DNA of 64,000 nt from Lishizhenia tianjinensis (lineage in GTDB: Bacteria > Bacteroidota > Bacteroidia > Flavobacteriales_D > Crocinitomicaceae). The stretch is taken from the NCBI RefSeq assembly GCF_900116425.1, contig NZ_FPAS01000005.1, positions 1-64,000 on the forward strand, written 5' to 3'. Each line of letters opens with the position of its first letter. Position 1 is the stretch's first letter. Positions 1 to 64,000 of this stretch are shown here, piece after piece. The position numbers and the translations under genes were made by a program. Below the pieces are notes generated by a model. It was not told where the DNA came from and did no database searches. It saw nothing but the letters and a program-made list of their open reading frames with translations.

Positions 1-3000
1 CTCTCTATTACTACTGTATCATTACTTTAAGTGGAGGTGGATGTTCTGAAATTGTTTCGAACACTGCCCAAGTCATTGTTCAACCTCAAGCTATTATTGA
101 TGTACAACCTTTGGCCTTTGACAGTATTTGTGTGGGAGGTAGTATTAACAATCCTCTTACGGTTAGTTATACTCAGGGAGTAGGAAATCCAAGTTACCAG
201 TGGTTTGTGAATGGTACCCAAATCACAAATAATTCACCTTCTTTTACACCTCCTAATTTTAATACTACGGGAGATTACTTTGTAGAAGTCATTATTGATT
301 TAGATGGAAACGGTTGTGACGCTGTAGGATCTGACTCCACACACATCACTGTACTTCCTGACCCCGTAATTAATCTTCAACCCATAGATGCTATTTATTG
401 CCAAAACGCCAGTAATCCTGATACTCTAGTGGTAAGTGCTTCGGGTGGTTTAGGAAATTACAGCTACCAATGGTTTAGTAATACAACCAATAATAACACC
501 TCTGGAAATGCGATTCCTGGGGCTACTGATTCTACTTTCGTTCCTAATGTTAGCAATATAGGTGACATCTATTATTACTGTGAAGTCACACAAACAGGTG
601 CAAATTGTAATGTCACTTCAAATACTGCTCTTATACAAATTACACCTGCACCCGTTTTCAGCACCTTACCTTTATCTACGCAAGATTTATGTCTAGATGG
701 AATTGCCTTACCCCTCGAAGTAAATTATCAAAATGGAACAAGCAGTGCAAATTATCAATGGTACGTCAATACTGTAAATTCAAATTCTGGAGGAGTAATC
801 ATACCTGGTGCAACTTCAAACATTTACACCCCATTAAGTGATAGTAGTACATTAGGTAGCAATTATTATTACTGTATTATAAGTTTCAATATTGGAGGTT
901 GTTCCGAAATTATTTCACCTGTTGGACAAGTGAATGTTTATCCTCAACCTGTTATTTCAATTCAGCCGCTAGAAAATGATAGTTTGTGTGCGGGCGGAAC
1001 CTTATCTTCTCCGTTGGAGGTTGCATATAGCTCTGGAATAGGAAACCCAAGTTATCAATGGTATTTAGGAAATGTATCACTTGTGAATGATACCCTTTCA
1101 ACTTATACTCCACCTATGTACTCAACAACAGGAAATTTTAATTATTCAGTGGAAATAGAATTAGATGGGAATGGTTGTAATTTACTTACTTCCGACACTT
1201 CATTCATCGTGATCTTACCCGATCCAATAATTACATTGCAACCGCAAGACGCTGAGTATTGTCAAAACTCTCAATCAACTCTTCCTCTAAGCGTTTCTTC
1301 AACGGGTGGTATTGGTGCAAATTCATACCAATGGTATTACAATGTATCTACTAATACCTCTGCAGGAACATTAATTCCAGGAGCAACGGACTCAACCTAC
1401 ATCCCCTCAACAGCAATTGTTGGAACTGTATACTATTATTGTGTTCTAACTCAAACAGGAGTAGATTGTTCAACTACAAGTCAACCAGCAGCGATAGTTG
1501 TTAACGCACCTCCGAGTATAGATCAACACCCCATTGGATACCAAGAACTTTGTTTAGGAGGAAGTACAATCCCCTTGTCAACATCTTACATTAATGGTAC
1601 GGGGACAGGAAACTATCAGTGGTACGTAAACACAACTTATTCAAGTCAAAATGGAACTATTATAAATGGAGCAACCACATCTTCCTACACTCCACCATCC
1701 AACCAAGTAGATAGCCTTTATTACTACTGTGAAATCAATTTTCTAACTGGAGGTTGTGATATGATTACATCCAACATAGCAACGGTTGTAATTAATATAG
1801 ACCCTATTATTACTGTAGATCCTATAGTTTCTCAAACCATTTGTTTCGAGGACCCCATAGACTCTGCATTATCTATATCGCATCAAGGTGGGGTGGGGAA
1901 TCCAATTTATCAATGGTACTTAGTTGGAAGTCCAAATCAAGCTATACTTGGCGAAACAGATAGTTCCTATTTTCCAATTATGAACCAACCCGGTAATTTC
2001 AATTATTTCGTCACTTTAAATTATACTGGGAATGGTTGTGATGTAGACACTTCTCAATTGGCAGAAATCATCGTGAATCCACTCCCTACGTTAACCAATA
2101 TTATGGATACTTTAATTTGTAACAATACCCTTACAAATATTAGCCTATCGGCTTCAATTACCTCTAATTTTAATTGGTTAGCAATTGATAACCCTAATGT
2201 TAGTGGAGAAACTTTACAACTTCAGAACACCTCATTTATTCAGGATTCCCTAACCAACACTACGAGTTCTCCACAAATAGTTGAATATATTGTTACTCCT
2301 ATTTCCATAGTAGATAATTGTCCAGGCCGTGATACTATAATACAGGTTATTGTTCAACCAGACATAGAATTAAGCATGCCTACCAGCATCGAAATTTGTT
2401 CTGGATCTCCTGTAAACGTTTTACTTGCTTCTAATGTAGCTGCTGAATTCAGTTGGTTCGTGAGTATAGATAATCCAAACGTTAGCGGCGAATCTATTTC
2501 AACAAGCACCAATACTCTAATTAATGATTATCTGATAAACAACTCAAACACAAATCAGGTAGTAGTATACTCAGTATTTCCGGTTTCAACGGAAGGTAAT
2601 TGTATAGGAGAAGCTCAACCACTAGTTGTAACCGTTAAACCACCCATAGAATTGATTAGTTCCGATAGTTTAGCCGTTTGTTCTAATACCCCTTTAAACC
2701 TTCATTTGGTAGCAAACACTAATGTTAACTTCAGTTGGTATGCAGATCCATCCGTAGACATATTGAATGAAACCACAAGTGTGGTAAATGGGGATATAAT
2801 CGACGACATACTTGAAAACCTGGTCAACTTTCCACAGGAGGTAATCTATCATGTAATTGCAACTTCAACAGTAAATGGTTGCTCTAGCCCTATTATACCG
2901 GTTAGTGTATTTGTTAACCCTATACCAACCGTAGACCCGCTAACCGACACCATTTTTTGTCATAACGAAATCGTAGCTCCAATTTCATTTAATGGTCCCG

Positions 3001-4805
3001 TAAATGGTAGTATTTACACTTGGACCTCTTCCAATACAAGCACAGGTCTTTATTTACAAAATGACATCAACTCTCTCCCTGGTTTTACAGCGAATAATAC
3101 AAGCGGTTCTATCAATACATCTACAATTAATGTACTTCCAAGTTTCTCTAATTTCGGAACAACATGTTATGGCTCATCCACGTCGTTCAACCTTCAGGTT
3201 CTTCCGCAAACAGATGTATCTCCCCTTTTAGATATAGAGATTTGCGACAATAACAATGTTGTGCAAATCACCCCGTCAAGTTCTATAGCTAGCACTCAAT
3301 TCAATTGGTCAAATTCAAACACAGATGTTGGTTTAAATGCTAATGGTATTGGTCATGTTCCCGCCTTCGTAGCGACAAATACCAGCATAAATGATATTAT
3401 TTCCACGGTTACTATCACCCCAAGTTTTGTCCTTAATAACCACAGTTGTGACGGGGTAGCTGTCGACTACACGATCACTGTTCATCCTTCTCCAAAGGTT
3501 CTGAATACAGATATAGAAATCTGTTCTGAACAATCCACAGACATATTGTTAAATGCTACTCTTCCGAGTCAATTTGAATGGATTGCTACCCCAACACCTA
3601 ACGTGTACAATGAAACCTCTTTTCCGCTTCAAAATAACTCATACATTAATGACAATCTTGTAAACAACACATTAACAAGTCATGTTGTAGAGTACACGGT
3701 AACTGCAACGTCTAATCTAAATGGTTGCATTGGACCGGATAGCACTCTAGAAGTCACTGTACACCCTCTTCCAATTGTTGGCTTGGAGATCATTACAGAC
3801 CCTATATGTGAACAAAGCCCTGTAGCCTTCCAAAACAACAGTATCGGTAACTTAGATTTCATGTGGTATTTTGGTGATGGCGATTCTTCTTTCTTGGTCA
3901 ATCCAACCCACATATACGACTCCATGGGTGTCTTTAATTTAAGCCTACACGCTCTAAATCCACTAAATGGTTGTACCAATGAAATAGATACTATTGTGTC
4001 AATTCTACCAATACCCAATGCAGAATTCATAATTTCTGATAGTATAGGATGTGATGTATTAAACGTTCTCTTTACAGCAGAAGAAACGCAACCATCTTGG
4101 AATTACCAATGGTATTTTGGTGATCTAGATAGCTCTGCGCAATTCGGTTTAGCTGGTTACCAGTTTACAGAAATTGGTTGTCATGATATTTCACTTACGG
4201 TTACGGACATTACAGGGTGTGCTTCTAACAACACCATGATTAACGGGGTATGTTTATATAAAACTCCTATTGCAAGTATCTATATAGACAACTCAACCAT
4301 TTCTACTTTCGACCCCACGGTACAGTTCATCAACCAATCTCTTTATGCAACATCCTATGTGTGGGATTTTGGCGATGGAAGCTCTAGTATAGTTGAACAT
4401 CCTGTACATACTTACCCTGATTATGGGCAAAACTATACTATTATTCTCACCGCTTCAAACGAAATAGGCTGTAGTGATACTACACAGAAAACGATTACTA
4501 TTAAAGAAGATTTAATACTTTATGTTCCCAACACTTTTACTCCAAATGCAGATGATTTCAATAATGTGTTTAAACCCATACTTGCTCAAGGCTATGATCA
4601 ACACACTTACAATTTAAAGATATACAACAGGTGGGGAGAATTGGTATTTGAAAGTAACAAACCTACTATAGGTTGGAACGGAAGCGTTCACAACCTTGGT
4701 AACAATATTTGTAAAGACGGTACATACACCTGGATACTCGAAATAGATGCGCTTCAAGACGGTGAAAGAAAACAATTTACGGGTCATGTTAATTTGATTA
4801 AATAG
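1..4805 (+). CDS. Giant Ig-like/PKD repeat surface protein with type B T9SS sorting domain (5' partial)
   Basis: The reading frame is open from the left edge, with its first full codon at base 3, so the start lies outside the window. The visible 1600 residues begin with seven Ig-like units of about 95 residues, each with a YQWY/F core and mostly a YYYC strand. Next come PKD-like units of a second type with NPNVSGE motifs, then three PKD domains with FGDGDS, FGDLDS and FGDGSS near bases 3870, 4120 and 4370. The last ~95 residues (TFTPNADDFNN, YNRWGELVFES, GTYTWILE) match the gliding-motility C-terminal (CHU_C) family, which directs export through the type IX system. The protein is probably surface-attached or released and may act in adhesion or gliding; the ligand is unknown. 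The first seven domains form a three-domain super-repeat. Confidence 0.9.
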   Translation, partial: LYYYCIITLSGGGCSEIVSNTAQVIVQPQAIIDVQPLAFDSICVGGSINNPLTVSYTQGVGNPSYQWFVNGTQITNNSPSFTPPNFNTTGDYFVEVIIDLDGNGCDAVGSDSTHITVLPDPVINLQPIDAIYCQNASNPDTLVVSASGGLGNYSYQWFSNTTNNNTSGNAIPGATDSTFVPNVSNIGDIYYYCEVTQTGANCNVTSNTALIQITPAPVFSTLPLSTQDLCLDGIALPLEVNYQNGTSSANYQWYVNTVNSNSGGVIIPGATSNIYTPLSDSSTLGSNYYYCIISFNIGGCSEIISPVGQVNVYPQPVISIQPLENDSLCAGGTLSSPLEVAYSSGIGNPSYQWYLGNVSLVNDTLSTYTPPMYSTTGNFNYSVEIELDGNGCNLLTSDTSFIVILPDPIITLQPQDAEYCQNSQSTLPLSVSSTGGIGANSYQWYYNVSTNTSAGTLIPGATDSTYIPSTAIVGTVYYYCVLTQTGVDCSTTSQPAAIVVNAPPSIDQHPIGYQELCLGGSTIPLSTSYINGTGTGNYQWYVNTTYSSQNGTIINGATTSSYTPPSNQVDSLYYYCEINFLTGGCDMITSNIATVVINIDPIITVDPIVSQTICFEDPIDSALSISHQGGVGNPIYQWYLVGSPNQAILGETDSSYFPIMNQPGNFNYFVTLNYTGNGCDVDTSQLAEIIVNPLPTLTNIMDTLICNNTLTNISLSASITSNFNWLAIDNPNVSGETLQLQNTSFIQDSLTNTTSSPQIVEYIVTPISIVDNCPGRDTIIQVIVQPDIELSMPTSIEICSGSPVNVLLASNVAAEFSWFVSIDNPNVSGESISTSTNTLINDYLINNSNTNQVVVYSVFPVSTEGNCIGEAQPLVVTVKPPIELISSDSLAVCSNTPLNLHLVANTNVNFSWYADPSVDILNETTSVVNGDIIDDILENLVNFPQEVIYHVIATSTVNGCSSPIIPVSVFVNPIPTVDPLTDTIFCHNEIVAPISFNGPVNGSIYTWTSSNTSTGLYLQNDINSLPGFTANNTSGSINTSTINVLPSFSNFGTTCYGSSTSFNLQVLPQTDVSPLLDIEICDNNNVVQITPSSSIASTQFNWSNSNTDVGLNANGIGHVPAFVATNTSINDIISTVTITPSFVLNNHSCDGVAVDYTITVHPSPKVLNTDIEICSEQSTDILLNATLPSQFEWIATPTPNVYNETSFPLQNNSYINDNLVNNTLTSHVVEYTVTATSNLNGCIGPDSTLEVTVHPLPIVGLEIITDPICEQSPVAFQNNSIGNLDFMWYFGDGDSSFLVNPTHIYDSMGVFNLSLHALNPLNGCTNEIDTIVSILPIPNAEFIISDSIGCDVLNVLFTAEETQPSWNYQWYFGDLDSSAQFGLAGYQFTEIGCHDISLTVTDITGCASNNTMINGVCLYKTPIASIYIDNSTISTFDPTVQFINQSLYATSYVWDFGDGSSSIVEHPVHTYPDYGQNYTIILTASNEIGCSDTTQKTITIKEDLILYVPNTFTPNADDFNNVFKPILAQGYDQHTYNLKIYNRWGELVFESNKPTIGWNGSVHNLGNNICKDGTYTWILEIDALQDGERKQFTGHVNLIK

Positions 4806-4821
4806 CTGGTTAAAATTTAAG

Positions 4822-4840
4822 TTCCCGATGATATCGGGAA
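4822..4840 (+). terminator. Stem-loop after the adhesin gene, weak terminator
   Basis: TTCCCGAT and ATCGGGAA form a perfect 8-bp stem with a 3-base loop, 17 bases after the adhesin stop codon. The following sequence is AT-rich but has no clean T run, so it may be a weak terminator or part of the intergenic repeat that starts here. Confidence 0.4.
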
Positions 4841-4941
4841 ATTTAAAGATTTAAGGATTATCTTCTTTTGAATTTTGAACCTTGAATTTTGATTTCATAC
4901 AAAGTGAGGGGACTATAATGGATGGCACGGCCGTTTGCCAA
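4838..4941. repeat. Dispersed intergenic repeat, copy A
   Basis: This stretch joins two modules. Bases 4838-4893 (ATTTAAAGATTTAAGG followed by alternating TTGAATTTTGAA units) recur near 40949-41013. Bases 4909-4941 are identical over 33 bp to 7114-7146. It lies between convergent genes and has no coding potential. Confidence 0.75.
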
Positions 4942-4965
4942 AAACAGCCCTGCATCAAACTCAAA

Positions 4966-6912
4966 TTATCGCTTTACAACTTTAAAGCTTTGGGCATGAT
5001 TTGCAAAACGGATAAAATATATTCCTGCTGGAAATGAACTCAAATCCACGGTGAATTCTTTTGTAGAAGCATCTTCCTTGATTAAAGTTCTTCCTAGATT
5101 ATCCAAAAGGATTATTCTGCCCAAAATTGAATTACCTGTTATGTTCAATTTGTCGTGCGTCGGATTGGGAAATAACTTTAGATCAGCGTGCTGTTCATTT
5201 ACTTTCAAAAGTTCAGGAATAACAAACTGAAACAATTGAACCGCGTTGGGTTGCATATTGAAAGAAAGTTCACCATTCGTTAATTGCACAGGGGCATGCG
5301 CTAAGGATTGATTTGCCGTTATGATTCCAATTGCTGCACTTTGAGTATACCCTTCAGCGATGAGCGAATCATAAACGTGGTGTGCATTGTTGATGGTATT
5401 ATCTATACGATAACTTCTCCCCAAGTGATTCCCTGTTAACCCAAGCACTTCCAACTTAAATTGTCTGTTAACTTGTTGTAAACTATCGAAATGGGCATAT
5501 ATGGGGATCGCATTATTGATTGAAGCAGGAACAGGATGATTATTGGAGACACTTATAAATCCTTGATAAATGGAATCTAGGTGGCTTATATCTCCACCTG
5601 TCAAATCTATATACCCTGCACTGTCGAATTGATTCACATTGAGTTTCCCTTCAAAAAGGCTATGATTGAAAGCCTCCACCAGCGCAGGTGGAATATAATT
5701 GGACACCAATACATTAAGTGTATCACTGTGAGCAGAAACCACCAAATCTACAGGAGCATTTGCCGCATATTGAACATGAACTCCTTTTAATTCATTGGCC
5801 AAACACAAGGCTTTATAGGCAGGTTTATGTATACTTCCATAACTAAGTAAACCATAATCCTTATGAAACTCATTTGTGCTTTGCTCAAAATCTTGCCAAG
5901 CAGCAACCATGTTATTTTCAATAGGACTTGCGGCCAAAGCTATCTGGTGCTTTACAAAATAAGCTTTTTGGAGTGGTGTTTCTCTCACTTCTGACTGCGT
6001 ATTCCATTCGCTTATTACTAAGGAAGGAAGGTTTATTCCCAAGCTATTACACTTCTGCTCAATATATTCAACTGCGTTGTGATTGCTTTGATAACTAATA
6101 TTGAAACTGTGCCATGAAATGAAATCTAAACTTTTGTTCCAAGCATAGGTAGAATCTAAGAGTTGACCAATGAGGGATGAATCTCCCCGAGCATTACTAA
6201 CATAACCATAAGGAGGTTGATAGTTAATATTGTTGGCCCAAAAGTTTGTTGCCGCACCTCCTACTGAAAGGTTGGTATTCACGGATTTCACTGCATCGTA
6301 AGTGTGTTGAAAAAGCTTGAAATATTCAGCGCTTGTACCCGTCCAGGAACCCAAATCTGGTTCATTCCAAAACTCAAAATAAGCGTTATCTATACCAAAA
6401 TCATTTACAATTTTATTGACCATGGCCACCACCATAGTATCCCAATGGGCGTAACTACTAGGTGGTTTAGTATTCAGCACATACCAACCGGGTGTAGTTG
6501 CAGCTGTACCGTCTGAAGAACTACTCAACCATGCCGGCATTTTTTCGAAAATAAAAAATACTTTATCCGCCTTATTCGCTAGCTCTTGCAAGGTGCTTTG
6601 AACCCCGTCCAATAATTGTAAACAATCTTGAAGGTTGCTAGAGTTATTCAACGCACTTTCAATTACATGCAAACGAATGGAGTTCTGACGCTTACCATTG
6701 GTTAAGAAATCTTGTTGCGCCGCTGTTGTTTTTGGTACATAAAATACCCCAGGTTGATAATTTGTACCTACTGGTGTAAGTAGAGTGTCTAAATATAAGT
6801 TCACTGTTGTTTGACTCAACAGCGGGCATGAAAACAACCAGAATAAAAGAGCCATTCCCTTCCACCTCATTCGTTTGATATGCCTTTGATTAATTCTGTA
6901 TTTAGAACGCAT
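4966..6912 (-). CDS. Secreted GH39-like glycoside hydrolase with type A T9SS sorting domain
   Basis: 648 residues. The basic N-terminus runs into a hydrophobic signal (MALLFWLFSCPLLSQ); the true start may be Met15 or Met20, since the first residues are unusually charged for a leader. Residues ~40-370 form a TIM-barrel-like glycosidase. FEFWNEPD gives a predicted acid/base Glu184, and LVISEWNT gives a predicted nucleophile Glu302, the pattern of family GH39 (beta-xylosidase/alpha-iduronidase clan A). The C-terminus (~575-648: LFPNPTHDKLNI, GIYFIRF, VVKR) is a type A T9SS sorting domain, so the enzyme should cross the outer membrane and be released or anchored. The substrate is unknown, and no polysaccharide-utilisation genes lie beside it. 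It is transcribed convergently with the adhesin. Confidence 0.8.
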   Translation of the reverse strand: MRSKYRINQRHIKRMRWKGMALLFWLFSCPLLSQTTVNLYLDTLLTPVGTNYQPGVFYVPKTTAAQQDFLTNGKRQNSIRLHVIESALNNSSNLQDCLQLLDGVQSTLQELANKADKVFFIFEKMPAWLSSSSDGTAATTPGWYVLNTKPPSSYAHWDTMVVAMVNKIVNDFGIDNAYFEFWNEPDLGSWTGTSAEYFKLFQHTYDAVKSVNTNLSVGGAATNFWANNINYQPPYGYVSNARGDSSLIGQLLDSTYAWNKSLDFISWHSFNISYQSNHNAVEYIEQKCNSLGINLPSLVISEWNTQSEVRETPLQKAYFVKHQIALAASPIENNMVAAWQDFEQSTNEFHKDYGLLSYGSIHKPAYKALCLANELKGVHVQYAANAPVDLVVSAHSDTLNVLVSNYIPPALVEAFNHSLFEGKLNVNQFDSAGYIDLTGGDISHLDSIYQGFISVSNNHPVPASINNAIPIYAHFDSLQQVNRQFKLEVLGLTGNHLGRSYRIDNTINNAHHVYDSLIAEGYTQSAAIGIITANQSLAHAPVQLTNGELSFNMQPNAVQLFQFVIPELLKVNEQHADLKLFPNPTHDKLNITGNSILGRIILLDNLGRTLIKEDASTKEFTVDLSSFPAGIYFIRFANHAQSFKVVKR

Positions 6913-6969
6913 TTTTTAGTCAATTGATTTACAATACACTACACCAATAAACATAGTTATTTTTCCGAA

Positions 6970-7190
6970 ATTCTCACCTTGAATTTCAAATTTTCCTTCT
7001 CAAACAGTGACAGCAATGGCAGCGCCGTGAAGTTAGGCCTTAGTAAGCGCAAGGGAAAGGTTACGACCACCGGAAGTGGCATTGATTTTTTGTGCGACTT
7101 AGGTCGTAACGAAGGGACTATAATGGATGGCACGGCCGTTTGCCAAGACAGTATGGAGTGTGAGTAAGGAGTCCTGAGGTAAATTATTCT
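6970..7190. repeat. Dispersed intergenic repeat, copy B, filling most of a 334-base gap
   Basis: The gap 6913-7246 holds no convincing gene. Its core has GACAGCAATGGCAGC (7009-7023), TTACGACCACCGGAAGTG (7061-7078, reverse-complemented exactly at 41110-41127), a 33-bp block shared with copy A (7114-7146) and a CAGTATGGAGTGTGAG tail that resembles sequences near 42820, 43320 and 47543. This makes it the most complete copy of the family in the window. Confidence 0.75.
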
Positions 7191-7221
7191 GTGTAAAAAA
7201 GAATGGAAAAATTAATCTGTT

Positions 7222-7229
7222 TACTTTTA
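7222..7229 (+). promoter_or_regulatory. Putative -7 promoter element of the PAS histidine kinase gene
   Basis: TACTTTTA resembles the Bacteroidetes -7 consensus TAnnTTTG with one mismatch, 17 bases before the kinase ATG. No clear -33 element was identified. Confidence 0.35.
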
Positions 7230-7246
7230 CTACAAATTTTTGAGGC

Positions 7247-8755
7247 ATGAACGAGAAGTTTGAGAAGATATTTGAGCACAGTAATGAAGGATTATTGGTG
7301 GTAAATAGCTCGGGGGTGATAGACACTTTGAACCCGAAACTTTTGAAACTTTTTGGTTATGATGATGAAAAGGAAATCTTGGGTCAAAAGCTTGAGATAC
7401 TGATCCCTAGAAGGTATACCAAGAGTCATGTTGGCTACCGTGAAAAATACAACGCCGCTCCCTCTAACCGTTCTATGGGAGCTGGGAGAAACTTGATGGC
7501 TTTGCGTAAAGATGGTACTGAATTTCCGGTGGAAGTCAGTTTGAGTCACTACGAAGAAAACGGCGAAACCAAATCCATTGCCTTTGTGGTAGACATCTCT
7601 AAACGTGTGGCCATAGATACGGAATTGAAAAAGCTAAACAACCAATTGGAAGAGGAAGTTGTGAAGCGTACCAAAGAGGTAAATGCGCAAAACAAAATGT
7701 TACGTTCCATAGCCGAGAACTTCCCAAATGGAAACATCTTTATCATCGATAAAAACTTCATTATAGAATGGGCCGATGGTTCGATGTTACGTAGCATGGG
7801 ATTGACCGACTCTTCGTTAAAAGGAATCTCTTTTATTGAACGTTTGGGAGATCATGTAAAACCCGTGATTACCGAAAAACTACCCCGTCTTTTCAAGGGT
7901 GAAACCATTAAATTTGAAATAGAATTTAAGGAAAAATACTTCTCTATTTACGGGGTTCCATTAACTGAAAAAAATGGAGCTACCGACAGTGCTTTGTTGG
8001 TAGAAATGGACGTGACCATAGAGAAACATGCTGAATTGAACATAGAACGCGCCTTGCAAAAGGAGAAAGACTTGAATGAATTGAAATCGCGTTTCGTGGC
8101 CATGGCTTCGCATGAATTTAGAACTCCTTTGAGTACCATAGATACCTCTGCCACCCTTATTTCTAAGTACACAGAAACGGAACAAGATGAAAAGCGCTCC
8201 GTGCACGTGAAGCGTATTAAACGTATGGTTTCGAATCTTACGCAAATTTTGAACGACTTCCTTTCTTTGGAAAAATTAGAGTCTGGGTTAATCAAACCCA
8301 ATGTTTCTAGTTTCAATTTCCATTCTTTAATTGAGGAAGTAATAGATGAAGTGGGATTGATCAAGCGCAAGGAACAATTTATAGAACTCGATTACGGTTT
8401 AACGACCTCACAAGTCATCTCATCGGATCAAAACATCTTGAAAAACTGTATTACCAATTTGGTTTCTAACGCCTGTAAATACAGTCCAGAAGGTGCAACA
8501 ATTGACCTCATCATTAGCGAAGAAAATGGTAACATACATGTTAAAGTGAAGGATCAAGGAATTGGAATACCGGAAGAAGATCAACAACGCTTATTTTCTC
8601 GTTTTCACAGGGCAAGAAATGTAACCAACATCGAAGGTACTGGACTGGGACTCAACATTGTAAAAAGATACATGGATGTTTTGGAAGGAAACATCACCTT
8701 TACCAGTAAAGTGGGCGAAGGATCTACCTTTGAATTGTGCTTTCCAAAAAATTGA
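7247..8755 (+). CDS. PAS-domain sensor histidine kinase, FixL-like
   Basis: 502 residues with no obvious membrane segment, so probably cytoplasmic. Order: PAS domain (~5-120), short coiled coil (~122-150), second PAS-like domain (~150-260), HisKA with SHEFRTPL (phospho-acceptor His289), and an HATPase domain with the N box (NLVSNACKYSP), G1 (DQGIGI) and G2 (GTGLGL). The first PAS aligns with the haem PAS of FixL: His61 of SHVGYREKY falls at the proximal haem ligand and Arg81 of GAGR at the oxygen-contacting arginine. These residues also occur in PAS domains without haem, so oxygen sensing is an inference. The position directly before a receiver-CRP regulator and the cbb3 oxidase genes fits a FixL role. 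The ATG follows a plausible promoter by 17 bases. Confidence 0.88.
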   Translation: MNEKFEKIFEHSNEGLLVVNSSGVIDTLNPKLLKLFGYDDEKEILGQKLEILIPRRYTKSHVGYREKYNAAPSNRSMGAGRNLMALRKDGTEFPVEVSLSHYEENGETKSIAFVVDISKRVAIDTELKKLNNQLEEEVVKRTKEVNAQNKMLRSIAENFPNGNIFIIDKNFIIEWADGSMLRSMGLTDSSLKGISFIERLGDHVKPVITEKLPRLFKGETIKFEIEFKEKYFSIYGVPLTEKNGATDSALLVEMDVTIEKHAELNIERALQKEKDLNELKSRFVAMASHEFRTPLSTIDTSATLISKYTETEQDEKRSVHVKRIKRMVSNLTQILNDFLSLEKLESGLIKPNVSSFNFHSLIEEVIDEVGLIKRKEQFIELDYGLTTSQVISSDQNILKNCITNLVSNACKYSPEGATIDLIISEENGNIHVKVKDQGIGIPEEDQQRLFSRFHRARNVTNIEGTGLGLNIVKRYMDVLEGNITFTSKVGEGSTFELCFPKN

Positions 8756-8765
8756 TAAATATCAA
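8752..8765. promoter_or_regulatory. FNR-type operator before the 178-aa gene
   Basis: TTGATAAATATCAA is a perfect match to the FNR consensus TTGATnnnnATCAA. It overlaps the kinase stop codon. A -7-like element (CATCTTTG, 8810-8817) just before the next ATG would place the operator centre about 62 bases upstream of transcription start, a classic class I activator spacing. Confidence 0.7.
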
Positions 8766-8821
8766 TTTTCTTTACCTTAATCGTCAATATTTAAAGTACT
8801 AACAACACTCATCTTTGTAAG

Positions 8822-9358
8822 ATGTTTAAGCTGTTAGTCATAACGTCTTTAGAGGAAAGTATAGTTCCTTACCTGCACAATGTTCTCGAGTACTTTGCCG
8901 ATAACAACGTGCACATAGATGTGATTCACGGATATGAACCGCAGAAAGACAGTGCCATTAGCATAATGAACTTAAACGACCTGATTTACAGGGAGAAAGT
9001 TAAAAAAATGGACGCTATCGTTTTACAAAACAAAGCTTTAACACAACATTTAATAAATTTTCAGCTCCACGGAAAAGTTCGTATTGGCGAGATAGAAGAC
9101 TTGGTTCAAAATCAACTAGATGCGAACAAATACGACGCTATCCTGTTTACCTATGAAATTCCAAAGAGCGTTAGTAGAAAATTAAAACAATATCAGGTCC
9201 CCCTATTCTTACCAACCTCTTCTCGTTATACCTATCACTTGTCTTTCGAACAAAATTCGGAAGATACTACATCAATAGGTGAACTTACTGAAGTAATTCG
9301 TCGTCTAAATATGGTTGAGCAAGAGGGGGGATTTCTGTTAAACGTACCTCACATTTAG
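8822..9358 (+). CDS. Unknown cytoplasmic protein behind an FNR-type operator
   Basis: 178 residues, not recognised. It starts with a beta strand (KLLVITS) and alternates predicted strands and helices (VHIDVIHGYEP, MDAIVLQNKAL, YDAILFTYEIP, VPLFLPTS), suggesting a Rossmann- or Usp-like alpha/beta fold. It has no signal peptide, no membrane segment and no cysteine, so it is unlikely to bind a metal cluster through Cys. It lies between the histidine kinase and its probable partner regulator, separated from the latter by 42 bases, and a perfect FNR box precedes it. A role in the low-oxygen response, perhaps as an accessory to the two-component pair, is inference from position only. A universal-stress-like protein is one alternative. 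Confidence 0.7.
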   Translation: MFKLLVITSLEESIVPYLHNVLEYFADNNVHIDVIHGYEPQKDSAISIMNLNDLIYREKVKKMDAIVLQNKALTQHLINFQLHGKVRIGEIEDLVQNQLDANKYDAILFTYEIPKSVSRKLKQYQVPLFLPTSSRYTYHLSFEQNSEDTTSIGELTEVIRRLNMVEQEGGFLLNVPHI

Positions 9359-9400
9359 GCTGATTTTACTTACCTTTATCTTATACATCAATACTAAGCA

Positions 9401-10450
9401 ATGAAGAAAATATTACTCATAGAAGACAACGAAGATTTTAGGTTAAATACTACAGAAATTTTAGAGCTTAACGACTATGAAGTAATCACCGCGTGTAATG
9501 GTGTGGAAGGTATAGAAAAGGCCATTCTTACTAAGCCAGACATCATTATTTGTGATGTAATGATGCCTCAATTGGACGGTTATGGTGTAATTAACATCCT
9601 GACTAAAAATCCAGAAACTTCGAGCATTCCTTTTATCTTTTTAACAGCCAAAGCTGAAAAAACGGACATTCGTAAGGGAATGAATTTAGGAGCAGATGAC
9701 TATTTGTTGAAGCCCTTCGACGAACAAAGTTTGATCTCTTCTATAGAAACGCGTATTGCCCGTAACCAGAAAATCAAATCGCAAATTTTGCAAGCTTTTG
9801 TGGGTCAGGGTGCCGTGATAGAAGAAGACAACAAACACCAAGATATTAAGAGTTTATTGGAGCACAAGAAAACCAAATCTTACAAGGCAAAAGAAGAGTT
9901 GTATAGAGAAGGTGATTTTGCCCATTACTTATACTATGTAAACAAAGGGAAAGTTAAATGTCAGAAAACAGACAGTTACGGAAAAACCTTTGTCACACAA
10001 ATCATTAACCCCGAAGAATTTTTCGGTTACATGGCCCTTTTGGAAGGAAGTGAGCACAACGAAAGTACCATCGCTTTAGAGGATACAGAAATCACACTTA
10101 TTCCTAAAAAGGAATTCTTAAAGTTGATAGAAAGTAACCGAGAAGTAGCTACCCTATTCATCAAATTATTGACAGGGAACATCAAGGAAAAAGAGGAAAA
10201 ACTTTTGCAATTGGCTTACGCTCCAGTTAAAGAAAGAATTGCGCGTACACTTTTAAACTTATGTGAGAAAGATGGGGTGCATACCTTAAATATTTCTAGA
10301 GACGACTTGGCCAACATCGTAGGAACGGCCAAAGAATCTTTGGTGCGTAATTTAAGCACCTTTAAAAGTGAAGGTGTAATACGTACCAGCGGTAGAGAAA
10401 TCACAGTTCTAAAGCCAGAAGAATTGTCGCGCCTCATCGACCTGGTATAG
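9401..10450 (+). CDS. Response regulator fused to a CRP/FNR-type transcription factor
   Basis: 349 residues. Residues 1-122 are a CheY-like receiver with acidic pocket EDNED, phospho-acceptor Asp52 (IICDVMMP), a conserved Thr in FLTAKA and Lys in LLKPF. Residues ~155-270 are a cyclic-nucleotide-binding-type beta roll (YREGDFAHYLYYVNKGKV, FFGYMALLEG), and ~275-349 are a CRP/FNR winged helix. The recognition helix (GTAKESLVRNLSTF) keeps the Glu and Arg that read TGA/TCA half-sites in CRP and FNR. The N-terminal cysteines that hold the FNR iron-sulfur cluster are absent, so control is probably by phosphorylation from the kinase upstream. In effect it is a FixJ-FixK fusion and the best candidate to bind the three nearby TTGA-N6-TCAA operators. 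A TACCTTTA -7-like element lies at 9371-9378. Confidence 0.88.
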   Translation: MKKILLIEDNEDFRLNTTEILELNDYEVITACNGVEGIEKAILTKPDIIICDVMMPQLDGYGVINILTKNPETSSIPFIFLTAKAEKTDIRKGMNLGADDYLLKPFDEQSLISSIETRIARNQKIKSQILQAFVGQGAVIEEDNKHQDIKSLLEHKKTKSYKAKEELYREGDFAHYLYYVNKGKVKCQKTDSYGKTFVTQIINPEEFFGYMALLEGSEHNESTIALEDTEITLIPKKEFLKLIESNREVATLFIKLLTGNIKEKEEKLLQLAYAPVKERIARTLLNLCEKDGVHTLNISRDDLANIVGTAKESLVRNLSTFKSEGVIRTSGREITVLKPEELSRLIDLV

Positions 10451-10464
10451 AATTAATCAATAAA

Positions 10465-10478
10465 TTGACATTTGTCAA
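10465..10478. promoter_or_regulatory. FNR-type operator before ccoI
   Basis: TTGACATTTGTCAA is a perfect TTGAC-N4-GTCAA palindrome. The -7-like element GACATTTG (10501-10508) ends four bases before the ATG, so transcription may begin at or next to the start codon. That would place the operator centre near -41.5, the class II activator position. Confidence 0.65.
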
Positions 10479-10512
10479 TTCTTAAGCTTTTCTGATTAAA
10501 GACATTTGCAGC

Positions 10513-12861
10513 ATGAATTGTTACCATTGTGGAGATACATGCGCAAGCACTATCGTTCTAGACGACAAGAACTTCTGTTGTAACGGATGTAAATCTGTGT
10601 ACGAAATACTACAGCACAATGCACTGGGCGATTTCTACACCATCAACAATTCACCAGGTGTTAAGATAGACGAAAACCAGCAAGGCTATTTCGATTTTCT
10701 GTTGTTACCTGAAATCCAGAAAAAGTACCTTTTCTTTGAAAATGAGACCCTCAAAAAAGTCGTATTTCACTTACCACAAATCCATTGTAATTCCTGTATT
10801 TGGTTGCTCGAAAACCTTCCTAAAATTTACGAAGGTTTAGAACACGCCGAGGTGAATTTCAATGCTAAGAAGGTTCAATTCACACTTACGAAAAATGCAG
10901 ACATCATTGCCTTTGCAAGTTTTCTTCAAAAACTGGGTTATCCTCCAGATTTTAGTACGCAAGAAACCGTTGCAAAAAGCAATAAAAAGCTCTTGATTAA
11001 AATTGGGGTTGCTGGTTTCTGCTTTGGAAATATCATGTTGTTTGCCTTTCCGGAATATTTAGGAATGAGCGAAGATGAAAGCTTTAGAGATCTGTTCCTC
11101 TACCTTTCTTTCTTTTTGAGTTTACCGGTTACTTTTTACTCGGGTTGGGACTATTTTAAAAACTCCTTTATCGGTTTAAAGAACGGTGTTTTTAATATGG
11201 ATTTGCCCATCGTTTTAGGACTCATCACGCTATTTGTTCGAAGCACCTACGAACTATTTGTTTACACCGGTCAGGCCTATTTCGACTCATTGTCTGGACT
11301 AATTTTCTTTCTATTGATAGGAAAGTGGTACCAAGACAAGACCTATAATCATTTAAATTTTGATAGAGATACACTTTCTTTTTTCCCCATAGCTATTCAA
11401 CGTAAAAAGGGAGAAGCATTTGAAACCACGAATATTTCAGACCTCCAGCCGGGAGATATCATTCAAGTACGCCACAAAGAACTAATCCCAGCGGACGCCT
11501 TGGTTATGGAAGGGAAACCCGTAATTGACTACAGTTTTGTTACAGGTGAAAGTACACCCGAATATCCTACTCAAAAAGAAGCCGTTTATGCAGGTGGAAA
11601 ACAAATGGGTGGACGCATACTCTTGCAAGTCGTTAAAAAAACAGATCAGAGTTATTTGACTTCGCTTTGGAACACCCAAAACTCCTCTTTGCGTCCCAAA
11701 GACCATAAACTCACTTTACTTTCCAATGCCTTAAGCAAGTATTTTACGCTGTTCATACTTCTATTGAGTTTAGGTACGGCTACCTATTGGTATTTCCACG
11801 ATGTAAATATGATATGGCGCAGTGTGAGTGCCGTGTTGATAGTGGCTTGTCCGTGCGCCCTGGCTTTGAGTCTACCTTTCACCTACGGAAACGCGCAACG
11901 CCTCTTGGCCAAAAACGCCTTTTTTGTCCGCAAAATGGATTTGATAGACAATTTGCCCGACGTTACAGATATCATCTTTGACAAAACTGGAACCCTTACA
12001 GATACAAGTGCAATTGAACTTTCATTTGATGGAAAATTAAACCAAGAAGAGATAGATACTTTGTTCACCGCAACAGCCTCCTCTCTTCACCCCTTGAGTA
12101 TAGCCATACATAACTATTTAAAGGAACATTACGAGCCACAAAAAACGGAAATTGAAGCTTTTGCCGAAACGCCTGGTCAAGGTCTCTCCTTTAAAAAAGG
12201 CAACTTAACTTATAAAGTAGGATCCTCAGAATTCACTGAACTTGAGGGTAAAAAAGACATCAATGGCGTGTTCGTAACCATTAACGGATACTATCACTGT
12301 TGGTTCAGAGCTACGCATAATTTTAGACCGGGAGTACAAGAAAGTATAGCAAAACTGCACCATAAATACACCTTGCATTTACTTACTGGAGATAAGAATA
12401 AAAACGAAGCATTTTTAAAACGCGAATTTGGTTTCCTCAACCTTCACTTTAACCAAAAGCCGTCGGATAAGCTTGCCTATGTAGAGCAATTGGAGCAAGA
12501 AGGTAAAAAAGTAATGATGATAGGTGATGGAATTAATGACGCAGCGGCACTTTCAAGAAGTAGCTTTGGTGTTGCCGTAGCCAACAAGGAACACGGTTTT
12601 ACCCCAGCAAGCGATGCCATACTCGACGGAAAGAAATTACACCTTCTCCCCCAAATCATGAAATTTGCCAAGCAAAGTAAGGCCATTGTTGTGAGTAGTT
12701 TTACGCTTTCATTTCTCTACAATGCCATAGGTTTATTTATTGCTGTTCAAGGAATTTTCGCACCTGTTTTCGCCGCCATTTTGATGCCTTTAAGTTCTAT
12801 TTCTGTAGTCTTATTCACCACCCTTAGCACAAGTATAGTTGCCCGCAGAACCTTGCGCTAA
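10513..12861 (+). CDS. ccoI: Copper-translocating P-type ATPase for cbb3 oxidase assembly
   Basis: 782 residues, P1B-type ATPase of the CcoI/FixI branch. The N-terminus is a Cys-rich putative metal-binding domain (Cys3, 6, 10, 22, 23, 26), followed by a heavy-metal-associated domain with CNSC (Cys92 and Cys95). About eight membrane helices surround the CPC transport motif (Cys446-Cys448). The phosphorylation motif DKTGTLT has Asp490, and the hinge is GDGINDAAAL. Family members supply copper across the inner membrane to the catalytic subunit of cbb3 oxidase. An FNR-type operator precedes the gene and ccoS follows 111 bases later. The domain order with two N-terminal Cys modules separates it from detoxification CopA pumps. 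Confidence 0.92.
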   Translation: MNCYHCGDTCASTIVLDDKNFCCNGCKSVYEILQHNALGDFYTINNSPGVKIDENQQGYFDFLLLPEIQKKYLFFENETLKKVVFHLPQIHCNSCIWLLENLPKIYEGLEHAEVNFNAKKVQFTLTKNADIIAFASFLQKLGYPPDFSTQETVAKSNKKLLIKIGVAGFCFGNIMLFAFPEYLGMSEDESFRDLFLYLSFFLSLPVTFYSGWDYFKNSFIGLKNGVFNMDLPIVLGLITLFVRSTYELFVYTGQAYFDSLSGLIFFLLIGKWYQDKTYNHLNFDRDTLSFFPIAIQRKKGEAFETTNISDLQPGDIIQVRHKELIPADALVMEGKPVIDYSFVTGESTPEYPTQKEAVYAGGKQMGGRILLQVVKKTDQSYLTSLWNTQNSSLRPKDHKLTLLSNALSKYFTLFILLLSLGTATYWYFHDVNMIWRSVSAVLIVACPCALALSLPFTYGNAQRLLAKNAFFVRKMDLIDNLPDVTDIIFDKTGTLTDTSAIELSFDGKLNQEEIDTLFTATASSLHPLSIAIHNYLKEHYEPQKTEIEAFAETPGQGLSFKKGNLTYKVGSSEFTELEGKKDINGVFVTINGYYHCWFRATHNFRPGVQESIAKLHHKYTLHLLTGDKNKNEAFLKREFGFLNLHFNQKPSDKLAYVEQLEQEGKKVMMIGDGINDAAALSRSSFGVAVANKEHGFTPASDAILDGKKLHLLPQIMKFAKQSKAIVVSSFTLSFLYNAIGLFIAVQGIFAPVFAAILMPLSSISVVLFTTLSTSIVARRTLR

Positions 12862-12888
12862 CCGCTTTTTCTGGACAATTTTCCATTA

Positions 12889-12902
12889 TTGACAAAAATC
12901 AA
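12889..12902. promoter_or_regulatory. FNR-type operator before ccoS
   Basis: TTGACAAAAATCAA matches TTGAC-N4-ATCAA. A -7-like element (TCTCTTTG, 12947-12954) downstream would place transcription start near 12957 and the operator centre near -61.5. This suggests ccoS-ccoNOQP has its own regulated promoter in addition to readthrough from ccoI. Confidence 0.6.
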
Positions 12903-12972
12903 TTTTGGGGTTGATCAAACACATTTTAATCCCTTGTAATAATGCCTCTCTTTGTTGAACAATTTGTACAAC

Positions 12973-13146
12973 ATGGAAGTAATAGTTTTGCTCATCTCGG
13001 TTAGTTTGCTTTTGGCAAGCATATTTCTCGGAGCGTTTATCTGGGCACAAGTTAATGGTCAATACGAGGATGATCAAAGTCCTGCCGTTCGCATGCTAAT
13101 GGACGATGAACAAACTATCACTTCTAACAATAGAACTAAGCAGTAA
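12973..13146 (+). CDS. ccoS: Cbb3 oxidase maturation protein CcoS
   Basis: 57 residues: one N-terminal membrane helix (VIVLLISVSLLLASIFLGAF) then the family signature WAQVNGQYEDDQSPAVRMLMDD. CcoS is needed for cofactor insertion into cbb3 oxidase. I chose the ATG at 12973; the frame can be opened 21 bases earlier only by a TTG inside the predicted promoter. Its TAA overlaps the next ATG by one base (taATG), indicating translational coupling to ccoNO. Confidence 0.88.
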   Translation: MEVIVLLISVSLLLASIFLGAFIWAQVNGQYEDDQSPAVRMLMDDEQTITSNNRTKQ

Positions 13147-15314
13147 TGGAAGTAGAAAAATTTCAGTACGACAATAAGATCGTAAGCAAATTTGCCCTGG
13201 CCACAGTGATCTGGGGTGTAATTGGTATGCTCGTCGGGTTGTTAATCGCATGTCAGCTCGTTTGGCCTTCGCTTAACTTAACCTCTTGGCTTACCTTTGG
13301 TAGAATTAGACCACTGCATACCAATGCGGTGATTTTTGCCTTTGTAGGAAACGGTATTTTCGCCGGTGTTTACTACTCACTTCAGCGTTTATTAAAAACC
13401 AGAATGTGGAGTGATAAACTAAGTAACATCAACTTTTGGGGATGGCAACTTATCATTTTATCGGCAGTAATTACACTTCCTTTAGGGTATACAACTTCTA
13501 AAGAATACGCAGAATTAGAGTGGCCGATAGACATCGCCATTACTTTGCTTTGGGTAGTTTTTGGTTGGAACATGTTTGCTACTATTTTAAAGCGAAGAGT
13601 AAAGCACTTGTACGTAGCCATTTGGTTCTACATTGCCACTTTCGTTACGGTAGCAGTATTACACATAGTTAACTCTTTTGAGTTCCCGATTCACTTCATG
13701 AAAAGTTACTCTTGGTATGCTGGTGTGCAGGATGCCTTGGTACAATGGTGGTACGGGCATAACGCCGTTGCTTTCTTCTTAACAACTCCTTACTTAGGGT
13801 TGATGTACTATTTTGTACCGAAAGCGGCAAACAGACCGGTTTACTCGTATAGATTATCTATCATTCACTTCTGGGCCTTAATCTTTATTTACATCTGGGC
13901 TGGACCTCACCACTTGTTATACACGGCCTTACCCGACTGGGCACAATCATTAGGAGTTGTTTTCTCTATCATGTTGATTGCTCCATCTTGGGGTGGTATG
14001 TTGAACGGTTTATTGACCTTGAGAGGTGCGTGGGATAAAGTACGTGATAACGTAGTATTGAAATTCATGGTGGTTGCCTTAACCTGTTACGGTATGGCCA
14101 CTTTTGAAGGTCCAATGTTATCGTTGAAATCAGTGAATCTTATTAGTCACTTTACCGACTGGACCATTGCTCACGTACACGTAGGAGGTTTAGGATGGAA
14201 CGGTATGTTGACTTTTGGTATGTTGTACTTCATCATCCCAAAAATTTACAGAAAGCCATTATACTCTAAAAAGTTAGCCAACGCACATTTCTGGATAGCA
14301 ACCTTAGGAATCTTGTTATACGCCATTCCTATGTACTGGGCAGGATTTGCACAAGGATTAATGTGGCAACAATTTAACCCAGACGGAACTTTGGTAAACA
14401 AAGATTTCTTAGAAACAGTTACGCAGTTACGTCCTTTCTTCGCTATGAGAGCAGCTGGTGGGGCCTTGTTTATCATAGGAGCTGTAATGATGAGTTACAA
14501 CTTATTGAAAACAGCCTTAGCAGGTAAATTAGTAGCCAACGAAGATGCTGAAGCAGTAAATGCCTTAGTAATTGAACACAAAAAAGAGAAAAAAGAATAC
14601 TGGCACAAAGTGGTTGAGCGCAAGCCGGTAAGAATGTTGATTTTGAGTTTAGTGGTTATCCTTATTGGTGGAGCCATAGAGATCATCCCAACTTTCTTGG
14701 TAAGCTCTAACGTGAAGACGATTTCTAGTGTAAAACCCTATACTCCGTTAGAATTAGAAGGTAGAGACTTGTACATCAGAGAAGGATGTAACAACTGTCA
14801 CTCTCAAATGGTACGTCCACTACGTTTCGAAACAGCACGTTATGGAGAATACTCTAAGGCAGGGGAATTCGTATACGACCACCCTTTCCTTTGGGGATCT
14901 AAACGTACAGGACCAGATTTACACAGAGAAGGTGTAGGGAACAAACAAAACCGTCCAGACTCTTGGCACTACTTACACATGATGGAACCAGCAAGTATCT
15001 CTCCTGGAAGTATCATGCCGACTTACGAATGGTTGATAGAAGATGACCTTAATGCTGAGCATGTATTGAACAAGATGAGTGCAATGAAAAGCATGGGTGT
15101 TCCTTACGAAAACATAGAAGAACAAGCGGTAAGAGATAGTATAGATGCACAAGCTAAGCGTATTGCGAAGAGTGTATTGTACGACATCACCAAAGACAAC
15201 TACACAGAAGAAGATGTAGCCAGCTTGAAGCAGAAAGAAATCGTTGCACTAATCGCCTACTTACAACGATTGGGTTCTGACATTAATAAATTAGAAGCAA
15301 CTAAAACAGAATAA
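13146..15314 (+). CDS. ccoNO: Cbb3-type cytochrome c oxidase, fused subunits I and II
   Basis: 722 residues. Residues ~1-480 are CcoN, a twelve-helix haem-copper oxidase core with conserved His regions (IRPLHTNAVIFAF, WWYGHNAVAFF, GPHHLLYTALP, AHVHVGGLGWNGM). Residues ~500-722 are CcoO, with a membrane helix and one c-type haem site CNNCH (Cys548, Cys551, His552), then KRTGPDLHREG and a PGSIMPTYEWL segment that should carry the Met ligand. The fusion of N and O is typical of Bacteroidota. The enzyme reduces oxygen at high affinity and pumps protons. A one-base overlap with ccoS and the ccoQ start two bases after the stop show a tight operon. Confidence 0.95.
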   Translation: MEVEKFQYDNKIVSKFALATVIWGVIGMLVGLLIACQLVWPSLNLTSWLTFGRIRPLHTNAVIFAFVGNGIFAGVYYSLQRLLKTRMWSDKLSNINFWGWQLIILSAVITLPLGYTTSKEYAELEWPIDIAITLLWVVFGWNMFATILKRRVKHLYVAIWFYIATFVTVAVLHIVNSFEFPIHFMKSYSWYAGVQDALVQWWYGHNAVAFFLTTPYLGLMYYFVPKAANRPVYSYRLSIIHFWALIFIYIWAGPHHLLYTALPDWAQSLGVVFSIMLIAPSWGGMLNGLLTLRGAWDKVRDNVVLKFMVVALTCYGMATFEGPMLSLKSVNLISHFTDWTIAHVHVGGLGWNGMLTFGMLYFIIPKIYRKPLYSKKLANAHFWIATLGILLYAIPMYWAGFAQGLMWQQFNPDGTLVNKDFLETVTQLRPFFAMRAAGGALFIIGAVMMSYNLLKTALAGKLVANEDAEAVNALVIEHKKEKKEYWHKVVERKPVRMLILSLVVILIGGAIEIIPTFLVSSNVKTISSVKPYTPLELEGRDLYIREGCNNCHSQMVRPLRFETARYGEYSKAGEFVYDHPFLWGSKRTGPDLHREGVGNKQNRPDSWHYLHMMEPASISPGSIMPTYEWLIEDDLNAEHVLNKMSAMKSMGVPYENIEEQAVRDSIDAQAKRIAKSVLYDITKDNYTEEDVASLKQKEIVALIAYLQRLGSDINKLEATKTE

Positions 15315-15315
15315 G

Positions 15316-15483
15316 ATGCTGAAGTATATCAAACACCACATGACCTCTATTGATGGTATAGAGATTTATCCCATCATCTCATTGGTCATTTTCGTAGCCT
15401 TTTTCATAGGATTATTCTTTTGGGTATTCAGCATGAAAAAGAAACACATTAATGAAATAAGTGATTACCCTTTAAACGATTAA
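15316..15483 (+). CDS. ccoQ: Small cbb3 oxidase subunit CcoQ
   Basis: 55 residues (MLKYIKHHMTSIDGIEIYP...). One membrane helix at about residues 19-38 (IISLVIFVAFFIGLFFWVF) is followed by a basic turn MKKKH and an acidic tail ending in YPLND. Size, topology and position between ccoNO and ccoP identify it as CcoQ/FixQ, which stabilises CcoP binding in the complex. The ATG follows the ccoNO stop by one base and the TAA is three bases before the ccoP ATG. Confidence 0.85.
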   Translation: MLKYIKHHMTSIDGIEIYPIISLVIFVAFFIGLFFWVFSMKKKHINEISDYPLND

Positions 15484-15486
15484 AAC

Positions 15487-16548
15487 ATGGAAAAAAGTGT
15501 AATATTTTGGGCCTTGGTGGTAACCGCGTTTGTATTACTACTCAGCATATTCAGTTTAGGAAATGCCATGAAAGTGTACATCAAGAGCGATACCTTCAAG
15601 CAAAAAGTAAATAAAATAAAAGAAAACAATACCCTTAAAACTTTGTTGCTACTCCTTGCTTTCGTAGCAACAAGTACAGGGACCTTTGCACAAGATGCCG
15701 CACCAGCAGTAGAAGAGGCAAGTTTTTATACTTCTACAAAAATCTACATCCTTTTGGCCATAGATTTAGCCTTGGTTGCCTTCTTGGTGTACTACAGAAC
15801 CTTCTTCAATAAGTTGATACACATCGACAAGAAAGAAGAAGACGAAGCGCCTGTTCAAGAATTTGTAAAAGAAAGAGCGAGCAAGCTTACGCAAATCTTA
15901 ACAGATACTGTTCCTGTAGAAGAGGAAGAAAGCATTTTGATGGACCACGAATACGATGGCATCCAGGAGTTGGACAACAACTTACCACCATGGTGGATCT
16001 ACGGTTTCTACTTAAGTATCATCGCCGGTGTACTTTACTTATTGAACTACCACGTTTTCAAAATCTCTCCTTTGCAAGAGGAAGCCTACCAAACTGAGGT
16101 TAAAGAAGCCAAAATTGCAGTGGATTTATACTTGAAAGAACAAGCCTTGAACGTGGATGAAAACAGCGTAACGGTATTAACAGATGACGTTGATATTTCT
16201 AAAGGTAGAATGTTGTTTAACCAATACTGTATCGCTTGTCACAAAGAAGGCGGAGGTGGAGACGTTGGTCCAAACTTAACAGATGATTACTGGATACACG
16301 GAGGTACAATCAACGATGTATTCAAGACGATAAAATACGGAGCCCAAAACGGGATGAAGAGCTGGAAAGACGAATTAAATCCAGTACAAATGCAACAAGT
16401 TGCTTCATACATCAAGTCTTTGCGAGGAACAAATCCTCCAAACGCCAAGGAGCCTCAAGGGGACTTGTATGTAGAAGAAGGAACAGCTGAAGCGGAAACA
16501 ACAGAAGAAGCTGCAGTTGAAGTTGCAGACACCTTAAATGTAGAGTAA
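15487..16548 (+). CDS. ccoP: Cbb3 oxidase subunit CcoP with a single haem c
   Basis: 353 residues. An N-terminal extension carries membrane segments (~5-25, ~50-70 and ~85-100). It is followed by the CcoP N-terminal domain (YDGIQELDNNLPPWWIYGFYLSIIAGVLYL) with another helix and one cytochrome c domain with CIACH (Cys248, Cys251, His252) and a likely Met ligand in GAQNGMKSW. Proteobacterial CcoP has two haems; the one-haem form plus long N-terminus is common in Bacteroidota. The last ~40 residues are very acidic and Ala/Glu-rich. CcoP passes electrons from cytochrome c donors to CcoO. The stop overlaps the ccoG ATG by one base. Confidence 0.92.
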   Translation: MEKSVIFWALVVTAFVLLLSIFSLGNAMKVYIKSDTFKQKVNKIKENNTLKTLLLLLAFVATSTGTFAQDAAPAVEEASFYTSTKIYILLAIDLALVAFLVYYRTFFNKLIHIDKKEEDEAPVQEFVKERASKLTQILTDTVPVEEEESILMDHEYDGIQELDNNLPPWWIYGFYLSIIAGVLYLLNYHVFKISPLQEEAYQTEVKEAKIAVDLYLKEQALNVDENSVTVLTDDVDISKGRMLFNQYCIACHKEGGGGDVGPNLTDDYWIHGGTINDVFKTIKYGAQNGMKSWKDELNPVQMQQVASYIKSLRGTNPPNAKEPQGDLYVEEGTAEAETTEEAAVEVADTLNVE

Positions 16549-17939
16549 TGGCACAAGAGGAGTTTAGAGACAAAATCGCTACTGTAGACGCACAGGGTAA
16601 ACGCATTTGGATATTTCCTAAAAAGCCAAGTGGAAAGTTCTACTCGAAGCGAAAGATATTGAGTTACTTCCTGCTCTTGCTCCTCTTTGCTATACCCTTT
16701 ATTAAGATAGATGGAGAGCCTTTTTTACTCTTCAACATTATTGAGCGAAAATTCAGCATTTTTGGTCAGGTTTTCTGGCCACAAGATCTTTATCTCTTCG
16801 CCTTGAGCATGTTGGTAATGATTTTATTCATTGTTGTTTTTACCGTAATATTTGGTCGACTTTTCTGTGGTTGGATTTGTCCGCAAACCATCTTCATGGA
16901 AATGGTATTCAGAAGAATAGAATACTGGATAGAAGGTGATTACAAAGCGCAAAAAAAGTTAGCCAACAGTGAATGGAATAGAGAAAAGATTTGGAAACGC
17001 AGTTTAAAATACAGCATCTTCTTTGGTATTTCTTTCATCATTGCCAACACTTTTTTAGCGTACATCATCGGGTACGAACAAGTTTGGGAAATTGCCACGA
17101 CTTCTCCTTCTGAGCACATCGTTGGTTTCATAGCTATATTGATTTTCACTTTCATCTTCTTTATGGTGTTTTTGAAATTGAGAGAGCAGGTGTGTACAAC
17201 GATTTGTCCTTACGGAAGATTACAAGGCGTACTCTTAGACAGCAAATCTTTAAACGTTATTTACGATTACAAACGCGGTGAAAACAGAGCCAAGTTCAAC
17301 AAAAAAGTAGACCGTAAAGAAGCCGGACAAGGAGATTGTATAGACTGTAACCAGTGTGTAAATGTTTGTCCAACAGGTATAGACATCAGAAACGGAATAC
17401 AATTGGAATGCATCAACTGTACCGCTTGTATAGACGCATGTGATTTCATGATGGAGAAAACCAATCAGCCCACAGGTTTGATTCGTTACGACTCTGAAGA
17501 CGGTGTATCTAAAAAGGAGAATTTTAAATTTACGCCACGTGTAATTGCTTATACCATCGTCTTGGTTGGCTTATTAGGACTGCTCACAACCCTATTGATG
17601 TTGCGAAGTGATTTTGAGGTGACGCTACTCCGTACACGTGGAACATTGTTTGAGCAAAATGAAGCAGGTGAGATATACAACATCTACGATATCAACATCA
17701 TCAACAAAACCAACAAAGACCTTCCGGTTCATTTCGAAATCATTGGTCATGAAGGAAGAATACAAATGGTGGGAGATGATATTACACTAAAAGCCAGAGA
17801 TGCAGCAAAATCTAAGTTTATCATTTACATAGAACCGAAAGATTTAACCCAACTCAAAACCGACCTTGAGATAGGAATTTACGAGGGTGAAGAGTTGGTA
17901 GAAACAGTAAGTACAACATTTATAGCACCAAGAATATGA
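16548..17939 (+). CDS. ccoG: Cbb3 assembly ferredoxin-like membrane protein CcoG
   Basis: 463 residues of the RdxA/FixG/CcoG family. Several N-terminal helices include a Cys motif in FGRLFCGWICPQTIFMEM, and another Cys pair lies in CTTICPYGRLQG. A ferredoxin-type double [4Fe-4S] segment begins near residue 263 (CIDCNQCVNVCPTG, CINCTACIDAC). The C-terminal ~110 residues after the last helix form an Ig-like FixG domain. CcoG is a cupric reductase that works with CcoI in copper delivery to cbb3 oxidase. The gene overlaps ccoP by one base and the following ccoH by four (ATGA), consistent with cotranscription. Confidence 0.93.
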   Translation: MAQEEFRDKIATVDAQGKRIWIFPKKPSGKFYSKRKILSYFLLLLLFAIPFIKIDGEPFLLFNIIERKFSIFGQVFWPQDLYLFALSMLVMILFIVVFTVIFGRLFCGWICPQTIFMEMVFRRIEYWIEGDYKAQKKLANSEWNREKIWKRSLKYSIFFGISFIIANTFLAYIIGYEQVWEIATTSPSEHIVGFIAILIFTFIFFMVFLKLREQVCTTICPYGRLQGVLLDSKSLNVIYDYKRGENRAKFNKKVDRKEAGQGDCIDCNQCVNVCPTGIDIRNGIQLECINCTACIDACDFMMEKTNQPTGLIRYDSEDGVSKKENFKFTPRVIAYTIVLVGLLGLLTTLLMLRSDFEVTLLRTRGTLFEQNEAGEIYNIYDINIINKTNKDLPVHFEIIGHEGRIQMVGDDITLKARDAAKSKFIIYIEPKDLTQLKTDLEIGIYEGEELVETVSTTFIAPRI

Positions 17940-18367
17940 AGTTTACATGGGGATGGGGAATAGCATTATTTTTAATGGGTTTTATGGCCTATATCTTATC
18001 TATGGTATTCCAAGCGCAGAAGGTTCAAACCGATTTATATGCCGAAGATTACTACGCACAAGAAGTTAATTTTCAGCAAACTTTAAACGCAAAAGCACGT
18101 GCCGTTGTTTATAAAGACAGTATACGTGTTGAGCAAAATGAAACAGGAATTAAAATCAGTTTTCCGCAAGCTTTGGCAGGAAAGGAAAACACGAAAGTGA
18201 ATTTATATAGGGCCAACAATGCACAGTTGGACCTTAATTTTAAAGCTCCACAGAACAACTTTATTTGGATAGCTAGCGAAGACTTGATCAAAGGTAACTA
18301 CCAGTTAAAAGTGCAATGGGAAGCTGAAAACGAAGAATATTTAGTAGAAAAAAACATTTATTACTAG
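17936..18367 (+). CDS. ccoH: FixH/CcoH family cbb3 assembly protein
   Basis: 143 residues: an N-terminal membrane helix (WGIALFLMGFMAYILSMVF) and a periplasmic beta-rich domain, with the YAEDYYAQEVNFQQ segment typical of FixH. It is needed for stable cbb3 assembly in studied species. It overlaps ccoG by four bases, and the next gene begins two bases after its stop, supporting a continuous operon. Confidence 0.88.
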   Translation: MKFTWGWGIALFLMGFMAYILSMVFQAQKVQTDLYAEDYYAQEVNFQQTLNAKARAVVYKDSIRVEQNETGIKISFPQALAGKENTKVNLYRANNAQLDLNFKAPQNNFIWIASEDLIKGNYQLKVQWEAENEEYLVEKNIYY

Positions 18368-18368
18368 A

Positions 18369-19076
18369 ATGCTCTGGACTGCATTAACATTAGGACTCAT
18401 TAGTAATCTTCACTGCCTTGGTATGTGTGGACCTATCGCCCTTGCCCTACCTGTAGGGAACATGCAGCCATTGCAAAAATTCATTTCCATTTTCACGTAT
18501 AATTTTGGTAGAATTACGGTCTATACCCTACTCGGTTTGGTTCTAGGATTTTTCGGAAGCTCTTTAAAACTCATAGGTTTCTTACAAGGTTTTAGTATAC
18601 TGGCTGGAATAGCTTTAATACTCATCGGTTTAAGTGAATTCGGAATCTTAAAATTTAAGTTGCAGCACGTAGGTTTTAAAGCCTTGAATCAATTGAAAGG
18701 AAAGTTTGCCCAACTCTTACAGAAAAGAAGTTTAGACGCCTTCTTTATGATGGGGATTTTCAATGGTTTACTCCCCTGTGGTATGGTTTACTCGGCGTTG
18801 ATTGCCTCTTTGGTAATGGGAAGCGTGCAGGGCGGTGCTACGTACATGTTCCTTTATGGAATAGGAACTTTACCCGTGATGTTCTTTCTACCCTTCTTTA
18901 AAAGCTTCTTTCATTTCAAGGCCAAGCGCTATTTAAAAATACTCATTCCAGCCTCTTTTATACTCATAGGAGGATTACTAGTACTGCGAGGAGCAAACTT
19001 AGGGATACCCTATATGAGTCCTGCCCTCCAAGAACAAATCGGGGTGCTACCCGCAAATCAAATTAACTGTCATTAA
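18369..19076 (+). CDS. Sulfite exporter TauE/SafE-like membrane protein of the cco cluster
   Basis: 235 residues with about six membrane helices. The first loop carries LHCLGMCGPIALALP, a Cys motif (HCxGMCGP) found in the UreH/DsbD-like TauE/SafE proteins that follow ccoGH in many bacteria; LPCGMVYSAL near residue 137 is a second conserved Cys-containing turn. The family is often annotated as a sulfite exporter, but the gene context points to metal or redox handling during cbb3 assembly. The exact substrate is unknown. It starts two bases after ccoH stops. Confidence 0.8.
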   Translation: MLWTALTLGLISNLHCLGMCGPIALALPVGNMQPLQKFISIFTYNFGRITVYTLLGLVLGFFGSSLKLIGFLQGFSILAGIALILIGLSEFGILKFKLQHVGFKALNQLKGKFAQLLQKRSLDAFFMMGIFNGLLPCGMVYSALIASLVMGSVQGGATYMFLYGIGTLPVMFFLPFFKSFFHFKAKRYLKILIPASFILIGGLLVLRGANLGIPYMSPALQEQIGVLPANQINCH

Positions 19077-19077
19077 C

Positions 19078-19851
19078 ATGCATACTTTTCTCTTTAAATA
19101 TCTAGTTTTCGGACCTATATCCAGCAGAAGACTGGGCAGATCCTTAGGCCTTAACATTTTGCCCAAAGAGCACAAACTTTGCAATTTCGATTGTGTGTAC
19201 TGTGAGTGCGGTGAAGACCATGAAAAACATCAAAATGTAAAATTCCCAACGGTAGAAGACATCATTGAAGAATTGCTTTTAAAGTGCCAAATGCTCAACG
19301 ATAGAGGTATAGAAATAGACACCATAAGCTTTGCTGGAAATGGTGAACCAACACTTCATCCCGACTTTGAGGAGATCATGTACTCGGTAAAAACAGTGAG
19401 GGATCTATTGTTGCCCAAAGCAAAAATTGCGGTATTAAACAATGCCACTATGCTACACAAACGTCAGGTTAAAAAGGCATTGGATATTGCGGATTACTCG
19501 ATTTGCAAACTCGATGCTGGAGACGAAAAAAGTTTTCAGTTAATCAACAGACCTTTGGGGAATTTGACCTATGAAAAAGTAAAAGAAAACTTGAGAAACT
19601 ACGGCAATAAACTCATCATACAAAGTTTGTTTTTCAAAGGAAAAAACGCCAATGAAAAGTTGGGGAATTACAAAGACGAAGAAATAGAAAAATACCTTCA
19701 AGAGGTAGTTGAAATACAACCCGAGAGTGTAATGCTTTACAGTTTGGATAGAACTACAGCCGTTCCCGATTTAGAAGCGGTAAGTATTGCTCAATTAAAA
19801 ACCATCGCCCAACGTTTAAATCAATTAGGAATTACTGCAACCGTAGCATAA
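19078..19851 (+). CDS. Radical SAM protein
   Basis: 257 residues with the CX3CX2C motif CNFDCVYC (Cys35, Cys39, Cys42) that holds a SAM-bound [4Fe-4S] cluster, plus a Gly-rich strand (SFAGNGEPTLHPDF) typical of SAM binding. The N-terminal SRRLGRSLGLN matches a widespread class of radical SAM proteins whose substrate is not established. It lies one base after the TauE-like gene and one base before hemN, so it is probably cotranscribed with oxidase assembly and haem synthesis. Oxygen-sensitive chemistry fits a low-oxygen operon. Confidence 0.82.
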   Translation: MHTFLFKYLVFGPISSRRLGRSLGLNILPKEHKLCNFDCVYCECGEDHEKHQNVKFPTVEDIIEELLLKCQMLNDRGIEIDTISFAGNGEPTLHPDFEEIMYSVKTVRDLLLPKAKIAVLNNATMLHKRQVKKALDIADYSICKLDAGDEKSFQLINRPLGNLTYEKVKENLRNYGNKLIIQSLFFKGKNANEKLGNYKDEEIEKYLQEVVEIQPESVMLYSLDRTTAVPDLEAVSIAQLKTIAQRLNQLGITATVA

Positions 19852-19852
19852 A

Positions 19853-21205
19853 ATGAGTGAATTAATACGCAAATACAACCAACCTGGACCTAGATATACA
19901 AGTTACCCCACAGTTCCTTTTTGGAAGGATATGGACATCGATAAGGAAGCTTGGAAAAAGAGTTTGGTAGAAGCCTTTAAAGTAAGACGCAACAAAGAGG
20001 TTAGTTTATACATACACCTCCCGTTTTGCGAGCAACTCTGTACCTTTTGTGGCTGTCATAAACGCATCACAAAAAACCATGCGGTGGAAGAACCCTATTT
20101 ACTTACAGTTTTAAAAGAATGGCAATTGTACACCTTCTTTCTTGGAGAGGACATGGTGATAAAGGAAATTCATTTAGGAGGAGGAACACCTACTTTTTTC
20201 CAACCCGAAAATTTAGAAAGACTTATTCAGGGCATACGCGCACTTAGTTTATTTGACCCAAACGTGAGTTTAAGCTTTGAGGCGCACCCCAACAACACTA
20301 CGGAAGAACACCTTAAAACTTTTAGAGAACTAGGTTTTAATCGTTTAAGTTTTGGAATACAAGATTACGATCCGAAGGTGCAAAAAACCATTAACAGAAT
20401 TCAATCTTTCGAGCAGGTTCAATCTGTACATCAATTGGCTTTGGATTATGGTTTCACTTCTGTGAGTCATGACATTATCTACGGTTTACCTCATCAAACC
20501 TTGGAGAGTATACAAGATACGATAGCTAAAACAGCGCAGTTAAGACCCCACCGTATTTCCTTCTACAGTTATGCACATGTTCCCTGGATCAAAGGTGTTG
20601 GTCAACGCGGTTACAGCGAAGACGACCTTCCTAAAAACGAAGAGAAGCAAGCCTTATACGAATATGGAAAAGCAGAATTATTGAAATTAGGCTATGAAGA
20701 AATAGGGATGGATCACTTTGCTTTACCGGAGGATGAATTGTCTATTGCCCATCACAAGGGTGAACTTCACCGCAACTTTATGGGCTATACAACGCAAAGT
20801 ACAGAAGTGATGATAGGTTTGGGTATGTCGGCCATCTCCGATGCTTGGGGAGCCTTTGCACAGAACGACAAACACGTTGAAGATTATCAAGCGACAATCA
20901 ACAGCGGTGAATTAGCCGTTTTTAGAGGTCATTTTTTAAGCGAAGAAGACGAAATCGTGCGTAGACTCATCTTAGATTTGATGTGTAGGTATAAAGCCTC
21001 TATTCCAGCTCAAATTGCAGAAAGTGAATTTATCAATCAAGAGTTGCTTCAAGAACTTATCAGCGATGAACTTATACATTACAAGGGTAATGAATTAGAA
21101 ATTTTGGAAAAAGGAAAACCCTTTCTTCGCAATGTTTGCATGTGTTTCGATTTGAAACTCAACCAACGCGAAAAAAGGGAGCAATTATTTAGTTCTACGA
21201 TATAA
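19853..21205 (+). CDS. hemN: Oxygen-independent coproporphyrinogen III oxidase
   Basis: 450 residues. The N-terminus PGPRYTSYPTVPFW and the CX3CX2CXC motif CEQLCTFCGC (Cys59, 63, 66, 68) mark true HemN; GGGTPTFF is the SAM-binding strand. It converts coproporphyrinogen III to protoporphyrinogen IX without oxygen, so haem can be made when oxygen is scarce, which fits its position at the end of the cbb3 cluster. It differs from the HemW homologue near 62 kb, which lacks the fourth Cys. No clear terminator lies in the 15 bases before the convergent gene. Confidence 0.93.
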   Translation: MSELIRKYNQPGPRYTSYPTVPFWKDMDIDKEAWKKSLVEAFKVRRNKEVSLYIHLPFCEQLCTFCGCHKRITKNHAVEEPYLLTVLKEWQLYTFFLGEDMVIKEIHLGGGTPTFFQPENLERLIQGIRALSLFDPNVSLSFEAHPNNTTEEHLKTFRELGFNRLSFGIQDYDPKVQKTINRIQSFEQVQSVHQLALDYGFTSVSHDIIYGLPHQTLESIQDTIAKTAQLRPHRISFYSYAHVPWIKGVGQRGYSEDDLPKNEEKQALYEYGKAELLKLGYEEIGMDHFALPEDELSIAHHKGELHRNFMGYTTQSTEVMIGLGMSAISDAWGAFAQNDKHVEDYQATINSGELAVFRGHFLSEEDEIVRRLILDLMCRYKASIPAQIAESEFINQELLQELISDELIHYKGNELEILEKGKPFLRNVCMCFDLKLNQREKREQLFSSTI

Positions 21206-21220
21206 TATCCTTCGAATAAC

Positions 21221-21868
21221 TTAGATGAATAATCCGTTTTGCATGGCGTACATCACCAATCCAACACGAGATTTTACACCTAATTTATCAAAAACAGATG
21301 CTCTGTAGTTATCTATGGTTTTCACGCTTAAACACATTTTGTCAGCGATTTTATCATAGGTATCTTCAGAGCAAGCTAATTCTATAAAGCGCAATTCTTT
21401 AGGGTTTAAAGCATCTTGTTTTTCCAATTCAGACTTGTCACCGTTAATGGTTCCTATCAATTGAGAGGTCATCTGTTCTGTATAATGAAAACCTTTGTCC
21501 ACCATATCAATAATCGCACGCTCTAACTCCTCAGGATCTACATCTTTTGAGATATAACCTTTGATACCCAAACGCAACATTTTTAATAGAGAAGTATCAT
21601 CATCATTCATGGTCACCACCAAAAGTTTCATTTTTGGATACAACTCCTTTAATTGCTTAACGGTTTGAAAACCATCCATTACGGGCATGTTAATATCCAC
21701 TAAGGCTAAATCGGGAATGATTTGGTTTTCTAACTGCTCTAAGAAATGTTTTCCATGATCCGCTTCGCAAACCACTGTAAAATTTGAATTGATGTTTTGG
21801 ATTAAGTTGGCTAATCCACTTCTAAAAAGTTTATGATCGTCTACTACAGCGATGTTAATGTTTTCCAT
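21221..21868 (-). CDS. NarL/FixJ-type response regulator
   Basis: 215 residues. Receiver (1-120): acidic pair in VVDDHK, phospho-acceptor Asp58 (LALVDINMPVMDGF) and Lys in YISKDV. A linker precedes a LuxR-type helix-turn-helix (~150-215: LNPKELRFIELACSEDTYDKIADKMCLSVKTIDNYRASVFDKLGV). It is the partner of the kinase encoded one base upstream, and the two are surely cotranscribed. Targets are unknown; the neighbouring Cys-motif and membrane-protein genes are natural candidates. Confidence 0.92.
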   Translation of the reverse strand: MENINIAVVDDHKLFRSGLANLIQNINSNFTVVCEADHGKHFLEQLENQIIPDLALVDINMPVMDGFQTVKQLKELYPKMKLLVVTMNDDDTSLLKMLRLGIKGYISKDVDPEELERAIIDMVDKGFHYTEQMTSQLIGTINGDKSELEKQDALNPKELRFIELACSEDTYDKIADKMCLSVKTIDNYRASVFDKLGVKSRVGLVMYAMQNGLFI

Positions 21869-21869
21869 T

Positions 21870-22625
21870 TTATATACTAATTTGATAGGTTGTACCCTTA
21901 CCTGGAACTGATTTTAAATCAAAACTTCCTCCGATAAATTTACACCTTTCTTTGATATTTAATATTCCTGAACCCAAATTGACTTCCTCCAAGACAAAAC
22001 CTTTACCATTGTCTTCTATACGAATGAAACTGTCGTTTTCATCCATCTTAATGGTGATAAAAACTTCGGTGGCTTCTGCGTGTTTGATTACGTTGTTGAG
22101 AATTTCCTGCACCATACGATACATGAAAATTTCTTTATCCTTATCAATCTCAACATCTTCAGTAGGTAGTTCGAGATGTATTTTTAACTCGCCCGCTTTT
22201 TCGTAGCGATCTACATCCATTTTAATCATACCAAATAACCCGAAACGATTTAGATTTTCTCCCTTTAAACTTACAGACAATGATCGAATATCCTGAATGT
22301 GCTGTTTAATTAACTCCGTGGATTGTTTAAGATTTTCTTCTCCACCTTCATCTACATGTTTGGTTAACAGACTTAAGTTCATCTTTATTAAAGAAGCAAC
22401 TTGCCCGAAATTATCATGCAACTCTCTTGAGATTGTGGTCAATGTTTCTTCCTTCATCTCTATTTGAGCTTGAAGTACCGCTTGTTTAAATTGTTCCCTT
22501 TCCAACTCAAAAACCTCTTGTTTTCTTCTGTACAGAATAATAAAGTAGATAATGAATACCAACAAGGAAATGACCAGTAGCGTACCGGTAATTACAGAAA
22601 ATATTATTACGAATTGATCAGACAT
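21870..22625 (-). CDS. Membrane sensor histidine kinase, HisKA_3 (NarX-like) family
   Basis: 251 residues from the ATG at 22625; a GTG 15 bases upstream is possible but less likely. One N-terminal membrane helix (VIIFSVITGTLLVISLLVFIIYFI) leads to a coiled coil and the HisKA_3 motif RELHDNFGQVASLI, whose His is phosphorylated, then an HATPase domain with NVIKHAEA and EDNGKGF, ending in GKGTTYQI. There is almost no periplasmic part, so the signal is probably sensed in the membrane, in the cytoplasm or through a partner protein. The regulator gene follows at once. Its membrane-protein neighbours could be such partners, which is inference. Confidence 0.9.
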   Translation of the reverse strand: MSDQFVIIFSVITGTLLVISLLVFIIYFIILYRRKQEVFELEREQFKQAVLQAQIEMKEETLTTISRELHDNFGQVASLIKMNLSLLTKHVDEGGEENLKQSTELIKQHIQDIRSLSVSLKGENLNRFGLFGMIKMDVDRYEKAGELKIHLELPTEDVEIDKDKEIFMYRMVQEILNNVIKHAEATEVFITIKMDENDSFIRIEDNGKGFVLEEVNLGSGILNIKERCKFIGGSFDLKSVPGKGTTYQISI

Positions 22626-22763
22626 AAAGTAAAAAATCACATCAAGCAGTGTGCTCTAAATTGGTCTTAATATAGTTAAACTAAATCTTTCTTTTTTAGG
22701 CTAGCGAAAATTCTAATGTAACTAGAAATTCATTTTAACCACGTAATACTTAGTGACCTCTTA

Positions 22764-23435
22764 TTAATTGACCGTTCTGACTTGATAAGTGTTACACTCT
22801 TTAGAGCAAGCATGTCCCAAACCAACGTAATTCCCACTTATTACCCCATCTTTCATTTGTCCAACTGAGAAGTTCAAATGTCTTGGTACTGTATTTCCTT
22901 TCGCCGGAGAAAGCACAGGAATAAACACAAACACATCTTTCTTATTCTCTTCTGTGGTTGTTTTATCCAAACCTAAAAAGTCCAAAAATTCTTTCGTAAA
23001 ATTAACTGAAGTAATTTTTTCACCATTGGGTAACACCAAGACTTCCTCTCCAGACAGAACCGCTTGTTTCAAATCCTCATTTAACTGTACAGGATTTGGC
23101 GTCTCATCAAAACTGTTAACGTCTTTTGAACTTATGGGCAAAGTAACAGGATGCTGAGATGAAGGCATCATAGCATCAAGGTTTACCGTTAAATTCTTTA
23201 TGGGAGAAAGATACACCTCCATCTTCGCTACTTCAGTAGTTCCTGTACATGCAAGTGTTAAACAGAGTTCTTTCGCCTTTTGAAGGGCAAGTCCTATCTC
23301 TTCTCTAGAAAAAGCATAAGCCCTTATGAAATTGCCATAAGCATCAAAAAATAAATCATTAGAACTTACATTTTGATACATATGTATAGACTTTTGAATT
23401 TGGACAGGGGATAAATTTACAGTTGGAATTTCCAT
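22764..23435 (-). CDS. Unknown protein with C-terminal Cys motif, paralogue of the 26.6 kb gene
   Basis: 223 residues, no signal peptide or membrane helix, not recognised. It shares with the 26558-27238 product an ENKKDVFVFIPV segment and a C-terminal DGVISG...CSKECNTYQ block, so the two are paralogues. The spaced cysteines near the C-terminus (CxxxC) could bind a metal or form a disulfide. The middle contains a possible Pro/Ser-rich linker (residues ~90-115). A TACATTTG -7 element on the minus strand (23455-23462) gives a good promoter 19 bases before the ATG. The NarL-type kinase gene lies 138 bases downstream on the same strand, so this gene may belong to that transcription unit. Confidence 0.72.
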   Translation of the reverse strand: MEIPTVNLSPVQIQKSIHMYQNVSSNDLFFDAYGNFIRAYAFSREEIGLALQKAKELCLTLACTGTTEVAKMEVYLSPIKNLTVNLDAMMPSSQHPVTLPISSKDVNSFDETPNPVQLNEDLKQAVLSGEEVLVLPNGEKITSVNFTKEFLDFLGLDKTTTEENKKDVFVFIPVLSPAKGNTVPRHLNFSVGQMKDGVISGNYVGLGHACSKECNTYQVRTVN

Positions 23436-23454
23436 GGTATCTATTTGGTAGGTC

Positions 23455-23462
23455 CAAATGTA
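23455..23462 (-). promoter_or_regulatory. -7 promoter element of the 223-aa Cys-motif gene
   Basis: Read on the minus strand the bases are TACATTTG, a perfect match to TAnnTTTG, about 20 bases before the start codon. No clear -33 TTG/TTTG partner is visible at the usual spacing. Confidence 0.5.
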
Positions 23463-23524
23463 AGCGCTAGTAAGTGGCTTTGTTCATAATCCGATAAAAT
23501 ACAGGCATAAACATGCATGAAAAG

Positions 23525-23539
23525 GGGGGAAATCCCCTA
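23525..23539. promoter_or_regulatory. GGGG-AAAT-CCCC inverted repeat, possible operator
   Basis: GGGGAAATCCCC (23527-23538) is an inverted repeat in an otherwise AT-rich gap between divergent signals: the minus-strand promoter at 23455 and a plus-strand promoter at 23584. Its centre lies about 63 bases before the predicted plus-strand start. A regulator is not known; the nearby NarL-type protein is one possibility. Confidence 0.3.
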
Positions 23540-23591
23540 ACGATTTCAGGCTCTCCCCTTGGGCTAAAAACTTAAAGGCTTAGCATCTTTG

Positions 23592-23680
23592 TGTCATATA
23601 TAATTGAGAACTTATATAATACGCATTTTACTAACCACTCCAAGCGGCATTGATGATCATCAATGCCGCTTGTTTTTTAT
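23592..23680 (+). ncRNA. Candidate small RNA with strong intrinsic terminator
   Basis: A TTG (23560-23562), 21 bases, then CATCTTTG (23584-23591) resemble a Bacteroidetes promoter. About 50 bases later a perfect 32-bp palindrome (23641-23672, CAAGCGGCATTGATGA and its complement) is followed by GTTTTTTAT on the plus strand only. Both flanking genes are on the minus strand, so the terminator serves neither; the simplest reading is an independent RNA of about 80-90 bases. No protein of sensible length is encoded. Confidence 0.45.
23641..23679 (+). terminator. Intrinsic terminator, plus strand
   Basis: A 16-bp perfect stem (23641-23672) is followed by GTTTTTT. On the minus strand the sequence after the stem is GGAGTGG, so termination is directional and ends the candidate small RNA. 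Confidence 0.75.
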
Positions 23681-24441
23681 CCCTTTTTCCCCTCTACAAG
23701 TATTTTCGGTTTTAAAAATATAATGTACAGCATCACGGTATACCCCATGTCCAAGCAAATGGTGGAAAGATCAAAAACCATCAACCTGTATTCAATTAAT
23801 ATTTCCAAAGGAAGTTTGTACAATACCGGTCTAAAGGATAAGGACCAGAATTTCACACAGTAGATCAATACGTTGGCAAATGAAAAAAGGAATACTGGAT
23901 TTTTAGCGAGCGGAATATAACTCGGACTTTCCATCAATTGGACAAAGCTCAACAAACACAGCACGATGGTATAGATGCAAAAGATAGCAACAGACAAAAA
24001 AGGAAATGAATAATCCCTCGAAAATACAGACGGATTAAAAATTATCAAGAATAAAAATCCCAAGCTCACCCAATAAAAGCGCTTTTCTCCTTTGGGCGAA
24101 AACTTTAAATACAGAGAAAAAATAAGATAATTCAATGCATAGAGAAAAACAGTAATGAGCAAATAGTTAAAGCGATTATTGATCTCCAGCACTCTGAAGA
24201 ACATCATTGTTGATTCTAACAAAAACACACCTAAAAAAAGCAAGTTGATAAACCGAGCCATGCGCGTTAATTTAGGGAAATGAATTAGACCGTATAAGAC
24301 TCCTGTTAATAAGACAAAGTTGTAGTAAAAATACTGAACACTAAGTTGATCTAAGTAGTAATAAAGGAGGGAAACAGCTACGAACAAGGTTAAATCTAAC
24401 CCTAGAAATCGTTGAATACTTTGAACGCGTTGCAGTAGCAT
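23677..24441 (-). CDS. Multi-pass membrane protein, paralogue 1 of 3
   Basis: 254 residues, not recognised. Seven or eight hydrophobic helices (about 18-32, 40-53, 64-81, 93-112, 121-134, 147-168, 183-203, 229-245) and short loops; no soluble domain. The C-terminal third (NPVFLFSFANVLIYCVKFWSLSFRPVLYKLPLEI in part) is closely matched by the 25718-26476 product and more distantly by the 24662-25447 product. The repeated FRPVLxKLP loop is the best family signature. The topology recalls seven-helix sensor modules found at the N-terminus of some Bacteroidota kinases, here as a stand-alone protein; that comparison is inference. A minus-strand TATCTTTG (24458-24465) lies 17 bases before the ATG. 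Confidence 0.7.
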   Translation of the reverse strand: MLLQRVQSIQRFLGLDLTLFVAVSLLYYYLDQLSVQYFYYNFVLLTGVLYGLIHFPKLTRMARFINLLFLGVFLLESTMMFFRVLEINNRFNYLLITVFLYALNYLIFSLYLKFSPKGEKRFYWVSLGFLFLIIFNPSVFSRDYSFPFLSVAIFCIYTIVLCLLSFVQLMESPSYIPLAKNPVFLFSFANVLIYCVKFWSLSFRPVLYKLPLEILIEYRLMVFDLSTICLDMGYTVMLYIIFLKPKILVEGKKG

Positions 24442-24457
24442 AAGGAGCTGATTTACT

Positions 24458-24465
24458 CAAAGATA
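24458..24465 (-). promoter_or_regulatory. -7 promoter element of membrane paralogue 1
   Basis: The minus-strand sequence TATCTTTG is a perfect TAnnTTTG, 17 bases before the ATG at 24441. The rest of the 220-base gap to the next gene is AT-rich with nothing else recognisable. Confidence 0.5.
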
Positions 24466-24661
24466 TAAGATTTCAGGTAAATGTTCGGTTTATTTGACAG
24501 AAGACATAAAGATGATGATTATTGACAAAACCTTAAGGAAGAAACCTTGGGCTATCAATGCATTGACTTCGAACTTATCATCAAATTTCATTATTTAAAA
24601 AATCACTCTATTTACTCCCTCCGCTTGGGTGCATAATCAAAGTACTTGTTTGAATTGGACA

Positions 24662-25447
24662 TTAAGCACCAGCTTTAGGGCCGCTGTTTTCTTTAGGGAA
24701 GTGTTTGATTTCAAGGCTTAACGCATAAGCTATCAAGAAATAACCTATAATTTGAATTAGAATATGAAAAGTATGAAAGACAAACCTGTATTGAAAAAGA
24801 AAATCTTTTGGAAATTTAGAGTAAACAGGTAAGAAAGATATGACCCAAAACAGGGTGCTATAAATCAGTAAATTGCCTAACGAATACACAAATAGAGTAT
24901 CCTTTTTTAAGGGAGTTAGCTTGGGTCTATCAAATAGGGCATACATGTAACACAAGGAAAACAACACGTTAATTAGGCACAAAAAAGAAATCGAAATTTT
25001 CGGTGTGAAGATTAACCCTAGGTTTACCAGGTAATCTAGAACAGATACACTAACCCCTAATAAGGTCACAATTACCAATATCTTATTTGTTAAAATTGAA
25101 TTTAATACGGAATTGGTATAGAGCATCCAATTTAAAACGAGGCCGGCGATGGATAATAGCGTATAGATTAAGAGAATTCCAACATCATCCAAGGTAAACA
25201 AAAGCTGTTGTCCGCTTATTTCTGCAAACAATACAAAGAATAAATACAGCAATAAAGCCTTTCCACGTAGAGATAACTTTTTAAACTGAAAAACCCCGTA
25301 AGCTAAAGATGAAACCAGAACAAGTAAGTAAACCAAAAATGGAACTGATTTATTGAACAGCCAGAATTGATTAATATCTAAAACACCTAAGATTGCAAGG
25401 AGACTAGCAACGATAAAAATCTTATGATACTTGAATACTTTCATCAT
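24662..25447 (-). CDS. Multi-pass membrane protein, paralogue 2 of 3 (most divergent)
   Basis: 261 residues from Met at 25447; the frame could open at an ATG at 25522, adding 25 residues, but the shorter form aligns end to end with the 252- and 254-residue paralogues. It has about eight hydrophobic helices. The region LFVYSLGNLLIYSTLFWVISF, then SKFPKDFLFQYRF, matches the family block in the neighbours but lacks the FRPVL motif. The tail is basic (EIKHFPKENSGPKAGA). Function is unknown. It sits in series with the other two paralogues, each separated by 190-270 bases, so separate promoters are likely. Confidence 0.65.
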   Translation of the reverse strand: MMKVFKYHKIFIVASLLAILGVLDINQFWLFNKSVPFLVYLLVLVSSLAYGVFQFKKLSLRGKALLLYLFFVLFAEISGQQLLFTLDDVGILLIYTLLSIAGLVLNWMLYTNSVLNSILTNKILVIVTLLGVSVSVLDYLVNLGLIFTPKISISFLCLINVLFSLCYMYALFDRPKLTPLKKDTLFVYSLGNLLIYSTLFWVISFLPVYSKFPKDFLFQYRFVFHTFHILIQIIGYFLIAYALSLEIKHFPKENSGPKAGA

Positions 25448-25717
25448 GCTGCTTTTATATATGCTTTCTTCAAAAGTTTGAATTCTACTCCTTGGGTTTG
25501 TTAATATCCATATAAAGATCATAAACAATAATCGTATAGCTTAAAAGATACCACATTTTTAGTTTCTAAAATGCCAAGTAAACATATCAGAATCACATGA
25601 AGAACACTTCGTGTATTTCTTTTAAAAAAACAGACTTACACTCATTTTGCTATCGTACCCACCAAAACCATCAATAAATCAGAATATTCAACAGTTAGTC
25701 TACTTCTATAGTTAAAC

Positions 25718-26476
25718 TCAATTTCCCTCCAGTTGAACAGGTTCCTTTTTATCTCCATATAACAGAATAAATACAAATACGCAATAAGCTATTTCCATTA
25801 TATAATTTGAAAAATTGAAGAGTAAGAACTTATATTTCAACATGATTTCCATAGGCAATTTATGCAGTACGGGACGAAAAGACACATTCCAAAACTTCAA
25901 AGAATACATTACAAGTGTAGCTACTGAAAACAAGAATACAGGATTAATCCATAATCTGGTTTTAATAGGTACTTCTATTAAATGATAGGGTGTATATAAA
26001 GACATTGAAATGACGTAAATACAAAACAAGCTGACAGCAATTGATGGAAAACCTGATAGATTCCAATGGTATATCATTATACTTAAAAAAAGACTTGCAA
26101 CTAGCAGTGAAAAAAGATTAAGCCCTTTTTTTTGTTTCCCAATTTGTTCTAAAAACTGACTAAAAATTAAGTGATGAAGTAGAAGGAGAAAAAATAATAA
26201 CAAAAAATAATACAAAGGAACTAACAGCTTTAACTCAACCAGTATCAACACTCCTAATTCAGATAAAAAAACTCCCAAAAATAAAATGGTGACTAATTTT
26301 AAAATTTTAGATCTCTTTTTGTATTGCGTAATCCCAATAATGAATCCACTAAGTAGTGTTAGATTATATACCAAACTATGGACGGAAAGGAAATATATAT
26401 TTACCCCAATATGATCTAAGTAAAAAGCTATAACTAAAAAACTTAAACTAATAGATACAAACAAACTCCCTTTCAT
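25718..26476 (-). CDS. Multi-pass membrane protein, paralogue 3 of 3
   Basis: 252 residues with seven or eight hydrophobic helices. It is the closest relative of the 23677-24441 product: both have NPVFLFS, a KFW-SFRPVL-KLP-EI block and a last helix ending in a short polar tail. Not recognised as a known transporter or receptor. A minus-strand TAATTTTG (26495-26502) precedes the ATG by 19 bases, and a terminator stem-loop separates it from the Cys-motif gene upstream, so it is its own transcription unit. Confidence 0.7.
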   Translation of the reverse strand: MKGSLFVSISLSFLVIAFYLDHIGVNIYFLSVHSLVYNLTLLSGFIIGITQYKKRSKILKLVTILFLGVFLSELGVLILVELKLLVPLYYFLLLFFLLLLHHLIFSQFLEQIGKQKKGLNLFSLLVASLFLSIMIYHWNLSGFPSIAVSLFCIYVISMSLYTPYHLIEVPIKTRLWINPVFLFSVATLVMYSLKFWNVSFRPVLHKLPMEIMLKYKFLLFNFSNYIMEIAYCVFVFILLYGDKKEPVQLEGN

Positions 26477-26494
26477 TCTAATAAACTAAGTTTT

Positions 26495-26502
26495 CAAAAT
26501 TA
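26495..26502 (-). promoter_or_regulatory. -7 promoter element of membrane paralogue 3
   Basis: The minus-strand sequence TAATTTTG is a perfect TAnnTTTG, 19 bases before the ATG at 26476 and just below the terminator stem-loop of the upstream gene. Confidence 0.5.
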
Positions 26503-26518
26503 ATCGAAGATGAATAAA

Positions 26519-26549
26519 GTATGAACTAGTTTTATTAACTAGTTCATAC
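26519..26549 (-). terminator. Stem-loop after the 226-aa Cys-motif gene
   Basis: GTATGAACTAGTT and its exact complement AACTAGTTCATAC form a 13-bp stem with a 5-base loop. On the minus strand it is followed by TTTATTC, a short T-rich tail, nine bases after the stop codon of the 226-aa gene. Confidence 0.6.
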
Positions 26550-26557
26550 CCTCAGTT

Positions 26558-27238
26558 TTACATAAATACGTTTTGATATCCATTACATTTTGTTGGACAA
26601 AGTTCTGAGAAATCAAAAATATCACCCGACACTATACCATCATTAACGTAAGCTAATGCAAAAGTTAAATAAGGTTTTTGTGTTAAACTATCCACAGGTC
26701 TTATCATAGGAATAAAAGCGAAGGTATCATTTTTATTCTCTGATGTTGGTTGATCTTGAAGATTCAAACCTTCTATCATTGCTCTTGTAAAATTATAACC
26801 TTTCACTTTTTTGTCTGATGCTAAATGCAAGGGTTTTGGTTCAGCATCATTGATGTAATTATTGTACATATTCGTAAAATCAGCTGCCGTAACTGTTTTA
26901 CCATCTGGATTTTTAGCGTTGTTTGTATTAAAAGTTAAAGGAGCAGACAAAGGAGTTGAGCTACTCACATACAAAGCGTTTACATCTATTATTCCGTTAT
27001 CTACCCTACACAAAACTAAGTTCAAGAAATCCATGGATGCACCAGGGTAAGTACTTAATGCCGAAACCATAAAATACTCACTTGTCGCACTACTTCCTAA
27101 CGCTTCAAATAATTCTTGTCTTGTAAAAATATGCCCGGTAATTTTGTCATCATTTGGATCTACAAAATTTGCACTTGTACCATTGGCAACATAATCCTGT
27201 ACTTCAGGTTTAATAGTTGATAAATTAACTAATCCCAT
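26558..27238 (-). CDS. Unknown protein with C-terminal Cys motif, paralogue of the 22.8 kb gene
   Basis: 226 residues, no signal peptide, not recognised. The C-terminal half aligns with the 22764-23435 product: ENKNDTFAFIPM against ENKKDVFVFIPV, and DGIVSG...CPTKCNGYQ against DGVISG...CSKECNTYQ. The N-terminal half shares a FTRQELFEAL / FSREEIGLAL helix. The two proteins bracket the three membrane paralogues, which suggests a linked function. Its ATG lies 18 bases after the histidine-phosphatase stop, so it is probably the last gene of the pxp transcription unit, with a terminator directly behind it. Confidence 0.7.
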   Translation of the reverse strand: MGLVNLSTIKPEVQDYVANGTSANFVDPNDDKITGHIFTRQELFEALGSSATSEYFMVSALSTYPGASMDFLNLVLCRVDNGIIDVNALYVSSSTPLSAPLTFNTNNAKNPDGKTVTAADFTNMYNNYINDAEPKPLHLASDKKVKGYNFTRAMIEGLNLQDQPTSENKNDTFAFIPMIRPVDSLTQKPYLTFALAYVNDGIVSGDIFDFSELCPTKCNGYQNVFM

Positions 27239-27256
27239 ACTTGGTTATTTATTGAT

Positions 27257-27766
27257 TTAAAATTTAATTGTTTGAACGGTAACTTGGTTACCTTGTAGCA
27301 GTAGTTTATAGATGGTTTTGTATTCGTGATCTCCAATCTTTTCTTGCGGTCTTTTTCCACCAAAGTGTTCTATCATCGGTAATAATATATCGCCATGTCC
27401 ACATACAGCGCTTACTTGAGCCTTGTTTTGTTGAATATCATCAACAACTTGTTCCCAAGCTTCCCATTCGTATAAATTTAAGTGGGCTTTTGTACTATCC
27501 AACAAAGGATTGATAGTCATTAGGTTTCTAATATACTTGGTACTATAAACCTCTTCCAGTTTACTGTCTTTCAAAAGTTCACTAATCTGCAGCGCCTGTT
27601 TTTCTCCTTCTAGTGTTAAAGCAGGATTCTTTTCTGTACTGTCTAACACCTTCTCTGCGTGCCTAAATAAATAAACCGTTTTCGTTGAAGATAAATTTGA
27701 ACAAGATGTTAGAAATAACAGGTTCAGTAGCAGTAAAATAACGAAAGGAGATTTTAGTTTATTCAT
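27257..27766 (-). CDS. Histidine phosphatase family lipoprotein
   Basis: 169 residues. A signal peptide with lipobox (LLFLTSCSNL, Cys22) predicts a lipid-anchored periplasmic or outer-membrane protein. The catalytic RHAE (FRHAEKV) and a second conserved His in CGHGD place it in the histidine phosphatase (phosphoglycerate mutase-like) superfamily, near the short SixA-like forms. The substrate is unknown. It lies nine bases after pxpC and is probably cotranscribed with it, although a lipoprotein is an odd partner for a cytoplasmic oxoprolinase. Confidence 0.85.
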   Translation of the reverse strand: MNKLKSPFVILLLLNLLFLTSCSNLSSTKTVYLFRHAEKVLDSTEKNPALTLEGEKQALQISELLKDSKLEEVYSTKYIRNLMTINPLLDSTKAHLNLYEWEAWEQVVDDIQQNKAQVSAVCGHGDILLPMIEHFGGKRPQEKIGDHEYKTIYKLLLQGNQVTVQTIKF

Positions 27767-27775
27767 ACCATGAAA

Positions 27776-28618
27776 TTAGAATTTCATTTTAAATCTAAGC
27801 CTATCCCTCGTACTTTTTTGTGCAATTTTGGAGAGGGCAAAAGCAGTTAATTGAAGTACTCTTGGGTATCCTCCACTTGTAGCCGCATCTTTCATAAGGA
27901 TGATTAATTTTCCTCCCGAAGTTAGTTGTACCGTGCCTGGTATTACCGGACTCGATAAAATTTCGGGTATATCATTGGCAAGGCTTTCCTCCAATTGGTA
28001 GCCCATTCTGTTGTTGAGATTAGCAATAGTAAAAGTTGAATTAAACAACTCCTCCTTTTGTTGCTCAGATAAATGATCATATTCAGGTCCTGGTGTAACC
28101 TCTACTTCTTCGGAAAACAAATCTGCATTTACGACCACATTTCCATATTTATCTAAGAAATTAGCTTGAGGTAAGTAGTTTAATTTATCCCCTTGATCAC
28201 ACCTAATTTTTTCGGTAATTCCACTAAACCAACTTCTACAACCATACTGCTCTGGTGTTTGAAAACCACCTTTAATGGCCATGTACAATCGTATACCTTT
28301 TTGGCAATACCCTACCTTTACTTCGCTTTGGGCAGTTATCGCATAAGCTTTGTTCAACTCAATTTTTTCACCGTTAATTTTTACTTCAGCTTTTGCCCCA
28401 GAAAAGGCAATAACTGCCGCTTTTTCAAAATGCATGTGCGGACCAATTTGGGTGATCTCTAATACGGCATCACTGGTTTTATTATTCACCAAGGCATTAG
28501 CAATTTGTGCTGAAAAATCATCCATACAACCTGAAGAAGGAATTCCTTTATTGCGGTATTTCCATCTTCCTTGATCTTGTACAGAGGTATAAAAACCAGG
28601 TTTGATAAATGTTAGCAT
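27776..28618 (-). CDS. pxpC: 5-oxoprolinase subunit C
   Basis: 280 residues of the KipA / biotin-dependent carboxyltransferase-like family. The N-terminus FIKPGFYTSVQDQGRWKYRNKGIPSSGCMD is characteristic, as are NRMGYQLE and the C-terminal KDAATSGGYPRVLQL. PxpABC together hydrolyse 5-oxoproline (pyroglutamate) to glutamate using ATP; B and C form the kinase-like part. The start overlaps the end of pxpB by seven bases, in the usual A-B-C order. Confidence 0.92.
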   Translation of the reverse strand: MLTFIKPGFYTSVQDQGRWKYRNKGIPSSGCMDDFSAQIANALVNNKTSDAVLEITQIGPHMHFEKAAVIAFSGAKAEVKINGEKIELNKAYAITAQSEVKVGYCQKGIRLYMAIKGGFQTPEQYGCRSWFSGITEKIRCDQGDKLNYLPQANFLDKYGNVVVNADLFSEEVEVTPGPEYDHLSEQQKEELFNSTFTIANLNNRMGYQLEESLANDIPEILSSPVIPGTVQLTSGGKLIILMKDAATSGGYPRVLQLTAFALSKIAQKSTRDRLRFKMKF

Positions 28619-29328
28619 GGTACAGATTTTAGCTTATAATTTTGTTGATCAGCCTCCTTTTTTATGAATTCAAATTCTTGTGGTGAAACGGCAATAAACT
28701 TGAGATAATCTCCGGGTTGTATTCCATTTTCTTCTCTCAAATTGAGTTGGAGCATATCCACGGGAGTATTTCCAATAATGTTCCATCCTCCGGGTGATTC
28801 AACAGGGTAAATCCCCGTTTGTTGTCCCCCTAGCCCCACAGCTCCTCTTGGCGTAATTTTGCGCGGAATAGCCTTGCGCGGAATGTGTAATTTTTCATCC
28901 AAACCTCCGAGGTAACAGAAGCCGGGCAAAAAGCCCATGAAGTACACCAAATAAGTAGACGAAGTATGCAATTCTATCACTTCCTCTTTACTCAAGCCAT
29001 TCTTTAAGCAAACCTCGGGCATGTCTAAAGCATAAGGTTTCTCATAACAAACAGGTATGTACCATGTTTGCCTATTCTTCAACCCCAAATCCAACACACT
29101 TTCATTTACAAAAAAGAGTATCTCTTTCTCATCTTCGGCACTGGGCTCCTCTAAAAACTGCAATAAAATACTGTTGTAGGCATTCTGCGTAAAAGCCAAA
29201 CGCTTTTCGTATTTCTCTTGTAGGGCATTTTGGAAATTAAGCACCTCCATGAGTATACTTTCTTTGATTTCATTGGGCCAGGTCAACAAGAGTCCATGAC
29301 TACCATATCTTTTGCAGCTCACTTTCAT
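28612..29328 (-). CDS. pxpB: 5-oxoprolinase subunit B
   Basis: 238 residues of the KipI / allophanate hydrolase subunit 1 family, with the hallmark FMGFLPGFCYLGGLDEKLHIPRK region (residues ~130-150) and AVGLGGQQTGIYPVESPGGWNIIG. It works with PxpC to activate 5-oxoproline for ring opening by PxpA. It overlaps pxpA by four bases, indicating coupled translation. Confidence 0.92.
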   Translation of the reverse strand: MKVSCKRYGSHGLLLTWPNEIKESILMEVLNFQNALQEKYEKRLAFTQNAYNSILLQFLEEPSAEDEKEILFFVNESVLDLGLKNRQTWYIPVCYEKPYALDMPEVCLKNGLSKEEVIELHTSSTYLVYFMGFLPGFCYLGGLDEKLHIPRKAIPRKITPRGAVGLGGQQTGIYPVESPGGWNIIGNTPVDMLQLNLREENGIQPGDYLKFIAVSPQEFEFIKKEADQQNYKLKSVPC

Positions 29329-30068
29329 ACTACTTCAATTTGACCGTTGTGTTCCCAAGCTGTTCGCAGGTAATGCAGTACATCTTTTGCATTAGGATTA
29401 TCACCATGTATACAAAAAGTTTCGCCGTGCATCTCTATGGTTTTACCACTCTTTGTAGTTACCTGTTGGTTCAAAGCTATACTTTCTATCTGCATCAAAA
29501 TATCCAAAGGATTATGCAATACTGCTCCTGATTTTGTTCTCTTCACCAAACCTCCGGATTTGTTATAGGCTCTATCTCCAAAAGCTTCGTTTAAAAAGCG
29601 AACACCTCTCTCCAGAGCAACATTTTCCATCACACTGTTAAAGGGAACGTATAGTTGATAATCTGAAAACACGCGGTTACAGGCATCTATGAAAACATGA
29701 ACCGTTACGGCGTCTTCGGCTGCTTTGTTGTAAAGTGCGCCATGCGCTTTGATATGATTCAACTCCATGCCTTCCTCTTCCATAACTGCCTTAAACTCTT
29801 CAAGCTGACTTACGATGCTTTGCTCTAAAGTATCGAAGTCTATATCCATTATTTTTCGTCCAAAATTCTCCTTATCTGGATAAGAAGGATGTGCACCTAT
29901 GCGCACTCCGAAATGTTTGGCGAGCATCATGCTTTTGCGCATACTTTCGCGGTCACCATAATGGCCACCACAAGCAATGCTACACGAACTCAGAAAGGGC
30001 ATATACTCCTCTTCCGTTTCTATTCCTTCTCCTACGTCTGCGTTTAAATCAATCAGTATTGTTTCCAT
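29325..30068 (-). CDS. pxpA: 5-oxoprolinase subunit A (LamB/YcsF family)
   Basis: 247 residues. LNADVGEG at the N-terminus, SCSIACGGHYGD, HPSYPDKENFGR and HGALYN are the conserved blocks of the YcsF family. It performs the ring-opening half of the 5-oxoprolinase reaction. The ATG lies one base after the stop of the NRAMP-like transporter, so the transporter and pxpABC form one operon, as with ycsG-ycsF in Bacillus subtilis. Confidence 0.93.
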   Translation of the reverse strand: METILIDLNADVGEGIETEEEYMPFLSSCSIACGGHYGDRESMRKSMMLAKHFGVRIGAHPSYPDKENFGRKIMDIDFDTLEQSIVSQLEEFKAVMEEEGMELNHIKAHGALYNKAAEDAVTVHVFIDACNRVFSDYQLYVPFNSVMENVALERGVRFLNEAFGDRAYNKSGGLVKRTKSGAVLHNPLDILMQIESIALNQQVTTKSGKTIEMHGETFCIHGDNPNAKDVLHYLRTAWEHNGQIEVV

Positions 30069-30069
30069 T

Positions 30070-31281
30070 TTATAAAAGTGTGTAAATGCTTTTTAAGCTC
30101 ATACCGAAAGCGAAAAGGACAACCAATGCACCAAGTATGTTTTGTATGTTAGTATTTCTTTGATTCCCCAGTAAAGCTTTGTTGTTCATCATCCACAATA
30201 AAACCACCGCGATTAGTGGTAAAACGATGGCATTGGCAATTTGTGCAAATTGAATGAGTTCTAAGGATTTCAAACCTAAACTAGAAAGCGTAACGCCCAC
30301 CAATAAAACGAATATCACAACGCCCTTTTCTTGTTTCTCGTTTAAGTTAAAACAACCTTTTGCAACAAACCCGGCTGCCAAAGGTGCTGTAATAGCACTG
30401 GTGAGTCCGGCTGCGAACAAACCAAAAGCCAATAAATATTGAGCTATATTTCCATACAAAGGAGCTAGAGAATCGGCCAATTGATGAGGAGCTAGTAATT
30501 CTTGCAAACCACTTTCTGCTGCGCTTACGACTATGGCCATAGAAACTAATCCACCCAATATCATGGCGATGAATACATCTCTTTTACTTTTGACTACTCC
30601 TTCTTCTCCCTTCCACTTTTTTGCTGCCAAAGAAGCATGGAGGAATAAATTGTAAGGAACCACTGTTGTTCCGATCAAGGCGATTACGGTTAAAAAACTT
30701 CCTTCGGGTTGTTGAAAAGTGAAGAGTCCTGCAAAAAACTCTGACCATTGAATATCTGCTATCAGTGCTGTTGAAATAAAAGCTAAACTCATTAAAACAA
30801 CAAGGGTAAGCAGGAATCTCTCTACGCGAACAAAACTTTTTGATAGCAACAAGAGCAAAGCAATGGTTCCTAAAAGCAGGCTGTAAAAATTAAAGTGAAA
30901 GGGTCCGACATCATGCGTTAATGTACCAAAAACACTTGTTAAGCCCATACTACCCCCAGTAATATTCCCTCCTTCGTAGGCTGCATTACCCACAATAATT
31001 GCAGCAATACTCACTGCTAAAACGAAATATTTCAAAATGGGATTTGCAATGGATTCACGCATCACCTGCGCCAAACCTTTTTGACTCACCACCCCTAAAC
31101 GAGCGGCCATTCCTTGAAAGAGGATGCAAATGAACACAGAGAGCAACAGCGCCCACAACAATGCATAAGAAAAGTTCACCCCTGCTTTGGCGCAAACGGT
31201 AACTGTACCGGGTCCGATAAAAGCAGCAGCAACTAAGGGACCGGGGCCCAAGTCTTTGAATACATTGATTAGTTTGTTCAC
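30070..31281 (-). CDS. NRAMP-fold transporter lacking metal ligands (YcsG-like)
   Basis: 403 residues, GTG start, about eleven membrane helices of the NRAMP/LeuT fold. In metal-carrying NRAMP proteins helix 1 has DPGN and helix 6 has MPH. Here helix 1 reads GPGT (Gly23 and Thr26 replace the Asp and Asn ligands) and helix 6 reads VVPYN (Val208 replaces Met, Tyr210 replaces His). It is therefore unlikely to move Mn or Fe. The adjoining pxpABC genes suggest uptake of 5-oxoproline or a related small acid, as proposed for YcsG-type proteins; that is inference. Automatic annotation would probably call it a divalent metal transporter. Confidence 0.85.
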   Translation of the reverse strand: MNKLINVFKDLGPGPLVAAAFIGPGTVTVCAKAGVNFSYALLWALLLSVFICILFQGMAARLGVVSQKGLAQVMRESIANPILKYFVLAVSIAAIIVGNAAYEGGNITGGSMGLTSVFGTLTHDVGPFHFNFYSLLLGTIALLLLLSKSFVRVERFLLTLVVLMSLAFISTALIADIQWSEFFAGLFTFQQPEGSFLTVIALIGTTVVPYNLFLHASLAAKKWKGEEGVVKSKRDVFIAMILGGLVSMAIVVSAAESGLQELLAPHQLADSLAPLYGNIAQYLLAFGLFAAGLTSAITAPLAAGFVAKGCFNLNEKQEKGVVIFVLLVGVTLSSLGLKSLELIQFAQIANAIVLPLIAVVLLWMMNNKALLGNQRNTNIQNILGALVVLFAFGMSLKSIYTLL

Positions 31282-31332
31282 CCTTCTAAGTTAGTGAGAG
31301 TTTGGGGAGGATGGTTGGGAAGTTAAGAGATG

Positions 31333-32115
31333 TTATTCACGGGGGAGTGTTGGTATAGGAAGGTAAACTTCTTCTTCACCCTTTTCTTCATTTACCAACA
31401 CCAGTTCTTGATTTTTATTGATAAACAAATACTTTGTCCCATAGGGAAAATAAAACTTGTCATTTCTACAGTCCAACTGAATATACTTCCCGTAGGAAAT
31501 GTAATAATCGCCTTCTTTCGATCGATATAAATCGGTACATCCATCCTTAACTTTCCATTTTCCCAAACACACATTTTCGCCCTCAACAAATTTTATGAAT
31601 TGATTCGCTTGTCTGGTAAGTTCTTCCAGGTCAAAAGACTCATCATTTAGGCAAGATATTGTATCCCCTTTTTCCCAATAAGAATCTATGCTTTGATTAA
31701 GGTAACTCCAATCACTGCTCTGTGATATTTCGTTAATGCCAACCATATTTTTATAGGTCATTCTATTTAAGTTGATAAGAGGAGAATGCATCCAGAGTGT
31801 AAGGGACATCCATAAATAATCGTGACCTTTTGTTTTTGTGGTATCAAAATATTTGGTTGATGAGTAAGCAAAGTGATCGTAAAAAGCAAGGGCTTTTACC
31901 CAGTTCTTAGTATGGATAACAGGGTTTCCTAAATTGCTTAAATCTTGATCCGAAGCATATAATTGTTTCCAGAAATTATCGATAAGGGAATCACTCGTAA
32001 GTGCTTTGATTTCCTCTTTTATCTCTGACAAGTTGATTGGATTATTTAACTCCTGACTAAAAAGTGCAGAATTTAGAAGGAGGGAAATCATTAAGAGCGA
32101 TGAAAAGTGGTTCAT
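31333..32115 (-). CDS. Secreted protein of unknown function
   Basis: 260 residues with an N-terminal signal peptide (MNHFSSLLMISLLLNSALFSQ). The rest is soluble and mixed alpha/beta, with no recognised domain. The C-terminal part has short aromatic-rich strands (GDYYISYGKYIQLDC, DKFYFPYGTKYLF). It precedes the NRAMP-like gene by 51 bases on the same strand, but nothing links them functionally. Likely a periplasmic or released protein. Confidence 0.7.
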   Translation of the reverse strand: MNHFSSLLMISLLLNSALFSQELNNPINLSEIKEEIKALTSDSLIDNFWKQLYASDQDLSNLGNPVIHTKNWVKALAFYDHFAYSSTKYFDTTKTKGHDYLWMSLTLWMHSPLINLNRMTYKNMVGINEISQSSDWSYLNQSIDSYWEKGDTISCLNDESFDLEELTRQANQFIKFVEGENVCLGKWKVKDGCTDLYRSKEGDYYISYGKYIQLDCRNDKFYFPYGTKYLFINKNQELVLVNEEKGEEEVYLPIPTLPRE

Positions 32116-32142
32116 ATCTTAAAGATAGAATTTTTCTAATTA

Positions 32143-32326
32143 GTCGCATGTTTGCCAAAAGGTAAACCTCAATAGAATCAAGGCTTCTAACAGAATCTAA
32201 ATATGAATAAGCTTCATTTTTTTATACGATTCGAAAAAAAACAATAAAAAAGTAACGAAATTTTCTAAGCATTATTCGCCCAATCGTCTGCCATTACTCG
32301 GCTTTGAGCTTTGGCAAACATGCGAC
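32143..32326. repeat. 184-base segment bounded by perfect 17-bp inverted repeats
   Basis: GTCGCATGTTTGCCAAA (32143-32159) recurs inverted at 32310-32326. The interior is AT-rich and non-coding and fills most of the gap between two minus-strand genes. It has the size and ends of a miniature transposable element, but no target-site duplication is evident. Confidence 0.6.
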
Positions 32327-32352
32327 CAATCAATAAATATAAAAGAAAAAAT

Positions 32353-33726
32353 TTAAGCCTTCACCAATTCTACTTCGGCCAAATGCCCAGCCATCTTTTG
32401 CTTCACAATGCGGTAGAAATAATAACTCACCAAAGCCGTAAACACATCTGCAAAAACAAAGGAATACCAAATGCCCTCCAAGCCCCAGAAAAGTGGCAAT
32501 ATCAATACCAAGGGTACTAAGAAAATAATCTGTTTACTCAACGATAAGAACAGTGCCGGCATTACTTTTCCTACAGCTTGGTAATATCCACTCATCAACA
32601 TATTGATGGCAACCAAAGGTGTAGCTGCAAAAATCCAACGCATGGCAAAGGTAGCATCCTCTATCAACGTAGCATCTTTGGTAAAGATCATAACGATATA
32701 GGGTGTAAACACCATGATGAGTACGAATATGATAAAGGCCATTATCGTTGCCCATTTGATAGATAAACTGATAATATCTGAAACCCTCTGGAACAATTTG
32801 GCTCCATAGTTAAACCCAACGATGGGTAAGAAACCTTGAGTTACCCCCAAAATTGGGAAGAAAGCAAACATGGCGATACGATTGACTATTCCATACACAG
32901 ATAAAGCAATATCTCCACCGTATTGTACCAATGAATTGTTAAGTACGATAGCCAAAATTGAAATAGCTCCTTGTCGCACCAAAGTGATAGAACCTATAGA
33001 CCCAATCTCTCGAATGATTTTCGCTTTCCAAATCATTTGTTTGGCTTTGAAATTCAATTTAGAGCGCGTTGAAAAGAAAAATACAATGGTATACAAGGCG
33101 CATGCAATAAAGGAAACCGTTGTTGCCCAAGCGGCACCTTCTATTCCCATGTCGAAATACACGATGAGTATAGGGTCTAAAATGACATTGATCACTGCGG
33201 GTATAATCAATACGACCATGGATATTTTGGGGTATCCTTCCGCACGAATTACAGAGTTGGTCATCATGGCAATGGTAAGGAAGGGAACTCCGTAGAGCAG
33301 TATGTCAAAATAAGCGGTAGCCGGAGCAGTAATCTTACCAGCAGTACCAAAAAGCAAGAGAATTTCTTCCATGTAAAGCGAACCACCGATGTAGAAAAGC
33401 AAGGCAAAAGCAACGGTTAAACTCACCATGTTGGCAAAGGTATGGTTGGCTTTTTCCTGGTTCCCTTCTCCAAAAGCTCTGGAAATAATGGATGAACCAC
33501 CTACACCTATGGCCATACCTACACTTGACATTAAAAACTGTATGGGCATCACAACCGTAATGGCACCAATAGCATATTTACCCACATAATGACCTACAAA
33601 TATGGTATCCACGATACCGTAGATGGCCATAACAAGTATACCTATGGATGCGGGAATGGCTTGTTTGCTCAATAGTTTTGCGAGTGGTTGAGTACCAAAC
33701 TCATTGGTTTTGTTTGCTTTGCTCAT
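32353..33726 (-). CDS. MATE family multidrug/organic cation exporter
   Basis: 457 residues from the ATG at 33726. A TTG nine bases upstream falls inside the likely -7 element and was rejected. Twelve membrane helices form two MATE half-repeats (QAIPASIGILVMAIYGIVDTIFVG; VRQGAISILAIVLNNSLVQYGG). Family members export drugs or metabolites with sodium or proton antiport; the substrate here is unknown. It stands alone between non-coding gaps. Confidence 0.9.
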   Translation of the reverse strand: MSKANKTNEFGTQPLAKLLSKQAIPASIGILVMAIYGIVDTIFVGHYVGKYAIGAITVVMPIQFLMSSVGMAIGVGGSSIISRAFGEGNQEKANHTFANMVSLTVAFALLFYIGGSLYMEEILLLFGTAGKITAPATAYFDILLYGVPFLTIAMMTNSVIRAEGYPKISMVVLIIPAVINVILDPILIVYFDMGIEGAAWATTVSFIACALYTIVFFFSTRSKLNFKAKQMIWKAKIIREIGSIGSITLVRQGAISILAIVLNNSLVQYGGDIALSVYGIVNRIAMFAFFPILGVTQGFLPIVGFNYGAKLFQRVSDIISLSIKWATIMAFIIFVLIMVFTPYIVMIFTKDATLIEDATFAMRWIFAATPLVAINMLMSGYYQAVGKVMPALFLSLSKQIIFLVPLVLILPLFWGLEGIWYSFVFADVFTALVSYYFYRIVKQKMAGHLAEVELVKA

Positions 33727-33732
33727 GGATTG

Positions 33733-33740
33733 CAAAAATA
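33733..33740 (-). promoter_or_regulatory. -7 promoter element of the MATE gene
   Basis: The minus-strand sequence TATTTTTG is a perfect TAnnTTTG, seven bases before the ATG at 33726, so the transcript probably has almost no leader. Confidence 0.5.
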
Positions 33741-33824
33741 CTATTTATCTGTTCTATTAGGTTGCTCACTAGTAGGGTAAAAATGGCTATTTTAAGACAT
33801 TACTTAATTTGATGCAATGAATTC

Positions 33825-34040
33825 GCCTTAGGGATAGCAGCGGCAGCCCGGAGGATAAAAAGCATAGAAATGTGGTGGGTGCAAAGCGACTTAAGAAGCT
33901 TGGCGACCGACATACATGCCTGGCTTTTTAGCCGAGGAATAAAGCGGAAAGCCCGTTAAAAGGCCGTCCAAAGAATTCAAAATTCACAAATCAAAATTCA
34001 AAATTCAAAATTCAAAAAAAGAGAGGAGACTAGGTGTATT
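33825..34040. repeat. Dispersed intergenic repeat, copy C, in a 319-base gap
   Basis: The gap 33736-34054 contains no gene. AGCAGCGGCAGCCCGGAGG begins a GC-richer block that resembles the GACAGCAACGGCAGC start of the other copies, followed by imperfect AATTCAAAATTC tandem units (33975-34017) like the TTGAATTTTGAA module near 4870 and 40985. Confidence 0.6.
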
Positions 34041-34054
34041 TGAGCGCTCAGCTA

Positions 34055-35194
34055 TTATTTCTTCTTTTTCTTGCGTCTTCCCCACCAAACTAGGGTTCCT
34101 GTAACGGGTAAGCTGGCAATGATGAGTGAAGCTAAAAAAGCTATTATTTTTCCGGGTAGTCCAGCGATGGCTCCGATATGTATGTCGTAATTCATTCTGT
34201 ACAACTTGTCGGTAGCATCTGCATCAGCGTATTTACCCCAAAGGTGATTGACCTCTACCTCTTCCAAAGTTTTCTGATCAAAAAAGCGGTAATCCGTTCT
34301 GTAATGGGTGCCTTCATCGGGCTTAATCGAAATATAAATAGTGGATGAATCGGTATGTGGAACGTGCACTTCTATATTGTCAGCATTGGGATATTCCAAC
34401 ATCATTCTGCGCCACATTTCGTCCATGTTGTTTTCCATTAGGTCCGTTGGCAAGGCTGCTTGACCTTTCAAAGAAGGCGAATCTGGCTCTACGTAAACAA
34501 TGGATTTTTCACCGCCCAGCAACTTGTAACTTCCGTAAGCGAACCAACCAAAGCCCCATACCAAACCGGTTAAACACAAGACCATGGCGATGGAAATAAC
34601 ATAAAACCCAAGGATGTTGTGTAAATCGTAGTTCTTACGCTTCCATTTGGTGGTTTCTTTCCACTTGAATTTGAATCGCTGCTTGCGCGCATTCTTGTTT
34701 TTCGGCCACCAGAGGATGAGTCCCGTAATGAGCATGAAAAAGAAGATTAAAGTAGAGGTTGCTACTACGGTATGACCTAATTCTTCAGGTAACCAGAGGT
34801 AGTAATGTCCGTCTAAAATGAAGCGGAAAAAACCAGCAGTTAAATCGACATATTTAATGCCCTCCCCTGTAGTTGGGTGCACGTAAAATGCATCGTAAAT
34901 GAGCTCTGAAGTATCTGTATCATCTTCGTAATACATCACTTCAAGGGCTTTGTCCTTCCCTAAATAATTGATGGAGTGAATGTGTTGTTGCGGATAAATA
35001 GAATCTGCGATATGCGCAACTTGTGAAGGAGTTAAGTAGGGATCGTCATTCAATTCCACGTGTTTATAGTCTTGATACAGACTTTGAATCTCTTCTTTAA
35101 ACGCGTAAAAACACCCTGTTATGGCAACAATAAAAACTACAACTCCCGTAATTAAACCGAGCCATTTGTGTACAACTAAAAATCCCTTCCTCAT
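34055..35194 (-). CDS. PepSY-associated membrane protein
   Basis: 379 residues from the ATG at 35194; the longer frame begins with TTG and adds 21 residues without homology to the family. KGFLVVHKWLGLITGVVVFIVAITG is the first helix of the PepSY_TM family, with a His used for haem in related flavo-reductase-like proteins. A periplasmic PepSY-type domain follows, then further helices (~145-165, ~205-230) and a last helix before the basic tail GRRKKKKK. Homologues often accompany siderophore or iron uptake genes, where they may reduce ferric complexes; no such genes are adjacent here. Confidence 0.83.
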   Translation of the reverse strand: MRKGFLVVHKWLGLITGVVVFIVAITGCFYAFKEEIQSLYQDYKHVELNDDPYLTPSQVAHIADSIYPQQHIHSINYLGKDKALEVMYYEDDTDTSELIYDAFYVHPTTGEGIKYVDLTAGFFRFILDGHYYLWLPEELGHTVVATSTLIFFFMLITGLILWWPKNKNARKQRFKFKWKETTKWKRKNYDLHNILGFYVISIAMVLCLTGLVWGFGWFAYGSYKLLGGEKSIVYVEPDSPSLKGQAALPTDLMENNMDEMWRRMMLEYPNADNIEVHVPHTDSSTIYISIKPDEGTHYRTDYRFFDQKTLEEVEVNHLWGKYADADATDKLYRMNYDIHIGAIAGLPGKIIAFLASLIIASLPVTGTLVWWGRRKKKKK

Positions 35195-35307
35195 TCTTTC
35201 TCTTGCAAGCTTGTTTGAAAACGCCGCAAAAATCGGGGCTTTTGGAGGAGGAAACAATACCTAGGAGTAGGTATTTATAATGATTCTAAATAGTAATGAA
35301 GACTTTT

Positions 35308-35377
35308 AGACAGTTAGATTTTTAGACGGTTAGACTTTTAGATGGCTAGATGGCTAGATGGCTAGATGGCTAGAATG
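35308..35377. repeat. Short tandem repeat GATGGCTA x4 with degenerate upstream units
   Basis: Bases 35341-35372 are four exact copies of the octamer GATGGCTA, preceded by related units (GACAGTTAGATTTTTAGACGG). The rest of the 237-base gap holds only the terminator of the peptidase gene. Confidence 0.8.
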
Positions 35378-35440
35378 TATAAAACAACAAGTTGTTGGTA
35401 GTACTAGCGCGGCAGCACTGGAATCGCGCAGTGGCTGGAG

Positions 35441-35476
35441 TAAAATAAAAAAGCGGAACATTGCTGCTCCGCTTTT
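35441..35476 (-). terminator. Intrinsic terminator of the S9 peptidase gene
   Basis: AAAAGCGGA (35449-35457) and TCCGCTTTT (35468-35476) form a 9-bp stem. On the minus strand it is followed by TTTTATTTTA, 18 bases after the stop codon at 35495. Confidence 0.8.
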
Positions 35477-35494
35477 ATCAATATGTGTGAGAAA

Positions 35495-37396
35495 CTATAG
35501 TGTTTCTTTTAGCCATTTTTGGAATTCAGTGTGCCAGATGAGAGAGTTTTGGTAGTCGAGTACCCAGTGGTTTTCTTCTGGGAAGTACAACAACCTACTT
35601 TTTAATCCTTGTAATTGTGCGGCTTGGTAGGCTTCTAAACCTTGACCGATAGGCACTCTGAAGTCTAAACCTCCTTGGATGATCATGATTGGGCTGTCCC
35701 ATTTTTCAACGTGGTCTGCTGGGTTGAATTCGTTGTAAGCTTTTTGAGCAACTGCATTGTCTTTATCCCAGTAAGCTCCACCTAGATCCCAGTTTACAAA
35801 GAACATCTCTTCTGTAGTACCGTACATACTTTGCCAGTTGAAAATACCATCGTGGGCAATGAAAGATTTGAATCTACCTTCGTGAATGGCTGCTAAGTAG
35901 AATACTGAGTAACCTCCGTAAGAAGCTCCTATACATCCTAAACGGTTTTTATCTACGTAGGATTCTTTGGCAACATCATCAATCGCTGCCAAGTAATCCT
36001 TCATGTTTTGTCCCCCGTAATCTTTCGAAATTTGCTCGTTCCATTCAACTCCATGACCTGGCATACCTCTACGGTTTGGCGCTACAACAATGTAACCTTG
36101 CGCCGCCATCAATTGGAAATTCCAACGGTAAGAGTAAAACTGAGAAAGCGCTCCTTGGGGTCCACCTTGACAGTATAATAGCGTTGGATATTGTTTCGTA
36201 GAATCAAAATCCGGTGGGTAAACTACCCATGTAACCATGTCTTTTCCATCTGTAGTTTTTACAATACGTTTGTCGATTTTACTTAAGCCTATAGATGCGT
36301 ATAAGTCGTCATTCTCGTCGGTAACCTGGGCCATTTCTCCCGACTTCACATCAACGCTGTATACCTCTGAAGCATGGTTCATATCTCCACGCATCACCAA
36401 CAGATTTTTCTTGTTCCAACCAACAATACCACGAACGTCAAATTGTCCGTTTGTTATTTGTACTGGTCTATTCAAGATCTTCTTCTTACCCGGTAAATCA
36501 ATTTTAAACAAATGTGCCTCACCTCCCGTTGGAGCAACGAAATAGATACTTTTTTCATCTTCTGACCACACAAAAGAATTTACTGTTCCATCCCAAGCAG
36601 CTGTTAAATTGTGCTTTGTTGTTCCGTCGAAATAAATGATGTCGTTCTTATCACTTTCGTAACCGTCGCGTTTCATTTGCAAGTAAGCTAACTTTCCTTC
36701 TGCAGAGAAAACAGGGTTTGTATCGTAGCCCATGTTTCCTTCTGTAAGGTTAGATGTTTTTCCAGTCGCAAGATCATACACGTAAATATCTGTATTGGTA
36801 CTTACCGCGTATTCCTTTCCGTACAACTTTTTACACACGTAGTAAATCTTTGTTCCTTCAGCATTCCAGGTGTAATCTTCAGCCCCACCGAAAGGTTGAG
36901 TTGGACATTCAAACTTCTCCCCTTCCATGATATCGACCATTTCTCCAGTCTCCAGATTCTTCACAAAAAGGTGGTTGAACTTACCATCTTGCCAGGTATC
37001 CCAGTGTCTGTAATCCAAATCGTTGTAAATCTGAACGTTTGACTGTTTCAATTCAGGGTAGTAATCCGTACCGAAAACTTTGTCCAGCTTCACTTCCTTC
37101 ACCACAATTTGGTATTTACCATCTGCAGAAATTGTAGGGTCACCCAAAATTTTAGAAGGATCTTCTATAGTTCTTTTTGTACCTTCTTTCAGGTTCAAAC
37201 CAAACACTTCCGTGCTTTTTTTATTGCTGGCGATATCTACTTTCGACACAGCATAAATCAATTCAGAAGTCTCGGCATTCACGCCCATTCCTCCTACTCT
37301 ATTCAATTCTATCAATTGCTCTGCAGTGATTCCTTGTTGCGCCTGTGCACTCATTGTCAAGGTTGCTGCAAAAAGCATTACTAAACTTTTCTTCAT
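35495..37396 (-). CDS. Secreted S9 family serine peptidase (dipeptidyl peptidase-like)
   Basis: 633 residues with a signal peptide (MKKSLVMLFAATLTMSAQAQ). Residues ~20-370 form a WD40-like beta propeller. The C-terminal alpha/beta hydrolase has nucleophile Ser492 in GASYGG, the Asp in QGGLDFRVP and the His in EENHWV. The length and order fit acylaminoacyl/dipeptidyl aminopeptidases of family S9, which trim short peptides in the periplasm of Bacteroidota. There is no T9SS domain, so it probably stays periplasmic. Confidence 0.92.
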   Translation of the reverse strand: MKKSLVMLFAATLTMSAQAQQGITAEQLIELNRVGGMGVNAETSELIYAVSKVDIASNKKSTEVFGLNLKEGTKRTIEDPSKILGDPTISADGKYQIVVKEVKLDKVFGTDYYPELKQSNVQIYNDLDYRHWDTWQDGKFNHLFVKNLETGEMVDIMEGEKFECPTQPFGGAEDYTWNAEGTKIYYVCKKLYGKEYAVSTNTDIYVYDLATGKTSNLTEGNMGYDTNPVFSAEGKLAYLQMKRDGYESDKNDIIYFDGTTKHNLTAAWDGTVNSFVWSEDEKSIYFVAPTGGEAHLFKIDLPGKKKILNRPVQITNGQFDVRGIVGWNKKNLLVMRGDMNHASEVYSVDVKSGEMAQVTDENDDLYASIGLSKIDKRIVKTTDGKDMVTWVVYPPDFDSTKQYPTLLYCQGGPQGALSQFYSYRWNFQLMAAQGYIVVAPNRRGMPGHGVEWNEQISKDYGGQNMKDYLAAIDDVAKESYVDKNRLGCIGASYGGYSVFYLAAIHEGRFKSFIAHDGIFNWQSMYGTTEEMFFVNWDLGGAYWDKDNAVAQKAYNEFNPADHVEKWDSPIMIIQGGLDFRVPIGQGLEAYQAAQLQGLKSRLLYFPEENHWVLDYQNSLIWHTEFQKWLKETL

Positions 37397-37539
37397 GTTT
37401 CTCTTCTATGAAAGGTTTGTGAAATAACGATTGCCAAGATAAGGATAAATTCAAGGATTTGAAGATTTGTCTATCGACTTCCGCTCGAGAACCTAAATCT
37501 GAATAAAGGATTTGAGAAAAATTTAAAAACAGAACTTGC

Positions 37540-37748
37540 ATTCTTGATGTAAAGATTTAAGGGAGGTCCACGGGGCTAAAGACTAAGACGCTACTAGTTG
37601 CTGAAATTGAAGGCCATTACAACAGCGAAATCAAAATTCAAAAACAAGCGCTACCAACCTAGACTTGTATATTGTCTAAAAATATTTTACCATCTAAATT
37701 TATAAACCTCCCGTTTAGATAGGTATATTCAACTCAAAACCAAGCAGT
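37540..37748. repeat. Upstream duplication arm, gap 37397-37748
   Basis: This leader is nearly copied at 39180-39400: GATTTAAGGGAGGTCCACGG, AAGACGCTACTAGTTGC and GATAGGTATATTCAACTC all recur in the same order. The 352-base gap otherwise has no gene. It shows that the duplication behind the two T9SS cargo genes included the promoter region. Confidence 0.8.
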
Positions 37749-39191
37749 ATGAAAACACTAACTACACTAACATCTGTCTTTTTACTGGGCGCGGCATTGG
37801 CGCAAGACTATGTTCCTTTTCATTCTCCTTCCAAGTTTCAAGAAGTTGGAGGCAGTAATGAGGAATTCTTTTTTCCTGAAGAGACCATAGTTAATGGCGG
37901 CGTGATAGAAGTCAAACAATATCAAAAGAAATCAGATAGTATCTTTGATTTAGACATCAATAATCCTTGCCCTTCTTGGGGCGGAATGGCAGAATGGTCT
38001 TTTGCAGGTTGGCTTGGGAGAAACCTCAATTACAATCAAACCGCAAAGACTTTAGCTATTGATTCAATCATTAGTTTTGATTTTAATTTATCTCTTGGAG
38101 ATTCATCACTATTCTATATGGATGGCATGCATGAATATTACATACGATACACCAGTAAAACAGAAGAACAAGTATTGAACTTTACCGATTCTGTTAGAAA
38201 TTACGCTATAGAAACTTATAACTTACAAGGTAGTTTGGTTGCTAATCAATATAGTACACAAGCTATAAGAATTGCCAAGTCGCTTGGAGCTATCAACTTT
38301 ATAGATTTATCTGATTTTCCAACAACTCAGAAAGAATATCAAATCATTGGTCAAGCAAACACTAACTTAGGACATCTTGGAAATTATGGTTTAACCTACG
38401 ACGAAGCATTTCCCTGGGATGTAGGAGACACTATTCAATGCTACGGTACGAATGTATTGGCTAATGGTGGGGAAAATAGTTATGTGACATATTTTATAAC
38501 CAACAGAACAGAAACTTCCGATAGTGTTTTTATCTCTTTAAGCAAAAAGATTTATCATACAGCATCCATTGGTGGTCAAAGCACTTCTGACACAACTGAC
38601 CTATCCTATAACATCACATATGATGACGTTTACGCTTATGAGAGGAATAAGCTCATTGGAAACCAAGCTCATCAATACGCAGGCTTTGGTGAGTTTTACA
38701 ACCATACTTCAGAAACCTATGAAAAATATGATAATTCCAAGACAGGATATTGTGATTCTTGTAATTGCTTCACGCAATACGACGCTTATTTACAAAACTT
38801 TAATCATTTTGTTTACCAGAAAAATTTTGGCTTAACGATGCAAGAAGTCGAAGTGTTTGGCGAAGGACTAAAAGCACAGGCTTACCTCGTTTATGCACGT
38901 GTTGGAAATAACGTTTACGGTAACTACCACGCTGCCAATGTTAATGAAGCCGCTTTAATAGAAGTCAAACTAGCACCCAATCCTGTAACTGACTTCATCC
39001 ACCTTTCAAGTAATGAGCGAATAGCAAGCGTAAATATTTACAATACCACGGGAGCTTTGTTGCAATCCAAAGCGATCAATAGTCAACAAAGTAAACTAGA
39101 TGTGCAGCGCTTTAACCAAGGGGTTTACCTCATCCAAATTACTTTTGATAACGGCCAACAAACTACACAGCGTTTTGTAAAACAGAACTGA
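37749..39191 (+). CDS. T9SS cargo protein, tandem copy 1
   Basis: 480 residues with signal peptide MKTLTTLTSVFLLGAALAQ, followed by DYVPFHSP. The central part is not recognised; it has a GYCDSCNCFT cluster near residue 340 that recurs as GDYCDSCACFT in copy 2. The C-terminal ~75 residues (LAPNPVTDFIHLS, GVYLIQITF, QRFVKQ) form a type A T9SS sorting domain. Signal and sorting regions are almost identical to copy 2 while the middle has diverged. It is probably released or attached to the cell surface; function is unknown. Confidence 0.8.
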   Translation: MKTLTTLTSVFLLGAALAQDYVPFHSPSKFQEVGGSNEEFFFPEETIVNGGVIEVKQYQKKSDSIFDLDINNPCPSWGGMAEWSFAGWLGRNLNYNQTAKTLAIDSIISFDFNLSLGDSSLFYMDGMHEYYIRYTSKTEEQVLNFTDSVRNYAIETYNLQGSLVANQYSTQAIRIAKSLGAINFIDLSDFPTTQKEYQIIGQANTNLGHLGNYGLTYDEAFPWDVGDTIQCYGTNVLANGGENSYVTYFITNRTETSDSVFISLSKKIYHTASIGGQSTSDTTDLSYNITYDDVYAYERNKLIGNQAHQYAGFGEFYNHTSETYEKYDNSKTGYCDSCNCFTQYDAYLQNFNHFVYQKNFGLTMQEVEVFGEGLKAQAYLVYARVGNNVYGNYHAANVNEAALIEVKLAPNPVTDFIHLSSNERIASVNIYNTTGALLQSKAINSQQSKLDVQRFNQGVYLIQITFDNGQQTTQRFVKQN

Positions 39192-39400
39192 AGTTCTTGA
39201 TTTAAAGATTTAAGGAAGGTCCACGGTGCTAAAGAATAAGACGCTACTAGTTGCAGAAATTGAAGGTCATTACAACAACGAAATCAAAATTGAAAAACTC
39301 GCGCAACAAACTTAGACCTGTGTATTTACTTAAATTATTTGCCGTCTAAATTCGAAAACCTTGCGTTTTGATAGGTATATTCAACTCAAAACCAAGCAGT
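39192..39400. repeat. Downstream duplication arm between the tandem cargo genes
   Basis: The segment corresponds to 37540-37748 and ends with the same GGTATATTCAACTCAAAACC just before the ATG, so both genes probably share promoter signals. The match even begins within the last codons of copy 1 (GTAAAACAGAAC). Confidence 0.8.
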
Positions 39401-40849
39401 ATGAAAACACTAACTACACTAACATCTGTATTTTTACTGGGAACAGCATTGGCGCAAGACTATGTTCCTTTTCATTCACCTACAAAGTATAAAGCTGTGG
39501 GTGGGACGGAGGAAAAATTCTTCTTCGCGGAGGAAACGAACATCTACAACTCCACGCTAGAAATTAAACAATACCAAGAGGCCAGTGATGTTTTACAAGC
39601 TCCCGACCCGAATGATATGGAATGTGGTTCTTACGGGGATGTAAATTTGGCAACGAACAATTGGCTCGGTAGAAATATTCACTACAATCAATTGCTTCTT
39701 GAACTTGTAATGGATAATCATCTCTCTTTCAACTTTGATTTATCCCTTGGAGACTCAGCTGTGTTCAACACGACCAACAACACAGATTATTACCTCAAAT
39801 ACATTTCCAAGACCCAAGAAAACATTCTCAATTTTTCCGATTCTGTAAAAGCATACGCAATTGTAGCTTATGATGCACAGGGGAATGCTGTTACCACTTC
39901 TTTTAGTGCAACTCCAATTCGAATTGCAAAGCATTTAGGAGCTGTTAATTTTATAGATATACAAAGTTTTCCAAATGCTGCGGTAGAGTTTGAAATCGTA
40001 GGACAAGTTAATACAACCGAAGGTCACCTTGGTTCTTATGCCCCAACTTATGACGAAGTTTACCCTTGGGAAGTAGGCGATACCCTACAATACAAAGGCA
40101 CTTCTTCTGTGGCAAGTTCGCAATCCTCCTACTATGCCGTAAATACGGTAACCGTAACGAATAGAGTTGAAACAACGGATAGTGTTTTCATTTCAATTTA
40201 TAACGACTTATACACCTACAATTCAGCTGGAATTGTATACAACATCACCTACCCTCCCGTAATTGCCTTCAAAAAAGGGGAAGCCCTCACCACCTATCCA
40301 TCTAACTATTACGAATACATGGAAAATTATCATGTGGGTGAGGTTGAATTTGAAAACTTAATCGGAAATGGAATGGAAATGTCTGATTTCATTTACGGTG
40401 ATTATTGTGATTCATGTGCATGTTTTACAGCTTTTGAGTTGGTAAATATCTTGTTCGAAAATTACAAGTACATGGCACCTTTTGGTCAGGTACACAGAGA
40501 AAAAACAAACTATGATGGCGCATTAGACGTTTCGGCAGAAGCTGAATTGATTTTCGCACGTGTTGGAAATAATACTTTCGGTAACTACCACGCTGCCAAC
40601 GTTAATGAAGCCACTTTAATAGAAGTCAAACTAGCACCCAATCCTGTAACTGACTTCATCCACCTTTCAAGTAATGAGAGAATGGCAAGCGTAAATATTT
40701 ACAATACCACGGGAGCTTTGTTGCAAAGCAAAGCGATCAATAGTCAACAAAGTAAACTGGATGTGCAGCGCTTTAACCAAGGGGTTTACCTCATCCAAAT
40801 TACTTTTGATAACGGTCAACAAACTACTCAGCGTTTTGTGAAACAATAA
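39401..40849 (+). CDS. T9SS cargo protein, tandem copy 2
   Basis: 482 residues from the ATG at 39401, whose context is identical to that of copy 1; an in-frame ATG 33 bases earlier would spoil the signal peptide. Signal MKTLTTLTSVFLLGTALAQ, mature start DYVPFHSP, central domain about as long as in copy 1 but clearly diverged, conserved GDYCDSCACFT, and a type A T9SS domain nearly identical to copy 1. A strong terminator follows 20 bases after the stop. Confidence 0.8.
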   Translation: MKTLTTLTSVFLLGTALAQDYVPFHSPTKYKAVGGTEEKFFFAEETNIYNSTLEIKQYQEASDVLQAPDPNDMECGSYGDVNLATNNWLGRNIHYNQLLLELVMDNHLSFNFDLSLGDSAVFNTTNNTDYYLKYISKTQENILNFSDSVKAYAIVAYDAQGNAVTTSFSATPIRIAKHLGAVNFIDIQSFPNAAVEFEIVGQVNTTEGHLGSYAPTYDEVYPWEVGDTLQYKGTSSVASSQSSYYAVNTVTVTNRVETTDSVFISIYNDLYTYNSAGIVYNITYPPVIAFKKGEALTTYPSNYYEYMENYHVGEVEFENLIGNGMEMSDFIYGDYCDSCACFTAFELVNILFENYKYMAPFGQVHREKTNYDGALDVSAEAELIFARVGNNTFGNYHAANVNEATLIEVKLAPNPVTDFIHLSSNERMASVNIYNTTGALLQSKAINSQQSKLDVQRFNQGVYLIQITFDNGQQTTQRFVKQ

Positions 40850-40869
40850 GTTTTATGGAACCTCATTGA

Positions 40870-40898
40870 ACCCCGAAATTCTAGCTTCGGGGTTTTTT
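40870..40898 (+). terminator. Intrinsic terminator after tandem copy 2
   Basis: ACCCCGAA (40870-40877) and TTCGGGGT (40886-40893) form a stem followed by a run of six T. Confidence 0.85.
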
Positions 40899-40948
40899 AT
40901 GTCCCAGAAGTTGCGGAGGGATTTAAAAATTTAAAACAGAACATACGT

Positions 40949-41180
40949 TCTCGATTTAAAGATTTAAGGGAGCTTAAAGTTTTTTGAATTTTGAACCTTA
41001 AATTTTGAATTTCTTGTTGGCAAACTCACTACCCAAGAATCTTGGGTAGTGATCAGGCCATACACTATAGTTCACGTTTTAAACATCAAGTAGACTTAAG
41101 CTGCACGTTCACTTCCGGTGGTCGTAAGCGTGCAGCAAAGTCTACTAAATGTTCACCACGCAAAGCTGCCGTTGCTGTCC
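40949..41180. repeat. Dispersed intergenic repeat, copy E, with strong palindromes
   Basis: The 343-base gap 40850-41192 has no gene after the terminator. Bases 40949-41013 repeat the first module of copy A. CACTACCCAAGA and its complement form a near-perfect palindrome at 41027-41051. GCTGCACG/CGTGCAGC (41100-41136) frames CACTTCCGGTGGTCGTAA (41110-41127), the exact reverse complement of 7061-7078 in copy B; CTGCCGTTGCTGTC follows at about 41166. Confidence 0.75.
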
Positions 41181-41192
41181 TTGTTTGATTTT

Positions 41193-42206
41193 TTATTCAA
41201 CACTAAAATTGGCGCTCCAACTTGCGTCACTGATGTCTTTGAAACGTAAAATATAGGATCCTTTTGCTAATGCTGGTATCTTCATTTCTAAGGTGGCCAA
41301 GGCACCAAGAGGGAGCATTAAACTTTGTTGGTTCACCTTTGTTTTTGCTACGTAATGGTTTACAATTTTGAAGTTTTCTTCACTGTTAAAATCTTCTGAA
41401 GTTAAACTTTCAACCACCAAACCTTCTTCGTTTAACACGGAAATTTCCGTCACAAAAGAACCGTATACATCTATCCCTTCTACGCGCATTACGTTAACAC
41501 TGAGTACATCTTCGTCGTATTGCACTTCTGACAATTCAAGCTTGGGCTTTTTAGAGAGGTTGTGCAACTCTCCCCAAACTCCACCATGGAAATATTGGTT
41601 GGTCCCTAAGGCTACGAACACCGCAAAAATAGAAGCAAACAAAACGGTTTTTTGCTGTTTTCTTTCCGACCAAGGTAAAGTTCCCGAAAACAGCCAGGGA
41701 AAGAGTCTCTTTTGGGTTAGCTTATGTTCCTTTTGTAGGAGGTAATTGTCCAAGCTCCATTTGCCACTTCCCGAAAAGAAGAGCACGATTCCACTGGCAA
41801 TTCCAAGAATTCCAATTTGCCATTCGTCTAAGCAGGTGGTACCTAACCAACCCGAACCTAAGAGAATTCCTAAGGCTAAAAAGATGGTTCCTATACTGGC
41901 GAGTCGGGTGGCAAAACCGAAGATGAGGAAAAGTCCGACGATACCTTCGATAACTGTAAAGGCCACCATGTTGATCCACAATAAGTCGGGATGGGAAACT
42001 AAATGTTCAATAAGATCGCCTATACCCAGTGCGTTGGGTAGGAAATGATTAAATTTAATACCTACGTAATTCGCGGCTTCTGGATCGAGTTTGAAGTCGA
42101 GCACCAACCTGCGCCAAAGCGCTGAAAAGTAGGTCCAGCCAACCACCCATCTCAGTGCCGTTAAAGTGGTTGCGGATTGTAATATGTGTTTTGCTTTATT
42201 TTGCAT
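41193..42206 (-). CDS. DoxD/DoxA-like membrane protein (thiosulfate:quinone oxidoreductase type)
   Basis: 337 residues. Residues ~15-165 hold four membrane helices of the DoxX/DoxD family (LRWVVGWTYFSALWRRLVLDF, VEGIVGLFLIFGFATRLA type segments). After a basic loop and one more helix (~187-207), residues ~215-337 form a beta-rich domain resembling DoxA (LMLPLGALATLEMKIPALAKGSY). In Acidianus DoxD and DoxA are separate subunits that move electrons from thiosulfate to quinone; the fused form is widespread in Bacteroidota without proven activity. No sulfur-oxidation genes are nearby. Confidence 0.72.
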   Translation of the reverse strand: MQNKAKHILQSATTLTALRWVVGWTYFSALWRRLVLDFKLDPEAANYVGIKFNHFLPNALGIGDLIEHLVSHPDLLWINMVAFTVIEGIVGLFLIFGFATRLASIGTIFLALGILLGSGWLGTTCLDEWQIGILGIASGIVLFFSGSGKWSLDNYLLQKEHKLTQKRLFPWLFSGTLPWSERKQQKTVLFASIFAVFVALGTNQYFHGGVWGELHNLSKKPKLELSEVQYDEDVLSVNVMRVEGIDVYGSFVTEISVLNEEGLVVESLTSEDFNSEENFKIVNHYVAKTKVNQQSLMLPLGALATLEMKIPALAKGSYILRFKDISDASWSANFSVE

Positions 42207-42369
42207 TTTGTAAAGTTTTGGAGAGGTACATATAGACGTTATTCAAATTTTCGCATCAACTCATTTAAGGCTTTAACCTTATAATGAGCAAGGCATTTTT
42301 AAATCTAGAAGTCCCCTGATTATATAAATATGATTACTTGCCCGAACGGCAAGGGATAACTAGTGAACA

Positions 42370-42747
42370 CTAGCACATCCTATCATCCAAAACTTTATTT
42401 ATGCGGCGGTATAAGGAAAGTGAATGGTTGTAATCGAAAAGGTTGAAACGGTACAGCTGAAATTGATCTAAACGCTGAATGTAGACCTCATCATTCTCAA
42501 AGAATAGAAAGGGTTTGTACACGCCTTTCTCTGCTTTTTCTTGTCCTTGTTTTTCCGTTTCAGTCAGTGTATAAGCACAACTAGAAAATCCGGTTTTATT
42601 CGGACTTGTGACTTGTGTAACAGGTAAATCTAAAACAGTTTGTAGTGTTTTACGAACAGAACAACTAGACAGAACCAACAAGAAAATCAGCACAAAAATA
42701 TGCGCCAACTTTTGGGTATACGTGTTTGTTTTGTTCTGCACCTGCAT
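42370..42747 (-). CDS. Small lipoprotein of unknown function
   Basis: 125 residues with a lipoprotein signal (HIFVLIFLLVLSSCS, Cys29). The mature part has a few aromatic strands (YKPFLFFENDEVYIQRLDQFQLYRFNLFDY) and no known domain. It lies 163 bases upstream of the DoxDA-like gene on the same strand, but no shared role is evident. Confidence 0.65.
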   Translation of the reverse strand: MQVQNKTNTYTQKLAHIFVLIFLLVLSSCSVRKTLQTVLDLPVTQVTSPNKTGFSSCAYTLTETEKQGQEKAEKGVYKPFLFFENDEVYIQRLDQFQLYRFNLFDYNHSLSLYRRINKVLDDRMC

Positions 42748-42895
42748 AGTGCAAAAGTGAACAAAAGCTGAGAAAAGCCTTGTTAAAAAAGTTGAATTAA
42801 CAAATGAATAACAAAAACAGTATTGAGTTTGAGAAAAATAGTACTGAGTGTGAATAGGGAGTATTTAGGAATAGGTACGAAAAACGGGTTTTGTA

Positions 42896-43282
42896 TTATG
42901 GTTTTATTCTGACTTTCAAATTGATGTTTCTTCTTCTTAGTGCACAACTAGAACACGATTGCAAACACACAGGAATGTAGAGTATATCTCCTGGATTCAT
43001 CATCTTTATACGTTTGATTTCTGAAGCTGTAAAACTATTTGTTTGTGGTGTACGTGAAGAAGATCGTAGTGTAATTGTGTCTTTTTCTTTGGTAAGAATG
43101 TAGGCTTCAAACCCCAGAACTTTTGAGCAGGTATCACGTTCTCCACCATAAAAAATCAGCAATTGATTGTTAGCCACTATTTCATGAACCGTGGCAACAC
43201 TATCTCTAATATTCCCGAGGTAAATCTGGCCATCCACTTTAAATGCAAAAAGAAGAAATAAGAGAATTAACTTTCCTTTCAT
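42896..43282 (-). CDS. Small secreted Cys-containing protein
   Basis: 128 residues from Met at 43282 (MKGKLILLFLLFAFKVDGQ, a clear signal peptide); an alternative Met lies two codons earlier, and the longer open frame adds implausible hydrophobic residues. The mature protein is beta-rich and ends in VCLQSCSSCALRRRNI, a clustered Cys motif. The function is unknown. Confidence 0.62.
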   Translation of the reverse strand: MKGKLILLFLLFAFKVDGQIYLGNIRDSVATVHEIVANNQLLIFYGGERDTCSKVLGFEAYILTKEKDTITLRSSSRTPQTNSFTASEIKRIKMMNPGDILYIPVCLQSCSSCALRRRNINLKVRIKP

Positions 43283-43458
43283 ATACATTAAATCCTCTTT
43301 TAAAAAAAGAAACAAAAACAGTATTGAGTTTGAGTAAGGAGTAAATAGTAGAGGGATGAGCAAGGAGAAAAGTATATTTCAACAACTCAGAAGTACATTA
43401 GAGAAACCAACACCCTTTGAATCAGGGAATTTCATTATATTTATTCAAAGCCTATTTC

Positions 43459-46353
43459 ATGAATATCAAGCTTCTTCTTTCCACATTTCTTTGCTTATTG
43501 GGTCTAACAGCGTGGACACAAGTTCACTATTTAGGAAAATCCGATTACCAAATCTTGCACATTCTTAATCTCAACAAAGATGTTTCTCCTATGCTGTTTT
43601 GGCAAGATAAACTTGCAGTAGTTTACTCCTCGACTTATTCTGGAAGTCGGATTTCTATTAGCAACCCCGAAAAAGATGTCTTTGATAATGTTGCCCTAAG
43701 TGAGGGTGAAATTCGCTATAAAATTCATGACAACACATTGTACTATCATGAAGATTTTGGAAATCAATTTATTGCAATAGGTAATGATTTAAAGCTGCAG
43801 GTTATTCAAAACTTTCCTTATCACATCATTAATTTTTATGTGATAAACGACATGGCTTATGTGCAACTAGAAGAGGACAATTACCCTGTTTATCAGGTTG
43901 ACCTGCAAAGCAAAACTATAGTTGATACACTTGATTTTAATCAAAAGCCTTTTAAGGTTCTAAAGGTTTTGGCAGACGGTCTTTTGGTTGCCGAAAAATA
44001 CGGTCTACATTCTTCGCTTAAACATTATCATTCGGGCGGAATAACTCCTTTGTATTCGAGTACTTTTAACTTTCAAGAAATTACATCTAGAAGCAGTAAA
44101 CATTCACCAGACAAGCTGTATATAGACGCCGACACGAACTTGGTTTTCGATCTACAAAATTTAACCCTTGATACGATTAGCGAAATAGACTTGTATGATG
44201 ATTTTTATTTCGACAATGACAGTACAGTTATCGCACTAAACGTATTCGGTAAATTTTACCATCAAGACTTCATGCAACAATTGAACTTTCGATCGGATAC
44301 CCTTTTCACGATTGACACTTTACTTCAAACCGAGACAAGAAGCGATACTGTTTTCAATAATTTGTTTCAAAAAAACAGTCCATATTTCTACCGCCTCAAC
44401 AAACAAACAGGCACTGAACTGATAGAATTTAGTAATGGTAGCTTTCTACCAATTCCTGAAATAATGGAAGGAATGCAATCGTCCTTTTTGTATGGCTTTT
44501 GTGATAAAAACACCAACGAGCGAAAAGAAGTGATCTTAAACGGCAAGCCTTACTTTATCGCCACCAATGGTAACGATTTACATTACTACATCTATACTCG
44601 TACCAACAATGCGTGGGAGAGTTTGGCCAAGGTTCCGAAACACCAAGATTACCGCTTGGTTTCATTAAATGGAAAATTACTCATACAAGGTAGAACAAAC
44701 TCAGATTACTCCTATTATTCTTTAGATGTAGACAATCTTAACCCCGAAATACAACCCAACATTCCTGTAGAGACCAGTGAATGGTTTATCAATTATGGGG
44801 CAACGAGGGATTCTGCAGATTTTTGTATTGATGACTTTAAATATACTTTCCTAAACTCTACCGTTGACCAGGAAGGAAGTCTCTATACTTTAGCAAAAAA
44901 CTTCCAGCTCCACCCCCCTTATAATTCACAATACTTAGACCTTTACAATTCTGTTCATCAAAAAATGTATGGTAAACTAGTTTTAACCAAGCATACGGCA
45001 AAAGGAGAAATAGCATGGGTAAAAACCTTTGGATCAACATATCAAGGAGTAGAGTTTTTTCAAGGTAGTCATTTAAGCCTCAACACGGATGGAACCATAA
45101 GTGTAGTATACACTTACTATAAAAACTTTTCTACCGAAAACATAAGTATCAATCATGATAACGGTTCTTATTTATTTGAAATTAAGTTTAATCAAGCAAC
45201 AGGACAAGAGGTAGAGGTACACGATTATTTTGACTTATGCCCTTCTAATTACGTTAGATTAGAAGCCGTAACAAAAGACAAAGCAGGAAACACCTATGTA
45301 ATTACTCCTTATGTACATTACCAAGAAAGCTACATGGATACAACGCTCTATTCGGACTACGATAAACAATTCGTTCTTTTAAAGTTTTCTGCCGATGGTG
45401 AATTTAAATTTGCAAGGAACATTTTAGGGAACCACAATCAATTTAACAAATTTGATTTCAAAGTTTTGATAGATGAAGCAACAAATACCTTGAACATCAT
45501 AAATTTAAGTACATCAGAGGAGAAAGGTCATCAAATGGAAATTCTCTCCTATGGATTAAATGGAAAATTAAAAAAGGTTTTGAACATATACGGTGTTAGT
45601 TACTACAGCAGTTATACAGCATATCTCAACACTTCACATCAACTAGTTGTAATAGGGATAGGTGATACAGAATTAACCGCTCACAACCACACCTTAAACC
45701 CCGATCATTTAGAAGCCTTCAATTTTAGTATAAGGCTCTCTCCCGAAAATTTAAAAATTATTGATTTTAAAGCCTATGACAGCCCTGGCCAAAGGATAAT
45801 TGCTTCCTCTCATGATACAGAAAACACATATATACTTACTTACAAAGACAAGGCGTATTCTATATTAAAATTGAACCAAGAATTGGATATTGTAGGAATA
45901 AAACATCTTGGAAGACAAAATGATATTATGGACCTACATCTCGCTAATAAGCACCTCTATTTCGCGGGTGAAGATTGGAAATCTACGGAACAGTTTAGGT
46001 ACAAAGTTTTAAATGATCATTACTACACTGTTTCCTTAGGAAGGATGAAAAACACGGGTTTCGAATCCTTTGCTCCGGCCACCATAGCAAGTAAACACAC
46101 ATTGATTGCATCGGGTAAATACGCCTTAGCCTACCCTAATCCATTTTACACCTACACCAACATCACTTTAGATCTATACCACCCATACACACATTACAGC
46201 ATTTATGATGTTCAGGGAAGAGTGCTTTCCCAAGCCAAAGAAATTTCAGAAACAGATTTTAGGATAGAATTTCCGGAAAATGCGCAAGGTTTATATTTCA
46301 TCAAACTCTATAGTGATGAAAGCGAAGAGGTTTTACGTGTAATGAAACAATAA
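43459..46353 (+). CDS. Large T9SS cargo protein of unknown function
   Basis: 964 residues from the ATG at 43459 (MNIKLLLSTFLCLLGLTAWTQ, signal peptide). The mature chain is a long series of short beta strands with repeating DTLDF/YSLDVDN-type turns, suggesting one or more beta propellers (residues ~25-880) without a named domain. The last ~75 residues (AYPNPFYTYTNITLDL, YSIYDVQGRVLSQ, GLYFIKLYSD, VMKQ) are a type A T9SS sorting domain. The product is probably exported to the surface. Confidence 0.78.
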   Translation: MNIKLLLSTFLCLLGLTAWTQVHYLGKSDYQILHILNLNKDVSPMLFWQDKLAVVYSSTYSGSRISISNPEKDVFDNVALSEGEIRYKIHDNTLYYHEDFGNQFIAIGNDLKLQVIQNFPYHIINFYVINDMAYVQLEEDNYPVYQVDLQSKTIVDTLDFNQKPFKVLKVLADGLLVAEKYGLHSSLKHYHSGGITPLYSSTFNFQEITSRSSKHSPDKLYIDADTNLVFDLQNLTLDTISEIDLYDDFYFDNDSTVIALNVFGKFYHQDFMQQLNFRSDTLFTIDTLLQTETRSDTVFNNLFQKNSPYFYRLNKQTGTELIEFSNGSFLPIPEIMEGMQSSFLYGFCDKNTNERKEVILNGKPYFIATNGNDLHYYIYTRTNNAWESLAKVPKHQDYRLVSLNGKLLIQGRTNSDYSYYSLDVDNLNPEIQPNIPVETSEWFINYGATRDSADFCIDDFKYTFLNSTVDQEGSLYTLAKNFQLHPPYNSQYLDLYNSVHQKMYGKLVLTKHTAKGEIAWVKTFGSTYQGVEFFQGSHLSLNTDGTISVVYTYYKNFSTENISINHDNGSYLFEIKFNQATGQEVEVHDYFDLCPSNYVRLEAVTKDKAGNTYVITPYVHYQESYMDTTLYSDYDKQFVLLKFSADGEFKFARNILGNHNQFNKFDFKVLIDEATNTLNIINLSTSEEKGHQMEILSYGLNGKLKKVLNIYGVSYYSSYTAYLNTSHQLVVIGIGDTELTAHNHTLNPDHLEAFNFSIRLSPENLKIIDFKAYDSPGQRIIASSHDTENTYILTYKDKAYSILKLNQELDIVGIKHLGRQNDIMDLHLANKHLYFAGEDWKSTEQFRYKVLNDHYYTVSLGRMKNTGFESFAPATIASKHTLIASGKYALAYPNPFYTYTNITLDLYHPYTHYSIYDVQGRVLSQAKEISETDFRIEFPENAQGLYFIKLYSDESEEVLRVMKQ

Positions 46354-46356
46354 AAA

Positions 46357-47364
46357 TTAATTCACTTTGATACAGCGTACACTGTAGAAATTTTCTTCAT
46401 GTCCGTAATTAACAGAGTACTTGTAATACCCATCGGCCATTACAAACTCTAAGATATTGTTTCCGTTGAGCACTCCTAAAACAGAGGCGCGGGTTAATTC
46501 ATCAAAAACCACAGCTGTACTTGCGTCATTTTTAAAGGCTCTTCCTGCTGGCCTAAAACTTAACCCTGAGCTGTTGTCTACCCACGGAATATGTCTAAAC
46601 CACAATCCATTCCCCATTTGAATTGAACCTTCTTCTTTCAAATAATAGGGAGTTTGAGCTGGACTCCCTCCCATATAATCAATGAGTTGTAATATATCTG
46701 AATAAGTTGCAACCCTGTAGTTACAAGGACAGATATTACGGTCATCTCTTATCGCATTTAAATCATACATTCTTCCATAGAAAGGGACTAAACTCGTATC
46801 ATAATTGTAATTCGTTACTGAAGGGAGTGATTCAGAAACATCTGCATGTGTTTGGACGTAGTTCAAGGGTTCATCATTACAAAAACGCAGGGTTCTTAAA
46901 TTTTCTGTGATCCACTCTTGATTCCCGATTACCACGGTTTTATAGAAATTACCATCTGCATCCGTTACGCCTTCTCCCACGCCATAAAAATCACCCAAAT
47001 CGTGGTGAACCGTTTCACCAAAAAGGGTGTCTTCGGTGGTAATCATGTATGGTCTTATATAAAAACGAACATTAGCTTCTTGCAAGCGAATGATTTGTGC
47101 TACACTTTGCGTTAAGATTTCAGAGCTATCAATAAATTTTCTATTCCACAAGGAAGCCTCTTCATCCACAGTTACGATTACTCCCTTTTCTTTCACTACA
47201 ACTCTTCCTTTTACTGTTCTGTCGTAGCTTAATCTTACGCGTTGTGCGTCTATGGGTTGAAGTTGAACATTTGTAATACTTACTTCTTTTTCAACTACCT
47301 CATCCTTTTTACATGAACTGATGACGCTAAAGAGAAAAATAAGGAGAAGAAGTGATTTAGACAT
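46357..47364 (-). CDS. FISUMP-domain lipoprotein
   Basis: 335 residues with a lipoprotein signal (LLIFLFSVISSCKK, Cys18). The first ~125 residues are an Ig/fibronectin-like module. From about residue 135 the Fibrobacter succinogenes major paralogous domain (FISUMP) is clear: GNFYKTVVIGNQEWITENLRT, YGRMYDLNAIRDDRNICPCNYRVATYSD, and a final FYSVRCIK. Such proteins are surface-exposed lipoproteins of unknown role. It converges with the T9SS cargo gene, three bases apart. Confidence 0.85.
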   Translation of the reverse strand: MSKSLLLLIFLFSVISSCKKDEVVEKEVSITNVQLQPIDAQRVRLSYDRTVKGRVVVKEKGVIVTVDEEASLWNRKFIDSSEILTQSVAQIIRLQEANVRFYIRPYMITTEDTLFGETVHHDLGDFYGVGEGVTDADGNFYKTVVIGNQEWITENLRTLRFCNDEPLNYVQTHADVSESLPSVTNYNYDTSLVPFYGRMYDLNAIRDDRNICPCNYRVATYSDILQLIDYMGGSPAQTPYYLKEEGSIQMGNGLWFRHIPWVDNSSGLSFRPAGRAFKNDASTAVVFDELTRASVLGVLNGNNILEFVMADGYYKYSVNYGHEENFYSVRCIKVN

Positions 47365-47479
47365 GTGATTTGGATTTAACTCTTTAAAAATAAGGAGATT
47401 TCTCGAAAAATAAAACGGTGTTTAGTTTTTGAATTGAAGCAATAGAGTTTGAGTGCTGTACTTTGAATGATTACTCAGC

Positions 47480-47570
47480 CAGCGGTTGCAGCGGCAGCTC
47501 CCGAATGAATTCGGGACTATAACGGAAGACGCGTAATGAATCCAAGAACAGTATGGAGCAAGATTTTGAA
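47480..47570. repeat. Dispersed intergenic repeat, copy F, in a 335-base gap
   Basis: The gap 47365-47699 has no gene. GCAGCGGCAGCTCCCGAATG is followed by a short stem-loop (47489-47506) and GGGACTATAACGGAAG, then CCAAGAACAGTATGGAG. The order matches copy B with the middle part deleted. Confidence 0.65.
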
Positions 47571-47699
47571 ACATGGTTTTAACCACAAAGTCAGCAAAGC
47601 ACAACACAGAGTTCACAAAATATTTCGAACCGGTCAAATTCTCACTAACTAAATAGCGATGACTTTAAACTACTAATGGTTAATCCCTATTGCCTAAAA

Positions 47700-48431
47700 C
47701 TAAATCTCTTCGTTAAAAGTCTTTTTAGAATCTGCAATTAGATCGTTCAAAACATCGAATTCATTCTTGGTGAACGGACGAATTTGTCCAGGTTTTAGAT
47801 TTCCCAATTTAACGTTCATTATACGCGTTCTTTTCAACGCTTCCACCTCGTAACCTAGGTATTCACACATACGACGAATTTGGCGGTTTAAACCTTGCGT
47901 TAGAATGATTTTAAAAGTAAAGTTATCTATCTTTTCTACCTTACATTTTTTAGTCACCGTATCTAAAATAGGCAAACCACCTCCCATGCGTTTGATGAAT
48001 TCGTCTGTGATACGTTTGTTGACCTTTACGATGTATTCTTTTTCGTGGTTGTTGCGCGCACGAAGAATCTTGTTTACGATGTCACCATCATTGGTAAGGA
48101 AGATGAGTCCTTCTGAAGGTTTATCTAAACGACCAATAGGAAAAATACGCTCCGGATAATTGAGGTAAGAAATGATATTTCCTTTGATACTGGTATCGGT
48201 GGTACAAGTTACACCTATGGGTTTATTAAAGATGAGATAAATATTACCCACCTCTTTGGTAATGAGCTTTCCATCCACAGATATACTATCCTTTTCTGAG
48301 ACCTTTACGCCTAACCCAACCGCCTCACCGTTCACGGCAACACGACCTTCTTCAATAATCTTATCAGCTTCTCTTCGCGAACAGAAACCTGTTTCAGCAA
48401 TGGCTTTGTTTAGACGTTTTAATTCACTCAT
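47700..48431 (-). CDS. rluF: 23S rRNA pseudouridine synthase, RluF type
   Basis: 243 residues. An S4 RNA-binding domain (~1-60: RLNKAIAETGFCSRREADKII) precedes the RsuA-family catalytic domain with GRLDKPSEGLIFLTNDGD, which contains the catalytic Asp, and RQIRRMCEYLGYEV. The sequence around the Asp is closer to RluF, which modifies U2604 of 23S rRNA, than to RluB or RsuA. It starts within the last four bases of the upstream secreted-protein gene (ATGA), so they are cotranscribed. Confidence 0.88.
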   Translation of the reverse strand: MSELKRLNKAIAETGFCSRREADKIIEEGRVAVNGEAVGLGVKVSEKDSISVDGKLITKEVGNIYLIFNKPIGVTCTTDTSIKGNIISYLNYPERIFPIGRLDKPSEGLIFLTNDGDIVNKILRARNNHEKEYIVKVNKRITDEFIKRMGGGLPILDTVTKKCKVEKIDNFTFKIILTQGLNRQIRRMCEYLGYEVEALKRTRIMNVKLGNLKPGQIRPFTKNEFDVLNDLIADSKKTFNEEI

Positions 48432-49072
48432 AATCGAATATACTCTTGTACTTCAGGAAAAATTACAGACAAATCTATGGCGTTCCATTCTTCAGAAGTG
48501 GGCCATAACTTTATTTCATTCAAACCATCGTGGAGGGTAGAAGTTCTCAGTGCAATATGATCGAATACATCTGTTTCAGAAGGGTAATCGAAATGAGACA
48601 TTAACAATTTTCCATTTTTAAACTCCATACGCGCAGGCATCCAAATACCTTGATCGTAAAAGTTGATGTAGTAGCAATCTCCATCATCAATGAGTTTGTT
48701 AGAAGTTGAGTCTCCTATGAGTTGTACTTCCTCTCTTAAACCATAGAAATAACGGTCACCATCTAAAACACAAAAGATGCTGTCATTTTCTTTGATTCCG
48801 AACAAATAGTTCCCTCTCACCGAGTACTTATCGTTCTTTTGTATCGTTTCTTTTGTAATAGAAAGGTACATGGTATTCTTAGAAAAAATACCTTTTTGGT
48901 TAATCACCAGGGTGTAGTCGTTGAACTTGTACTCACCGTAATAAGAAGGAGAAACATTTTCCACTTCTATACCGTTGGGAGCCACAAATTTTGCAAAAGA
49001 ATAGGAGTTGGTTTGTGCGATGCCAAGTGTGCACAATGCAACCAACCATGTAGTTAATAAATAGCGCGTCAT
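48428..49072 (-). CDS. Secreted protein of unknown function upstream of rluF
   Basis: 214 residues with a signal peptide (MTRYLLTTWLVALCTLGIAQ). The mature part is beta-rich, with DGDCYYINFYDQGIWMPARMEF and FDYPSETDVFDHIAL, and no known domain. It ends in a four-base overlap with rluF. The role is unknown; probably periplasmic. Confidence 0.72.
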   Translation of the reverse strand: MTRYLLTTWLVALCTLGIAQTNSYSFAKFVAPNGIEVENVSPSYYGEYKFNDYTLVINQKGIFSKNTMYLSITKETIQKNDKYSVRGNYLFGIKENDSIFCVLDGDRYFYGLREEVQLIGDSTSNKLIDDGDCYYINFYDQGIWMPARMEFKNGKLLMSHFDYPSETDVFDHIALRTSTLHDGLNEIKLWPTSEEWNAIDLSVIFPEVQEYIRL

Positions 49073-49356
49073 AAAAACTTATTCTTAGGGCTGTAAAGTT
49101 AAAAATATAAGCTTTCCAGTGAAAAAGTAAAACTTCACGAAGGATTGTGTAAAAGAAAATTTTGGCGTAACTTACGTAGGAAAGCTGATCACTACCTAAC
49201 CAGATTTCAATAACACTTTCAAGTAACAACAAGAGAAGGCGCCGAGTATAGGCTGAAAATTGTCCTTCGCTTTTTTCGTGAATATCTTTGGTTAGGCCTG
49301 TGGATAAAATCAGGATTATTGAACCAAAAGCACAGAAGCTTTTTAACTTTGGAGTC

Positions 49357-51108
49357 ATGGAAAAGAGATGGATCTTAAAAGAGCAACCTCAGGCGGAAGA
49401 AATTCAAGCCTTAGTAGAAGATTTAACAGTGTCGGAGACAGTTGCACATCTATTGTTACAGCGCGAAATTAAAACCTACGAAGATGCACGTCTCTTCTTC
49501 AGGCCCTCATTGGAAGATTTACATTCCCCTTTCCTGATGCTCAACATGCAAAGGGCGGTTGATCGTTTAAACAAAGCCTTTGAAAAGGAAGAAAAAATAC
49601 TCATTTACGGTGATTATGATGTGGATGGAACCAGTGCTGTTGCCTTGGTATACTCCTTCCTTTCTAAACATTATTCGCAGCTCGAATTTTACATTCCGGA
49701 TAGGTATGCCGAGGGTTATGGTTTGAGTAAAAAAGGTGTGGAATACGCCGCAGAAAATGGTTTTAAATGCATCATTACACTCGACTGTGGAATCAAAGCC
49801 ACAGAACTTTGTAGTTATGCCAAAGCCTTGGGTATAGACATCATTATTTGTGACCACCACACGCCAGGTGAAGTATTGCCCGATGCCATCGTTTTAGATC
49901 CTAAGCAAAAGGAATGTGGCTATCCGTACAAAGAACTTTCTGGATGTGGAGTTGGTTTTAAATTAATGCATGCACTTTGCATACAAAATGAATGGGATAC
50001 CCACGTATTATTCAATGAATTAGATTTGGTGGCCATTTCTATCGGGGCTGATATCGTGAGTATGACGGGGGAAAACAGAACACTTTGTATGAACGGTTTA
50101 CAGCAATTAAACACACAGCCCAGACAGGGAATTGTGAGTTTGTTGAAGTTGGCGAATCGACAACTCCCATTGACAATAACAGATGTAGTCTTTACCATAG
50201 CACCAAGAATAAATGCCGCAGGACGATTGGGCGATGCCAAAGAAGCAGTACGACTTTTGACAGCCCAAGAAAATCACGAAGCGGAACGCATTGCACACGA
50301 GATACAATTGGCCAATGAAGAAAGAAGAAATCTGGACGCCAATATTACAGATGAAGCCTTGGTTGCCCTTACAGAAGAACCTGGGTTTGAGCAAAAGAAA
50401 TCTACGGTTGTCTATCAAGGCGATTGGCACAAAGGAGTGATAGGAATTGTAGCATCTCGTTTAATAGAAAAGTATTATAGACCTACTATTGTCCTTACCG
50501 ATTCAGGGGATGTTGTAGCTGGTTCAGTACGAAGTGTAAAAGGCTTTAATGTTTACAATGCCCTTGAAGCCTGTGCAGATGAAATGATACAGTTTGGGGG
50601 ACATAAATACGCGGCTGGTTTGACTTTGGCGAAAGAAAATGTAGAAAATTTCAAAGCCAAATTTGAGCAAGTAGTTGCAGAAAGTATCACAGCAGAACAA
50701 GAAATTCCTGAGGAAATTATTGACTTAGAAGTAGACTTCGCAGACATCTTCACGCCTGGTGAAGATTTCACGAAAGTACCCCGTTTAAAGCGCATACTTA
50801 AGCAATTTGAACCGCACGGTCCGGATAACATGAAACCTACTTTCTTAACTCGAAACGTTAAGGCAGAAAATGGTTTTAGACTATTAAAAGACTTGCACAT
50901 TAAGGCACAATTCTATCAAGAGGAAGACGGTGTAAAAATAGATGCCATAGGATTTAATATGCCTGAATTGTATGAAGTATTGAAAGATGGTAAGGTCATT
51001 GACTTAGTATACACCCTAGAAATCAATACGTGGAGAGAAAGATCAAGCTTACAACTAAATATTAAAGACGTAAAACTGGTACAAGAAAACGTTATGGAAA
51101 GGATATAA
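49357..51108 (+). CDS. recJ: Single-stranded-DNA-specific exonuclease RecJ
   Basis: 583 residues from the ATG at 49357 (MEKRWILKEQP); an in-frame extension 69 bases upstream lacks homology. The DHH phosphoesterase motifs are present: YGDYDVDGTSAVAL, LDCGIK, CDHHTPGE, and the DHHA1 region with GWHKGVIGI-like DWHKGVIGIVASRL and QFGGHKYAAGLTL. A C-terminal OB fold follows. RecJ degrades single-stranded DNA 5' to 3' in recombination and repair. Confidence 0.95.
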   Translation: MEKRWILKEQPQAEEIQALVEDLTVSETVAHLLLQREIKTYEDARLFFRPSLEDLHSPFLMLNMQRAVDRLNKAFEKEEKILIYGDYDVDGTSAVALVYSFLSKHYSQLEFYIPDRYAEGYGLSKKGVEYAAENGFKCIITLDCGIKATELCSYAKALGIDIIICDHHTPGEVLPDAIVLDPKQKECGYPYKELSGCGVGFKLMHALCIQNEWDTHVLFNELDLVAISIGADIVSMTGENRTLCMNGLQQLNTQPRQGIVSLLKLANRQLPLTITDVVFTIAPRINAAGRLGDAKEAVRLLTAQENHEAERIAHEIQLANEERRNLDANITDEALVALTEEPGFEQKKSTVVYQGDWHKGVIGIVASRLIEKYYRPTIVLTDSGDVVAGSVRSVKGFNVYNALEACADEMIQFGGHKYAAGLTLAKENVENFKAKFEQVVAESITAEQEIPEEIIDLEVDFADIFTPGEDFTKVPRLKRILKQFEPHGPDNMKPTFLTRNVKAENGFRLLKDLHIKAQFYQEEDGVKIDAIGFNMPELYEVLKDGKVIDLVYTLEINTWRERSSLQLNIKDVKLVQENVMERI

Positions 51109-51113
51109 AAAAA

Positions 51114-51144
51114 GTGTACCGCAAAAACGATACACCAATTTTTT
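51114..51144 (+). terminator. Intrinsic terminator of recJ
   Basis: GTGTACCG (51114-51121) pairs with CGATACAC (51128-51135) with one mismatch, followed by AATTTTTT, six bases after the stop. Confidence 0.65.
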
Positions 51145-51314
51145 ATAATTACAGTAGTAGCGATGGTTTTCAGTATAACGAAAACATACACTTACAAAAA
51201 CGAGGGTGACTTTAAAAGCGTTGGAAGAAAAGTCGTGTAATTGACTATTTTTTTCAGTAAAAAAAATTAACCCTTGATTTTCAAAACTTTACTATCATAA
51301 AATTTCACCTTAGA

Positions 51315-51360
51315 AACTAAAAAAGGTTCTACCCAAGAATAAGCTTGAATAGAACCTTTT
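51315..51360 (-). terminator. Intrinsic terminator of the acyl-CoA thioesterase gene
   Basis: AAAAGGTTCTA (51321-51331) and TAGAACCTTTT (51350-51360) form an 11-bp perfect stem. On the minus strand the stem is followed by a T run, 24 bases after the stop at 51384. Confidence 0.82.
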
Positions 51361-51383
51361 ACGGAATCAGTATTTACTACTAA

Positions 51384-51911
51384 CTATGCTTTTTCAGAAT
51401 CACCTAAAAACAAAGCCTTGAGTTCAGTTGCATCTGCAGGGTTCATTTTACCTGCTAAAATTAAACTCAATTGCTTTCTTCTTAACGCTCCGTCGTATCT
51501 TTTAATTTCTTCTTCTGTTTCTGGAATTAGTTCAGGAACGTGAATCGGTCCACCATTCTGATCTACAGCAACAAAAGTATAAATTGCTTCATTACTTTTT
51601 TCCATTTTTCCAGAGACTTGATTTTCAACGTAAACGTCTACGAAAATCTCCATAGAACTGTTGAAAGCTCTAGAAACCTTTGCTTTTAAGGTAACGATAG
51701 AAGAATGCGGAATTGGTTTCTCAAAAGAAACATTGTTCACTGATGCAGTTACCACAACTCTTCTACAGTGTCTTTGCGCCGATATACTGGCAATCACATC
51801 CATCCAAGCTAACAAAGAACCTCCAAACAAATTGTTATGAGGGTTGGTATCATTGGGTAAAACTAGTTTTGTACTGGTTGCTAATGTTTCTGATGCTTTT
51901 TTAGGACGCAT
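51384..51911 (-). CDS. Acyl-CoA thioesterase, hotdog fold
   Basis: 175 residues of the YciA/BACH-type hotdog family. PNDTNPHNNLFGGSLLAWMDVIASISAQRHCRR carries the central helix with the catalytic Asn/Asp region, then VVTASVNNVSFEKPI and a long acidic helix (ELIPETEEEIKRYDGALRRK). It hydrolyses medium- or long-chain acyl-CoA to free acid and CoA in the cytoplasm; exact chain preference cannot be read from sequence. Confidence 0.88.
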   Translation of the reverse strand: MRPKKASETLATSTKLVLPNDTNPHNNLFGGSLLAWMDVIASISAQRHCRRVVVTASVNNVSFEKPIPHSSIVTLKAKVSRAFNSSMEIFVDVYVENQVSGKMEKSNEAIYTFVAVDQNGGPIHVPELIPETEEEIKRYDGALRRKQLSLILAGKMNPADATELKALFLGDSEKA

Positions 51912-51998
51912 AACTCAATTTATTTTTTGCAAAAGTAGTCAATTTGCCCGAATAAGCGACAGGACATATTTCACCCTTACTGCTAACATTTATCAATA

Positions 51999-53537
51999 TC
52001 ACTTTACACGATTGGTTAGTGTGCCTTTTAGTTGAAAGATATCCAACCTTCTGTCTTGCAGATTTCTAACACTACCATGCTGATTTAATTCGCGCAATAA
52101 ATCCATATCTACATCGGCAATTAATATCATTTCTGTATTCGGGGTAGCTTCTGCTTTAACTCCGTTACTTGGAAAGGCAAAATCACAAGGTGTAAATACC
52201 ATAGATTGCGCATACTGTATATCCATATTGTGGACTTTCGGCAGATTTCCCACACTACCAGCAATGGCCACATAACATTCATTTTCTATGGCTCTAGCTT
52301 GGGCGCAATGTTTTACACGTGAGAAACCATTTTGTGTATCGGTAAGGAAGGGAACGAAGAGAATATCCATTCCATCATCCGCTAACAAACGACTCAATTC
52401 TGGGAATTCTGAGTCATAACAAATAAGCACACCTATTTTCCCACAATCGGTATCAAAGGTTTGAAGGGTATTGCCCCCTACCAGTCCCCAAACTTTTTCT
52501 TCATCGGGAGTTACATGTAATTTCTCATAACGCTCTACCCTACCATCTCGGTGGCAAACAAAACCTACGTTCAATAGATTTTCATTCTCCACATAAGGCA
52601 TGGAACCCGTGATAATGTTGATATTATAGGAAATGGCGAGTTCCGAAAGTTTTTCAGTAATCACATCAGTAAACTTGGCCAATTCACGTATGGCGTCGGG
52701 TTCAGAGAGGTGGTTAAAATCTGCCATTAGCGGCGCGTTAAAATACTCTGGGAAAAGAGCGAAATCAGATCTATAACCAGACAAGGAGTCGATAAAGAAC
52801 TCTGCCTGATGCATCAATTCTTCCATATTTGCATAAGAACGCATTTGCCATTGAATGAGTCCTAAGCGCACTACTTTCTTAGTAATCGTCGGTGCCTTTG
52901 TTGGTTTGGTATAGTAGATATTGTCCCATTCCAACAAAACGGCATATTCATTCGAAAGATTATCCCCTTCTAAGTAGTTTTTCAGCACTCTTTTCGGGTG
53001 GAAATCATTGGACATTTGAAAATTTAAAACGGGATCATCTATTTCTTTTAATCTAACTTTCTCTATGTATTCCTTAGGAGTAAGTTCATCTGCATAATTG
53101 TGATAATTGGGTATTCTACCTCCAAAAGCAACACTTTTCAAATTGAGTTTTTCACACAATTCTTTACGGTAATCATACAATCTACGGCCCAAGCGCATGC
53201 CTCTGAATTCAGGTTTTATGAACACTTCTATACCGTATAGTACATCTCCATTTGGATTATGTGTGGTGAATTTAGAATTCCCTGTTATCTCATCATAGGT
53301 ATGTTGGGTATCCGTTTTTTCCTCATCTACAATAATAGAAAAAGCACAACCGGCTATTTGCTGATTAATTTTAATCACAACTTGTCCTTCGGGAAATTTC
53401 TTGAGAAGATTTTTAATTTCTTGTTTGCGCCAAAAAGAATCTGGCATAGAGGAATAAGCCTCTATCATTGCCTCTTTTAGCTCTTGGTAATCATCGAGGC
53501 TAAGGTAGTTAAGTTCAATATTTTCGATGTCTTGCAT
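51999..53537 (-). CDS. Fused GNAT acetyltransferase and nitrilase-family hydrolase
   Basis: 512 residues. Residues ~1-205 are a GNAT N-acetyltransferase with the acetyl-CoA loop FRGMRLGRRLYDYR (near 111-124). Residues ~222-505 are a carbon-nitrogen hydrolase with the triad Glu264 (FPEYF), Lys339 (YEKLH) and Cys373 (LICYDSEFPE). This two-domain arrangement is known from many bacteria, but its substrate is unestablished; acetylation and amide hydrolysis of the same small amine is a plausible idea. All catalytic residues are intact. Confidence 0.9.
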   Translation of the reverse strand: MQDIENIELNYLSLDDYQELKEAMIEAYSSMPDSFWRKQEIKNLLKKFPEGQVVIKINQQIAGCAFSIIVDEEKTDTQHTYDEITGNSKFTTHNPNGDVLYGIEVFIKPEFRGMRLGRRLYDYRKELCEKLNLKSVAFGGRIPNYHNYADELTPKEYIEKVRLKEIDDPVLNFQMSNDFHPKRVLKNYLEGDNLSNEYAVLLEWDNIYYTKPTKAPTITKKVVRLGLIQWQMRSYANMEELMHQAEFFIDSLSGYRSDFALFPEYFNAPLMADFNHLSEPDAIRELAKFTDVITEKLSELAISYNINIITGSMPYVENENLLNVGFVCHRDGRVERYEKLHVTPDEEKVWGLVGGNTLQTFDTDCGKIGVLICYDSEFPELSRLLADDGMDILFVPFLTDTQNGFSRVKHCAQARAIENECYVAIAGSVGNLPKVHNMDIQYAQSMVFTPCDFAFPSNGVKAEATPNTEMILIADVDMDLLRELNQHGSVRNLQDRRLDIFQLKGTLTNRVK

Positions 53538-53603
53538 GCGGAGGTTTTTTAGGAGGTAAGATAAGGGAAATTGTGGGGAAAGCCTAGCTCAAAAAGACAA
53601 ATT

Positions 53604-54518
53604 TTGATTATGCGGAATTTTGCCCAAGAGACTTTGCTATTAAATCCAAAAACACCATCAGTTTATCCCGGTTTTCCTTTCTATAATTATATTTAAAAGC
53701 ATATTCTGCCAACATACCTTTCAAATAAATCAAGGAAATATTATGGTAAGTTCCTTTCACATTTTTGATGAAATTTTCTTTCAATTTCTTTTCCCACATT
53801 ACAGACAACTTCACAATCTTATCTGTACTTTCAGTGTTCACTATAGGGAATATTTTAGGTAGCTTATTAATTCCCGTTTCCAGTTTGGTTATTAAAGCCT
53901 TTTTGTCCATTAAATTCAATGAAAAGTGAATTTTATCATTACCCTTCTTTTTAGATTTGGAAATGTGAATAAACAAGCTCTTTGGAAGATTTGGACGGTC
54001 AATAGAGTTTGATTGATTCTCGCTATCAGGTTCTACCAAAAACAATTCTGATACATAATCGGTAGGCAGTTTTTGATTTGTAACCATCAAGAGTTGTCTG
54101 ATTTTTTTTAATGCATAAGCCACCGTATCATACCTACTTTGCCTACTAACTCTGGTTATCTCATTTACTGATAAAGGCTTCTTACCATAGGTGCTTAAGA
54201 ACATTAACTCCACCCAATCAACATACGAAAGGTTACTGTCTTTCATAAAAGAAATGGATTTTAATGTCATGCGAAATCGGCATACCTTACACCTCCAACC
54301 GCACAATTTATTATTCCAATAAATACTTTTTGAGGAACATTTTTTACAGGCTTTAATTTCAGGTTCAATTATAGTTCTGAGCAGTTTAACACAGCTTTTT
54401 TCATCGCTATACTTGCGATAGAATTCAGAAAATTTCATAACGTAACTAGGTTGATTTACTTCAAGTTACATTAATCTATTTTATTACACAAATAATGGGC
54501 AAAATTCCGGGTAATCAA
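53604..54518. mobile_element. IS1595-like element with inverted terminal repeats
   Basis: GGAATTTTGCCC (53614-53625) and GGGCAAAATTCC (54497-54508) are perfect inverted copies, and the outward flanks extend the match (TTGATTA on both sides, two mismatches in 22). They bracket a single ORF for an IS1595-type transposase, whose last codons lie inside the left repeat. No clear 8-bp target duplication was found, so the precise ends are uncertain. Confidence 0.65.
53608..54438 (-). CDS. IS1595-family transposase, catalytic region degenerate
   Basis: 276 residues. A zinc ribbon (Cys31, Cys34, Cys50, Cys53) and the helix-turn-helix region (SFMKDSNLSYVDWVELMFLSTYGKKPLSVNEITR) match IS1595/ISXO2 transposases, and the C-terminus NVKGTYHNISLIYLKGMLAEYAFKYNYR matches the family end. 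Between them the DDE domain is shortened: VEPDS stands where VELDE is expected, TES replaces TDE at the second Asp, and the NTIEGFW block is not recognisable. The frame itself is intact, so this may be a recently inactivated or repurposed copy. It could also be a remote active subgroup. Confidence 0.72.
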   Translation of the reverse strand: MKFSEFYRKYSDEKSCVKLLRTIIEPEIKACKKCSSKSIYWNNKLCGWRCKVCRFRMTLKSISFMKDSNLSYVDWVELMFLSTYGKKPLSVNEITRVSRQSRYDTVAYALKKIRQLLMVTNQKLPTDYVSELFLVEPDSENQSNSIDRPNLPKSLFIHISKSKKKGNDKIHFSLNLMDKKALITKLETGINKLPKIFPIVNTESTDKIVKLSVMWEKKLKENFIKNVKGTYHNISLIYLKGMLAEYAFKYNYRKENRDKLMVFLDLIAKSLGQNSA

Positions 54519-54529
54519 TTTTTTGTTAC

Positions 54530-54937
54530 TTACTCAAGCGTCACCTCAACCCCCTTACTCCCATCCATCACAATCTCCGCCTCCTCAAAACTCGGTGCTG
54601 AAAATGTCCCCCTAGCATCATTCGAAAAACCATATACTTCAGTAGGCACCCCAAACATGTTTTTATCCAAAACCTGGTTCTTATTCTCATCATGGTACAA
54701 AGCCAGTGCTATTTTTTCACCTTTCTTGAACGCCATAGAAAAACTCACCTCCCCCTTTTTAGCATCAACAATTTTGCTTTTGTACACTTTTATGGGGTGA
54801 CTAAAATTCTTAGCATCGTTGTAAACTCCTACCATTACATTTCCTTTATCGTTCGGAATACCCTTCACTTTTACTGTTAATGTTACAGTTGTACTCGTCT
54901 GCAAGAAGAATAATGATAAAAGAAGAAGTAATTTCAT
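54530..54937 (-). CDS. DUF2141 secreted protein
   Basis: 135 residues with a short signal peptide (MKLLLLLSLFFLQTSTT). The mature domain shows the DUF2141 hallmarks: GNVMVGVYND, ALALYHDENKNQVLDKNMFGVPTEVYGFSNDARG. The family is periplasmic with unknown role. It is encoded close to the right end of the IS-like element, in the same orientation. Confidence 0.88.
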   Translation of the reverse strand: MKLLLLLSLFFLQTSTTVTLTVKVKGIPNDKGNVMVGVYNDAKNFSHPIKVYKSKIVDAKKGEVSFSMAFKKGEKIALALYHDENKNQVLDKNMFGVPTEVYGFSNDARGTFSAPSFEEAEIVMDGSKGVEVTLE

Positions 54938-55045
54938 AGTTGTTTGTTTTGCCCAAAAATAAGGAGTTTTCGAAAAGATTTACGCTCCTTCAAGACCTTT
55001 GGATGACACTTCATTGATTTAACACTTTTGCATCGCATTAATACT

Positions 55046-55053
55046 TATCTTTG
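55046..55053 (+). promoter_or_regulatory. -7 promoter element of the RluB-type gene
   Basis: TATCTTTG is a perfect TAnnTTTG, 20 bases before the ATG at 55073. It excludes the earlier in-frame start at 55028, which would lie upstream of transcription start. Confidence 0.55.
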
Positions 55054-55072
55054 CCAAAAATTATACGTAAGG

Positions 55073-55963
55073 ATGGGATATTCTAACAAAAAAAGCGCTT
55101 CGCAGAAATCGAAGACGAATAGCGCTGGTAAAAGCAAGAGCTTTTCTAAAAACAAAAAATCAAAACCTTCTTTTAAGTCGCAAAAACCAGCTGGGGGTAG
55201 ACCTCATTTTGGTAATAAAGCGCCAAAAAGCAAAGAGCCACTTCCTTCTTTCTCGAATGAAGTTCGTTTAAATAAATTTTTGTCAAACGCAGGTATCTGT
55301 TCGCGTCGTGAAGCGGATGTGCTTATTGAAACGGGTGTTGTTTCTATCAATGGTAAAATTGTTACCGAAATGGGATACAAAGTAAAACCTGGTGATAAAG
55401 TTCAATACGACGGTGAAACGATAAACGCAGAAACAAAACGTTATGTCTTACTCAACAAACCAAAAGATTTCATAACTACCATGGATGATCCTTGGGGAAG
55501 AAAAACGGTTATGGGATTGGTAATGAAAGCGTGTAAAGAACGTGTTTATCCAGTAGGTAGATTGGATAGAGACACAACAGGTTTACTACTCTTCACCAAT
55601 GATGGAGATTTGGCTAAAAAACTTACTCACCCTCGTCACAAAGCGTCTAAAATTTACCACGTGCATACGGACAAACCCGTTTCTGTAGAACACATCAAGC
55701 AAATTGAAGCAGGGATTCACTTAGAAGATGGTGAAATCAAGGCTGATAATATTTCTTATGTTGAGGGTAAAACAAGTAGAGATGTAGGGATTGAAATTCA
55801 CTCTGGAAAAAACAGAATTGTTCGTAGAATTTTCGAACATCTGGGGTATACTGTAGTGAAATTAGACCGTGTAAAATTCCATTCTTTAACGAAAAAGGAC
55901 TTGCCTCGCGGTAAATACAGACATTTAACAGAGCAAGAAGTTGCTTTCTTAAAAATGAGCTAA
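55073..55963 (+). CDS. Pseudouridine synthase, RluB/RsuA family, with basic N-terminal tail
   Basis: 296 residues from the ATG at 55073, which has a GGA Shine-Dalgarno-like sequence and a TATCTTTG promoter upstream. Residues ~1-60 are a Lys/Ser-rich disordered tail, probably RNA-binding. An S4 domain follows (RLNKFLSNAGICSRREADVLI) and then the catalytic domain with GRLDRDTTGLLLFTNDGD and NRIVRRIFEHLGY. The RDTTGLL form of the active-site motif points to RluB (23S U2605) rather than RluF. The lipoprotein gene follows after three bases. Confidence 0.88.
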   Translation: MGYSNKKSASQKSKTNSAGKSKSFSKNKKSKPSFKSQKPAGGRPHFGNKAPKSKEPLPSFSNEVRLNKFLSNAGICSRREADVLIETGVVSINGKIVTEMGYKVKPGDKVQYDGETINAETKRYVLLNKPKDFITTMDDPWGRKTVMGLVMKACKERVYPVGRLDRDTTGLLLFTNDGDLAKKLTHPRHKASKIYHVHTDKPVSVEHIKQIEAGIHLEDGEIKADNISYVEGKTSRDVGIEIHSGKNRIVRRIFEHLGYTVVKLDRVKFHSLTKKDLPRGKYRHLTEQEVAFLKMS

Positions 55964-55966
55964 AAC

Positions 55967-56650
55967 ATGAAAAAACTCAGTGCTTTTCTTTTTCTTCTTA
56001 TGATTGCAGCAGCTTGTACTAAACCAACAACAAGCAATCAGATAAGTTTAGAAGAATACTTTTATCCTCTAAAACAGGAAAAAACGGCATACGTTTATTT
56101 AGACACCCTTCAACCTTTGGATGAAAAAATTCATTTGTTCTACAAGGGTAAATTAAAGAACGAAGAAGTTCTATTTCTAGAAGCCTACAAAGCCAATATT
56201 CGTTTAACTGAAGGTTATACGTTCAAGGTAAATGATAGTGTTTCTGTGGTGGAACATATGACCATAGATAGATGGAATCAAAAAAGGAGAAGCTTCATGA
56301 GAGCGAACGGTTATTTACCAGGTTCTCAGCAAAGTGATAGCTATATGAATGTTTCTTTCCCTAGTCATATTGATAGTGTTAGTACTTTCTATGAGTCGAA
56401 AAAAAGTTGTATTAACCAGGATACAAATTTCGTTTTTGAAGGAAAGACTTATCCGGCAATTTTAGTAAGAGATAGCATTAAAATGAGCCTATACAATTCC
56501 TTTAACGGGAAAGGTAAAAGTAACATTTTTGCTACCAACAACTTATATGCTAAAGGCTTAGGTTTAGTAGCTTATGCTTCTGCAGACAACAAATACTTAC
56601 ATGTTCTCAGCAGAATATTAACCCAAAAGGAATGGGAAGCACTTCAATAA
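55967..56650 (+). CDS. Lipoprotein of unknown function
   Basis: 227 residues with a lipoprotein signal (FLFLLMIAAACTKP, Cys17). The rest is a soluble beta-rich domain without a known family; PAILVRDSIKMSLYNSFNGKGKSNIF and AKGLGLVAYAS recall lipoproteins that bind the inner face of the outer membrane, but this is weak. It is three bases after the RluB-type gene and ten before the barrel protein, so the three share a transcript. Confidence 0.7.
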   Translation: MKKLSAFLFLLMIAAACTKPTTSNQISLEEYFYPLKQEKTAYVYLDTLQPLDEKIHLFYKGKLKNEEVLFLEAYKANIRLTEGYTFKVNDSVSVVEHMTIDRWNQKRRSFMRANGYLPGSQQSDSYMNVSFPSHIDSVSTFYESKKSCINQDTNFVFEGKTYPAILVRDSIKMSLYNSFNGKGKSNIFATNNLYAKGLGLVAYASADNKYLHVLSRILTQKEWEALQ

Positions 56651-56660
56651 CATTTGGAAT

Positions 56661-57536
56661 ATGCGATACACACTCTTACTCCTCACACTTCTAAGTTGTC
56701 TATCTGTAAGTAATGTTCATGCCCAACGTAGTCGTAAAAAAGGGAAGAACTCTTACGCTCAAGGTACTTTCTATTTTTACTGGGGGTACAACCGCAGTGC
56801 ATACACGCAAAGTGACATCAATTTTGTAGGAAGCAATTACGATTTTACACTCAAAAATGCAAAGGCCTCTGATAACCCTTATCCGTTGGACTTATCAGTT
56901 TACCTCAACTTAAAGAAAATTACCATCCCTCAATTCAACATAAGAGCGGGGTATTATTTCTGGAACAATTGGGATTTGAGCTTGGGATATGAGCACATGA
57001 AATACATCCTTAATAATCAAAATGAGGTATTACTCGATGGTGTTATTGAACCGGGTGTTGACAACATTTGGAGCGGGAATTACAACGACCAACCCATAGT
57101 TACAGATAGAGAGCATATCCACTATGAAAATTCTGATGGTTTAAATTATATCAATTTTAGATTGACGCGTACCGACCAATGGTACAGTACCAAGAGTAAA
57201 AACTTTGCTTTCAATACCCTTATGGGAGTTGGTGCAGGTGGAATTTTAAGTTTTAATGATTTTAACTTTGCCCAACAATTTGATAGAAGAACCATCTCCA
57301 TGAGTGGTTATGGGATTAGTGGTCATGTAGGAATACGATTAGATTTATTCAAACATGTGTTTATTCAAAGTTCGGTTACGGGTGGATTTAACCATCAACT
57401 CAAAGTTAGAAATAGACCCGATGATAAAAGTGCTTATACACGCCAAAAATATGGATTTGTGATGTTTGACACTTCAATTGGAGCCTTGTTTTACATTCGA
57501 CCTACCAATGGATGTAACACTTGTCCACATTGGTAA
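56661..57536 (+). CDS. Predicted outer-membrane beta-barrel protein
   Basis: 291 residues with a signal peptide (MRYTLLLLTLLSCLSVSNVHAQ), then alternating amphipathic strands with aromatic girdle residues (FYFYWGYNRSAY, FNIRAGYYFWNNWDLSLGYEHM, GHVGIRLDLFKHVFIQSSVTGGF, GALFYIRP), as in small OmpW-like barrels. It ends in NGCNTCPHW, with an unusual Cys pair. The function is unknown. A bidirectional terminator follows. Confidence 0.78.
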   Translation: MRYTLLLLTLLSCLSVSNVHAQRSRKKGKNSYAQGTFYFYWGYNRSAYTQSDINFVGSNYDFTLKNAKASDNPYPLDLSVYLNLKKITIPQFNIRAGYYFWNNWDLSLGYEHMKYILNNQNEVLLDGVIEPGVDNIWSGNYNDQPIVTDREHIHYENSDGLNYINFRLTRTDQWYSTKSKNFAFNTLMGVGAGGILSFNDFNFAQQFDRRTISMSGYGISGHVGIRLDLFKHVFIQSSVTGGFNHQLKVRNRPDDKSAYTRQKYGFVMFDTSIGALFYIRPTNGCNTCPHW

Positions 57537-57552
57537 AAAATAGAAACTAAAG

Positions 57553-57585
57553 AAAAAGCGCAATACAAAATATTGCGCTTTTTTA
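57553..57585. terminator. Bidirectional intrinsic terminator
   Basis: GCGCAATA (57558-57565) and TATTGCGC (57571-57578) form a stem with A runs before and T runs after, between convergent genes; it can serve both strands. Confidence 0.88.
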
Positions 57586-57587
57586 TT

Positions 57588-58484
57588 TTAATCCTTTAAG
57601 ATCAATTCACATTGTCCCTCTTTCACTTTTAAGCGATAATTAGCGCCTAAACGCAACGCTCTATTATCATTGATATGTCCCGCCATAAAATCAAAGGCTA
57701 TAGGTAGCTTTCTGAATCTGAAATGTTTTTTTATCATTTCTTCTAATGGTTGACCAAAGCCTGGTGTGGTATCGCCTATGTTCGTCATACCTCCAATAAT
57801 CAATCCTTTCAATTTTCTTAGTATGCCCGCCTTTTGAAGCGCAAAGAACATTCTATCTATGGCATACAGGTGCTCCCCTACTTCTTCCAAATATAAAATA
57901 GCATTGTTGTAATTGGGGTGCGCATCCGTTCCTAACATGCTGTAAACGATACTCAAATTCCCTCCCAGCAGTACACCTTCCGCTTCACCTTCCGTTGCGT
58001 TTGAACAACTCCAGGTATATTCAGTGGCTTTACCTTCTAACAAATTAACCATGCTTTCCAAGGATTCCTGAGTATTATCGGTATAATTCAAGGGCATAGT
58101 GGCGTGTATACTCTCAACCCCCAAATAATTTAAATGTTGATGAAAAAATGTAACATCACTAAAACCGAGTATCCATTTGGGTTCATCTAACATCCCTGCC
58201 CAATTCAGTTGATCTAAAATTTGAACACAACCATAGCCTCCGCGAGCACAAACTATTGCTTTCACCTCATCATCATTTAAGGCTGTCTGCATGTCGGCAT
58301 AACGTTCATCTTCTGTTCCAGAAAAATAATGGTGTTGTCCCAACACATGTTGCCCCAATCGCACCTTATAACCCTGTTCTTCCCAAAATGTTTTGGCCAC
58401 TAGAACATGCTTTTCTTCTATGGCTTTCGCCGGAGCAACGATAGCTATTGTATCGCCTTTTTTTAAATATGGAGGTGTATTCAT
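57588..58484 (-). CDS. ldcA: LD-carboxypeptidase (S66 family)
   Basis: 298 residues from the ATG at 58484 (MNTPPYLKKGDTIAIVAPAK), which overlaps the upstream stop by four bases; the frame is open 69 codons further but that part overlaps another gene and lacks homology. The nucleophile Ser region GFSDVTFFHQHLN and ARGGYGCVQIL are typical of S66 peptidases, with the Glu in YLEEVGEHLYAIDR and the His in FMAGHIND. The enzyme removes the terminal D-Ala from murein tetrapeptides during peptidoglycan recycling. Confidence 0.9.
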   Translation of the reverse strand: MNTPPYLKKGDTIAIVAPAKAIEEKHVLVAKTFWEEQGYKVRLGQHVLGQHHYFSGTEDERYADMQTALNDDEVKAIVCARGGYGCVQILDQLNWAGMLDEPKWILGFSDVTFFHQHLNYLGVESIHATMPLNYTDNTQESLESMVNLLEGKATEYTWSCSNATEGEAEGVLLGGNLSIVYSMLGTDAHPNYNNAILYLEEVGEHLYAIDRMFFALQKAGILRKLKGLIIGGMTNIGDTTPGFGQPLEEMIKKHFRFRKLPIAFDFMAGHINDNRALRLGANYRLKVKEGQCELILKD

Positions 58485-59653
58485 TTCTTTTTTTGTTGTG
58501 TACTTCTTAACCAGTTGGGTAGTACATAAACCCCTATAAACAAGTAGGGGAAATAAGATATTAAACGCCAAATTATAGCCAGAACGGCCAAGAGTAACAT
58601 GGAGGCTCCGAAGCCCGCCAATAGTTCTGAAAAAGCGTATTCCGCAATTCCACTCCCCCCCGGTGTTATACTCACCATCATAACGAGCCAAAGTATCAAT
58701 TGCTTACCTAAAATTTGAACATGATCCATCAAACTTATACTTACAAATGCCTGTAAAATGCAATTAATTACTGCATATCTTCCGAACCACGACAAAAGTG
58801 TAGCTCCAAATGCTTTTAACCAATGACTCAAAGACTCTCCTTGCATTTCCTTAGCCGTAACCTTAATATCATTTCCCATACCTACAGCCGCCTTTCTCCA
58901 GCGTTTTAGAAAAGGTATTTTCATCATTAATCGCAATAAGCTTGTAATGATGTTGGGCCAAATAAATATGGAGAGGAATAAAAACAAACTCAATCCTGTT
59001 ATGATTGCATACCCTATCCAAAAAAATGAAGTTAATAAGTTCGCATTACCATCGAAAAATACGCTTAATGGAATAAAAATGAGTACGAGTGGGATTAAGA
59101 ATACGAAGACCAAATTATCCATTAAAGTAGTTACTACAATGATAGCTGTAGATTTCCCCAATTTCACTCCTTCCCTGTTCAAAATAAACATAGCCACGGC
59201 AGATCCACCAACTACTCCGGGTGATAAAGCCGAAGCAAACTCCCAAATCATGATGACGAAAAAACTCCTGCGCCAGGATAAAAACTTTTTGGTTAGAATT
59301 CGTATCCGCAGCATGTATGCTAGGTCGCGAATGACCATGCAAACAAAGGCCATTATCAACCAAAAAATAGCTTGTCCGTTAAAATGAACATCTCTTAACA
59401 AATCATTAGGTGTGGAAATACGGTAGTTTCCCTCCTCACTCAGAACAAATTCTTCAGGAAGAGATAAATCTACTTTTTGATTTGCATTACTATCTACCCA
59501 AGCATGTGTACCCTTTTCTGCATCAACTATAAATTGTTCCTTGGATAAACTGCGGTAAAGCATGAAAACGACAATAGCAAGACCTAAGACAATGGGTATA
59601 AATACACGCTTCCCATTGAACAATTGCTCGATATTGAAGCTACCTCTAGTCAA
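58481..59653 (-). CDS. YbhN-like flippase-fold membrane protein
   Basis: 390 residues of the UPF0104/lysylphosphatidylglycerol-synthase transmembrane family. About eight helices contain the family blocks FASALSPGVVGGSAVAMFILNREG and SITPGGSGIAEYAFSELL. Between the first two helices there is a periplasmic segment of about 60 residues. Family members move or modify lipids, but function is unproven here. The apparent start is TTG at 59653, eight bases inside the upstream gene's end; no ATG is available before the first helix. Confidence 0.82.
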   Translation of the reverse strand: MTRGSFNIEQLFNGKRVFIPIVLGLAIVVFMLYRSLSKEQFIVDAEKGTHAWVDSNANQKVDLSLPEEFVLSEEGNYRISTPNDLLRDVHFNGQAIFWLIMAFVCMVIRDLAYMLRIRILTKKFLSWRRSFFVIMIWEFASALSPGVVGGSAVAMFILNREGVKLGKSTAIIVVTTLMDNLVFVFLIPLVLIFIPLSVFFDGNANLLTSFFWIGYAIITGLSLFLFLSIFIWPNIITSLLRLMMKIPFLKRWRKAAVGMGNDIKVTAKEMQGESLSHWLKAFGATLLSWFGRYAVINCILQAFVSISLMDHVQILGKQLILWLVMMVSITPGGSGIAEYAFSELLAGFGASMLLLAVLAIIWRLISYFPYLFIGVYVLPNWLRSTQQKKK

Positions 59654-61205
59654 ATTGTAAGCTTGTTTCTACTTCCCAGTTGGCCCTTAAATTTGTAGGT
59701 TCATCAAACCATACGGTGCGTTCTGGTGCAGTTTTTAAATATATATTTCCGGGCGACCAAGCTTCATTATTATCTACATCGTAAATAAATCTGAACTGGT
59801 ATTTACCCGCTTGTAAATTCTCAAATTTCACTACGGTTAGTGATGAGTCTACAACTTGTTGACCTATAGTTTTACCTTCTTTTACAAGCTCGATATAACC
59901 CTGAGGAAAAACACTATCAGCTTTTACAAGTATAGTTCCTACATCTGTAGCTTTTTGAGCTGTAATGTAACAAGAAAGGGTATCTGTCATCTCAAAATTT
60001 GCAAATTGTATACTCCCTGGAAGTAGACGTAAATGCAAAGAATCGGCATGTTTTATATCTTCCCAATCAATACCTAAAGTGTTTGTTCCTTTCCCTTGAA
60101 AGTTAGGAACAACCTGCCCACTATCCAAAAGTATTTTAGATGTATCCAGGCCTTGAATTACATCGTTAAAAACCCATTGAAAATCTTCTAGGTAATGCAA
60201 AACATCCTTCTTTGTATTAACCCTTGCATTTAGCTTCACTTTCAGGTCGGGGAAGTACTTACGCTTCAACGTGTCTCCCTTTTCTTTGTCCAAAAACACA
60301 GCACGAAGCTCTTCTAACTTTTCCAGACCATCAAAGTAATAGGCCACACTATCCTGCTCTTCATTCCAATCTGTAAAAACGAGTTTACTATTTTCCAATT
60401 GAAGTAAAGATGTATCTATAGGTTGGGAGAAAGTAATGGACCAAATCCCCGGACTCATTATATCTTCTGATATTTTAAACTTCTTTACTTGTTCATTGAC
60501 CAACAAGGCAGGTGTAACCGTTACTGAATCACTTACTTGATAAGCCTCCTTCAAAGTTCCTCCAGCTTCCCCGTAATCTAAGGCCCCGTTTTTATTCACG
60601 TCTTCAAAGGCATACACATAGTAAGACTGTTCTTTTAGATAAGAAAAAGAAATTCTCCCACTAGCATCTGTTTGCCCCATATACACAGGTCTATTTACAC
60701 TATCCTTGTGAATATCTTCTGTAAACAAAGCTACCACGTAATCTTTTACGGGTCTATTATTGAAAGCATCCTGCACAATAAAATCTGCTTTTCCTTTATC
60801 GATTTCATTTCCTGTAGAAAAGACAAAGAACATGAGACTATCATTGCCCTCTGTTATATCTTTTACGGCCCTATTAAGACCTATGGTATAGGTAGTATTT
60901 TCGAGGTATTCTCCCTCCAAATCCATCACCAAACTTTTCCCAACAATTCTACTACTTGCTTTAAGGGTGTTGGGGGTAATTGTAATGGAAGAAGACGGAT
61001 TAGAAATACTTACATATTCATCAAATACAATTTCTATACGTGAAGGTTTCACGTTTAAACTTGCCGGTTGCAAGCTACTTTTACGATAAACTGGAACGGG
61101 TGCTTTTACATCCTTTTCTCCTCCTGTTAATTGACCAGGTTGAGCACAAGAATGCACCAATAACAAGCAGATTAAACCTAAAAGGTATGCACTAGTATTT
61201 CGCAT
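59646..61205 (-). CDS. Ig-like (Big_5) domain lipoprotein
   Basis: 519 residues with lipobox LLLVHSCAQPG (Cys20). Residues ~45-130 are a bacterial Ig-like Big_5/SbsA-type domain (PSRIEIVFDEYV, YTIGLNRAVKDITEGN). A carboxypeptidase-regulatory-like beta sandwich follows (YVYAFEDVNKNGALDYGEAGG), then two further beta-rich segments. The type is a conserved Bacteroidota lipoprotein of unknown role. It starts within the last 28 bases of the fRMsr gene and ends within the start of the YbhN-like gene, so the cluster is one transcript. Confidence 0.85.
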   Translation of the reverse strand: MRNTSAYLLGLICLLLVHSCAQPGQLTGGEKDVKAPVPVYRKSSLQPASLNVKPSRIEIVFDEYVSISNPSSSITITPNTLKASSRIVGKSLVMDLEGEYLENTTYTIGLNRAVKDITEGNDSLMFFVFSTGNEIDKGKADFIVQDAFNNRPVKDYVVALFTEDIHKDSVNRPVYMGQTDASGRISFSYLKEQSYYVYAFEDVNKNGALDYGEAGGTLKEAYQVSDSVTVTPALLVNEQVKKFKISEDIMSPGIWSITFSQPIDTSLLQLENSKLVFTDWNEEQDSVAYYFDGLEKLEELRAVFLDKEKGDTLKRKYFPDLKVKLNARVNTKKDVLHYLEDFQWVFNDVIQGLDTSKILLDSGQVVPNFQGKGTNTLGIDWEDIKHADSLHLRLLPGSIQFANFEMTDTLSCYITAQKATDVGTILVKADSVFPQGYIELVKEGKTIGQQVVDSSLTVVKFENLQAGKYQFRFIYDVDNNEAWSPGNIYLKTAPERTVWFDEPTNLRANWEVETSLQFD

Positions 61206-61660
61206 ATTTTCTTCAAATATTTTTCATCGATAGCATCAAAACTATCTAAGGTATCACTGTCTATGTCTAATACACCAATAACTTCATCCTTTAGCCACAC
61301 AGGTAAAACGATTTCTGATTTTGAGAAGGCACTGCACGCAATATGTCCGGGAAAAGCTTCAACATCTGGCACGATTTGAACTCTTTGTTCTTGCCATGCT
61401 GTTCCACATACACCTTTTCCTTTTTTAATTCTGGTACAAGCTATAGGTCCTTGAAAAGGTCCAAGTACCAATTCATCCGGACCATCGACCCAATAAAAAC
61501 CTATCCAATACCAGTTAAAAGTAGTTTTAAGTGCCGCACATAAATTCGCCATATTGGCTATTCTATTGCTTTCACCACTCAATAAACCTTTTATCTGAGG
61601 AAGTAGGTTTTCATACTTCTCAGTCTTGGTTTCTCCTGCTATCATTAAATCTTCTGCCAT
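61178..61660 (-). CDS. msrC: Free methionine-(R)-sulfoxide reductase, GAF domain
   Basis: 160 residues, a single GAF domain with the three family cysteines: Cys75 (PIACTRI), Cys85 (GVCGTAW) and Cys109 (HIACSAF), and the conserved FNWYWIGFYW. It reduces the free amino acid methionine-R-sulfoxide. It lies 20 bases downstream of hemW and overlaps the next gene. Confidence 0.9.
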   Translation of the reverse strand: MAEDLMIAGETKTEKYENLLPQIKGLLSGESNRIANMANLCAALKTTFNWYWIGFYWVDGPDELVLGPFQGPIACTRIKKGKGVCGTAWQEQRVQIVPDVEAFPGHIACSAFSKSEIVLPVWLKDEVIGVLDIDSDTLDSFDAIDEKYLKKICEILVHTF

Positions 61661-61680
61661 AATTATTTAGCTCTACCTGA

Positions 61681-62808
61681 TTAATCTGCTAAAATAAAAA
61701 GATCACTGGCTATACCATCTGCTTTTAACCTACCTTTTTGTGTAAGTAAAAAGACTTCTTCGGTTTCTAGCAAATATCCCTCTGCTTTAAATTCTTCTAT
61801 TCCTTGCCTAAATTCTTCTGTATTTAGTAATTCTTTGGGAAGTCTATGCTTGGCTACTCCCCATTTGGTGCGTAAACCAACCAACAATGCCTCATTAAAC
61901 TGATCATAAATGCTCAATTCTTCTACCTCATAAAAATCCTCTTGGTTTTCTATGGCTTTCATGTATTTAGCATTATTGGCAATGTTCCACGATCTCGTGT
62001 AACCGTCAAAACTATGTGCGCTTGGGCCAACCCCTAAATATTTTTCCCCTTTCCAATAATTACTATTGTGTACAGCATATTTTTCTTCCCGTGCAAAATT
62101 TGATATTTCGTATTGCTCGTAGCCCTTAGCTTGTAAATAAGCAACTAAGAAATCGAATTGCTCACTTTGTGCTTCATTATTTGCCGGTACAATTTTACCT
62201 TGCTCTACAGCTTTGTGCAAAGCGGTATTTTCTTCCACGGTTAAACAATAGGCTGAAAGGTGAGCCGGTGAAAAGTGAAGTACTTGATCCAAATTGTTTT
62301 TAAAATCCTCTAGGGTAAAATTGGGTAGTCCGTAAATTACATCTATACTAAGCTCAAAACCATAGTTTGCAGCTAAGCGAAGTGCAGATTTTGCCTCTTC
62401 TACCGTGTGGGCTCTGTTCATCCAGTCCAAATCTTGCTTTCTAAATGATTGAACACCTATACTCAAACGGTTCACGCCCGCTTTTTTCCAGTCTTCTAAC
62501 CTTTCTGCGTTGATGTCATCCGGATTAGCCTCCAAGGTGATTTCACTCTTTGGATTTACCTTAAAATTGGACAGTATGCTGTCAACCAACTGTCTAATTT
62601 CCTCTGCATTCAATACACTCGGCGTACCCCCTCCGAAATATATACTGAAAATTTCCTCTGCTTTTAGATATGACTTTCTGACTTCAATTTCTTTACATAT
62701 AGCCTTTACCATACGCGTTCTATACTTTTCAAAACTTGTTGAAAAATGAAAATCGCAATAAGAACACGCTTGCTTACAAAAGGGAATATGTATGTATATA
62801 CCGGCCAT
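61681..62808 (-). CDS. hemW: HemW, haem chaperone-like radical SAM protein
   Basis: 375 residues. The start MAGIYIHIPFCKQACSYCDF has a CX3CX2C motif (Cys11, 15, 18) followed by Asp-Phe, which marks HemW; true HemN has a fourth Cys there. GGGTPSVL binds SAM. HemW binds haem and is thought to deliver it to respiratory enzymes. It is distinct from the hemN near 20 kb. Confidence 0.92.
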   Translation of the reverse strand: MAGIYIHIPFCKQACSYCDFHFSTSFEKYRTRMVKAICKEIEVRKSYLKAEEIFSIYFGGGTPSVLNAEEIRQLVDSILSNFKVNPKSEITLEANPDDINAERLEDWKKAGVNRLSIGVQSFRKQDLDWMNRAHTVEEAKSALRLAANYGFELSIDVIYGLPNFTLEDFKNNLDQVLHFSPAHLSAYCLTVEENTALHKAVEQGKIVPANNEAQSEQFDFLVAYLQAKGYEQYEISNFAREEKYAVHNSNYWKGEKYLGVGPSAHSFDGYTRSWNIANNAKYMKAIENQEDFYEVEELSIYDQFNEALLVGLRTKWGVAKHRLPKELLNTEEFRQGIEEFKAEGYLLETEEVFLLTQKGRLKADGIASDLFILAD

Positions 62809-63007
62809 ACTGCGAAGGTAGAATTTAGTAATGAAATATCTCTCAACTCCTTACAATACTTCATTTTTAAGCCTCACTTTTACCGATTATTAACGTGAAG
62901 CGGCTACTTTCGTAGTATTCGCGAGGAAGATTTTTCGTTAACGTCGAGATTTCAAATATTTTTACCATCCTCACGTTTGAGTAATACATTTATACAAAAC
63001 CGACTGA

Positions 63008-64000
63008 ATGAAAAAGTTAATTGCATTAGTTTCTCTTTTTAGTATCACTTTAACCTCCGCTCAAATTGGAATGGGGGAATGGCGTTTGCACATACCATCT
63101 AATAATGCCGTAGCGATAGCTGGAGATAAGCAAAATGTACACGTGATGTATGATAATGCGCTTTTAAGCTACGACGTAAATGCCAATGAAGTAACCCGAA
63201 GAGATAAGATAGATTACCTTTCTGAAATTGAACTAAGTACAATAGGTTTTGATACGGAAAGTCAGCAACTTTTCATCGGTTATGAAACAGGTAATATAGA
63301 TGTTCTTAAAGGAGAAAGAACCACCAACTTACCCTATATTCTGAATGCAAATATTACCGGAGATAAATCTATTTATTCCATAGAAGCCCACGAGAACATT
63401 GTTTATTTGGCAACAGGTTTTGGTATAGTTTTGATTAACCCAAGCAACTTGGAAGTTATAGATACCTACTACCCCAGTTCAGGAAACCAAGCCATTGTAG
63501 ATATAGATTTTCATCATGATTCCATTTTTGCTCTTACATCCGATAAACTCTACAGAGGTGCATTGAATAACAACTTTTTAGCAGATCCTTCTCAATGGGT
63601 TGTAGACCAGAGGTTGGCCGACTACAGTGCGGAAGGGGCTTATACGCACATTACCACTTTTATAGATGAGCAATACGTAATTTATCGCCATGAAAACTAT
63701 GAAGAAGACACTATTTTTCAGCTTTCTACAGGTGATGTATTCTTAGACCAAAGAGAAATAAATCAAATTTCTATCACAGACAACCGCATGGCTGTTTGTA
63801 TGGAAGGAGGAACGGTTATTTACGATGAAACACTCAATATACTCGACAATATTTATCAATACGTTAACCAGGTTTACCCCTCTTCTCGCGGTGCCATGTT
63901 TATCAACAATCAATTTTACATTGCCGATAACAATTCAGGATTTGTGCGTGCCAGCAATGCTTTCTACAGTGAGATTCTTGGTTTTGACGGTCCGTATAAC
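63008..64000 (+). CDS. porZ: PorZ-like type IX secretion component (3' partial)
   Basis: The ATG at 63008 opens a frame that runs past the right edge (331 codons visible). Signal peptide MKKLIALVSLFSITLTSAQ, then GMGEWRLHIPSNNAVAIAG, which is characteristic of PorZ, followed by beta-propeller blades (LLSYDVNANEV, IYLATGFGIVLINP-like VYLATGFGIVLI). PorZ lies on the cell surface and helps attach A-LPS to T9SS cargo. The rest of the protein, including the C-terminal sorting region, is beyond the window. The 199-base gap upstream has no recognised element. Confidence 0.82.
   Translation, partial: MKKLIALVSLFSITLTSAQIGMGEWRLHIPSNNAVAIAGDKQNVHVMYDNALLSYDVNANEVTRRDKIDYLSEIELSTIGFDTESQQLFIGYETGNIDVLKGERTTNLPYILNANITGDKSIYSIEAHENIVYLATGFGIVLINPSNLEVIDTYYPSSGNQAIVDIDFHHDSIFALTSDKLYRGALNNNFLADPSQWVVDQRLADYSAEGAYTHITTFIDEQYVIYRHENYEEDTIFQLSTGDVFLDQREINQISITDNRMAVCMEGGTVIYDETLNILDNIYQYVNQVYPSSRGAMFINNQFYIADNNSGFVRASNAFYSEILGFDGPYN

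Follow-up and report, generated by a model that had tools for sequence, protein, structure and literature searches.

A seven-gene kinase locus of Lishizhenia tianjinensis as an expanded copy of a Bacteroidota-wide gene cassette

The locus and its proteins

The window, a stretch of 64,000 nucleotides of the Lishizhenia tianjinensis genome, contains seven genes on the minus strand in the order CysA-TM1-TM2-TM3-CysB-HK-RR (Table 1). All seven open reading frames reported in an earlier, sequence-only reading of this DNA were recovered at the coordinates tabulated. Judged from the sequence, an ATG near 22625 is a more likely start for HK than the GTG at 22640, and an ATG near 25447 is more likely for TM2 than the TTG at 25528.

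Table 1. Genes and other elements of the locus (window positions)
Feature	Position	Strand	Description
CysA	26558..27238	-	226 aa; member of family X; two alpha/beta domains; tail FDFSELCPTKCNGYQNVFM at the C-terminus
Terminator-like hairpin, 16 pairs	26516..26552	-	just 3' of CysA; consensus scan only
TM1	25718..26476	-	252 aa; stand-alone membrane protein; paralogue of TM2 and TM3
TM2	24662..25528	-	288 aa counted from TTG; paralogue of TM1 and TM3
TM3	23677..24441	-	254 aa; paralogue of TM1 and TM2
14-pair hairpin	23641..23672	.	between TM3 and CysB; T run on + strand; consensus scan only
Palindromic element GGGGGGAAATCCCC	23524..23537	.	about 90 bp upstream of CysB
CysB	22764..23435	-	223 aa; the other member of family X; tail ACSKECNTYQVRTVN; immediately precedes HK
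HK	21870..22640	-	HisKA_3 histidine kinase, one N-terminal membrane helix, without sensor domain
RR	21221..21868	-	NarL-type response regulator: receiver and GerE helix-turn-helix

The adjacent genes HK and RR are 1 bp apart and encode HisKA_3 and HATPase_c domains, and Response_reg and GerE domains, respectively. HK has a single hydrophobic stretch, at its N-terminus, and lacks the sensor domain that is usual in, without strictly defining, HisKA_3 or NarL-type kinases; its description as a NarL-type kinase with almost no sensor was correct. It is the sole HisKA_3 kinase detected in the genome (PF07730; 8 candidates scored). The paralogy proposed for the three seven- or eight-helix proteins is far above chance (TM1/TM3, 37% identity, E ~1e-35; TM2/TM3, 25% identity, E ~1e-14), and the two Cys proteins are likewise paralogous (26% identity, E ~6e-21), both ending in the CxxxCN-YQ motif attributed to them (CPTKCNGYQ, CSKECNTYQ). 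None of these five non-kinase proteins, which had been called unrecognisable, matches Pfam or NCBIfam at E up to 1. A genome search with CysB returned no copies besides CysA and CysB itself, PADLOC run on ten proteins gave only a weak match, to HK (E 0.0014), and Rfam at its gathering threshold gave no match in positions 20000-28000 of the window. The Cys proteins are referred to below as family X and the membrane proteins as family 7TM.

The remaining gaps within the locus measure 81-241 bp, and CysA is followed by the terminator-like hairpin. Moreover, it is CysB and not a 7TM gene that adjoins HK; these three features of the layout count against the split-receptor reading set out in the last section.

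Within the 64 kb of the window the palindromic element is the only dyad of the form GGGG-(2..9)-CCCC; speculatively, it is a candidate regulator site upstream of CysB. A GGGGA-n-TCCCC dyad occurs upstream of 7 of 171 X genes, four of the seven from Aquimarina, where loci L194, L204, L208 and L224 have it in tandem copies, and of 0 of 603 other genes, the dyad having been picked out of the data before counting; when limited to loci that also supplied control genes, the count is 2/115 against 0/603 (p 0.025). The L. tianjinensis genome holds nine such sites, among them three that are terminator-like (L271, L273, L278), one inside a gene (L276) and three near gene starts (L272, L274, L275). A regulon drawn from the dyad was kept as no more than a lead.

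Recurrence of the cassette across the Bacteroidota

When sought in other genomes, the gene set recurs: each of the 12 non-self loci fetched within the taxonomic family carries X-7TM-HK. In searches anchored on the 7TM family, HK was the next same-strand gene in 78 of the 85 loci where a 7TM gene had been called, the exceptions being the window, L076, L113, L114, L120, L127 and L132. Of the 97 7TM genes in these loci, 80 were paired automatically with a directly upstream X gene and four more by hand.

A second search was anchored on the kinase: genome contigs were searched with a profile of 12 kinases and the best 80 of 561 matches were examined, a 7TM gene being accepted at E<1e-3 if it ended <300 bp from HK. 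Among these 80, a 7TM-family gene lay directly upstream of HK in 78/78 assessable loci, the other two kinases being close to a contig end (694 and 49 bp away). In the same 78 loci, RR was downstream in 66 and X was recognised upstream by profile in 56; the 22 loci lacking a profile match include 11 with a tail-bearing ORF visible by eye and three in which another 7TM gene comes first. Eight of the 78 have no recognisable X, an observation that also weighs against the split-receptor reading. The test is strong, though not wholly independent, because the query kinases came from loci found via 7TM and at least four of the 80 had been known beforehand.

Anchoring on X gave a listed 7TM match downstream within 1.5 kb for 103 of 128 X matches. 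Of the other 25, 22 were fetched, in 20 loci, and a multi-helix gene adjoined X or a tandem copy in 20/20 (recognised by 7TM profile in 17 and by hydropathy only in three); those left unfetched were G507 (weak), G437:C69 (a contig-edge X, seen in L145) and CysB. Forty-six X matches were in genomes unused for the profiles, and 27 of them had a listed 7TM match. Among 345 sampled genomes of the phylum that contributed no profile rows, 38 held 7TM, 33 held X and 28 held both (Fisher p ~8e-28, uncorrected for relatedness), leaving 7TM alone in 10 and X alone in five. The independent occurrence that the sequence-only reading had named as its refutation was thus not what was found. That the families are mere neighbours, by chance or hitchhiking, has a negligible probability in view of these counts and of the adjacency seen in all three differently anchored searches, which rule it out to the extent that genome data allow.

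Spacing is tight, with median gaps between longest ORFs of 11 bp for X-7TM (n=114), -13 bp for 7TM-HK (n=109) and 1 bp for HK-RR (n=89). The kinases of the relatives are also short (median 264 aa, n=110), and 97 of the 110 have one helix within the first 80 residues. Variations on the order include arrays of X-7TM pairs (L096, L115), an X gene directly before HK (the window, L238, L241) and X-7TM pairs with no HK recognised alongside (L244, L246, L258, L264). The Cys proteins had been proposed as partners or outputs of the system; X remains beside its 7TM gene even where an adjacent HK is unrecognised, and partnership is accordingly the better fit.

The cassette is present in about a fifth of 395 sampled genomes, as a lower bound. 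Profiles built from the window copies found 7TM (three copies) in 10 and the Cys proteins in five of 150 genomes of the family, its own included; a 16-row 7TM profile reached 49/395 genomes and a 10-row X profile 3/395, and wider profiles reached 88/395 and 79/395, respectively. A plasmid search with one 7TM protein (from L125) gave no match. The window locus is an expanded copy of a Bacteroidota-wide cassette X-7TM-HK-RR, in which the three 7TM and two X copies are a local expansion of a cassette not peculiar to the L. tianjinensis genome.

The 7TM and X families

The AlphaFold2 model of TM3 (mean pLDDT 90.5) is a seven-helix bundle with an extra N-terminal helix. The predicted topology places the N-terminus outside and the C-terminus inside, with mean K+R counts higher in loops 1, 3 and 5 and the C-terminus in each class of X; inverted topology was not seen in systems with unexported X. 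The first structural neighbours of the model are rhodopsins and GPCRs, peptide GPCRs included, on fold only and with weak E-values: Foldseek gave a probability of up to 0.99, yet E 0.11 at best, and further comparison gave Z up to 12.7 with rmsd 5.0 over 223 residues, although Z below 13 for a helical bundle may reflect a common arrangement; both weaknesses also count against the split-receptor reading. By sequence, the best PDB match was to an unrelated ATPase (E 0.11). A lysine in the middle of helix 7 is absent from TM1-TM3 and from the 22 most conserved 7TM columns, and assignment to microbial rhodopsins was rejected for want of this retinal-binding residue in the window proteins. Conserved positions include G189, W185, N89 and E76 (TM3 numbering, consensus letters). 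Comparison of 97 members with Pfam and NCBIfam gave nothing convincing, each match involving one member, or two for 7TMR-DISM_7TM (PF07695; weak matches in 2/97, best E 4.5e-4, none in a window protein), and no MFS family appeared at E<=0.01. The open frames span 187-315 aa among the matches listed.

Members of family X have variable bodies of 100-370 aa and a conserved C-terminal tail. In an alignment of 63 members the most informative columns after Met1 were C218, C214 and P215 (62/63) of the tail; this was a chosen set, which counts against the split-receptor reading, omitting CysA, CysB and a further 22 divergent X, several of which lack a clear tail, and four upstream ORFs that were plainly not X (990, 334, 310 and 68 aa) had been dropped before aligning. 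Of the 167 paired X, 155 have a proline among their last 20 residues, compared with 416/813 other ORFs, a near-end proline having been required for the last 34 X-7TM pairs unless the X profile matched. The CPxxC rule fails for 79/167 tails, 13 of which retain some Cys in the last 30 residues; CP-n-C tails number 78/133 when the last 34 pairs are left out, and 24/53 in the HK-anchored part alone. The Cys pair is, therefore, often missing and the proline seldom. The Cys motif highlighted in the window pair is present there, but does not define the family, and the idea that the Cys pair forms a functionally essential metal or redox centre was rejected, the pair not being general. Some X end exactly at the conserved element, as in NHGQIYP and YDFGTIYP. 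On the 7TM tree, tail class switches 15 times, compared with a mean of 56 when the labels are shuffled.

A simple rule based on hydropathy recognises an export signal in 45/167 X, of which 21 score as lipoproteins, and none in 122/167. Presence or absence of the signal switches 25 times along the 7TM tree and showed no association with tail type. In a mirror-tree comparison of 81 loci, with X near saturation, X distances did not follow those of 7TM (Spearman 0.09, partial 0.05), an observation that again counts against the split-receptor reading. CysA has a confident predicted fold, for which the PDB gave no Foldseek match below E 0.2 and further structure comparison reached Z 5.1 at best, to sliding-clamp proteins, too weak to use; a missing fold match does not show a new fold. 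Searches of X against the PDB by sequence, and of 63 members against Pfam and NCBIfam, gave nothing convincing, each family match being restricted to one member. X and 7TM are two families unnamed in the Pfam and NCBIfam copies searched.

A putative split receptor and its relation to known systems

That the stand-alone membrane proteins act as receptors of the kinase, as was first suggested, is the best reading of the locus. On balance, we consider it probable that X and 7TM together make up a composite receptor that is separate from its kinase, with the X tail docking on the 7TM protein. Each sensor unit of this two-component system would be an X-7TM pair, in which X, a small alpha/beta protein, would bind a signal or partner and then dock its tail on the 7TM protein, which may relay the change to the single helix of HK through contacts between membrane helices, HK in turn phosphorylating the NarL-type RR. 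The window locus would then bring the input of two X and three 7TM proteins to a single kinase, and the GGGGA-n-TCCCC site might allow autoregulation. The reading draws on what was shown, namely linkage, gene order and close spacing throughout the phylum, the short one-helix kinases, the pattern of conservation with tail class following the 7TM tree, the persistence of X-7TM pairs where an adjacent HK is unrecognised, and the predicted topology and folds; the X-7TM and 7TM-HK contacts, the docking, the direction of signalling, the ligand, the regulon and autoregulation are inferred. The export signal in only 45 of 167 X is a puzzle for docking; the model is strained because one docking geometry hardly serves both sides of the membrane. 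A more specific version, in which the 7TM protein is a peptide-GPCR-like bacterial receptor switched by the X tail, as a tethered agonist or released peptide, and signals to the sensorless kinase, is possible but doubtful.

It has also to be considered that X is a propeptide, the tail of which is cleaved, possibly modified at Cys, and exported, with the 7TM protein sensing the peptide outside and reporting to the kinase in a Gram-negative analogue of ComX-ComP-ComA. The conserved element at or near the C-terminus (and at the exact end in NHGQIYP and YDFGTIYP), the class of kinase and NarL-type regulator shared with ComP and ComA, the seven-helix receptor with peptide GPCRs among its fold neighbours, and the arrays of X-7TM pairs would all suit this reading. 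However, pheromone signal sequences are hypervariable and co-vary with their receptors, whereas the tail is the most conserved part of X across families; tail class does follow the 7TM tree, but the tail core is conserved. In addition, the size of the X bodies and the confident fold of CysA are unlike short propeptides, and no recurring protease, modifying enzyme or exporter was noticed on reading through a listing of neighbouring genes; we regard a propeptide as unlikely.

It is improbable that the 7TM protein merely processes, anchors or exports X, which would itself act on the kinase: X without an export signal (122/167) is still paired with a membrane protein and an X gene can directly precede HK (the window, L238, L241), but it is the 7TM gene that regularly adjoins HK (78/78 assessable, best 80 of 561), HK has almost no periplasmic part for X to bind, and the conserved G189, W185, N89 and E76 appear unlike a known protease motif. 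Placing X outside the receptor, as an output of the regulator, draws on the candidate dyad upstream of some X genes (7/171 against 0/603, chosen after the fact), although autoregulation of a receptor operon would produce an identical site; the tight X-7TM spacing and the retention of X with 7TM where a neighbouring HK is unrecognised make this very improbable. On the split-receptor reading, a candidate receptor is supplied for a class of apparently sensorless Bacteroidota kinases, and the X-7TM pair would be a modular sensor of which several copies can precede one kinase, as in the window, a type of genome in which one can ask which signal each pair brings.

No published description of the X-7TM-HK-RR gene set was found by title or abstract in the open-access literature. 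UhpABC is similar in having a separate membrane protein gene beside a same-class kinase and a NarL-type regulator, and a match of HK to the UhpB model (E 5e-28) has a score well under the model cut-off (98 of 408 bits). UhpC is a membrane sensor and homologue of 12-helix transporters, UhpB, a HisKA_3-type kinase, has its own membrane domain, and UhpA is NarL-type. The present system differs in its seven-helix protein, one-helix kinase and extra partner X, and membership of UhpABC was rejected as no MFS family appeared among the matches of the 97 7TM members (E<=0.01) and the 7TM model shows seven helices plus one extra. The 7TMR-DISM proteins (PF07695) are also seven-helix bacterial receptors, matched weakly by 2/97 members, but in most of them the seven helices belong to one protein with an ectodomain and an output domain, whereas here there are three separate proteins and no output fusion in the 187-315 aa frames of the matches listed. 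ComX-ComP-ComA likewise combines a multi-helix HisKA_3-type kinase, a NarL-type regulator and a C-terminal signal element encoded next door, but the helices are carried within the kinase ComP, and ComX is a short propeptide for which ComQ is the modifying enzyme.

In the QseG-QseE-QseF system (PMC12691602), the accessory lipoprotein QseG is reported to activate the kinase through its C-terminal region, which recalls X, some members of which are lipoproteins; QseG binds the kinase itself, whereas X accompanies the 7TM protein. A QseG/QseE type was rejected, HK being almost without an ectodomain for lipoprotein binding and 21/167 X being scored as lipoproteins. Rhodopsins and GPCRs, the first structural neighbours, share the predicted seven-helix topology, and differ in giving no PDB sequence match and in the mid-helix 7 lysine that the window proteins lack. 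If the X tail is an agonist, the cassette would have its parallel in receptors switched by peptides or tethered agonists and, were the peptide-GPCR-like reading true, 7TM would represent a widespread, unnamed class of receptors in the Bacteroidota.

The seven-gene locus

On the minus strand, CysA, TM1, TM2, TM3, CysB, HK and RR form the set described in the sequence-only reading, with the Cys genes bracketing the TM genes. The kinase, said there to have almost no sensor, is a HisKA_3/HATPase_c protein of about 256 aa with a single N-terminal helix, and the regulator proved to be NarL-type (receiver-GerE). The supposed paralogy was borne out, both for TM1-TM3 with one another and for CysA with CysB, and the five non-kinase proteins were rightly called unrecognisable: 0/5 had a hit in Pfam or NCBIfam, even at E values as high as 1. 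A PF07730 search found one HisKA_3 kinase in the L. tianjinensis genome, so that a single kinase of that class would serve all three membrane proteins and both Cys proteins. Intergenic gaps, HK-RR excepted, are 81-241 bp, looser than in other copies of the cassette X-7TM-HK-RR (X, small protein with a C-terminal tail, here CysA and CysB; 7TM, stand-alone seven-helix membrane protein, here TM1-TM3). Hairpins lie 3' of CysA and of TM3, and that of CysA could give greater abundance of X than of 7TM proteins.

Features of the locus in the window
Feature	Position	Strand	Remarks
RR	21221-21868	-	
HK	21870-22640	-	
CysB	22764-23435	-	
Palindromic GGGGA-AT-rich-TCCCC dyad, candidate regulator site	23524-23537		~90 bp 5' of CysB; sole copy in window
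TM3	23677-24441	-	
TM2	24662-25528	-	
TM1	25718-26476	-	
Terminator-like hairpin, 16 pairs	26516-26552		directly 3' of CysA
CysA	26558-27238	-	

Elsewhere in the window (7247-10450), an ORF reading places a PAS-type histidine kinase, a 178-aa protein and a receiver-CRP/FNR-like regulator 5' of cytochrome oxidase-like genes, which appears to be an ordinary-looking respiratory signalling region.

Recurrence of the gene set

In the same taxonomic family, 10/150 genomes had matches to a profile built from the three TM proteins and 5/150 to a profile built from the two Cys proteins, own genome counted in each. The order X-7TM-HK, sought as a check on recurrence, was present in 12/12 non-self TM loci, and the Cys profile had matched only four of these, so the search itself did not presuppose that X and 7TM are paired. 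RR directly follows HK in 10 of the 12 loci, lies 5' of X in one and is absent nearby in another. Their X proteins are of 132-272 aa, with tails such as CLPCPTACP, CDPCPPACP and MPCPPVC.

The kinase was also used as anchor: 12 cassette kinases were aligned and used in one scan of a collection of named genomes, from which the best 80 of 561 loci were kept. The query kinases came from 7TM-bearing loci and at least four of the best 80 were already known; the other loci were free to be without 7TM. A 7TM-family gene lies directly 5' of HK in 78 of the best 80; in the other two, the contig ends 694 and 49 bp away from HK. This subfamily of kinases is linked to the 7TM protein. Among these 78 loci, RR is 3' of HK in 66, and X was recognised by profile in 56 and by eye in a further 11, while in three another 7TM gene precedes and in eight there is no recognisable X. 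By title the best 80 are Bacteroidota (Chitinophagaceae, Flavobacteriaceae, Fulvivirga, Mucilaginibacter, Saprospiraceae and others) with one exception, L147 (NVVG01000275.1), where X, 7TM, HK and RR occur in a metagenome bin labelled Moraxellaceae, which may be a binning error or a transfer.

Wider profiles applied to 395 Bacteroidota genomes found 7TM in at least 88, X in at least 79 and both in at least 74, these being lower bounds with up to seven 7TM and ten X candidates scored per genome. As the X sequences of the profile were picked beside 7TM genes, the fair co-occurrence figure is that of the 345 genomes contributing no profile sequence. Here 7TM was found in at least 38, X in at least 33 and both in at least 28 (Fisher p ~8e-28, kinship ignored); thus the families co-occur rather than being independent. 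Among the matches listed, a 7TM match lies just 3' of X for 103 of 128 X matches. Of the remaining 25, 22 were examined in 20 loci, and in 20/20 a multi-helix gene (17 by 7TM profile, three by hydropathy only) adjoins X or a tandem X copy; the other three were CysB, a match at the end of a contig and a weak match.

Median gaps are 11 bp (X-7TM), -13 bp (7TM-HK) and 1 bp (HK-RR), from longest possible ORFs, which bias gaps downwards. Sensor units can be multiplied, as X-7TM-X-7TM-HK-RR (locus L096), X-7TM-X-7TM-HK (L115) or X then three 7TM genes (L114). The arrangement X-7TM-X-HK-RR occurs in L238 and L241, with the second X immediately 5' of HK as in the window. X-7TM is retained without a recognised adjoining HK in L244, L246, L258 and L264. 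At L247, L248 and L249, X proteins with tails CPPYC, CPPNC or CPPYC adjoin a 189-204 aa membrane protein of 5-6 segments without a 7TM-profile match, possibly a second receptor type.

The X and 7TM proteins

The AlphaFold2 model of CysA (mean pLDDT 84.6, pTM 0.84) shows the series helix, strand, helix and strands twice, and Foldseek found no PDB match to it below E 0.2. Profile comparison (hhalign probability 91.6, P 8e-7) connects CysA, CysB and relatives with the phylum-wide X, in a match spanning the tail. After Met1, the most informative columns among 63 aligned X, 22 divergent ones having been left out, are tail Cys218, Cys214 and Pro215 (62/63; CysA numbering). Among the 167 X paired with 7TM genes, CP-n-C occurs in the last 45 residues of 88, compared with 7/813 other ORFs of the same stretches. 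The 79 X failing a similar Cys rule have proline in the last 20 residues in 74 cases, often following a D/N-x-G-like stretch (NHGQIYP, YDFGTIYP, GRPPSLIY). Since X failing that rule mostly keep the proline, the cysteines look replaceable. On the 7TM tree, 15 changes of tail class are needed, compared with 56 on average for shuffled labels.

The TM proteins had been read as seven- or eight-helix, and the TM3 model (mean pLDDT 90.5) agrees, with seven helices and one extra at the N-terminus. In each of the three X classes, mean K + R counts of the odd-numbered loops (1, 3 and 5) and the C-terminus exceed those of loops 2, 4 and 6, least clearly for loops 2 and 3, suggesting an N-out/C-in topology. 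The first structural neighbours of TM3 are proteorhodopsin and GPCRs (Foldseek probability up to 0.99, E 0.11 at best), and the best has a VIA Z of 12.7 and rmsd 5.0 over 223 residues. The model supports a predicted seven-helix receptor-like fold, but not descent from rhodopsins or GPCRs, because such scores in helical bundles can reflect common arrangement. Conserved 7TM positions include Gly189, Trp185, Asn89, Glu76 and Glu/Gln100 (TM3 numbering), from which TM3 itself deviates with Ala189, Leu185 and Leu100.

Candidate regulation, receptor reading and known systems

The dyad also occurs 5' of X in Aquimarina (two tandem copies), Kordia and one more locus, some 70-206 bp from X; loci beyond the window are L112, L176, L194, L204, L205, L208, L224 and L236 (L176 and L236 being close variants). 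It is present in 7/171 X upstream regions vs 0/603 others, having been noticed before counting and with four of the seven from Aquimarina, and in 2/115 vs 0/603 in the matched set. An autoregulation site is thus a lead, no more. Further copies at promoter-like positions in the L. tianjinensis genome (C2:809835, L272; C3:28082, L274; C3:238981, L275) mark possible regulon members nearby; such copies lie, for instance, 5' of genes for a protein of 140 aa whose start is signal-like and for a possible outer-membrane protein of 224 aa.

The simplest reading of the locus is a receptor divided among three proteins, because HK has no room to sense, 7TM is its constant neighbour and X is the neighbour of 7TM. 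X would sense the signal, its tail would dock on the 7TM protein, and the latter would move the HK helix. The weak point of this three-protein receptor is the location of X. When 167 X were scored by a rough rule based on hydropathy, 122 came out without an export signal, 21 as lipoproteins and 24 with another signal or anchor; 25 changes of export state are needed on the 7TM tree, compared with 40 for shuffled labels, with 7TM orientation constant. Three possibilities arise: export of signal-less X by an unrecognised route, action of X on one side of the membrane in some systems and on the other side in others, or release of the tail as a peptide.

A description of the X-7TM-HK-RR gene set was not found in the open-access literature searched. 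UhpC is an accessory membrane protein of a two-component system. QseG is described as an accessory lipoprotein of a two-component system (PMC12691602), and the cassette has in common with the QseG system, as with that of UhpC, a two-component system accompanied by an accessory membrane protein or lipoprotein. New here are two protein families without an entry in the libraries searched, a gene set recurring across the phylum and a proposed receptor separate from the kinase.
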